From positions 1 to 29,211 of the IMG/VR virus record IMGVR_UViG_3300046820_001017: a stretch of 29,211 bases of DNA; one strand, given 5' to 3'. The notes under the pieces are model-generated. The model saw only the letters and a list, made by a program, of their open reading frames with translations, made no database searches and had not been told where the DNA came from. Position numbers and translations under genes: made by a program. This document shows, in pieces, positions 1 through 29,211 of the stretch. Every line of letters starts with the position of its first letter. The first letter of the stretch is position 1. This DNA comes from a virus.

Positions 1-40
1 GCGGGGAAGCGGGGAAGCGGGGAAGCGGGGAAGCGGGGAA
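1..40. repeat. 8-bp tandem repeat (GCGGGGAA x5) at window edge
   Basis: Five perfect head-to-tail copies of GCGGGGAA fill the first 40 bases and run straight into the 36-bp repeat. The unit contains the AAGC word that dominates the next kilobase. Because it starts at base 1, the true copy number is unknown, and an assembly break at a repeat is a real possibility. Confidence 0.9.
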
Positions 41-112
41 GCTATGGACGATCGTTACCACATAAAAAACGGGGAAGCTATGGACGATCGTTACCACATA
101 AAAAACGGGGAA
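41..112. repeat. 36-bp tandem repeat, two perfect copies
   Basis: Two identical 36-bp units (41-76 and 77-112), each beginning GCTATGGACGAT and ending AACGGGGAA, abut with no spacer. The first half is an inverted, slightly altered copy of the 3' end of the HNH gene (159-170 and flanks). The unit is 12 codons long, so a + strand reading frame through it gives a 12-residue peptide repeat containing EAMDD, the residues near the HNH protein's C-terminus. It may be the tail of a convergent gene that continues outside the window. Confidence 0.85.
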
Positions 113-120
113 GCGCTTCC
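109..120. repeat. 12-bp perfect palindrome at a fold-back centre
   Basis: GGAAGCGCTTCC is self-complementary. It separates the 36-bp repeats on the left from their inverted relative on the right (TCGTCCATAGCTTCC, which recurs on the complementary strand of the repeats). The region 41-175 is therefore an imperfect fold-back. Confidence 0.7.
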
Positions 121-146
121 GCGCTTCCCCGCTTCCCCCGCTTAGC

Positions 147-656
147 TTAGCTTGTGTAATCGTCCATAGCTTCCGCGCTTACATCCACTATAAGAACGTG
201 TTTGCTTAGCGCTAACCATTGCGCTTCCGTTATCCCGTTACTTTTCGCGCGGTTGCATAGTGTACAATCCGCGCTTAAGTTATCCCGTGTAAGGTTGCCA
301 CCTAATGAACGGGGTATACCGTGGCAGATATCTAATGTAATAGCGCTTCCGTGTTTTGGGCAAGTATCATTAACGCTTAAGCGATAACGCTTCACTAATT
401 CACTTACGCTTCGATGTGGTAAGCGTTGAAAAGCACTACTCCCCCCAAAGCTACCAATACCGTCCACAATCACTGGTACGGGGTACTGCGCTTTCATCGC
501 GTCCACAATCTGAAAGCTAACGAAAGCGCTTACCGCGTCCACGCTTCCCCGGGAATATATCCAACCGGCAACGGGAAGCGGAAGAACCAATCTTCCCGTT
601 TTTTCAAAAAACGTGGCAACGGGAAGCGCACTAGTGATAACATCATAAGCTTTCAT
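147..656 (-). CDS. HNH endonuclease
   Basis: A 169-residue protein with an HNH nuclease core in its C-terminal half: a C99-x2-H102 pair, then LDICHGIPRSLGG (H112 as the general base), N126 in DNL, and the C131-x2-C134-N135 knuckle followed by K138. This zinc-bracketed HNH form is common in free-standing phage homing endonucleases and McrA-like nucleases, which nick or cut DNA. The first 90 residues are not recognisable. The start ATG overlaps the stop of the upstream gene (TAATG at 658-654), indicating translational coupling. The gene is saturated with AAGC/GCTT words, including two LPVA-coding direct repeats. The fold is likely; whether it acts in homing, restriction or packaging is open. 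Confidence 0.75.
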   Translation of the reverse strand: MKAYDVITSALPVATFFEKTGRLVLPLPVAGWIYSRGSVDAVSAFVSFQIVDAMKAQYPVPVIVDGIGSFGGSSAFQRLPHRSVSELVKRYRLSVNDTCPKHGSAITLDICHGIPRSLGGNLTRDNLSADCTLCNRAKSNGITEAQWLALSKHVLIVDVSAEAMDDYTS

Positions 657-928
657 TACTTGACACCTTTCAACAATACAATTGAAGCTTCAAAAGCTTC
701 ACTATCACGCTTTAAGATACCGCGCGCATAATCGTATGATGCGCGCTTAGCTTCCGCGCGTTCTTCCGCTTCCCGGGTTGCGTAGCATACCCCACTAGTG
801 CTTACCATGAAAAATGCGTAAGCTTTGGCGTTATCCGCTTCGATGCTCATGCGCTTCACCCAAAGCGCGGAAGCGCGCTTAGCGCGGTAAGCGCTTACCA
901 TGATGAGAAAAGCTTTCCAACGGTTCAT
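656..928 (-). CDS. small protein of unknown function upstream of HNH gene
   Basis: A 90-residue, Ala/Lys/Arg/Glu-rich, probably helical protein. I place the start at ATG 928 because an AGGTGG Shine-Dalgarno sits 6 bases before it; the in-frame TTG at 934 would be too close. Its stop overlaps the HNH start (TAATG), so the two form a coupled pair. Residues such as KRAS and AEAKRAS come from repeated AAGCG words, so the composition partly reflects the DNA repeat island. No family is recognised. It could be a DNA-binding partner of the nuclease, but nothing in the sequence proves that. Confidence 0.6.
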   Translation of the reverse strand: MNRWKAFLIMVSAYRAKRASALWVKRMSIEADNAKAYAFFMVSTSGVCYATREAEERAEAKRASYDYARGILKRDSEAFEASIVLLKGVK

Positions 929-1182
929 ATCCAACCACCTTTCATTATCACCCGGTTACCACTTGCAACCGTTTTTGGTGATGCTTAAGCTTACCATAGC
1001 TTCACCGCTGCAAACATTACAAATACATTACGGGAAGGTGATAAAAACCTGATACGCCGACGCGCCAGCGAAGCTACACACATACTCAGAAATTTTGAAA
1101 AAAGGCCCTTTGGTTCCACAAAAACCCTACAGAATTATTTTGAAAAGCCTCCTGTTCGTTTTGTCCTGTTGAACAAAAATAT
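929..1182. other. non-coding stretch between HNH pair and left operon terminators
   Basis: About 250 bases without a convincing gene. The part below 1020 still holds AAGC/GCTT words; the rest is ordinary sequence. The leader of the 656-928 gene must lie here, but I see no consensus promoter. Confidence 0.5.
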
Positions 1183-1205
1183 TCTAAAAAGAACTCTCCA
1201 GTTCT
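1183..1205 (-). terminator. second, weaker intrinsic terminator of left operon
   Basis: On the minus strand AGAACT-GGAG-AGTTCT forms a 6-bp stem (1190-1195 with 1200-1205) followed directly by a T-rich run. It lies about 45 bases downstream of the stronger terminator and would act as a backup. GTTC/GAAC words recur throughout 1150-1275. Confidence 0.5.
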
Positions 1206-1235
1206 AATAGTACTATATTTCACAATGTAAATGAG

Positions 1236-1275
1236 AACAAAAAAGAACCACCCTGTTCCATCAAGAACAGAGTGG
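1236..1275 (-). terminator. rho-independent terminator ending the BMP-led operon
   Basis: The minus strand carries CCACTCTGTTC, a 6-base loop, then GAACAGGGTGG: an 11-position stem with a single mismatch (1265-1275 with 1248-1258), followed by TTCTTTTTTG. It lies 64 bases past the stop of the last small gene (1339). Confidence 0.85.
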
Positions 1276-1338
1276 CTCAGGAGACCCCCTAGGATGCCCC
1301 AGGAGGCACGAAAATATCCAAGTGGTATGATTGTATGG

Positions 1339-1680
1339 TTAGCGTAAACAGAACGCCTCCCAAGTCATTTCTAGCATGTCTTTGATGAACGCGCCCTGGC
1401 CCGCCGCGGGCCATTCGGGATGAATCTGCCAGTTGAGCTCTACCGGTGCGTCAGACCAGATGCGTTTGAGTGTATCAGATATCTTCTGATTCTCAACCGT
1501 CTCCGTAACCGTACCAGCGAGATTATTTGCAAAAGTAAGCTCATGCGTATCAATGTTATAGGAAAAATCAGTGATTATCATTCCATGGCCATACGGATGA
1601 TTTGATACAATCTTAAAGCCGCAAGCGTCAATATTGTAGAATCCAAAATCAGCTTGAATAATTCGCTCATAGTAGCTCAC
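1339..1680 (-). CDS. small conserved-looking phage protein, unknown function
   Basis: A 113-residue acidic protein and the last gene of the leftward operon. The start is GTG at 1680; GTGA overlaps the upstream stop by 4 bases. It is rich in aromatic residues and predicted mixed alpha/beta, with no transmembrane segment or recognised motif. The intrinsic terminator follows within 65 bases. Coding status rests on the overlap chain and full-length frame. Confidence 0.6.
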   Translation of the reverse strand: MSYYERIIQADFGFYNIDACGFKIVSNHPYGHGMIITDFSYNIDTHELTFANNLAGTVTETVENQKISDTLKRIWSDAPVELNWQIHPEWPAAGQGAFIKDMLEMTWEAFCLR

Positions 1681-1976
1681 TGCTCAATCTCCCAAAACGA
1701 TTTATGTTGAATGCCAAAAGGGTCAATAATCTGAATGCGGTTCGGGCCAAAAGACTCCCGCGCGAGCAGTTCAGCCATGTATTCACGAATCGGCTTAATC
1801 TTATGGTATAGAGTGCTTACCGAACCCTCTTCGAAAAAGAGTGAAACTACGTTATCATCACGCGTGAGAGAGAACTGCACCGTGTACCCCTCTGCTTCAT
1901 TTGTACCGCTGAAGCGAATCAGTGCAGGTTCGGTGTAGTTTACATGGTAGATATTAAAGGTCATAGAAGCGCCCAT
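1677..1976 (-). CDS. small phage protein, unknown function
   Basis: A 99-residue protein in the overlapping leftward gene chain. Two starts are possible: ATG 1976 (MGASMTF), just after GGAGGT with a tight 3-base gap, or ATG 1964 (MTFNIY), which gives a classic 4-base ATGA overlap with the upstream stop. I list the longer form. No domain is recognised; the pattern suggests a small beta-rich globular fold. Confidence 0.6.
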   Translation of the reverse strand: MGASMTFNIYHVNYTEPALIRFSGTNEAEGYTVQFSLTRDDNVVSLFFEEGSVSTLYHKIKPIREYMAELLARESFGPNRIQIIDPFGIQHKSFWEIEQ

Positions 1977-2176
1977 TCTACCTCCTCAGGCGAAACAATA
2001 GTCTCAATATCACCATAGGTATAGAGGATAATGTAGCCACTCGTATTCTTCAGCATAATACCGACAAAGAACGCATAGGTGTTTTTAAACAATTTCCGGC
2101 GGATGAGCACAGTGCTTTCATCAAGGTCAGGACTCTGGGGCATTGAACGCGACCAGAGTAATGTTTGTTCAGTCAT
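1961..2176 (-). CDS. small phage protein, unknown function
   Basis: A 71-residue protein. Its start overlaps the upstream stop as TAATG (2178-2174), and its 3' end (PEEVEWALL) overlaps the next gene while carrying that gene's GGAGGT ribosome-binding site. The centre (KNTYAFFVGIMLKNTSGYII) is hydrophobic but broken by polar residues, so it is probably a beta-strand core rather than a membrane span. No family is recognised. Confidence 0.55.
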   Translation of the reverse strand: MTEQTLLWSRSMPQSPDLDESTVLIRRKLFKNTYAFFVGIMLKNTSGYIILYTYGDIETIVSPEEVEWALL

Positions 2177-2454
2177 TACAGTTTCCTTGTATCTGTCACA
2201 AAAATATTGACGCCATCCTCGTCGGCAAGGTCTTGCCAGAACTGATTGAGTACGTCATTGGTGTGCAGTTGAATAAGATAAAGAGAATCGTTGCGATTCG
2301 TAAAAACCGGTGCATTAAATTCGCGCTCAAGCGTGCGGCACAACTTATATATCTTTAGGTCGTCTGCCCACTTTTTTAGTTCGAGTTGCACGGTGATAAG
2401 CTTTAAGGGAATCTGCTCCTTCCCCGATGAATTTAGCAGGCGTACCGTCGGCAT
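2176..2454 (-). CDS. small phage protein, unknown function, starts inside upstream gene
   Basis: A 92-residue protein (MPTVRLLNSS...). I chose ATG 2454 because a strong GGAGAGG Shine-Dalgarno lies 7 bases before it; an in-frame ATG at 2475 has no such site. The start lies inside the upstream gene in another frame, giving a 110-base overlap in which both frames encode plausible protein. The stop overlaps the next start (TAATG). The centre is amphipathic helical (ELKKWADDLKIYKL). Function unknown. Confidence 0.6.
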   Translation of the reverse strand: MPTVRLLNSSGKEQIPLKLITVQLELKKWADDLKIYKLCRTLEREFNAPVFTNRNDSLYLIQLHTNDVLNQFWQDLADEDGVNIFVTDTRKL

Positions 2455-2551
2455 TATAAACCTCTCCTTTTGCATAGATAGTGAATACAGAAATCTTCCC
2501 GTCTCGTCCCTTAACCTCGTAGTGATACTCGTTTGGTTTAGCGTTCGACAT
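2345..2551 (-). CDS. small basic phage protein, unknown function
   Basis: A 68-residue protein beginning MSNAKPNEYHYEV and ending in a basic tail (RATRTKKVGRRPKDI). Start ATG 2551 follows GGTGG and lies within the end of the upstream 55-codon gene; an earlier in-frame ATG (2578) has no ribosome-binding site. The basic tail could bind nucleic acid (inference). Its last 110 bases overlap the next gene out of frame. Confidence 0.55.
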   Translation of the reverse strand: MSNAKPNEYHYEVKGRDGKISVFTIYAKGEVYNADGTPAKFIGEGADSLKAYHRATRTKKVGRRPKDI

Positions 2552-2705
2552 AAACCACCGTGATAACAAGCTGACCATTTAAAATAGCAGGCGGGGAAAT
2601 GTTCATAATCTTACATTTTGCTTGAACACTCGTAACCCAAGTGTTTACTACCAGCTCAACTTCATTGAGATTGTAATGGTCAAAATAAAACATTTTCATG
2701 TACAT
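2538..2705 (-). CDS. 55-residue small protein
   Basis: A short leftward gene: ATG 2705 preceded by AAGGAG about 10 bases upstream, TAA at 2540-2538. The product begins MYMKMFYFDHYNLNEVEL and is an aromatic-rich, beta-prone peptide. It fills the only gap in an otherwise gap-free chain of small genes and overlaps the next gene by 14 bases, supporting the start chosen there. No family is recognised. Confidence 0.6.
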   Translation of the reverse strand: MYMKMFYFDHYNLNEVELVVNTWVTSVQAKCKIMNISPPAILNGQLVITVVYVER

Positions 2706-2726
2706 AGGAAAAAATCTCCTTCTTTA

Positions 2727-3059
2727 TTATTTTTTTATTACATACGGTGGAAACGTCGGGTACTCTTTAAGTTGCCACCAATCCCCATCGTAGTAATCAG
2801 CGCGCTCTAGCCAGCGCCCGTTTGTTAGCCATACGGTACCAAACATGGCTTGAGAACCCCAAGGGTCCGTATTCTCAAAGTCAAGCTTCTCTAAAAATGT
2901 TTGAAACTCGTTCAAATTATAATTTACCGGAAGCAGAATCTGCTGAATATCCCCTAAATTCCAGTTCGTACAGCGATTAATATCTGCGGCAACTATTTCT
3001 CCTGTCGATAGCTCGTATTTCCGAAAGATATCTAAAAGCTCTTCTAATACGTTAGTCAC
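2727..3059 (-). CDS. conserved phage hypothetical with WLT-GRWL / YDG-WW motif (paralogue A)
   Basis: A 110-residue protein with GTG start at 3059, 8 bases after an AAGGAT site. The C-terminal half reads LDFEN, DPWGSQAMFGTVWLTNGRWL, YYDGDWW and YPTFPP. The same residue skeleton occurs in the neighbouring gene 3077-3406. From memory, this LDF..WG.Q..FG.VW..GRWL.R.YDG..WW..YP..P pattern matches a widespread small phage protein of unknown function. The pair is a tandem duplication with divergent N-termini. The role is unknown. Confidence 0.7.
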   Translation of the reverse strand: MTNVLEELLDIFRKYELSTGEIVAADINRCTNWNLGDIQQILLPVNYNLNEFQTFLEKLDFENTDPWGSQAMFGTVWLTNGRWLERADYYDGDWWQLKEYPTFPPYVIKK

Positions 3060-3076
3060 GTCAGTATCCTTCTTTA

Positions 3077-3406
3077 TTATTGTGTCAAATCAGGTGGGAT
3101 TGGTGGATAACTATGAAAGTCCCACCACTCCGAGCCGTCGTATTCGCCTCGTGTTAGCCAGCGCCCCTCGGTAAGCCAGACCATGCCAAAAAGGTTCTGT
3201 GTTCCCCAGCCGTCATGATACTCGAAGTCAAGCATTTCCCAGAAGACTTTTCTATCTTCTTTTGTTGCACCTACCGGTAGCTTAATTGTTCTATCCGGTT
3301 CTTCGGTAAGTAACAAACCGTAGGCTATGTCTGCGGCAATAATTTCTTTAATAGACACATTGTTTGCTTTGAGTACACGCCGTAACTCATTCTTTGCGTT
3401 GTCCAT
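3077..3406 (-). CDS. conserved phage hypothetical with WLT-GRWL / YDG-WW motif (paralogue B)
   Basis: A 109-residue paralogue of the next gene. It carries LDFEYHDGWGTQNLFG, VWLTEGRWLTRGEYDG, EWW and YPPIPP. The N-terminal half (EIIAADI, shared with EIVAADI in paralogue A) is helical. ATG 3406 follows AAGGAAG by 4 bases. This copy has the more complete RGEYDGSEWW form typical of the family as I remember it, so paralogue A is probably the derived copy. No activity is known. Confidence 0.72.
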   Translation of the reverse strand: MDNAKNELRRVLKANNVSIKEIIAADIAYGLLLTEEPDRTIKLPVGATKEDRKVFWEMLDFEYHDGWGTQNLFGMVWLTEGRWLTRGEYDGSEWWDFHSYPPIPPDLTQ

Positions 3407-3418
3407 CTGGCTTCCTTT

Positions 3419-3766
3419 CTAGTGCTCTAACATCTTATCGAAAAATTTGAGCCAATCGTGCTCAGTCATTTGCGGGGAAGTTGATATCACAACAGAATCT
3501 GACACCCCGTCTTCACGTACAGAAAATATAAAGTTTGTCGTTTCAAATGCTGTGCTAAGAATTTTTGCAACAATCAAATGACGACCGACTGAAGTGTATA
3601 CAATCGTGTTACGAACGTCGTAATACTGGTCGATTTTTTGCATCACGTTATTGTAATAGTCTTTAATGACTATCTCTAGTGCGTGATACAGCATAAACTT
3701 ATACCGAGTGCTTATGTCCGCATGATACGAGGATTTCAAGTCTAACAAACGTTCTTTTACTTCCAC
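3419..3766 (-). CDS. small phage protein, unknown function
   Basis: A 115-residue protein, GTG start at 3766 after an AAAGGT site. The first half is helical (RLLDLKSSYHADISTRYKF), the second has alternating beta strands (NTIVYTSVGRHLIVAKIL, TNFIFSVREDGVSDSVVIS). No family is recognised. It lies 21 bases downstream of the RNase H-fold gene in the same operon. Confidence 0.6.
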   Translation of the reverse strand: MEVKERLLDLKSSYHADISTRYKFMLYHALEIVIKDYYNNVMQKIDQYYDVRNTIVYTSVGRHLIVAKILSTAFETTNFIFSVREDGVSDSVVISTSPQMTEHDWLKFFDKMLEH

Positions 3767-3787
3767 ACTACCGACCTTTCGTTATTA

Positions 3788-4192
3788 TCAATGCCCTAGC
3801 ATGTGAACAATGGTCGCACGCTTTACCTTATTATACTCGAATCCCCCGAACCTGTCAAGCTTCTCTCGTATAACACCAGTCAAATAGGTAAATGTCTCTA
3901 CACTACTCAACTCTCCATTCCATAACCCGGACGTTTTACGCCCAATCATCTTTGGTACAAGTGAATTATCCCCATAAATTTTCACAAAAAAGTCTTGAGG
4001 ATTATCATATAACATAAGCAAACGGCGGAGCGCCCGTAATAACACGGTAAACTCCGCCTGGTTGCTATCTCCTACGCCATCCATGTCATATTGCTGGTGA
4101 TACACCAGCTGACTCTCATCTACAAAGTCAACAAAGACTTTGAAGCTTCCGTGGACTGTGCCACCGTCGAAGTAGAGGTGGATGGTCTGCAT
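3788..4192 (-). CDS. RNase H-fold protein (RNase HI-like)
   Basis: A 134-residue protein with the ordered acidic motifs of RNase HI: D9 in HLYFDGGT (first strand), E47 in NQAEFTVLLRAL (helix 1) and D75 in KIYGDNSLV (fourth strand). The C-terminal element (VKRATIVHMLGH) sits where family members carry the fourth metal-binding Asp, but here has His. RNase HI cleaves RNA in RNA-DNA hybrids, useful for primer removal, but divergent copies can be inactive or repurposed. ATG 4192 lies only 3 bases after the BMP stop with no good ribosome-binding site, so translation is probably coupled to the lipoprotein gene. Confidence 0.7.
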   Translation of the reverse strand: MQTIHLYFDGGTVHGSFKVFVDFVDESQLVYHQQYDMDGVGDSNQAEFTVLLRALRRLLMLYDNPQDFFVKIYGDNSLVPKMIGRKTSGLWNGELSSVETFTYLTGVIREKLDRFGGFEYNKVKRATIVHMLGH

Positions 4193-4195
4193 AGG

Positions 4196-5362
4196 CTATT
4201 CTGCTTGTCCGGAAATACCATCCAGCAGACTAGTTTGATACCAAATCTTTTCGACCGAGGCACGCTCACCCTGAGCCAAGAAGACCGAGCCATCTTGGTA
4301 GTTCAGCGGGCCGGTGAAAAGGCTATTACCTTCGGCGAGGAAGGAAATAAACGTGTCCAACTTGTCACCCTGGGTCAAAGCCTTACCAGTCTTGAAACCA
4401 ATGCCACTCGTGTCTGGGTTGTTCATGTCTTCCCAGTTTGGCCCAAACAACTCAAAGCTACCCTTCCAGGTGCCTTCTTTAACTTGCTTTGCCATCTTCA
4501 TGTACTCTGGGTACCAGTTGAAGTATGGAACACCAAGACATGCGTCTGGGCCACGTTCACAAGCGGTTTCGTGGTCGTATGGGAGTGCCCATACTTCCTT
4601 ACCAGCGGCGCGTGCCTTAGCGGCTTCAATGATTGCGTCTGGGGTGTCAATACCCGAGATGACTACATCGTTACCCTGCGTAATGAAGTCGTTCATAATC
4701 TTCGTGGGGTCCAGCGTTACACCGGGAATATTGAACCAGAAGCCAACCCAAGTAACCGTGAACTGCAACTTTGACGGGTCTTCACCGCGCAATGCAGTCC
4801 AACAGTAGTTAGCGCCGAGATAGGCGGCGTTCACCAGTCGGCGGGTTTCATCGTTAATCAATGGTCCGAGGTAGGCGACCTTACCAGTGTTGGTTTGAAG
4901 GGCGGCGGCACAACCGGCAATCATCTTGCCATATTCCATCTGACCCATCAAATTGCCGAGGTTAGCCGGAGCTTTGCCGCTCATCACGTCGTCACCCGAA
5001 GCGTGGATAAAGTTAACATTTGGATTAGCCTTCGCTGCCTCGCGAATACCGTCCTTAAAGTCATCAGAGTTTGCGATAACCATTGTCGCACCCTGGTCAA
5101 TCAATTCCTGTGCAACTTGCTCGACCTTAACGTTTGGTCGGTCAGCCGGGTTTACTTTATCCACATAGAGGAACTTAATACCGGCGTCAGCTTCGACACG
5201 CTTCATTGCGTCGTAGTGAGCCTGACTCCAACCACCATCATTAATAGGTCCAACCAGAATCATACCAATGGTCGTTTTTGCTTCCTTTGGTGCTGCGGCA
5301 GTACCACATGCTGCCAGGACTACAATAGCCAAGATGAGAAAAAGATTTCGAACTGCTTTCAT
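4196..5362 (-). CDS. BMP-family ABC transporter substrate-binding lipoprotein
   Basis: A 388-residue protein. Residues 1-19 form a lipoprotein signal ending in the lipobox LAAC (C19 lipidated), so the product should sit on the outer face of the cytoplasmic membrane. The mature part has the BMP/PnrA/Med pattern: TIGMILVGPINDGGWSQ at the first strand, VISGIDTPDAI in the second lobe, and a C-terminal plug. Family members bind purine nucleosides or related ligands for an ABC importer; no permease or ATPase gene is nearby. GC content looks clearly higher than the flanking phage genes, suggesting recent transfer from a bacterium. It has its own consensus promoter and an AGGAGA site. Possible roles: nucleoside capture, or receptor masking against other phages (inference). 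Confidence 0.9.
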   Translation of the reverse strand: MKAVRNLFLILAIVVLAACGTAAAPKEAKTTIGMILVGPINDGGWSQAHYDAMKRVEADAGIKFLYVDKVNPADRPNVKVEQVAQELIDQGATMVIANSDDFKDGIREAAKANPNVNFIHASGDDVMSGKAPANLGNLMGQMEYGKMIAGCAAALQTNTGKVAYLGPLINDETRRLVNAAYLGANYCWTALRGEDPSKLQFTVTWVGFWFNIPGVTLDPTKIMNDFITQGNDVVISGIDTPDAIIEAAKARAAGKEVWALPYDHETACERGPDACLGVPYFNWYPEYMKMAKQVKEGTWKGSFELFGPNWEDMNNPDTSGIGFKTGKALTQGDKLDTFISFLAEGNSLFTGPLNYQDGSVFLAQGERASVEKIWYQTSLLDGISGQAE

Positions 5363-5385
5363 AGACTCTCCTAATAAAATTATTC

Positions 5386-5399
5386 CCTCATTTCTGAGG
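5386..5399 (-). other. 5' UTR hairpin with GAAA tetraloop before BMP gene
   Basis: On the transcribed (minus) strand CCTCA-GAAA-TGAGG gives a 5-bp stem with a GNRA loop. It would lie at the very 5' end of the BMP mRNA, just after the promoter, where such hairpins can stabilise transcripts. Confidence 0.45.
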
Positions 5400-5407
5400 A
5401 CTCACGT

Positions 5408-5436
5408 AGTATAACACACTATAAAAGACTTGTCAA
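5408..5436 (-). promoter_or_regulatory. consensus sigma-70 promoter for BMP-led operon
   Basis: On the minus strand: TTGACA (5436-5431), 17-bp spacer, TATACT (5413-5408). It begins 5 bases after the T-tract of the preceding terminator, so the unit downstream is insulated. No other promoter is visible down to the terminator at 1275. Confidence 0.88.
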
Positions 5437-5440
5437 ATAT

Positions 5441-5473
5441 AAAAAAAAATCGCCCCCTACTTTCGTAGGGGGC
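5441..5473 (-). terminator. strong rho-independent terminator after holin gene
   Basis: Minus strand GCCCCCTAC-GAAA-GTAGGGGGC, a perfect 9-bp stem (5473-5465 with 5460-5452), followed by GA and nine T residues. It ends the leftward TerS-TerL-portal-lysis operon, with the holin stop 6 bases upstream. Confidence 0.92.
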
Positions 5474-5478
5474 TTTGG

Positions 5479-5904
5479 TTACCCTTGGGCTGACGTTACA
5501 TCAACACTAACAGATAACTGTTCAGGCTTACGTTCATCAAGTATGTTTCGTGCAGTTTCTTTATCAACAGAATCCTCAATTGATTGAGATACCCGGTCTT
5601 TTGCTAGATTTGCAAGAACATCTTGTGGGTACATAAATTGATGTAAGTTTAGTGCACGGAAGAATGTAAAGTACACTGTCTGCGAGATGGTAAACAGTGT
5701 AACAAAGTTCTGTACCATATTGCTCATATCCAACTTACCCTCAATATATGCCATCAGTGTTGCCGCGATGATTGACAAACAGGCGGCTAGACCAAACTTA
5801 AAGTATGATGGCCAAGAGACTCGTTGTAACCAAAGAACTACTACTGGAATAATAGTCCCGGTTAGCATAGATAAAATTAGTTGTGCTGCGTTATTTTCTG
5901 GCAT
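5479..5904 (-). CDS. putative holin
   Basis: A 141-residue membrane protein. Hydrophobic segments at about 8-27 (LILSMLTGTIIPVVVLWL), 36-54 (FGLAACLSIIAATLMAY) and 65-82 are followed by a 55-residue charged cytoplasmic-type tail. This topology, and its place in one overlapping block with the amidase and a coiled-coil membrane protein, suggests a holin: the inner-membrane pore former that times lysis. ATG 5904 follows AAAGGA by 8 bases and lies inside the end of the upstream gene. The tail is longer than in most holins, so another membrane role is possible. Confidence 0.6.
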   Translation of the reverse strand: MPENNAAQLILSMLTGTIIPVVVLWLQRVSWPSYFKFGLAACLSIIAATLMAYIEGKLDMSNMVQNFVTLFTISQTVYFTFFRALNLHQFMYPQDVLANLAKDRVSQSIEDSVDKETARNILDERKPEQLSVSVDVTSAQG

Positions 5905-6268
5905 TTAAAATCCTTTCTAAGCTTTCGCTTACTTCTCGTAATCTATTTTCTAAGTAGTCGATGCGTGTACTCATTTGCGCTTTTTGTCTTTCGAGGTCAG
6001 CGACTTTAGCGGATAGTTCAGTTTGCTTCTGTACCTCACGTTGATTAACTATAATTAAATCTTGATTTCTCTCTCGGAGAGCAGTGTTTTCTGCTTCAAG
6101 TGCTTCAATACGTGATGAATGTACATTAAGTAACTGAAGAAGGTCTTCTCTGAATTGTTTTTCGGCGGTCTGCTTTGAATTCTTTACAGCAACAAAAGTT
6201 CCTATAAATCCCGTGATTAGTCCTCCAATAACCCCGTAAACGCTTGTAACGTCTGTTTGATTATCCAT
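5891..6268 (-). CDS. membrane-anchored coiled-coil protein of the lysis cassette
   Basis: A 125-residue protein: short N-terminus, one transmembrane segment (YGVIGGLITGFIGTFVAV, about 10-27), then about 90 residues of charged heptad-type coiled coil (EALEAENTALRERN onward). The layout resembles XhlA-like holin partners or an inner-membrane spanin subunit. Start ATG 6268 has GGAG 5 bases upstream and overlaps the endolysin stop region; an in-frame TTG further up (6280) is less likely. It overlaps the holin start by 14 bases. Confidence 0.6.
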   Translation of the reverse strand: MDNQTDVTSVYGVIGGLITGFIGTFVAVKNSKQTAEKQFREDLLQLLNVHSSRIEALEAENTALRERNQDLIIVNQREVQKQTELSAKVADLERQKAQMSTRIDYLENRLREVSESLERILNARK

Positions 6269-6269
6269 G

Positions 6270-6986
6270 TTACTCCACAAATTTTTTTGTTGCTAACAAG
6301 GGCTCATAAATATAGCCGAGTGAATTCACAAATCTCCAACGATTGTTCTCATCTATTGACTCGCCAAAAACGACGTCGCCATTGAAGGAGAACACAGTCG
6401 CGTCTTGTTTAATAGTTGCTAGTATTTTGCTGTCCCGTGTTGGACTCTCTCGAATGTTTGCATTGCTTGTAGCTTTATAAATTGAGTATGGTCGGTGAAA
6501 GTTTTTTGCCCAGTAGTTAAACCCGTCATCGGAAATACCAGATGGGTCTATTTTTCTTCCGGGAGGTATAGCAATTCCTCTGTGTGTAACTTTTTCTAGC
6601 CTAATATACAAGCGAGCTAGTTCCGTAATTGCATCCCACATTTCGCCTGTCCACACACCTTCTGAGGGGCTGAAGTGAACTTCAACCCCAATAGCATGTG
6701 GATTACCATACTTTGTAATATCTTTTGTTTTACCAGTATGCCACGCCATAAATTTCATCGGGTCTAGCATCTGTACAATATCACCGGTTTTACTAACAAT
6801 ATAGTGAGCACTAACATCAGGAGAATTAATAAGATAGTTTAGTTCAGCATTGAAAGAACTACCGGCTTTTCCGTTTGTTGTATGAATTACTAGACTGCTG
6901 TACGGTAATGTCTGGCTCCTCGGGCTGTATCCCGTCCCCGGTGGGAGTTTGTTGTTCTTCTGGTATTCTGGTTTGATTGTTATCAT
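6270..6986 (-). CDS. endolysin: N-acetylmuramoyl-L-alanine amidase with SH3b domain
   Basis: A 238-residue protein from ATG 6986. Amidase_2/T7-lysozyme-like domain at about 30-160: H35 in SLVIHTTNG, AHYIVSKTGDIVQ strand pair, H83 in AWHTG, VEVH, and THRGIAIPPGRKIDPSG with zinc ligands H135/D147 and K145. It cleaves the amide between muramic acid and the peptide stem. Residues about 168-232 (SNANIRESPTRDSKI, WRFVNSLGYIYEPLL) form a bacterial SH3 wall-binding domain. No signal peptide, so it depends on the holin. The first 128 bases overlap the portal gene's 3' end in another frame; I rejected longer in-frame extensions because no homology precedes the PYSSLVIH strand. Confidence 0.88.
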   Translation of the reverse strand: MITIKPEYQKNNKLPPGTGYSPRSQTLPYSSLVIHTTNGKAGSSFNAELNYLINSPDVSAHYIVSKTGDIVQMLDPMKFMAWHTGKTKDITKYGNPHAIGVEVHFSPSEGVWTGEMWDAITELARLYIRLEKVTHRGIAIPPGRKIDPSGISDDGFNYWAKNFHRPYSIYKATSNANIRESPTRDSKILATIKQDATVFSFNGDVVFGESIDENNRWRFVNSLGYIYEPLLATKKFVE

Positions 6987-8343
6987 CTGTTGGCAGTTCC
7001 TCAACTTCTGTATCAATTTTTTCTTGCTCATCTTCGTAGGTTGTTCCGTACAGTTGAGCAATTGTATCCTTACTAATCGCGCCAATTTGCTGAGCTTGAA
7101 TTGCAAGTTGTGTCAAAGCTGTAATATCTTGCAATGCAATTGGGCTAAAAAATGGTTTTGGGTACCAAGAAAATCCATTCTTATCTGCAAGTTCTTTGTA
7201 GAATCCTTCAATCCAAGCAAGGATTGAATCACGAATATCATTAAGTGTGGAAATTGGACCCAGGCTTGCCATCTTATTATCAGTAGAGTTACTTCGAAGT
7301 GTTTCACCAACCGCTAGAATACGGGGGAAACCAAGTGCGAGAAAGATGTCTGCGTTTGGCTCAACATATTTTGCCTCGTTCAAAAGTGCTTCTACAGGTG
7401 GAGTTACCCAGGCTACTTCAACAGTATGGTTTGTGAAGAAGTTGAAAACTCTGTCACCCGTAACAGATGCCGTAGCAAGCACGGACTCTGTCGCTTTAAT
7501 ATCATCATCAGTTGCTGGGAATTTATCGGAACCTACTTTAACTTGACGTAATAATTCAGATGCTCGGGCTGCAATACTTCTATCCATAAGCTTTAAGTAA
7601 TACTTATGCTGCAAAGCAAAAAGAGCATTCTGAAGATATGGTTTTGGGTAATCCTTGTAAGAACGCAACTTACGATAGATTGGGCGTGCGTTTGGAAGAG
7701 GAAAGATTCTTTGCCCTTTCTCTACAGCCCGCACATATGCTGGGTACTCACGCACCAGCGAAACGTAGCCGTCTCTATCGTCAGAGCCGTCCTTACGCTT
7801 ACCTTTAGTAAGAATGAAATCAATCTCTTCTTGAGGTATGCGAATGTAGACAGCGCGCTCCATACCTACAGGCTTTTTGCGGAGTTCGATAAATTCAACA
7901 TTACGAATCCAGAAATTAGTGGGAAACTGAACACGCTTTCTTCCAAGACTTTCATCAACTTTATTACCCATAATTGTCTCAAATGTCATTTCTGGGACAA
8001 CCATGCCGTGAATAAAGTAGTCAAGCGCCATTGATTTGAGGTACGGTTGAATATACTCGGCAACTGCGTCAAAATATTTCACAGAATTATCTGGATTTGT
8101 TCTATCTCGGCGATTGCGTAGCTTTGTTACTGCCATATCAACCATGCGCTCAATAACTGTTCCAACAATGGTGTCTGTTTCATAAAAGTAGCGACAGTAC
8201 TTAATATATTCATGATACGTGTATTCACGCGAATTATCAAATGGTGTTACAGTTGGGTCATAATATCCAGCTATATACTGGCCATTTACCATGAATGGGG
8301 TAGGCGCAATAGAGGCTACTGCTTTGGCTAATCCTGATTCCAT
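6859..8343 (-). CDS. portal protein
   Basis: A 494-residue protein directly downstream of TerL (its ATG abuts the TerL stop). It has portal-like features: N-terminal YKYCRYFYETDTIVGTVIERMVDM helix region, a central stem and wing part, then ALGFPRILAVGE, followed by LGPISTLNDIRDSILAWIE and QLAIQAQQIGAISKDTIAQL, the crown-side helices typical of large portals. The dodecameric portal forms the head vertex through which DNA is packaged. The C-terminal 50 residues are Glu/Pro/Gln-rich and disordered, and their DNA also encodes the endolysin N-terminus. Motif similarity is moderate, but position and length fit well. Confidence 0.82.
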   Translation of the reverse strand: MESGLAKAVASIAPTPFMVNGQYIAGYYDPTVTPFDNSREYTYHEYIKYCRYFYETDTIVGTVIERMVDMAVTKLRNRRDRTNPDNSVKYFDAVAEYIQPYLKSMALDYFIHGMVVPEMTFETIMGNKVDESLGRKRVQFPTNFWIRNVEFIELRKKPVGMERAVYIRIPQEEIDFILTKGKRKDGSDDRDGYVSLVREYPAYVRAVEKGQRIFPLPNARPIYRKLRSYKDYPKPYLQNALFALQHKYYLKLMDRSIAARASELLRQVKVGSDKFPATDDDIKATESVLATASVTGDRVFNFFTNHTVEVAWVTPPVEALLNEAKYVEPNADIFLALGFPRILAVGETLRSNSTDNKMASLGPISTLNDIRDSILAWIEGFYKELADKNGFSWYPKPFFSPIALQDITALTQLAIQAQQIGAISKDTIAQLYGTTYEDEQEKIDTEVEELPTDDNNQTRIPEEQQTPTGDGIQPEEPDITVQQSSNSYNKRKSR

Positions 8344-10953
8344 TTATCTCTCCGTAATTTTAATTGCGGGTCTTCCTAATTTTACTGATTCTACAATTGT
8401 TTGTGGTTTAGAGCGTTGCCCATATATAAAACAAAGATAACTAGCAAAAATGTGGTCATCGTCGGATGCACCGGAACCCCGTTCGCTCATAATAAAGTAA
8501 TTATCTGAGCCAGTAATTCTTTTTTGTCTCGTAAGACGTTCTAGCTGAGAAATACCCTCAACATCAATTTCTGAAAAAATAAGCTGGCCTTCAGTAATAA
8601 TCCGTGCCAGTTCTTTAGAGCCCCATGAACGAAAGACTTCAGTGAGCTCAGAATCGTCGTCTGTTCTCCCAACTGACACGCGCTCATTAAAAAGTACGCT
8701 AACCACTCGTTCAGAGTATTTGGTTCCTGCATAATCTTCTCTCGATAGTAAGGATTGAACTATTCCTGCTCCACCGCCACCAGCTCCAACGTCAATAGAT
8801 ATTTTTGATGGATTATAGAACTTTGTTAAGTAGTGAATAATTCGCTCTTGTTCAGGGTAATCAATCTTTGTAAGACGATGTCTGATAAAGGTTCTATAAA
8901 GCCCGTCTTTCACACCGATGATGTGAATGAGAGTTGGGTCAGTGAAGCCTGTGTCTATGCTAAATACAATTGTGTCTTGGTCTTTGATTGGCTGTAACTT
9001 AAGTACATCTTCAAACTTTCTTCCCTTTGACTTATCGTTACCAGAGTAACGAAACGAGTAAAACTCAAACGGTTCTGTTGTAAACGCGTCTCTCGGGATA
9101 ACCTGAAATGAAGCTGAGCCGTGTTTGCCAAGGACAAGCTGTTGAAAAATATCTTCTTCAATACCCCCATATTTACGTAAACTATCATTCCAGTCGTCTA
9201 GTGTAAAATATGGATTGTTTGGTGCTGGTATTCTGTACTTTTTAAACTTTGGTCTACGGATGTCAAGGTCAAATAAAGCGCTGTTTCTTAGACCGTTTGG
9301 CACACCAACGTAGATTTCCTGAACTTTATCTTCCCATGTATTGAGTGTGGGTTGTAGTTGATTAAACGCAGTCATTGAAAACAACTGCATTTCGTCACCG
9401 GTAATCTTTGGGATATGCAGACCAACCAAGTTATTACTTTCACGGGAGCCTGCGATACGCGCGTAAAACCGGTGGTTTCTATCACCAAATTTAAAGTCAA
9501 GAGTTCCTTTAGACCTATTCACATTATTACCGAGAAAGTCTTTTAGCATCGGCGATGTTGTGAATTTTAAAATAACCCTATCCAAAAGAGGGGTTAACTG
9601 ATTGGTATTTGGTGTTGTTAGTAACTGCTCTGAAGTTTTTGGAAACTCAATGTCGTTATTTAAGATTTGATATGTAAGCAAGTCTTCCACAATAACAGAG
9701 TTATGAACAACAATGTAATCACTAATATATGTTTCATCTGTATACACGTGAACTGCGTATGTTTGGATGTTGTAATTTCGGGTTGTTCTTTTTGTGATTG
9801 GTTCCCAGCGAACATTAGCCGCCGGCTCAACCAAATCAATTTTTGGACTACTCACCTGAACTCCAGGTAACTTAAACGTAGACCAGAATCTATGAGCGTT
9901 TTCTGGGTCTAACGTTTCAATCAACCAGATTGTATCATCAAACTTGTAATTATGTTTTTCTTCACGTCTTTTATTTGTTGGCGTAAGCTTGGTATTTATT
10001 CCAAAATACATTAATAATTCTTGAAAGTCTGTTGCATATTTCTCATTAAACACCTCAATAGAGACACTATTGAGACTATGCTTTCCATATTGAGCAAAGG
10101 CTGCCTCTAGGAATACTTTAATATTATCTAATTTTTCTGTTTTTAAGTACTCTAGGTTTGCAATTCTCCGCTCTCTCTTTCCGAGTGTTCCTGTTTCCCT
10201 GCGTAACTGCATAAGGTAGTGGCGTGTTTGACCAGTTTTTATTCTTTCTAAATTGAATACACCATTATCCTCTCGTATTACAAGATACGTGTTGTCAGCA
10301 ATAAACCGAAGTTCTTCAGCTATTTTAGAGAATCGTGGTTTAATTCCCATATACCCTTTAAGGCGGATACCGTTTAGAGAATCATATCCCATTAGTCTAA
10401 GCTCAAACCATGAAAAACTATCTTTTGTACAGTGATTTGTCGGTAGGTTATTTGCTACACCGATAAGGTCACCGACTTTTAAATCACCTGCAACAACAAA
10501 CCCATTAGGTGTAAGAATTGGGTGATTAAACGTGCATTCGACTGAGTTCCCGGAACTCGTAAAGAACTTACTTACTTTAGACCACTTATCACGCGTAATA
10601 ACAGCGCGTCGTTGTCGCCAGTTTCCATGAATATCGTAGGCATAAGTTAGAAACGCTTTTCCCTCTAAGTGAAGTAGGTTGCTAATTGTTTTGAAGCCAT
10701 CCGCAGTATAAATCTTTGAGCTTCCTGGCTGACATTTACCAATTGAACGTCCGCCAGTAATTACGATATGTTTATTTTGGTCAGTAAGAATTTCTCTTTG
10801 ATATGGCCTATGATGAAAATCGTCAGCAGGCCAATTATTTTTATTCATATCCCCATTATTTGTAGACCGAAGAAATTCAGATAGCCACACAGGGTCTTCA
10901 ATAATTTCAAGGAGGGCTAACTCGGCATCATCAATTTTCTTCTGCAACGCCAT
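8344..10953 (-). CDS. terminase large subunit (TerL) precursor containing an intein
   Basis: An 869-residue precursor; removal of the 345-residue intein leaves a 524-residue terminase, the usual size. Rejoined exteins give Walker A GGRSIGK|S (residues 67-73 plus S419). Walker B is HIPKITGDEM (D520, E521). The RNase H-like nuclease has D667 in VFSIDTGFTD, D721 in SIDVGAGGGG and the DDD cluster 831-833. TerL is the ATP-driven DNA-packaging motor and cuts concatemers at the portal. It overlaps the upstream TerS-like gene by 23 bases and its stop touches the portal start. Because the intein splits the P-loop, packaging ATPase activity requires splicing. Confidence 0.93.
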   Translation of the reverse strand: MALQKKIDDAELALLEIIEDPVWLSEFLRSTNNGDMNKNNWPADDFHHRPYQREILTDQNKHIVITGGRSIGKCQPGSSKIYTADGFKTISNLLHLEGKAFLTYAYDIHGNWRQRRAVITRDKWSKVSKFFTSSGNSVECTFNHPILTPNGFVVAGDLKVGDLIGVANNLPTNHCTKDSFSWFELRLMGYDSLNGIRLKGYMGIKPRFSKIAEELRFIADNTYLVIREDNGVFNLERIKTGQTRHYLMQLRRETGTLGKRERRIANLEYLKTEKLDNIKVFLEAAFAQYGKHSLNSVSIEVFNEKYATDFQELLMYFGINTKLTPTNKRREEKHNYKFDDTIWLIETLDPENAHRFWSTFKLPGVQVSSPKIDLVEPAANVRWEPITKRTTRNYNIQTYAVHVYTDETYISDYIVVHNSVIVEDLLTYQILNNDIEFPKTSEQLLTTPNTNQLTPLLDRVILKFTTSPMLKDFLGNNVNRSKGTLDFKFGDRNHRFYARIAGSRESNNLVGLHIPKITGDEMQLFSMTAFNQLQPTLNTWEDKVQEIYVGVPNGLRNSALFDLDIRRPKFKKYRIPAPNNPYFTLDDWNDSLRKYGGIEEDIFQQLVLGKHGSASFQVIPRDAFTTEPFEFYSFRYSGNDKSKGRKFEDVLKLQPIKDQDTIVFSIDTGFTDPTLIHIIGVKDGLYRTFIRHRLTKIDYPEQERIIHYLTKFYNPSKISIDVGAGGGGAGIVQSLLSREDYAGTKYSERVVSVLFNERVSVGRTDDDSELTEVFRSWGSKELARIITEGQLIFSEIDVEGISQLERLTRQKRITGSDNYFIMSERGSGASDDDHIFASYLCFIYGQRSKPQTIVESVKLGRPAIKITER
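9700..10734 (-). mobile_element. intein in TerL P-loop with degenerate LAGLIDADG domain
   Basis: Residues 74-418 of TerL. It begins with C1 (CQPGSSKIYTADGF, block A), has block B ECTFNHPILTPNGF (T68, N70, H71), and ends YISDYIVVHN before Ser+1 (block G), so all splicing residues are present. Between them lies a LAGLIDADG-like domain: LMGYDSLNG (114-122) and FLEAAFAQYG (208-217), followed by the DFQELLMYFGI helix. The catalytic acidic positions are N121 and Y216, so homing activity is probably lost while splicing is kept. Ser+1 doubles as the Walker A serine. Confidence 0.92.
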
Positions 10954-11581
10954 CGTCTTGCTCCTCTATAATAAATACCTCGTCTTCACTCTGTGTTTGT
11001 GGCTGGTCTTCCGATTTACTTGGCTGTACGACTTCATATAGATACTGCTTTCTCCATTTGTAATCTTTAATGTCAAAGAAGATTCCTTCTGCCTCTGCTT
11101 TTCGCGAAGCTATGACTCTCTTACTACACTGACTACATTGAGTCTCAAAGTGAAAAGCTGTATGCTCCATAACTGGGGAAAATCTAGCTAATAATATTTT
11201 GCAGTCGGGGCAGTATACCTTTACTAGACGTTTCTCTAAGAAGTTTTGTGCGGTTACTTTTAGGTTCGTAATATATGCCCCAATACTGTCACTAGCCTCA
11301 GACTTTCTTGTCTTACGGTCAAGTGCAAGAGCACGTTCAATTTGTAAATTTCTTTCAATAAGGTCGCGCATCGCGTTACCCATTTTTTGAATTGCTTCAA
11401 TATTACCAAGTGCGCCATCTTCTGTCATTATAAGAAGCTCTGATTGAAGTCTTTCTACAATGACCTGATTATTAATCAGCATATCAAGATTGGCGCGGTC
11501 ATTTGGAGAATTGAGTGTTTCCAAGTCGTACTTATTGCTATAATCAGCAAGAATTTCTTGGAACCTTGATTGTTTTGCCAT
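10931..11581 (-). CDS. putative terminase small subunit (zinc-ribbon protein)
   Basis: A 216-residue protein immediately upstream of TerL, overlapping it by 23 bases. N-terminal 1-95 is helical (VIVERLQSELLIM, AMRDLIERNLQIERAL), as in small-terminase oligomerisation domains. Residues 124-152 hold a zinc ribbon, C124-P-D-C127 and C149-S-Q-C152. The C-terminal 35 residues are very acidic. TerS proteins recognise the packaging site and stimulate TerL. ATG 11581 has GGGGAGA 4 bases upstream. The call rests mainly on position; a zinc ribbon is not usual in classical TerS, so it may be a different packaging accessory. Confidence 0.55.
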   Translation of the reverse strand: MAKQSRFQEILADYSNKYDLETLNSPNDRANLDMLINNQVIVERLQSELLIMTEDGALGNIEAIQKMGNAMRDLIERNLQIERALALDRKTRKSEASDSIGAYITNLKVTAQNFLEKRLVKVYCPDCKILLARFSPVMEHTAFHFETQCSQCSKRVIASRKAEAEGIFFDIKDYKWRKQYLYEVVQPSKSEDQPQTQSEDEVFIIEEQDDGVAEEN

Positions 11582-11607
11582 TATTCTCCCCTTTAACTAA
11601 AATAAAC

Positions 11608-11665
11608 GGGGTAGTCTACGAGGAATTTTCACTAAACTATAGTGAAACCCATAGTAAACTACCCC
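11608..11665 (-). other. nested hairpin in TerS leader
   Basis: Two perfect 8-bp inverted repeats, one inside the other: outer GGGGTAGT/ACTACCCC (11608-11615 with 11658-11665) and inner TTTCACTA/TAGTGAAA (11627-11634 with 11640-11647, 5-base loop). It lies between the late-promoter candidate and the TerS start, so the mRNA would begin with this structure. It could protect the 5' end, be a protein-binding operator, or act as a weak terminator for the reductase gene. Confidence 0.65.
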
Positions 11666-11694
11666 TCTATTAATATACCCTATTTTTGTGTCAG
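11660..11694 (-). promoter_or_regulatory. candidate late promoter, copy 1 (TerS-TerL-portal operon)
   Basis: Minus strand: CTGACACAAAA (11694-11684), 13 bases, ATAGAGGGGTA (11670-11660). The same two blocks with a 12-base gap occur on the + strand at 17865-17898 before the other virion operon. CTGACA is one base from the sigma-70 -35, and A/TATAGA sits about 17 bases downstream, a poor -10. The first block overlaps the reductase stop codon. Confidence 0.65.
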
Positions 11695-13871
11695 CGTACT
11701 GGGCACGCCCCGCCTACGCAATCAGGGTCAAACTCGTCTTCTTCTGTCTGTACAGACTCTCTACGAAGAAGCTCTGTGGTAATCATTTCCCAAGAAATAT
11801 GTTCAATGTCTGACTTGCGGATTTCATACTCGGCACGGTCAATCTCTTCGTAAGGCATCAACGGATACGCTCCCGTGTACTTAGGTAAGAAAGAAACACC
11901 GATGTAATCATCCCAATTTTCGAGAATTGCTTTAATCAGTCCATCAACTTCATCGGGATTAAAAGTAATCGTGATAGAAGTGTTGTGGTCAGTCCAGTAC
12001 TTTTGCAAAGCTAGATACCGGTTGAGTTGAGCAACAGCTGTTTCCTCGTTGGCTGACTTCTTCGCAGAAGTTTGAATTGGAAACTCAATAACCCAAGTCT
12101 GCGCTTTGTCAAGCACTTGCATACGCTCAAAATTACTGAGCTTACGAAATTCTTCGGGGCGCATTGTATTTGCTTCTGGATACACAGGGTATCCAACCGC
12201 TAACATTGTCTTAGCCAATGGGTCAAAGCTGGAAATACGAACGCGGCGAATATAGTATGGTGCGTAAGAAGCGTGTGCTCCCGAAGATACTGTAGGAAGC
12301 TGGGCGATTGTACCACTTGGCTTAACCGTAGTAACAAGAAGAGGGGTTGGAATACGCATTTCTGAGGCATATACTTCAGCTTCTTGGTTAGCTACTTCAC
12401 GAGCAAGGTCAAGGAAATATTTCAACTTAATATCTTCATATTTACCACCATCAAGATGACTTGCATGCAAAATAGGCACAATCGAATTTTCGTTCGTTGT
12501 ATCAACGTCCAAAGCGTCCATTGCTTCGACATACCCAGTAAAAGATACACCAGTTAGTCGGTCACGCTTCTGAACTTCATCCCAATGCGGAAGCTCTAAA
12601 GTGACATTAGTCATGCGTAATCCAACACGCGTGGCAAGCTTAATGGCTTGTGAGAACTTATACATATCAAGAACTTTCAAACCATTGACATCAATAACGT
12701 AGGCAGCTACGTTAATTTCACTTAGATTACAGACACCGTTATCAGCCAGTAGAATTTCTGCACAAGGATTTGTTCCGGCATAGTATGGTCTACGCACCGA
12801 AGCGGCTTGAGCATTAATAAAACCGGGTTCTCCGTTGTTGATAACACGATTAAAGATTTCACGCAATTGTTCAGCTGTCGGCTTTTTTGTGAAGTAGACC
12901 GAGTTATTACTCATTGACCGGTATGTCAGCTCTGACTTTGTTGGGTCAGTCCAAAGGTCGACCTTTGCATCCATAACTGCTTTATCATCAATAGAAAACA
13001 GTGTAATCTCACTTGAGCGCCTAACACCACCAACAACTACACAAGAACCAATAATGTTCATAATATCCATTGCCTGGACAGTATCCATAGCAGAACCGCC
13101 ACGACAAACAACTTTGTGAATTTGTTTAAACATAGTACGAAGTGCAGTGTGCCCAGAGGCTCGTCCACCAAACGTCTTTAACAACTCTCCCTGAGGGCGA
13201 ACACTATCGTAGTTAATCATAATAGACTCTACGGGTTCTTGACTAGTAAGCGCGTCAAAGTAGATGCGCAGTGCATCAACCCAGCCTTCTTTTGAATCTC
13301 CGACAACAATATACACGCTATCTGACTCTCGATAGACTTGAGTTTGTTCAATACGGTCTTCTTTCTTTTCTTTCGGATGATACGGCTTGTGTGCTACAAC
13401 AACTCTTGAGTTAATTTTAGGGAGCTGTGCAACATCCTCCGGTAGGATACGAAAACCAACCCCTGTGCCGAGCATCATTAGATAGAAGGCATCAACAAAC
13501 GCTTCCAAACTATCGACAACAGTAAAGGAACAATTGAAGTTACTTAGTGGAAATTTATTTGCGGCCTCAGTACCTCCAATCCACATAGTACGCCCAGCCG
13601 TAAATAGACGGAGGTTAAACATTTCTTCAAACAAGTTTTGCGCCTCAACCTGCAATTCGTTAAATGTAGCCGGTCCCTTATACAGACCCATGCTGTACTC
13701 AACAACTCTACGACATGTTTCTTTCCAATGCTCGCGACGTCCTTTATTAGCATCAAAGCGAGAGTATGTTCTTAGATAAACAAACTGACCGAGGATACTA
13801 TTCCATTTTGGATTATCTGGGTATTTATCCAAAAACGTATTCCACAAAAAATTAAGAGGCTTCAAACTCAT
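11691..13871 (-). CDS. nrdJ: adenosylcobalamin-dependent ribonucleoside-triphosphate reductase (class II, monomeric)
   Basis: A 726-residue enzyme that reduces ribonucleoside triphosphates to deoxy forms, feeding phage DNA synthesis. Diagnostic features: SNFNCSFTV with the first redox Cys, NPCAEI with the thiyl-radical Cys and catalytic Glu, GVCNLSEIN with the partner Cys 11 residues on (spacing as C408/C419 of the Lactobacillus leichmannii enzyme), and a C-terminal CVGGACPVR swinging-arm dithiol. KPSGTIAQLPTVSSGAH matches the phosphate-binding loop. Being B12-dependent it needs no oxygen and no small subunit. Start ATG 13871 is chosen because AGGAG precedes it; an in-frame ATG at 13889 lacks a site. 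No inserted intein is seen. Confidence 0.95.
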   Translation of the reverse strand: MSLKPLNFLWNTFLDKYPDNPKWNSILGQFVYLRTYSRFDANKGRREHWKETCRRVVEYSMGLYKGPATFNELQVEAQNLFEEMFNLRLFTAGRTMWIGGTEAANKFPLSNFNCSFTVVDSLEAFVDAFYLMMLGTGVGFRILPEDVAQLPKINSRVVVAHKPYHPKEKKEDRIEQTQVYRESDSVYIVVGDSKEGWVDALRIYFDALTSQEPVESIMINYDSVRPQGELLKTFGGRASGHTALRTMFKQIHKVVCRGGSAMDTVQAMDIMNIIGSCVVVGGVRRSSEITLFSIDDKAVMDAKVDLWTDPTKSELTYRSMSNNSVYFTKKPTAEQLREIFNRVINNGEPGFINAQAASVRRPYYAGTNPCAEILLADNGVCNLSEINVAAYVIDVNGLKVLDMYKFSQAIKLATRVGLRMTNVTLELPHWDEVQKRDRLTGVSFTGYVEAMDALDVDTTNENSIVPILHASHLDGGKYEDIKLKYFLDLAREVANQEAEVYASEMRIPTPLLVTTVKPSGTIAQLPTVSSGAHASYAPYYIRRVRISSFDPLAKTMLAVGYPVYPEANTMRPEEFRKLSNFERMQVLDKAQTWVIEFPIQTSAKKSANEETAVAQLNRYLALQKYWTDHNTSITITFNPDEVDGLIKAILENWDDYIGVSFLPKYTGAYPLMPYEEIDRAEYEIRKSDIEHISWEMITTELLRRESVQTEEDEFDPDCVGGACPVR

Positions 13872-14163
13872 TCTGTTCTCCTGTTTCATTTATTTCAACG
13901 GATGGGCGAGCGAGGTCTACAAAAGTAAAGTCACTCAGCATCCGCTTTGTTTCATCTAAGTAGCGAAGATTATTTACGTATAGCACCATGCTATTATGAA
14001 CTTTCTGTCTAAATACTAAGGGCTCTTCAAGAGCATATGGTATTGACATAGCATAAGTTTGACAGTCTTCTGTATTTTGAGCTGATACAGAAAATCTGAT
14101 AGAAAATGAGCAGGTGTCTTCACTGAACACCCACTCATTAATTGAAAATTTGTGCTTTTGCAT
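13852..14163 (-). CDS. small protein of unknown function in nucleotide operon
   Basis: A 103-residue protein whose start overlaps the MazG stop (TAATG) and whose 3' end overlaps the reductase start and supplies its ribosome-binding site. Predicted beta-rich N-terminal half (SFSIRFSVSAQN) and an acidic tail. No motif is recognised. Tight coupling between MazG and the reductase suggests, but does not show, a nucleotide-related role. Confidence 0.6.
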   Translation of the reverse strand: MQKHKFSINEWVFSEDTCSFSIRFSVSAQNTEDCQTYAMSIPYALEEPLVFRQKVHNSMVLYVNNLRYLDETKRMLSDFTFVDLARPSVEINETGEQNEFEAS

Positions 14164-14522
14164 TAGCGTTTATCTCCGCTACCCTTAATTACACCCCGGT
14201 TTGACCGGTCGGTTAACTTAGCGTAATTAGCGTAAAAGATATCACTGATAGTAACTCCAAGGTCATCTGCAACTGCGGTGACATACCATAGAACATCGCC
14301 AAGCTCTGAAATCAAGTCTTCAAAGCGCTCTGGAGTTAATTGACCGGCATCATCGCGCATAATCTTTTTTAATTTACCAGCAACCTCACCAGCCTCATTC
14401 GCTAGCCCAAGAATAGGGTATACAAGAGAATATTCTCGGTCATATACCTTTGTTGAACGAACAAACATTTGATATTTATCGAGACTTTCAAGCTTCTCTC
14501 CATCAATAATATTTTCTTCCAT
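14163..14522 (-). CDS. mazG: MazG-like nucleotide pyrophosphohydrolase
   Basis: A 119-residue all-alpha NTP-PPase of MazG type. Helix 2 carries GLANEAGEVAGKLKK with E43 and E46, and helix 3 carries ELGDVLWYVTAVADDLG with E73 and D76: the magnesium-binding E-x2-E / E-x2-D set. The family hydrolyses NTPs or dNTPs to monophosphates; phage copies have been linked to dNTP pool control or to lowering (p)ppGpp. The start overlaps the upstream stop (TAATG). Single-domain length is normal for phage MazG. Confidence 0.88.
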   Translation of the reverse strand: MEENIIDGEKLESLDKYQMFVRSTKVYDREYSLVYPILGLANEAGEVAGKLKKIMRDDAGQLTPERFEDLISELGDVLWYVTAVADDLGVTISDIFYANYAKLTDRSNRGVIKGSGDKR

Positions 14523-15031
14523 TACTTACCCCACTTACCCTTTCTTAAAATCATAGTAATTATAGCATAGTTTGCCAAATCTAGCAAGGTGTCATCAATA
14601 GATTCATTCTTCGGGTCTTTCAACGCAGAGAATTTACCCGTACCAATATCAAATCCCATAAGATTCATTAGGCGAGCCGTCTTATCCCATAGGCGGGTGA
14701 TAGCTCCAAGTTCACCAGTACCACGCATATTCCACGGAGAATAATCCTCCATTTTCATTTTATACGTATCAAGCATGTTTTGAATAATATCTTCAAATGC
14801 GGCGGTCTGCTCAGGGTACCTCTCTGTTTCGACGTAAGCAGTTTTCCGGGAACCGTAGTTAGCGTAGTTGGTATCGTACTCTCGGTCTAGTCTGGCGGCT
14901 GCTTTATATACTTCTTGAAGACCATCTTCCATATCTTGAGGTGGTCCCCAAACTCTTCCAGCTTCTTTCATAATCTCAGACAGATTCAGTTTAGTTCCGC
15001 CCCAATTATCCTCAACACCATAATCACTCAT
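14522..15031 (-). CDS. DUF1599 / nucleotide-modification-associated domain 1 protein
   Basis: A 169-residue protein. The C-terminal half (about 95-165) reads MEDYSPWNMRGTGELG, ITRLWDKTARLMNLM and NESIDDTLLDLANYAII, the signature of the DUF1599/Nmad1 family, a relative of the all-alpha NTP pyrophosphatases often found with DNA-modification genes. The biochemical role is not established. The N-terminal 90 residues (MSDYGVEDNWGG, YGSRKTAYVETERYP) are unfamiliar. GAGGT precedes ATG 15031, which overlaps the methyltransferase stop by 8 bases, so the two are coupled. Confidence 0.75.
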   Translation of the reverse strand: MSDYGVEDNWGGTKLNLSEIMKEAGRVWGPPQDMEDGLQEVYKAAARLDREYDTNYANYGSRKTAYVETERYPEQTAAFEDIIQNMLDTYKMKMEDYSPWNMRGTGELGAITRLWDKTARLMNLMGFDIGTGKFSALKDPKNESIDDTLLDLANYAIITMILRKGKWGK

Positions 15032-16013
15032 TATTTTTTACCTCACATTCTATAATCTGCTCACCTAACCATTTGATAACAGGGACAGAGACTGCGTTAC
15101 CAAGTTGTTTATAACGCTCGGTCATGCTACATCCAGCAGTCCAATTATCCGGAAATCCTTGTAGACGTTCACACTCTACTGGTGTTAATCTACGTAAACC
15201 GACGAGTGGTATACTATTTCCACCCGTCCCCATTCTAGCTAAAAGCGTTGGTGAGAGTGTCTGGTCCTTACAAATTCTCACTGGATTATCTGCATGACAC
15301 ATTTCCCAAATAATGCTTTCGACTGTCGTGGTTGACAGCGTGTGTGTCTTTTCTTTTATAACAGTCATCATTGGACTTTGATTATTTATTGCGTGTGCGA
15401 TTGTTCTAACGCTAACTTTATCTTGTCCAACATCACCTGCGGTATTGGGCGCTTCTTTCTCTCCGCCCTCTGTATCAGACCGCGCAGAGCTTTCGTGCTT
15501 AAAGAGTAACCCGCAGGCACGTTTGTTTCCAAAACTTGCGACAATAAACACTCTTTTTCTACGCTGGGCAAGCCCGAATCGGCTAGAGTCAAGTACTCTC
15601 CATCCCACGCCATACCCGCGTTTTGCCAACCATTGAATGATTGTGGCAAAATCTCTTCCTCCTGCTGAAGTGAGTAGTCCCGGAACGTTTTCAATAATAA
15701 CCCACTTTGGTTCAACGTCATTAATAACTCTTTTAAACTCAAACCAGAGCCCAGAGCGTTCCCCCGCGAGTCCAGCTCGTTTCCCTGAGCGACTAACGTC
15801 TTGACAGGGAAATCCTCCGCATATAACATCAAAGTCTCCTTTACTGAAGTTTAAATCTTTAACATCAGCGTATAATACAGCATTTGGAAAATTGCGCTTA
15901 AGTATCTGTTGCGCCTTTTTATCTATCTCGCAAGTGGCTTTAATTTCAAACCCGGCGCGCTCTAATCCAAGGTCAAATCCACCAATACCAGAAAATAAGC
16001 TAAGTACTTTCAT
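15024..16013 (-). CDS. DNA (cytosine-5) methyltransferase
   Basis: A 329-residue enzyme with all core C5-MTase motifs: I SLFSGIGGFDLG (SAM binding), IV GGFPCQDVSRSG (C70 nucleophile), VI ENVPG (E108), VIII QRRKRVF (150-156), IX RLTPVECERLQGFPDNW, and X QLGNAVSVPV. The target-recognition region is short (about 165-265), so the enzyme is likely sequence-specific; its site cannot be read from sequence. No restriction partner is adjacent, so it probably protects phage DNA from host restriction or is part of base modification with the neighbouring Nmad1 protein. ATG 16013 follows GAGGTGA. Confidence 0.95.
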   Translation of the reverse strand: MKVLSLFSGIGGFDLGLERAGFEIKATCEIDKKAQQILKRNFPNAVLYADVKDLNFSKGDFDVICGGFPCQDVSRSGKRAGLAGERSGLWFEFKRVINDVEPKWVIIENVPGLLTSAGGRDFATIIQWLAKRGYGVGWRVLDSSRFGLAQRRKRVFIVASFGNKRACGLLFKHESSARSDTEGGEKEAPNTAGDVGQDKVSVRTIAHAINNQSPMMTVIKEKTHTLSTTTVESIIWEMCHADNPVRICKDQTLSPTLLARMGTGGNSIPLVGLRRLTPVECERLQGFPDNWTAGCSMTERYKQLGNAVSVPVIKWLGEQIIECEVKNNE

Positions 16014-16019
16014 TCAACT

Positions 16020-16346
16020 TCACCTCAGCAAAAATATTTTGTAATATTTACTCGTAGTATACTCATACCCATGCGACATAAAATCGTTTAGAATATCATC
16101 TACTAAAATGTCTGTAAATATCATATCCCTATATCTGTCACTCCAGCGTGACATACTCATACTTATAAAGTTAGTGTCATAATTAAAAAGAATATACAGT
16201 TCTTCAAACACTTCTGCAAAAATACTATTCTTTTTATTAAGTACTTCACGTCTATCGCTTAGTGGCGCTTTATTAGCCTTTATATCGAAAAGATATAGTA
16301 TAAGTATCATGTTTGAAAAATACACTTCATTAGATACATAACGCAT
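16020..16346 (-). CDS. small protein of unknown function, first gene of leftward operon
   Basis: A 108-residue protein (MRYVSNEVYFSN...), rich in Tyr, Phe, Asp and Ile, mostly helical. I use ATG 16346 because AAGGAGAA lies 5 bases upstream; a longer frame to 16394 would run through the promoter at 16366-16394. It is the first gene after the consensus promoter and therefore likely early expressed. No family is recognised. Confidence 0.6.
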   Translation of the reverse strand: MRYVSNEVYFSNMILILYLFDIKANKAPLSDRREVLNKKNSIFAEVFEELYILFNYDTNFISMSMSRWSDRYRDMIFTDILVDDILNDFMSHGYEYTTSKYYKIFLLR

Positions 16347-16365
16347 AAATTTCTCCTTCTCGCTT

Positions 16366-16394
16366 ATTATAACAGTTTCTAATACGCGTGTCAA
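16366..16394 (-). promoter_or_regulatory. perfect consensus sigma-70 promoter, leftward
   Basis: TTGACA (16394-16389), 17-bp spacer, TATAAT (16371-16366) on the minus strand. Transcription would start near 16359, giving a leader of only about a dozen bases before ATG 16346. Probably drives the methyltransferase, MazG and reductase genes. Confidence 0.9.
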
Positions 16395-16502
16395 GTACCC
16401 GAGGTCTTATTATAATTTACACGCTAAAATATAATAAGCATAGTTCTATAGTTCTTATATTATATATTTTATAATAAAGAATATAATAGTACCTAGGCTC
16501 CC

Positions 16503-16518
16503 TGGGTCCCTTAACCCA
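16503..16518. promoter_or_regulatory. operator-like inverted repeat at leftward start site
   Basis: TGGGT-N6-ACCCA, directly downstream of the -10 at 16519-16524 and spanning the expected transcription start. Similar GGGT...ACCC symmetry is found at the rightward start site (16638-16653). Confidence 0.5.
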
Positions 16519-16547
16519 AGTATACACGATTTATTTCCATTTGTCAA
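16519..16547 (-). promoter_or_regulatory. second leftward sigma-70 promoter
   Basis: TTGACA (16547-16542), 17-bp spacer, TATACT (16524-16519) on the minus strand. It would give a long leader through the AT-rich stretch before reaching the same operon as the 16366-16394 promoter. Confidence 0.82.
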
Positions 16548-16553
16548 ATCCTA

Positions 16554-16589
16554 ACTCGGAAGTATTTTATTTCATAGTATATTCCGAGT
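16554..16589. promoter_or_regulatory. inverted repeat between divergent promoters
   Basis: ACTCGGAA (16554-16561) and TTCCGAGT (16582-16589) are exact inverted copies, with looser outer halves AATCC/GGATT (16547-16551 and 16596-16600). It sits just upstream of both the second leftward and the rightward promoters, a natural place for a shared activator or repressor. Confidence 0.6.
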
Positions 16590-16602
16590 TGTCAAGGATT
16601 AC

Positions 16603-16631
16603 TTGACAGATTGTTTTAATTGTAGTATAAT
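16603..16631 (+). promoter_or_regulatory. perfect consensus sigma-70 promoter, rightward
   Basis: TTGACA (16603-16608), 17-bp spacer, TATAAT (16626-16631). The start would be near 16638, about 38 bases before ATG 16676. Drives the zinc-finger/HTH and PP-loop genes. Confidence 0.9.
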
Positions 16632-16637
16632 TTATTC

Positions 16638-16653
16638 GGGTAATAGTATACCC
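16638..16653. promoter_or_regulatory. operator-like inverted repeat at rightward start site
   Basis: GGGTA-N6-TACCC begins at the expected +1 of the rightward promoter. A repressor bound here would block transcription. It resembles the repeat at 16503-16518 in size and GGGT/ACCC ends. Confidence 0.5.
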
Positions 16654-16675
16654 AATTCTATGTCAGGAGATTTAT

Positions 16676-17068
16676 ATGAATTATTTATGTTGCGTCTGTG
16701 ACAACAGGGCTGCTAAAGATAGTAAGTTTTGTAAAGATTGTGTTGTTATTTATACGGAAGTAGAAAATGAACCGTGGTTCATTGACCTTTGTAAGCTTAT
16801 GAAAAAGCAGAGATTAATTGATAATATGGAGCGTTACACTCTTTATAAAAGTAATACACAAGGGGTTGTTCCACTTAAAACGCCGCGTTCATCTGGAAGA
16901 CCGAAGACTTCTATTGTTATTAAAGAACTTATTAAAATTTTAAAAAAAGATGACAAAACTCTATCTGTTAGAGAGATTGAAGAAATTTGTAAAAATTCAA
17001 AAATTAAGGTATCACGAGAGACAATACGCAGAGTTCTTAATGAGGTAAATAATGACGAGAGTGTTTAG
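16676..17068 (+). CDS. zinc-finger / helix-turn-helix protein, putative transcription regulator
   Basis: A 130-residue protein. Residues 5-22 hold a C-x2-C...C-x2-C zinc finger (C5 or C6, C8, C19, C22). A basic linker contains SGRPKT, like an AT-hook core. Residues about 93-126 (SVREIEEICKNSKI, VSRETIRRVLNEV) form a helix-turn-helix of winged type. It is the first rightward gene, directly after a consensus promoter with an operator-like repeat, and AGGAG precedes its ATG. A DNA-binding regulator of the divergent region or of late genes is the best guess; no named family is recognised. Confidence 0.7.
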   Translation: MNYLCCVCDNRAAKDSKFCKDCVVIYTEVENEPWFIDLCKLMKKQRLIDNMERYTLYKSNTQGVVPLKTPRSSGRPKTSIVIKELIKILKKDDKTLSVREIEEICKNSKIKVSRETIRRVLNEVNNDESV

Positions 17069-17861
17069 TTATGGCGGTGGCGTTCAATCAAATGCAGCAC
17101 TAGTCCTTAGTGCACAGAAAAAATTACCATACACGCACTTCATATTTGCTAACGTCGGTAATGATACCGAAAATCCCGAAACTTTAGAGTATGTTGAAAA
17201 GTACGCAAAGCCATACGCAGAAAAACACGGTTTGTTCATAATAGAAATTCAAAAATCAAGCAATTCAGAAGAAAAAAGCACTTTATACAAAGAGCTTCTT
17301 AGTTCAGAGCGTTCTGTAACCATTCCTATGTTTATTGACGGAGTTCCTATACGTAGAGAATGTACTTCAAACTGGAAAATAGCTGTTGTTGAAAAATTTA
17401 TGAGAGAATACGCCGGGGCCAAGAGAAAAAGAAAAAGACCAATTGGCATCGGGATAAGTTTAGATGAGTTTAAAAGAATGCGCACTAACTCGGATGACCG
17501 AGTTACAATAATGGAATACCCGCTTATTGACCTACGGCTAACACGAGAAGATTGTGTTGAACTTATACTAGAAGCCGGTCTCCCTGTACCTCCGAAATCA
17601 TCCTGCTGGTTCTGTCCATATAAGAAAATTAGCGAGTGGAAAAATTTAAAAAATGAAAAACCAGAATTATTTTTAAAAGCTATCGAACTAGAGAAAAAAT
17701 TATCAAAACAAATATATGAAAATTCAACCGCATTACTTACAGGTAAAAAAGTATTTTTAGAAGAAGCAGTTGCTGAGTATGAAGCAAAAGTAATTAAGTT
17801 AGAAAATTATTCAGAAAGTGATGACCCTGAAAATTGTGAATCTGGTTTTTGCATGACATAA
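17052..17861 (+). CDS. PP-loop ATPase, phage PAPS-reductase-like protein
   Basis: A 269-residue protein of the adenine-nucleotide alpha-hydrolase fold. The PP-loop is SYGGGVQSNAALVL (6-19), the phage variant of SGGxDS, followed by FIFANVGNDTENPETLEYV. Later Cys pairs occur: SSCWFCPYK and a C-terminal CESGFCMT. The family includes PAPS reductases, DndC and tRNA-modifying enzymes, which adenylate a substrate; phage members are usually labelled phosphoadenosine phosphosulfate reductase, but their real substrate is unknown. The gene overlaps the zinc-finger gene by 17 bases and its stop is followed at once by the late-promoter candidate. Confidence 0.78.
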   Translation: MTRVFSYGGGVQSNAALVLSAQKKLPYTHFIFANVGNDTENPETLEYVEKYAKPYAEKHGLFIIEIQKSSNSEEKSTLYKELLSSERSVTIPMFIDGVPIRRECTSNWKIAVVEKFMREYAGAKRKRKRPIGIGISLDEFKRMRTNSDDRVTIMEYPLIDLRLTREDCVELILEAGLPVPPKSSCWFCPYKKISEWKNLKNEKPELFLKAIELEKKLSKQIYENSTALLTGKKVFLEEAVAEYEAKVIKLENYSESDDPENCESGFCMT

Positions 17862-17864
17862 TGT

Positions 17865-17898
17865 CTGACACAAAATATGATATACATATAGAGGGGTA
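17865..17898 (+). promoter_or_regulatory. candidate late promoter, copy 2 (capsid/tail operon)
   Basis: CTGACACAAAA (17865-17875), 12 bases, ATAGAGGGGTA (17888-17898), matching the element at 11660-11694 on the other strand. It lies in the 68-base gap before the first capsid-region gene, whose ATG 17930 follows a strong AGGAGG. The spacer contains a further TATA-rich stretch. Confidence 0.65.
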
Positions 17899-17929
17899 AA
17901 TTTATTTAATTTATTTTTTAGGAGGCCCT

Positions 17930-18718
17930 ATGGGAATAATTGTCCCCAATTCCTCGCCAATTACATTGGCTGCGGATGAAATTAACTCAGAGTATTATCA
18001 AAAATTTATTATCTCTGATGGAGCGGGTAACTCGTACTACTCAGGAAATCCGCTTCCCACTACGTTTACTGTTTCTGGATATGACTCAACAGCTACTACG
18101 TATCAAGGTTCATACGCACCAATTGGTGGCGTATATATCAATGATTTAACCGGCACTGACTTTACCGAAATGATTGACGGCGAGTCAGCTACTGTCCGAA
18201 TGAATAATCGTCGCGCAATTATGACAGCATCAGATGGTCAAGTTACTACACTTGTGGAAGCACAGCCAAATAACTACCATGATGTTGTTGTTGCAAGCGG
18301 AGCATCCTTTAACGGAGTAACAACTCCAGCATATAGCAGTTTCTTTGATTATACGAGTCAACAATTAACGCGCTACGTATATATACCGCTTTCTAAATCT
18401 GGATGGAAAAGATTAAATCTTTTCGTAAAGCATAATCTTGTCAAAGACTCAGATTCTCTAGCGGCTGACCTAGGCGTTAACTTATTCGCAGACTTTGGTC
18501 AATTTACAAATGATTTTCCAATAGTCAATGACACAATAAGCGGTACAGCTGGTTCAATGGTAGGGAGAGTTTATATGTGTACAGCACCTACAAATCAAAG
18601 TAATAATGTTATGCACATTCCTGAATTTGATTCTCCTCTAGCAGGGGTTCTTATTTCATTGACTAATACAGAAGATGTTACAGGTAATATTGAAATATAC
18701 GCATCTAAATCAGCTTAG
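17930..18718 (+). CDS. putative virion structural protein
   Basis: A 262-residue protein rich in Ser, Thr, Asn, Gly and Tyr, with alternating beta strands (TFTVSGYDSTATTYQGSY, LTRYVYIPLSKSGWKRLNLF) and no signal peptide or membrane span. The composition is typical of capsid decoration, head-fibre or receptor-binding beta proteins. It is the first gene of the rightward virion operon, with AGGAGG 5-6 bases before ATG and the protease-scaffold gene 8 bases after. No family is recognised; a structural role is inferred from composition and position. Confidence 0.6.
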   Translation: MGIIVPNSSPITLAADEINSEYYQKFIISDGAGNSYYSGNPLPTTFTVSGYDSTATTYQGSYAPIGGVYINDLTGTDFTEMIDGESATVRMNNRRAIMTASDGQVTTLVEAQPNNYHDVVVASGASFNGVTTPAYSSFFDYTSQQLTRYVYIPLSKSGWKRLNLFVKHNLVKDSDSLAADLGVNLFADFGQFTNDFPIVNDTISGTAGSMVGRVYMCTAPTNQSNNVMHIPEFDSPLAGVLISLTNTEDVTGNIEIYASKSA

Positions 18719-18726
18719 GAGATTTA

Positions 18727-20865
18727 ATGAAAGTTGGTCAATTTGTAGAATGGGATTCCTCAGGTGGTAAAGCACTTGGGAAAATTACCCAAATTGTGCG
18801 TGATGGTATTGTACCAGACATTGCAGTAAAGATAACTGGAACTCCAGAAGAACCTGCCGCTCGTATTCAAGTGTACAAAGAAAATAGTGAAGGTGAATAC
18901 GAACCTACAGATACTTTTGTAGGACATAAAATAAGCGAACTTCGAGGTACTAAATCCCTTTCTGAAGAAGATATGGAAGAAGAACTTACGCCAAGGCAGA
19001 CTGCTCTTGTAAATGCTTATGTTACGATTGCTGATACCTATGGGAAGTTTGGTTGGGGTACAGACAGTGAAGGCTCTCACTACACACCAGCGGAAAAGAA
19101 TCCATTTAAGGCTGAGGGACTAGTTTGTAAAAACTGCGCTCTTTACGCTGAAGACAGTCAATCCTGCTCAATTGTTGCTGGTATTATTGAACCAGAGGCA
19201 ATTTGTAAGTTCTGGGTTATTGAGAACTATGAACTAGAAAACGGTCAAGAATCCCCAGAAGAGCCTATGGAAACAGAAGCGGCATCTCGTTGGGTTCTTG
19301 GAGGTTCTCGAAACTTACCCGTCGTTGAGGATGAATCCTGGGAAGGACCGGCGGCACAAGCACAGATATTTGCGCTAGCTGGTTTTGATACAGAATCACC
19401 AAAACCAGAAATAGCTCGCCGTGGATTTCTTGTATACGACGCCTCAGCACCAACACTTAAGGGTTCATACAAACTACCATTTGCTATCGTGCGAAACGGT
19501 CGTTTAGTAGCATCTAGAGCTGGATTACGAGCAGCGGCTCAGAGACTTCCACAAACGGATATTTCTAGCGAACTTATGAGCAGAGCTCAAAATATTTTAG
19601 ATTCTTATAAAGAAAAAGATAAAACAGAAGCCGCCCGATACTCTGATATTGACTTTTCACCACCAGATGCAGTTCGCTCAGCAGCTAAGCGTGGCCTTGA
19701 ATTGCATGAAAAAGGACTCAGTGGAAATGGTTTAGAGCCAGCCACAGTTCTTTGGGCACGGAAATATTCAGAGGGCCAGTCAGTTAGTCCAGAAAGAGCT
19801 CGAATGGGTAATAGATTCTACGGAAGAAATGCAAGATTTGCAAACGCGCCGAAGGATTCACCCGCATGGGTTTCCTGGCTTTTATGGGGCGGCGCTGCTG
19901 GAAAATCTTGGTTTTCTAGTTTAGTGAGGCAAATGGATAACGCAGAAAAGAAAAGCAAGGCAGAGCATCAAATAAAATCATCAGTTCACGGCTTTATGCG
20001 AATGGCAGAGACTACAAACTCAAACCCATTGCTTAAAGAAGTAGAGCTTATTCTTACCGACTTTGAAGCGAATGCGAATAAAGAAGGCATTCCTCAAAAA
20101 GAGTCGGCAAATATTATACGAACAGCACTACACACTCCGATTAAAATAGCAGTCGCTGAGAATAACTATGCTGGTCACAAAGGTGCAATACCTGTTGGAC
20201 CAATCATTGAGGTGTATGAAGATACACATAATGATAAACCAGTTATCAAAGCAAAGGCTATTATTTGGAGCGACGAATTCAAAGAGGTATACTCGCTACT
20301 CAAGTCACAAGCTGGAGAGCGTGAGTATATAGGAACATCTTGGGAGGTTTACTACCAAGATGCCGATAGCATTGATGGTGTAAATTGGCTCAACAATGTA
20401 ACGTTCGCAGGAACATGTATTGTTGATGTTCCAGCCTACGGAGAAAGAACTAAATTATTAAAGGTAGCCGAAAAAGAAATGGTTGAAGAATTACAAACAA
20501 AGATTAAAGAACTTGAAGCAAGCCTTCAAGAAAAGGAGAATGAAATCAATGGCCTACGGGAAGAAAACAATGCCTACAAAGCAGAAGCCGATGCCAAAGC
20601 CCAAGCCGAAAAGCGGCAAAATGTAGCTAGTAAGCTAGTTACAGCAGGCTTTACACAGAGTGAAGTTGATGAAAAGATTGAGTTCTATTTGCAACTTCCC
20701 GAAGATGCGTTTGAAAAAATTCTTGCTGACTTTGTCAAAACACGAACAGAGGCTTCGAAGAAAGACGAAGTAAATCCAATTATACCAGAACCAAAGGGTT
20801 CTCATGATAAGCTTGATTCAAAGGCAATTGCAAGTGGGTTAAAACAACTTCTGAGTAAGAAGTAG
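18727..20865 (+). CDS. capsid maturation protease fused to scaffold (XkdF-like, multidomain)
   Basis: A 712-residue chain of domains. 1-74: Tudor/SH3-like domain (VEWDSSGGKALGKI, DTFVGHKISELR) seen in phage proteases. 134-160: four-Cys module C134-x2-C137, C147, C160. 245-280: KLPFAIVRNGRLVASRAG. 305-400: PPDAVRSAAKRGLELHEKG, GRNARFANAPKD, WLLWGGAAGKSWF. 417-580: XkdF/S78-type serine protease, likely H484 in AGHKGAIPVGPI and S538 in YIGTSWEVYY, ending VDVPAYGERTKLL. 583-635: coiled coil, then a scaffold tail ending in basic LKQLLSKK. The protease would cut scaffold and capsid N-termini during head maturation; the coiled coil acts as internal scaffold. Position before the capsid gene fits. Catalytic residues are inferred. 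Confidence 0.8.
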   Translation: MKVGQFVEWDSSGGKALGKITQIVRDGIVPDIAVKITGTPEEPAARIQVYKENSEGEYEPTDTFVGHKISELRGTKSLSEEDMEEELTPRQTALVNAYVTIADTYGKFGWGTDSEGSHYTPAEKNPFKAEGLVCKNCALYAEDSQSCSIVAGIIEPEAICKFWVIENYELENGQESPEEPMETEAASRWVLGGSRNLPVVEDESWEGPAAQAQIFALAGFDTESPKPEIARRGFLVYDASAPTLKGSYKLPFAIVRNGRLVASRAGLRAAAQRLPQTDISSELMSRAQNILDSYKEKDKTEAARYSDIDFSPPDAVRSAAKRGLELHEKGLSGNGLEPATVLWARKYSEGQSVSPERARMGNRFYGRNARFANAPKDSPAWVSWLLWGGAAGKSWFSSLVRQMDNAEKKSKAEHQIKSSVHGFMRMAETTNSNPLLKEVELILTDFEANANKEGIPQKESANIIRTALHTPIKIAVAENNYAGHKGAIPVGPIIEVYEDTHNDKPVIKAKAIIWSDEFKEVYSLLKSQAGEREYIGTSWEVYYQDADSIDGVNWLNNVTFAGTCIVDVPAYGERTKLLKVAEKEMVEELQTKIKELEASLQEKENEINGLREENNAYKAEADAKAQAEKRQNVASKLVTAGFTQSEVDEKIEFYLQLPEDAFEKILADFVKTRTEASKKDEVNPIIPEPKGSHDKLDSKAIASGLKQLLSKK

Positions 20866-20872
20866 GTATACC

Positions 20873-21082
20873 ATGCCCTTTGAATACCGAGAAAACGAAA
20901 ACCGAGTCTTTAACTACTGCGTTTACCGGAAGGGTGATGAGAAACCGATGCAATGCTTTGAAACTGCTGAAGAAGCTCAGGCCTATTGGATGGGTCTAAC
21001 AATTTCAGAAGAAACTCAAGCAGAGCAACAAAAATCTAAAATTTTAGCCGAAGCTTTATTGCAAGTGCTAAAGAAAAAATAA
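20873..21082 (+). CDS. small protein of unknown function in head operon
   Basis: A 69-residue charged protein: a short N-terminal part with YCVYRKGDEKPMQCFETAEE, then a helix with a Lys-rich end (EALLQVLKKK). It is 8 bases after the protease-scaffold stop and 12 before the next gene. The helical end recalls a scaffold tail (compare LKQLLSKK of the preceding gene), so it could bind the inside of the capsid. Weak evidence. Confidence 0.5.
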   Translation: MPFEYRENENRVFNYCVYRKGDEKPMQCFETAEEAQAYWMGLTISEETQAEQQKSKILAEALLQVLKKK

Positions 21083-21094
21083 CGGTGATATAGC

Positions 21095-21646
21095 ATGGCA
21101 GTAGTCGCAATTCCTAGGCATAGTGCACAAGCAGTAGCTGGCAGACATGATATAATAGAAGGTCGTGGTGTTCGGTACACTACCAAGGGCGCTGGTCATG
21201 ATGACTTGCACCAGGTAGAGTACCCAACACATAAAACGCCTGGATATGTCTGGGTTGCTATTTGTCCCCCTGATAATTTTCCAGTTCCCATCCCGGACGG
21301 ATTATATTTGGCTACATATAAAAGTACGTATAATATCAAAGACGCTACTATTTACACAAACCCATCACAAACTGGAACTGAATACCTAACACATCTATCA
21401 GAGATGAATAGCCCTACACTCGTAGCCAGTCACTCTCTTGTTGCTTTGTATAAAGGAATAATTGGAATTACGCCAGAATGTTATACTGCAAATAAGGCAC
21501 AAACACTCGTTCCGGGCATGGAACTTGTTATGAACCCGAATGGTATATTTACTCATCGTGAAAATAATGACCCCGCCAACTTAGTTGTCGGTCGAGTAGA
21601 GTTTTATCAGATTCAAACTGGTTTACTCTATATAAATGTATTTTAA
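21095..21646 (+). CDS. putative capsid decoration/minor head protein, paralogue 1
   Basis: A 183-residue protein sharing an ordered pattern with the next gene: MAV start, IxEGRxV, VxxxPPDNFPxP, YKxTYNxxxxxxYxNPS, LVALxxGxIGIT, and VGxVxxYxxxTxxLYxxxx at the end. Mostly beta strands, no membrane or signal segment. The pair lies between protease and major capsid protein, where decoration or head-stabilising proteins are usual. The role is inferred from position. The two copies are well diverged, indicating an old duplication. Confidence 0.6.
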   Translation: MAVVAIPRHSAQAVAGRHDIIEGRGVRYTTKGAGHDDLHQVEYPTHKTPGYVWVAICPPDNFPVPIPDGLYLATYKSTYNIKDATIYTNPSQTGTEYLTHLSEMNSPTLVASHSLVALYKGIIGITPECYTANKAQTLVPGMELVMNPNGIFTHRENNDPANLVVGRVEFYQIQTGLLYINVF

Positions 21647-21648
21647 AG

Positions 21649-21662
21649 TAGACGAAAGTCTA
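21649..21662 (+). other. GAAA-tetraloop hairpin in leader of paralogue 2
   Basis: TAGAC-GAAA-GTCTA, a perfect 5-bp stem with a GNRA loop, directly after the stop of the first paralogue and 26 bases before the next ATG. It may be an mRNA processing or stability element; too short and lacking a T-run for a terminator. Confidence 0.45.
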
Positions 21663-21688
21663 AATCTAAAAGAGGTAACAAATAAAAA

Positions 21689-22216
21689 ATGGCTGTACTA
21701 GTAACTACAATCCGCTCACGTCAGGGCGTTGCTGCTACCACAATTGTGGAAGGGCGCGCAGTTGTTGTGGGTGCATCTGGCGTTCGGAATGACCTTCCTA
21801 ACGTGACTTATGCCGCTGCGAACACCACTCAGGGTGTGTACGTGGCTTTCTTCCCACCTGATGACTTCCCGCGGCCAACTCTCCGCGACATGTACACTAC
21901 ACCGTATAAGCAGACCTATAATGTTAACAACACGGCTCTTTACGGTAATCCTAGCCTGACACAAACAGTTGACCTAGTTCCTCGTTCGCAGTGGAAAGAG
22001 CCTAGCGCTTACAGTGGTGAACTAGTTGCTCTTCACTGGGGTAAGATTGGCATTACTTCGGGATGTTTCATCTCAAGCGCTGATATCAAAGTCCCGGGTA
22101 ACAAAGTTAAAGTTTCTGCAAGCGGTCTATTCGAATATACTGCTTCAAACTATATTGTTGGTGAAGTTGACCGCTATGATGCAATGACCGAAACCCTATA
22201 TCTTATCCTTTACTAA
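21689..22216 (+). CDS. putative capsid decoration/minor head protein, paralogue 2
   Basis: A 175-residue paralogue of the preceding gene (IVEGRAVVV, FFPPDDFPRPT, YKQTYNVNNTALYGNPS, LVALHWGKIGITSGC, IVGEVDRYDAMTETLYLILY). Its codons look more GC-rich and biased than most of the genome, like those of the adjacent major capsid gene, suggesting high expression, as for an abundant virion component. GAGGT lies upstream of ATG 21689. Confidence 0.62.
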   Translation: MAVLVTTIRSRQGVAATTIVEGRAVVVGASGVRNDLPNVTYAAANTTQGVYVAFFPPDDFPRPTLRDMYTTPYKQTYNVNNTALYGNPSLTQTVDLVPRSQWKEPSAYSGELVALHWGKIGITSGCFISSADIKVPGNKVKVSASGLFEYTASNYIVGEVDRYDAMTETLYLILY

Positions 22217-22236
22217 ACTTGGAGAATAAATTAATA

Positions 22237-23181
22237 ATGGAACAGAATGAACTTTTGAAGGCTGTAGCAGAGCAGGCTAAAACTGCTGGCACAAGCCCGA
22301 CCGGTAAGTCAGCGTTTGCTGAAACAATTATCAATATGGTTGAGCCAAATCACCTAAGCTTGGACTTGTTCAGCACGTTCATGCCAACGCGACAGGCTGC
22401 TCTGGGCGACACTATTATCCGTAGAGTACGTAGAGGCCGTTATGGAATCCAGACAATGGTTCCTGGAACGAACCACTTGGTAAGCCAGCCAACCGATGTG
22501 CAGGATTACCACACGTATGTGTTTGATCGCCTGATTGGTGGTGCTCGCGAAAGCGTTTGGAATCTTCGCAACGGTGATTTGACCACAATTGACCGTATGC
22601 GTCAGCAACTTCAGTGGGACCTTACCGATAATCTTATCGCTAAGGTTTTTGCGCTGTTGGGTAGCGTCTGGAATGGCACGGACACGCCAAATAACTACGC
22701 AACCACAACTAACCTAACCTACACCATTCTTGACAACATGATTGAAAACCTATTGCTCACCGCGGGTGATATCAAGGCAATCATCGGAACAAGAACCGCA
22801 CTACGTAACATCTACAACTTTGCTGGATGGAGAGAATGGAACTACATGAGTGGTTCTGGCGCAATCGCCTACCCTGTTACGCCAAAGTTGATTGAATATC
22901 TGGATACCAATAAGGTATCGACTTATAAGGGTATTCCTTTGATTGAATTGCCACAGGTCTTCAAGAACCAACTTCCTGACTTCCGTGAGAAGCTTATCCC
23001 TGACAATCAGATTATCTTGGTCGGTGCTAACGCCGGTGAGATTTTGATGTACGGTGGGGTTGAGTACCAAGACTACACAGACATGACAATTCAGCCTGCT
23101 GATTACATCCTCAACGCTTGGATGAGCTATGGTATGATTGTTGATATGCCTGAGAACATCGGCGTCATTAAGCTTACCTAA
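22237..23181 (+). CDS. major capsid protein (HK97 fold)
   Basis: A 314-residue protein in the standard position after protease/scaffold. Features of HK97-type capsids of this size: N-terminal helix (LLKAVAEQAKTAG), then DTIIRRVRRGRYG (E-loop region), long spine helix region (RMRQQLQWDLTDNLIAKVF), A-domain strands, IPLIELPQ, and DNQIILVGANAGEILMYGG with the closing strands NIGVIKLT. The start is ATG 22237; GGAG is 12 bases upstream, and the in-frame TTG 22219 that overlaps it is unlikely. Codon use is biased as in highly expressed genes. No delta domain of the HK97 type is obvious, consistent with separate scaffold. Confidence 0.82.
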   Translation: MEQNELLKAVAEQAKTAGTSPTGKSAFAETIINMVEPNHLSLDLFSTFMPTRQAALGDTIIRRVRRGRYGIQTMVPGTNHLVSQPTDVQDYHTYVFDRLIGGARESVWNLRNGDLTTIDRMRQQLQWDLTDNLIAKVFALLGSVWNGTDTPNNYATTTNLTYTILDNMIENLLLTAGDIKAIIGTRTALRNIYNFAGWREWNYMSGSGAIAYPVTPKLIEYLDTNKVSTYKGIPLIELPQVFKNQLPDFREKLIPDNQIILVGANAGEILMYGGVEYQDYTDMTIQPADYILNAWMSYGMIVDMPENIGVIKLT

Positions 23182-23199
23182 TAAATAATACGAAAGGAT

Positions 23200-23220
23200 G
23201 GGGGAGCTAGACTCCCCCTT
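23200..23220 (+). terminator. hairpin after major capsid gene (weak terminator or attenuator)
   Basis: GGGGGAG-CTAGA-CTCCCCC, a perfect 7-bp GC-rich stem (23200-23206 with 23212-23218) followed only by TT. The lack of a T-run suggests partial termination or 3' end stabilisation of the capsid mRNA, lowering expression of the tail genes downstream. Confidence 0.55.
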
Positions 23221-23230
23221 AGAGGATTTT

Positions 23231-23743
23231 ATGGGCTCTACAAATAACATTTTTCCAGAACTAGAAGATAAAGTATTTAAACGGTACTCAAAAGTTCCGG
23301 TGCATATTCTATCAGGATTACGCCCTGACCCGTATGAAACAAGAAAATCAATTCCGTGGGTTTTACAAACAAAAGACGAAAACTACAGTATTAAAGAAAA
23401 GAAATTGACTTTTGAGTATGAGGACGAGGTTATTGAACTTTACTCACAATATGAAGTAGATACTTTCAAACGATTGAACAAAAATTTGTTTGATAAAGGT
23501 TACTTTAAAGAATATCTTGGTGAGCAGTCTCCTGTTAATACAACAAACATTCTTAGTGACGAAGAACTTTCGAATATTGCTGATATCCGCTCCAATGAGA
23601 CTTTTGCAGTAGAACTAAATAAGCTGACTAGCACATTTACTCTTGAACGGCTTAAACAAATAGCAATAGCCACTGGAAAATCAGTTAAGAAAATTCAACT
23701 GATTGATTCCAGAATTGAGGCACTGAACGATGGGGATAGTTAA
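23231..23743 (+). CDS. putative head-tail connector protein
   Basis: A 170-residue, charged, mostly helical protein (MGSTNNIFPELEDKVFKRY...). ATG 23231 follows AGAGGA by a few bases; an upstream in-frame ATG (23198) lies in the terminator hairpin and is rejected. Position right after the major capsid gene and before the head-closure-like gene suggests an adaptor that docks on the portal, but the sequence shows no recognised motif. Its stop overlaps the next gene by 14 bases. Confidence 0.5.
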   Translation: MGSTNNIFPELEDKVFKRYSKVPVHILSGLRPDPYETRKSIPWVLQTKDENYSIKEKKLTFEYEDEVIELYSQYEVDTFKRLNKNLFDKGYFKEYLGEQSPVNTTNILSDEELSNIADIRSNETFAVELNKLTSTFTLERLKQIAIATGKSVKKIQLIDSRIEALNDGDS

Positions 23744-24110
23744 TTTAAATGACGTATTAATAATACGACAAAAAGCAGAAGAGTTTTTACTTAGCACCGC
23801 TCAATTAGTTCGCTTTCTCGGTGTACAATCACAAGACGGAGAAATAGTAAATGCATATTCTAGTCCAGAAACTATTGCATGTAGAATACTAAATCGCTCT
23901 GGTGACGTAACTTCATCGGTAGCGGCACAGTTTCGTGCACTCCAGCAATCAACAACTCGTCAGTTATATAGAATGCAAATTCCGTATAGCCTTACAGTAA
24001 CGACAAAAGATAAGATTACATTTAATGGTCAATCATATGATATTAAATATGTTCCTATAAAACACGAAATGATGGGCGCACAAATTATATTCATTGAGGA
24101 GCTTAGTTAA
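23730..24110 (+). CDS. putative head-tail joining / head closure protein
   Basis: A 126-residue protein with the small beta-barrel pattern of head-closure proteins: CRILNRSGDV, YRMQIPYSLTVTTKDKI, FNGQSYDIKYVPIKH. The YSLxVxxxDxIxFNGQxYDI element resembles SPP1 gp16/HK97 gp7-like adaptors. It sits between the connector-like gene and the gp10-like gene, the usual place, and overlaps the next start by one base (TAATG). Confidence 0.65.
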   Translation: MGIVNLNDVLIIRQKAEEFLLSTAQLVRFLGVQSQDGEIVNAYSSPETIACRILNRSGDVTSSVAAQFRALQQSTTRQLYRMQIPYSLTVTTKDKITFNGQSYDIKYVPIKHEMMGAQIIFIEELS

Positions 24111-24937
24111 TGCAAATAGATATCCCAATTGGTATAAGCATAGCACCATCAAAGGGTTCAAAATCAGAGACACTAAAAGGTATTGCTGATATAGAATCTT
24201 TTATGAAGAATATGCCGAAAATTATAAACCAGTTTGGTAAGCGTGCAGAAAAAGCTTCTAAGCATATCGCTCCTGTAAAAACAGGAGGTCTAAGAAACAG
24301 CATTAAAGCAGAGATAGATATATTTGGTGTTGGTTTAACAGTCTCGCCGAATGATTATCTAGAAGAATCTATGGAGTGGAATAATTCTGACGAATTTGAC
24401 AATCCAAAAAAGAGTATTCCAGTAGGAAATCCTGTTCGTGGAATAATGCAAGAATTTGGTTATCCTTATGACTACGATTACTGGCACGCTCCTTATGCTC
24501 CAAATCCAAAGGGTGGTAAGGCCGGGATAAAAGGCCTAGGTTATATGCGTATCGCATACGTAATAGCCGCGCGGTCACTCCATACAGATAATATAGCTTA
24601 TGGTTTAAATGGTATAAATAGACAATCTGTTATTGGCTATGTAAGGTCAACTGAAAAAGAGTTTTCTGCTTCTATGCAAAAACTTCTTGTAAAGTATGTG
24701 CAAAGAAAAAATCTTCCAAGATATCTAAGTACAAAGTCAACGCCTCAGGCACCATTTAAACTAGACCTCGGTAAAAAGATATCTTATGGTGTCATAAAAG
24801 ATATTTCACTCAATCTTCCATTAAACATTGAGAATAATTATGGAGACTCAAGTTCATACAGACGTGGGTTAAATCTAAGCACAGCAACACGGTCTTTCTA
24901 CGGAAAAGAAGAAATGCTTGGCGGATTTTTGATTTAA
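24110..24937 (+). CDS. HK97 gp10-like tail-completion protein
   Basis: A 275-residue protein. The core APVKTGGLRNSIKAE (about 54-68) followed by IMQEFGYPY is the signature of the HK97 gp10/minor tail family, which helps join head and tail. The usual length is 100-180 residues; here about 100 extra residues include GINRQSVIGYVRST and a C-terminal basic, Tyr-rich region (KLDLGKKISYG, SSSYRRGLNL) of unknown role. Coupled to the head-closure gene by TAATG. Confidence 0.75.
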   Translation: MQIDIPIGISIAPSKGSKSETLKGIADIESFMKNMPKIINQFGKRAEKASKHIAPVKTGGLRNSIKAEIDIFGVGLTVSPNDYLEESMEWNNSDEFDNPKKSIPVGNPVRGIMQEFGYPYDYDYWHAPYAPNPKGGKAGIKGLGYMRIAYVIAARSLHTDNIAYGLNGINRQSVIGYVRSTEKEFSASMQKLLVKYVQRKNLPRYLSTKSTPQAPFKLDLGKKISYGVIKDISLNLPLNIENNYGDSSSYRRGLNLSTATRSFYGKEEMLGGFLI

Positions 24938-24969
24938 TTAAGACTAATTATATATAAATCGGAGTTAAT

Positions 24970-25404
24970 ATGCACGAACCAGCACTATATGCAAATATAT
25001 GGAAATTTATAGGCAGGTCCTTGAGTGGCATAGCACCTGCATATAGTGGGCGTGTTTATTACCAAGCAGCGCCTGTAAGCACAACATTTCCAGTCCTTGT
25101 ATACCAGCCAATAGTAAATCAGTCATACGCACACTTAATGCTAAATGACAGTTACTGGCAGGGTATGGTAGTATTCCGCTCAATAGCACAATCGTTCACA
25201 GAAGCGCAGGAACTACTTACAACTGTAGCAAATACACTAAGTAATAATATAGCACTAGTATCAGTATCAGGGGTTTCAATCCCATATTCTGTTCGCTATG
25301 ATATATGTGAGGTTCCTAGCTTTCCTGTAGAAAAACTTAGTGATGGCTACATTTATACTGCGGCCATTACTATGGATACATATATATTCCCAACTGATTA
25401 CTAG
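24970..25404 (+). CDS. putative tail terminator protein
   Basis: A 144-residue protein of the size, fold pattern and gene position of tail-terminator (gpU/DUF3168-like) proteins: N-terminal helix, YYQAAPVSTTFPVLVYQPI strand pair, helix FTEAQELLTTVANTL, and a final beta strand IYTAAITMDTYIF. Such proteins cap the tail tube and bind the head. CGGAG precedes ATG 24970. Recognition is by layout more than by residue identity. Confidence 0.6.
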   Translation: MHEPALYANIWKFIGRSLSGIAPAYSGRVYYQAAPVSTTFPVLVYQPIVNQSYAHLMLNDSYWQGMVVFRSIAQSFTEAQELLTTVANTLSNNIALVSVSGVSIPYSVRYDICEVPSFPVEKLSDGYIYTAAITMDTYIFPTDY

Positions 25405-25418
25405 GAGAATAACAAAAA

Positions 25419-25862
25419 ATGACCATTATCAAAGGTCTAGATGGGTGGCTTAAAATTAAAGTTTCGGGTAGCAACGACTATGTCAACGCAAGATTCATCT
25501 CGCAATGGCAGGCTACTCTGAACACCTCACAGGTTGACCAAGGCCCATTCTTAAATGATGACGGCAAGGTTTATACCTTCACCACAACAAAGAGAATTAC
25601 GGGTAGCTTTGATGTTACCCTACCAATTGACAGAACTGAAATTCACACAGCTCTGATTAACTCTGCTAATAGTGGTATCGAAGTCGGTATTCGATTAATT
25701 TCAAAGGGTGGCTATACTTGGAATATTCCTTCTGGTATCGTCACAGGATATAACGTCACGAATAGTGCGGGGGACGCGGTTACAATGAGCTTCGACTTCA
25801 CTGATAACGGCGGATTTACGGTTGCAAATAGCACAACAACTAACTCAAATAACGAGTCCTAG
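25419..25862 (+). CDS. major tail (tube) protein
   Basis: A 147-residue beta-rich protein: GWLKIKVSGSNDYVNARF, VYTFTTTKRITGSFDVTLP, VTMSFDFTDNGGFTV, with a Thr/Asn/Ser tail. Short single-domain tube proteins with this strand order form stacked hexamers of the tail. The position before the tail assembly chaperone and tape measure is standard. AGGAGA lies before ATG 25419. A perfect terminator follows within 20 bases, in line with a highly expressed gene. Confidence 0.72.
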   Translation: MTIIKGLDGWLKIKVSGSNDYVNARFISQWQATLNTSQVDQGPFLNDDGKVYTFTTTKRITGSFDVTLPIDRTEIHTALINSANSGIEVGIRLISKGGYTWNIPSGIVTGYNVTNSAGDAVTMSFDFTDNGGFTVANSTTTNSNNES

Positions 25863-25878
25863 TTAACTGCTTAGTATT

Positions 25879-25910
25879 CCCCCATGATTATCATGGGGGT
25901 TTACTTTTAT
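25879..25910 (+). terminator. rho-independent terminator after major tail gene
   Basis: CCCCCATGAT-T-ATCATGGGGG (25879-25899; in practice an 8-bp stem with a 5-base loop) followed by TTTACTTTTAT. It should reduce transcription into the chaperone and tape-measure genes, which are needed in low amounts. Confidence 0.85.
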
Positions 25911-25929
25911 TATAAAAAGGGAGAAACAC

Positions 25930-26331
25930 ATGATTTTAGATTTTGTCACCGGACACGGTGATTACTATAATGATATTGACGATTTAATGAAGGATGACCC
26001 CACAATTGAAGTTGATATTCAAGGAAAGGGTATGAAAAAACGCCTAAGAATTCGTGCATTATCTTTCGCTCAGATGGAAAAAATTGCAAAAGCATCTACT
26101 GATTCTGAAGGTAAAGTTGATAATATTGAATTTGTTATTAATACATTATGTGAGGGCGTTGTGCGTCCTAAGTTTAATACGGCGCAAGCTAAAAAATTAC
26201 TTGATGCACATGGCGAAACGGTAAAAGAAATTGCAGAAAATATTTGGCAGCTTGGTAGAATATCGAAAGATGCTTTCGATGAATATCTCAAGGCATTACA
26301 AGAACTTAACGACACACCGTCAACCGAGTAA
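25930..26331 (+). CDS. tail assembly chaperone (gpG-like)
   Basis: A 133-residue acidic, mostly helical protein directly before the tape measure, the position of the lambda gpG-type chaperone. It contains MKKRLRIRALSFAQMEKIAK and a long helix (DAFDEYLKALQEL). These proteins coat the tape measure during tail assembly and are usually also made as a longer frameshifted form. The stop at 26329-26331 lies within an open overlapping frame (+1/-2) that continues to 26608. GGGAG precedes ATG 25930. Confidence 0.68.
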   Translation: MILDFVTGHGDYYNDIDDLMKDDPTIEVDIQGKGMKKRLRIRALSFAQMEKIAKASTDSEGKVDNIEFVINTLCEGVVRPKFNTAQAKKLLDAHGETVKEIAENIWQLGRISKDAFDEYLKALQELNDTPSTE

Positions 26332-26368
26332 GTACGAAGGAATTGCGACCGTAGTACTTAGAGCTAAT

Positions 26369-26608
26369 ATGGCGCGGGAAGAACTCCTCACTTGGATTTC
26401 TTCACTAACTCCAGAGGAAAGATTAAATCTACTTCATATAAAATCTTTAGGAAGAATAACAGGCCTAGAAATAGACATGCTACTTCGACTAAAAACATTT
26501 GATTATGAGTCACAAACAAGACGTAGAAAATCTGCTTTGGAACAAAGGGAAAAAGAAGAATTACAAGCAGAGGAGGCAATAGTCCGTAGTTTACTTGCGG
26601 GCGAATAA
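26369..26608 (+). CDS. second tail assembly chaperone segment (gpT-like), probably made by frameshift
   Basis: An open frame runs from before the first chaperone's stop to 26608. If started independently, ATG 26369 gives 79 residues (MAREELLTWISSLTPEER...), but its ribosome-binding site is poor. More likely it is the C-terminal part of a gpGT-type fusion. The frame is +1/-2 relative to the upstream gene, unlike the usual -1. The dinucleotide run GACACACC near 26310 would let a Thr tRNA slip -2 from ACA to ACA. The coiled, Glu/Arg-rich end (RRRKSALEQREKEELQAEE) fits a tape-measure-binding tail. The exact start is uncertain. Confidence 0.55.
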   Translation: MAREELLTWISSLTPEERLNLLHIKSLGRITGLEIDMLLRLKTFDYESQTRRRKSALEQREKEELQAEEAIVRSLLAGE

Positions 26609-26610
26609 AT

Positions 26611-29211
26611 ATGGCAGCAGACAGTGTAAGTATTATTTTTGAGACAAACGCAAGTTCAGTATCCAAAAGCATTGCGGAAATGACTGCGGAAATTAATAAG
26701 TTAAAAAGTGCTTCCAGAGGGGGAGCTCGACAGTCTGGTGCACAGACTGTAGAAACTTTGGGAAGAGCATTTAAAGCTTCAAACCGACCAGATTTAAGTA
26801 GACAGTCTGACTTAAATTCAATACGAAATGCTTCAAGAAGAGGTTTAACTGACCGCTTAGAAACAGCGACATTTGTTGCCGCGGATATGTTAAAAAGAAC
26901 TAAAGGAGCTGAAAAACTTGTTGCTGAGCTAAACGAGGGCGTTGGGTACGCAATAGATGAGGGGTTTAGACCACTACGAGAGGCTTCAAACGCATTAAGA
27001 AAAAAAGCATCAAAAACAAAAGATGATAAAAAGAAAACAGAGTATCTAAACGCAGCTGACGAAATTGATAAGTATGTCAATCAGTATCAACGACTTATTC
27101 CTGGTCAAAAAGCGGCTAAAAGAGCTTTTAAAGAAGCAGATTCATTAGCAGCGCTTGAAAAAGCTCAAACTGCTTTTCAAAAAATTGGTATTGAAATGGG
27201 TTCTACGGCGGACTTAACAAAATACGCTAACAGACTTAGTCAAATATCACCAGCAATTGCGCAGTCGGTAAAGTCCTTACGTGATAGTATGGATAAGATA
27301 AGCCCACAAGACTACATGAAAAGACTTGCTGAAATAAGCATGCGTGGAGTTTCTACACTTACATCCCAGAGAGATGCTTTTACAAAACAAATAAATACAG
27401 CATCCACTGGGGCAGCCGGAAAAGGCGGAGCTTTTCGCGGTATTTTTGAAAAAAGATTTGGAAATGTCGATGACATGTTAACATCTGGAAAAATGTTTGA
27501 ATTCAAAGATATTGCAGACCAAACGGCGTTTGGGGCTTGGAAAGACTCAGTTAGAAAAAGTATGGCCGGTTATATACAAAAAGAACTTGACCCTAAAGGA
27601 ATTAAACAGTTAACTGCCTTAGGTGAAGCAAAGAAAACTGGTGATACTGAAGAAATACAAAAATCTCTAGTAGCAGCTGAAAGAGCGGTTAAAACACGTC
27701 TATCAAAAATGTATGAGCAATTAGCTAAACTTGAAGATATTGCAAAAACAACAAAAGATAGAGATTTAAATAATATCATTACAGGACTTAAAAGACAGAT
27801 AGGAGCTCAATCTCAAGTTCTTGGTTCACAGCTTGCGGACGGAGCATTAAAAGTTCAAAAAGGTGTAGACCAGTCTTTACAACAAACTATTAATGTTATG
27901 GCTGATAGAGTAAGAGTTGCTCGCGGTAGTAAAACTATGACTACGGCGGCTAATATCGGTAAATTAATAGATACAACAGATGAAGCTGTCTTCCAAGGAA
28001 TATCTGATTTTACAAATACTTTTAAACAAAAAAAGTTTAGAAGTCTTGGCGGCAAAACAATGGAAGGTGCTGGACTTAGCAAAGACCAGCAAAATTTATT
28101 AAATACACAAATTCTTGGAAAAACGGGATTCTTCTCAGCAACTACGCAAGAAGGAAGAATGGGCGCTTTAGATGAAGCTTTTCAATTTATAAAACCAGCT
28201 CTTATGGGAGTTGGATTAAAGGGAAAAGAACTATCAAACGCTGAGGATTCTTTCCGAGCAATGCTTGTTAAGATGACTTCAATTTATGGAGAATTAGCCA
28301 ATCATACTCAAGGCCTTAACGCAGAAATATCTAAAGAGGTGCGTACTAGAGCCGCTAGACTTGTTAAAGAGGGTAAGTATGATGAAGCACGTAAACTTAT
28401 AAATGACGCTTCACAGTATATAGCGGCAGATGTTAACGCGGGAAGGCCTAGTAAGCGTGGTGGCGGTAAAGCTGGAAATAAAGCAAAGGGCAGAGTAGAC
28501 TTAAACCCTCAAGCACAGTCTGACATGACTACTAATGCTGATTATATTGAAGGATTAATAGCAGACCGTCAAAAAGACCCTAAAAATTCATTTATGGGTA
28601 AGCTTAGACAAGTCAGTGCATTTGCAGGCTCAATACTTAATGTTTATGGGCTTGTTGCTTCAGTTGTCGGTACTGTGGTAAACTTAACCACACAACTCAT
28701 ACAAAAAGCGAATGAACTAGATAAAGTTGCTTCAACAGTTAATGCTCTTGGTGGTTCTTTTGAAAACTTCTCTCAAGCTATGAAGGTTGCTACTTTACAA
28801 CAAGCAAAGTATGGTGGTACAATGACTGAAACCATGCAAGGCCTTACAAGCTTGATGCCGTTAACAAAAAGATATGGAGTTGACTTAGGTCAACTAGATA
28901 ATATTGCCCGGCGTTTAGCAGTTGTTGACCCACTTCAAGGATTTCAAGGAGCATCTATTGCCCTTAAAGAATTCTTTTCAGGAGACATTACTTCCCTTTC
29001 GAGAAGATTTGAAATTGATAGAAAGTCACTAAACTCAATTAAAGCCGCAGGAACACAAGCAGAGCAATTACAGGCTTTGGATAAAGCTCTTAATAACATG
29101 GGTATTTCCAATGATGTTCTTGCAGCTAAAACAGAAACAGCCGCAATTAAATTTGACAGAGCCGGCGCATCGTGGGATAATTTTCAAACAATTGTTGGAA
29201 AAAGTCTACAA
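26611..29211 (+). CDS. tape measure protein, 5' part (runs off window)
   Basis: An open frame of 867 codons from ATG 26611 to the last base with no stop; the 3' end is outside. Long Ala/Lys/Gln-rich helices fill residues 1-650. At about 665-690 a hydrophobic stretch (ILNVYGLVASVVGTVVNLT) is followed by a conserved tape-measure pattern: KVASTVNALGGSF, RRLAVVDPLQGFQGASIAL, EFFSGDITSLSRRFEID. The protein sets tail length inside the tube and helps DNA entry. It starts 2 bases after the chaperone stop with a weak ribosome-binding site, so translation is probably coupled. Confidence 0.88.
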   Translation, partial: MAADSVSIIFETNASSVSKSIAEMTAEINKLKSASRGGARQSGAQTVETLGRAFKASNRPDLSRQSDLNSIRNASRRGLTDRLETATFVAADMLKRTKGAEKLVAELNEGVGYAIDEGFRPLREASNALRKKASKTKDDKKKTEYLNAADEIDKYVNQYQRLIPGQKAAKRAFKEADSLAALEKAQTAFQKIGIEMGSTADLTKYANRLSQISPAIAQSVKSLRDSMDKISPQDYMKRLAEISMRGVSTLTSQRDAFTKQINTASTGAAGKGGAFRGIFEKRFGNVDDMLTSGKMFEFKDIADQTAFGAWKDSVRKSMAGYIQKELDPKGIKQLTALGEAKKTGDTEEIQKSLVAAERAVKTRLSKMYEQLAKLEDIAKTTKDRDLNNIITGLKRQIGAQSQVLGSQLADGALKVQKGVDQSLQQTINVMADRVRVARGSKTMTTAANIGKLIDTTDEAVFQGISDFTNTFKQKKFRSLGGKTMEGAGLSKDQQNLLNTQILGKTGFFSATTQEGRMGALDEAFQFIKPALMGVGLKGKELSNAEDSFRAMLVKMTSIYGELANHTQGLNAEISKEVRTRAARLVKEGKYDEARKLINDASQYIAADVNAGRPSKRGGGKAGNKAKGRVDLNPQAQSDMTTNADYIEGLIADRQKDPKNSFMGKLRQVSAFAGSILNVYGLVASVVGTVVNLTTQLIQKANELDKVASTVNALGGSFENFSQAMKVATLQQAKYGGTMTETMQGLTSLMPLTKRYGVDLGQLDNIARRLAVVDPLQGFQGASIALKEFFSGDITSLSRRFEIDRKSLNSIKAAGTQAEQLQALDKALNNMGISNDVLAAKTETAAIKFDRAGASWDNFQTIVGKSLQ

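Follow-up and report, generated by a model that had tools for sequence, protein, structure and literature searches.

The DNA considered in this study, hereafter the window, is the full 29,211 nt of IMG/VR virus record IMGVR_UViG_3300046820_001017. Its virion genes are split into two divergently transcribed sets, with early genes between them. The features on which the analysis turns are these:

6859-8343, minus strand: portal protein (phrog_2739, E 5e-8)
8344-10953, minus strand: terminase large subunit (TerL) with an intein (PF17289, PF14890)
10931-11581, minus strand: putative terminase small subunit (TerS), first gene of its operon, named from its position directly before TerL and without a family match
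11608-11665, minus strand: predicted 5'-terminal hairpin of the TerS-operon mRNA, with compensatory pairs; probable +1 at G11665
11660-11694, minus strand: putative late-promoter element of the TerS-TerL-portal-lysis operon (35 nt, exact match, at the same junction in relatives)
11672-11677, minus strand: candidate -10 hexamer TATATT, 6 nt from the hairpin start; most clade-1 elements have a TATAnT-like hexamer here
11684-11694, minus strand: candidate regulator box CTGACACAAAA, about -29 to -19 of the inferred start; the best-conserved block, covarying with the genome's other copy
16366-16394, minus strand: canonical promoter of leftward early genes (methylase, MazG, nrdJ), 12/12 match
16603-16631, plus strand: canonical HTH-gene promoter, TTGACA-N17-TATAAT, 12/12 match; equivalents match at 9-12 of 12 in other clade-1 genomes
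16638-16653, plus strand: hairpin GGGTAATAGTATACCC, placed at the +1 of the HTH mRNA; the start was calibrated on it
16676-17068, plus strand: zinc-ribbon and HTH protein that may read the TGACA box; its gene immediately precedes the V1 operon in both clades
17865-17898, plus strand: putative late-promoter element of the head/tail operon (34 nt, exact match; relatives have it immediately before V1)
17881-17886, plus strand: candidate -10 hexamer TATACA, aligned with TATAAT, TATACT or TATATA of relatives; probable +1 at G17893
17930-18718, plus strand: V1, first gene of the head/tail operon, conserved in both clades
22219-23181, plus strand: probable HK97-fold major capsid protein (NF042927, E 3.7e-6, below the curated cut-off)

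TerL, portal, an HK97-type capsid protein and an endolysin were recognised in the window, while the protease named by the first-pass annotation was not. A PAPS-reductase-like gene separates the HTH gene from V1 in the window, and no Rfam RNA family was found there.

The paired element

That annotation had also proposed that the same two blocks of sequence precede the two virion operons, on opposite strands. This is confirmed: the window has exactly two occurrences of the pattern CTGACACAAAA-N10..16-ATAGAGGGGTA, with a gap of 13 on the minus strand and 12 on the plus strand, and 100 dinucleotide shuffles have none. The minus-strand element ends 78 nt from the TerS ATG (11581) and the plus-strand element 31 nt from the first virion ATG (17930). 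Taken singly, the blocks occur at chance level when 1-2 mismatches are allowed, and it is therefore their pairing that constitutes the signal.

The two blocks stand as first described, but the gap is no plain spacer, since it contains a TATA hexamer that had been overlooked (TATATT at 11677-11672, TATACA at 17881-17886). Most relatives have TATAAT, TATATT or TATACT at this place, and the full unit is TGACA-N10/11-TATAnT-N6-G. At a spacing of 15-19 nt, the best -35 for the hexamer at 17881-17886 matches at 2 of 6 positions, and of all 22 elements 21 have a best match of 1-3 of 6.

Promoters of canonical form are found elsewhere. Five sites, rather than the four early-type promoters first counted, match the sigma-70 consensus at 11/12 positions or better within 1-20000. 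Canonical promoters are nearly lacking from the virion blocks, with 7 on the sense strand over 156 kb as compared to 99 in 241 kb elsewhere (both strands).

Conservation among relatives

A scan of all IMG/VR for the motif found 21 stretches, of which 19 come from the phage's relatives and the other two resemble chance matches. The 19 lie at the nrdJ/terS junction, at the junction of the HTH gene and the first virion gene, or in an intron. Full-length motif-bearing relatives have either two copies or one exact copy with the other site diverged, and none has an extra copy inside a gene; nor has any relative of the same gene order lost the element. Both sites are kept in a second clade, whose TerS proteins are 54-61% identical.

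The intron copy, found in two contigs, is a third one, lying in an Rfam group I intron of nrdJ upstream of a gene for a GIY-YIG homing endonuclease. A sister intron without the endonuclease is also without the element.

The box itself varies, and a lineage in which TGACACAAAA has changed shows the change in its two copies together. Within genomes, the boxes differ by 12 summed mismatches where 25.9 are expected (permutation P 0.00035, in a test that ignores phylogeny and uses elements aligned by hand). Several of the V1-side boxes read exactly TTGACA. To the right of the box, TAGA is the best-conserved part in clade 1, and the hexamer of clade 2 (GACATT, TTCATT) makes a poor -10.

Neither TerL nor the capsid protein had a match among the proteins of the GenBank phage collection, which left no cultured relative to draw upon. 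The scan of bacterial genomes gave a single distant TerS relative, in a TM6 metagenome-assembled genome (L090, 44%), a link too weak to point to a host. Literature searches for the motif itself found nothing.

Probable transcription starts and candidate regulators

In nearly all clade-1 leaders of terS, the predicted hairpin begins at the proposed +1 base or one base later. The HTH gene, with its canonical promoter, provides a calibration: its hairpin begins 6 nt past the -10 in 10 of 11 clade-1 genomes (7 nt in L017). The terS element has this same geometry, a -10, six nucleotides and a hairpin, which argues that TATAnT is the -10 and the following G the +1. Transcription would then start near the GGGG, as first supposed, at G11665 and G17893. 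The V1 leaders are without a strong hairpin. The terS hairpin of clade 2 begins 6 nt sooner, immediately past the hexamer, and the Shine-Dalgarno sequence of some of that clade's V1 genes overlaps with the discriminator, so that the start there may lie further upstream. A start directly after the hexamer is contradicted for clade 1 by the HTH promoter.

The zinc-ribbon/HTH protein is the best candidate for reading the TGACA box, judging from its sequence and location. All 12 members have an HTH_32-like domain, with a recognition helix, SRE(T/S), that is nearly invariant except in the one lineage with TGTATAAAAAC boxes, where SRET becomes SIGT. This covariation is that of a single lineage, and L011 and L017, with differing boxes but a nearly intact helix, weaken the link. 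A fold search with the HTH model returned generic HTH and paired-domain matches (best Z 9.2, a PAX paired domain).

A second candidate is a core phage protein of 120 aa, whose model resembles sigma region 4 (best Z 8.0, Foldseek E-values not significant), a likeness that is suggestive only. A profile search of PDB sequences with this protein found no sigma factor. Searches for sigma70 region 4 gave only matches below the cut-off, as did those for region 2, which had one (E 0.011, window ORF 14522-15031). Single-subunit, T7-like RNA polymerase (PF00940) had no match in ten records, nor did the control. The MotCF domain likewise had none in the ten, with a control that included no T4 genome and matched only weakly. 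Antiterm_Q and Antiterm (PF06530, PF03589) were without a match, the Q families being highly diverse.

A probable late-promoter pair and its rivals

I consider the two elements to be a pair of late promoters used by host RNA polymerase together with a phage-encoded regulator, a reading of sequence to which I give a probability of roughly 60%. Each would consist of a host-type -10 (TATAnT, at -12 to -7) followed by the conserved discriminator NNTAGA and, at the next G, the start, with the 11-bp box CTGACACAAAA (about -29 to -19) taking the place of a -35. Binding of the regulator to the box would make the promoter usable by the host polymerase, the leftward one for packaging, portal and lysis proteins, the rightward one for head and tail proteins. 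In this way one regulator could activate the two virion operons at once. The early zinc-ribbon/HTH protein (16676-17068) is the likeliest one; it would be made from a consensus host promoter and is encoded just upstream of one of its presumed targets. The original suggestion that so non-canonical a promoter may need a phage activator or an altered RNA polymerase thus survives in its first part; the second is unneeded, given the host-type -10, the failure to find a single-subunit polymerase gene (in a search whose control also went unmatched) and the lack of a sigma region 2 above cut-off.

The foremost rival, doubtful but deserving of attention, is that the box is the loading site of an antiterminator of the Q/AlpA/GafZ type. 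Transcription would start from the TATA -10, polymerase would pause at an early -10-like TAnnnT, and a TGACA-bound protein would join it and carry it through terminators of the virion operons. The elements of phage 21 and AlpA lie between -35 and -10, with a -10-like pause site in the initial transcript, and TAnnnT is present at +4 to +6 in 18 of the 22 elements here (+2 in the intron copy), although such a sequence is easily found in T-rich leaders. The HTH of 21Q resembles sigma region 4, as does the modelled 120-aa protein. The virion operon contains an intrinsic terminator (25879-25899), and the terS hairpins of the window and several clade-1 genomes have U-rich tails, but those of clade 2 have no U-tract. 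Moreover, Q-type promoters retain the -35 that is absent here, and the Antiterm families went unmatched.

A combination of the two readings is less likely still. The TGACA would be read at about -26, as part of the spacer rather than a -35, by the zinc-ribbon/HTH protein, with the free-standing sigma-region-4-like protein displacing host region 4, so that one element served both control of initiation and loading for antitermination. If true, this would be a new mode of taking over the host polymerase for late genes.

It is improbable that a phage-encoded or modified sigma factor uses TTGACA for its -35 and NNTAGA for its -10, at the normal spacing of 16-17 bp, the TATA hexamer being incidental. 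TGACA and NTAGA are indeed 16-17 apart in the aligned elements, and both the conservation of TAGA in clade 1 and the exact TTGACA boxes fit, but the conserved TATAAT would be left unexplained and no sigma region 2 reached the cut-off. I dropped NNTAGA as a -10 because transcription would start inside the clade-1 leader hairpin and past several clade-2 V1 Shine-Dalgarno sequences.

Packaging (pac) sites can lie near terS, which one of the elements adjoins. That they are operators or sites of packaging or replication, not promoters, is nevertheless very improbable: the element is directional, contains a -10-like hexamer and is always just upstream of an operon, and the copies before V1 and the intron endonuclease gene led me to drop this reading. 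Chance or a by-product of coding is negligible as an explanation. In its favour, nrdJ ends on the TGA of the minus-strand CTGACA, as it often does in relatives, and the V1-side box overlaps the LTQK-stop codons of the HTH protein in many relatives. But TGACA is retained in L108, L110 and L118, whose nrdJ genes stop upstream of it, and so is more than a stop codon; the V1-side copy is non-coding in the window and in L011, and 19 of the 21 collection-wide matches fall within the family.

As late promoters, the elements would equip an uncultured phage family, seen only in metagenomes, with a defined late promoter, probable start sites and two candidate regulators, and would suggest how virion genes divided between two divergent operons could be switched jointly. 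A homing endonuclease intron would bear the same switch. In T4, too, promoters of middle or late class within group I introns drive the homing endonucleases (PMC2988022); in the present case the nrdJ intron bears an element belonging to the family itself, and can be compared with a sister intron that lacks it.

T4 middle promoters, which work by sigma appropriation, are alike in having a host-type -10, a phage box instead of a -35, and an early phage protein that binds DNA. The sigma-70 -10 (TAtaaT) is present in most clade-1 elements and weak in clade 2, and a -35 is absent from 21 of 22. The MotA box of T4, TGCTTtA, lies 12 +/- 1 bp from the -10 and is centred at -30 (PMC2988021), whereas here the sequence is different, CTGACA is 10-11 bp from the -10 (the box TGACACAAAA ends 5-6 bp from it), and it is virion genes that would be controlled. 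The promoters of Q, AlpA and GafZ would share with these elements a regulator box just upstream of the -10, possibly a -10-like sequence past +1, and control of late or GTA gene clusters (PMC6606751, PMC9371919, PMC11150451); they differ in that here there is no -35, no match to a Q family, and no intrinsic terminator shortly downstream that is common to all leaders (clade-2 hairpins and V1 leaders being the exceptions). The position of the box and the missing -35 make this family a natural place to compare MotA-like activation with Q-like loading.

The element and its conservation

The two-block motif that the first-pass annotation described as promoter-like lies at the positions it gave, and nowhere else in the window:

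11660-11694, minus strand: element flanked by nrdJ (B12-dependent ribonucleotide reductase) and the terS-terL-portal-endolysin genes
17865-17898, plus strand: element flanked by a PAPS-reductase-like gene and the head/tail genes

The stretch is a 29.2 kb fragment of an IMG/VR virus. The motif did not occur in 100 shuffles; single blocks at 1 or 2 mismatches are as frequent in the window as chance predicts. The annotation was right about the two blocks and overlooked a TATA hexamer inside the gap between them, so that this gap is no random sequence. Aligned relatives give the full unit of clade 1 (the window's own) as YTGACACAAAA-ataggg-TATAnT-aNTAGA-Gg, with a spacing from CTGACA to the hexamer of 11 bases in 17 elements and 10 in 3. 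I will refer to the 11-bp left block as the box.

Relatives gathered with portal, capsid, HTH and TerS queries have the same divergent gene order as the window, and clade-1 contigs that span the junctions carry the element at both, either intact or diverged. Among full-length relatives (72-78 kb), three have the exact pattern twice and G005, whose other copy has diverged, has it once; both copies in G003 have a common box, different from the usual one. A pattern with roughly 18-19 fixed positions, scanned against all 2.9 million IMG/VR contigs, yielded 21 stretches, 19 of them in the phage family of the window. The other two (L029 and L033, contigs without family genes) are, by estimate, about the number expected by chance. 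A second clade (clade 2; TerS 54-61% identical) has TGACA-N10-hexamer-NNTAG at both junctions. The V1-side copy, ahead of the first head/tail gene, overlaps the final codons of the HTH gene (LTQK-stop) in most other relatives; coding constraint as the cause of the element is ruled out, since this copy is non-coding in the window and L011 and since L108, L110 and L118 retain TGACA even though their nrdJ reading frame ends before reaching it.

A relative of TerS (44% identity) is encoded by contig L090, which was assigned to the MAG of a TM6 bacterium; this may hint at the host or reflect mis-binning. The window also contains an intein in the large terminase (8344-10953; PF14890), tandem paralogues (2727-3059 and 3077-3406, 41% identical) within an array of small leftward genes, paralogue-like neighbours before the capsid gene (21095-21646 and 21689-22216), each with matches of about 36% to homologues of its neighbour in relatives, and a strong intrinsic terminator within the virion operon (CCCCCATG..CATGGGGG plus U-tract, 25879-25899).

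Lockstep change and candidate regulators

In genomes with a deviating box, the two copies deviate in like manner: both boxes read TGTATAAAAAC in L005 and TGTCACAAAAG in L017, and the pair in L011 is TGACCC/TGACCT-AAAAG. With elements aligned by hand, within-genome box mismatches sum to 12, versus 25.9 in shuffled pairings (P 0.00035, by a permutation that ignores phylogeny). Shared ancestry alone does not produce like change at two loci. Lockstep change of this kind is expected if a single trans-acting reader serves both boxes.

Two proteins that belong to the core of the family are candidate readers. One is a 130-aa zinc-ribbon/HTH protein (16676-17068, plus strand), whose gene, with a host-type promoter, lies directly upstream of the V1 operon. 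Nearly all members have SRET or SRES in its recognition helix, and L011 has ARET; SIGT occurs in L005 alone, where the two boxes became TGTATAAAAAC. In L017 the box is altered and the helix intact. The joint change of helix and box in L005 is a single event, short of proof that the HTH protein is the reader. The second candidate, a 120-aa protein encoded outside the window, which clade 2 and every full-length relative tested possess, has a modelled fold like sigma region 4 (TM 0.71 to 3hug; best Z 8.0, within the range reachable by unrelated helical models). No match to sigma region 2 reached the cut-off, and no T7-like RNA polymerase was found by a search whose control likewise gave no match.

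In two GIY-YIG homing endonucleases of relatives (L005:5358-6048 and L017:4057-4807), the GRP-HTH domain of the candidate regulator recurs at the C-terminus; one of the two is a free-standing gene that separates the HTH gene from the virion operon, the other lies in nrdJ.

Promoters, probable start sites and leader hairpins

With canonical promoters defined as consensus matches of at least 11/12, six records have 99 of them in the 241 kb beyond their virion blocks (both strands), versus only 7 in 156 kb inside these blocks (sense strand). The elements fill this shortage. A phage-encoded BMP-family lipoprotein gene (4196-5362), conserved in many relatives, comes with a canonical promoter for itself (5436-5408, minus strand).

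In L025 and L018, nrdJ contains a group I intron (Rfam RF00028, 66 bits) with a third copy of the element, upstream of an ORF for a GIY-YIG endonuclease. L017 has a sister intron, inserted at the same site and close in sequence, which lacks both the endonuclease and the block of ~60-70 bp that holds the element. In T4, too, intron endonucleases are expressed from middle/late promoters within their introns (PMC2988022). The intron copy thus speaks independently for a promoter role.

Upstream of the HTH gene is a canonical promoter of host type. Across the clade-1 genomes examined, the transcript predicted from it begins with a hairpin, exactly 6 nt past the -10 (7 nt in L017):

16638-16653: 5' hairpin of the HTH mRNA (GGGTA..TACCC), at +1, conserved in relatives

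Hairpins at the 5' end may thus be general to the mRNAs of this family. The TATAnT of the terS element stands at this same distance from a strong hairpin in nearly all clade-1 leaders, which points to TATAnT as the probable -10 and to G11665 and G17893 as the inferred +1. The clade-1 terS stem has compensatory changes (4 cells changed on both sides, a value reached in 1/500 shuffles); V1 leaders have no counterpart of this hairpin. The clade-2 terS hairpin, for which support is likewise strong (35 cells changed on both sides vs 12.3 shuffled), begins directly after the hexamer, and some clade-2 V1 Shine-Dalgarno sequences overlap the discriminator, so the +1 of clade 2 may lie farther upstream. 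Counted from the inferred +1, the box occupies about -29 to -19, and the elements have no -35.

Activation or antiterminator loading

The element is real and conserved. Its sequence and conservation, the lockstep change, the scarcity of canonical promoters in virion blocks and the hairpin covariation are established, and the best reading of it is a pair of late promoters that a single phage regulator would control.

The chief rival is that the element loads an antiterminator of the Q/AlpA/GafZ type, at whose sites the -35 and -10 enclose the box and a -10-like pause sequence is required in the initial transcript (PMC6606751, PMC9371919, PMC11150451). TAnnnT indeed occurs at +4 to +6 in 18/22 elements, and the intron copy has it at +2, but the missing -35 does not suit such a site, no terminator is common to all leaders, and searches detected no Q family.

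Activation is favoured: a phage DNA-binding protein would activate host polymerase at the element. The box spacing differs from the 12 +/- 1 bp of T4, and a search saw no MotA C-terminal domain, so the element is not classed as a MotA promoter. The proposed activation would resemble that of T4 middle promoters, where the -35 gives way to a phage box and the -10 remains in use by sigma (PMC2988021).
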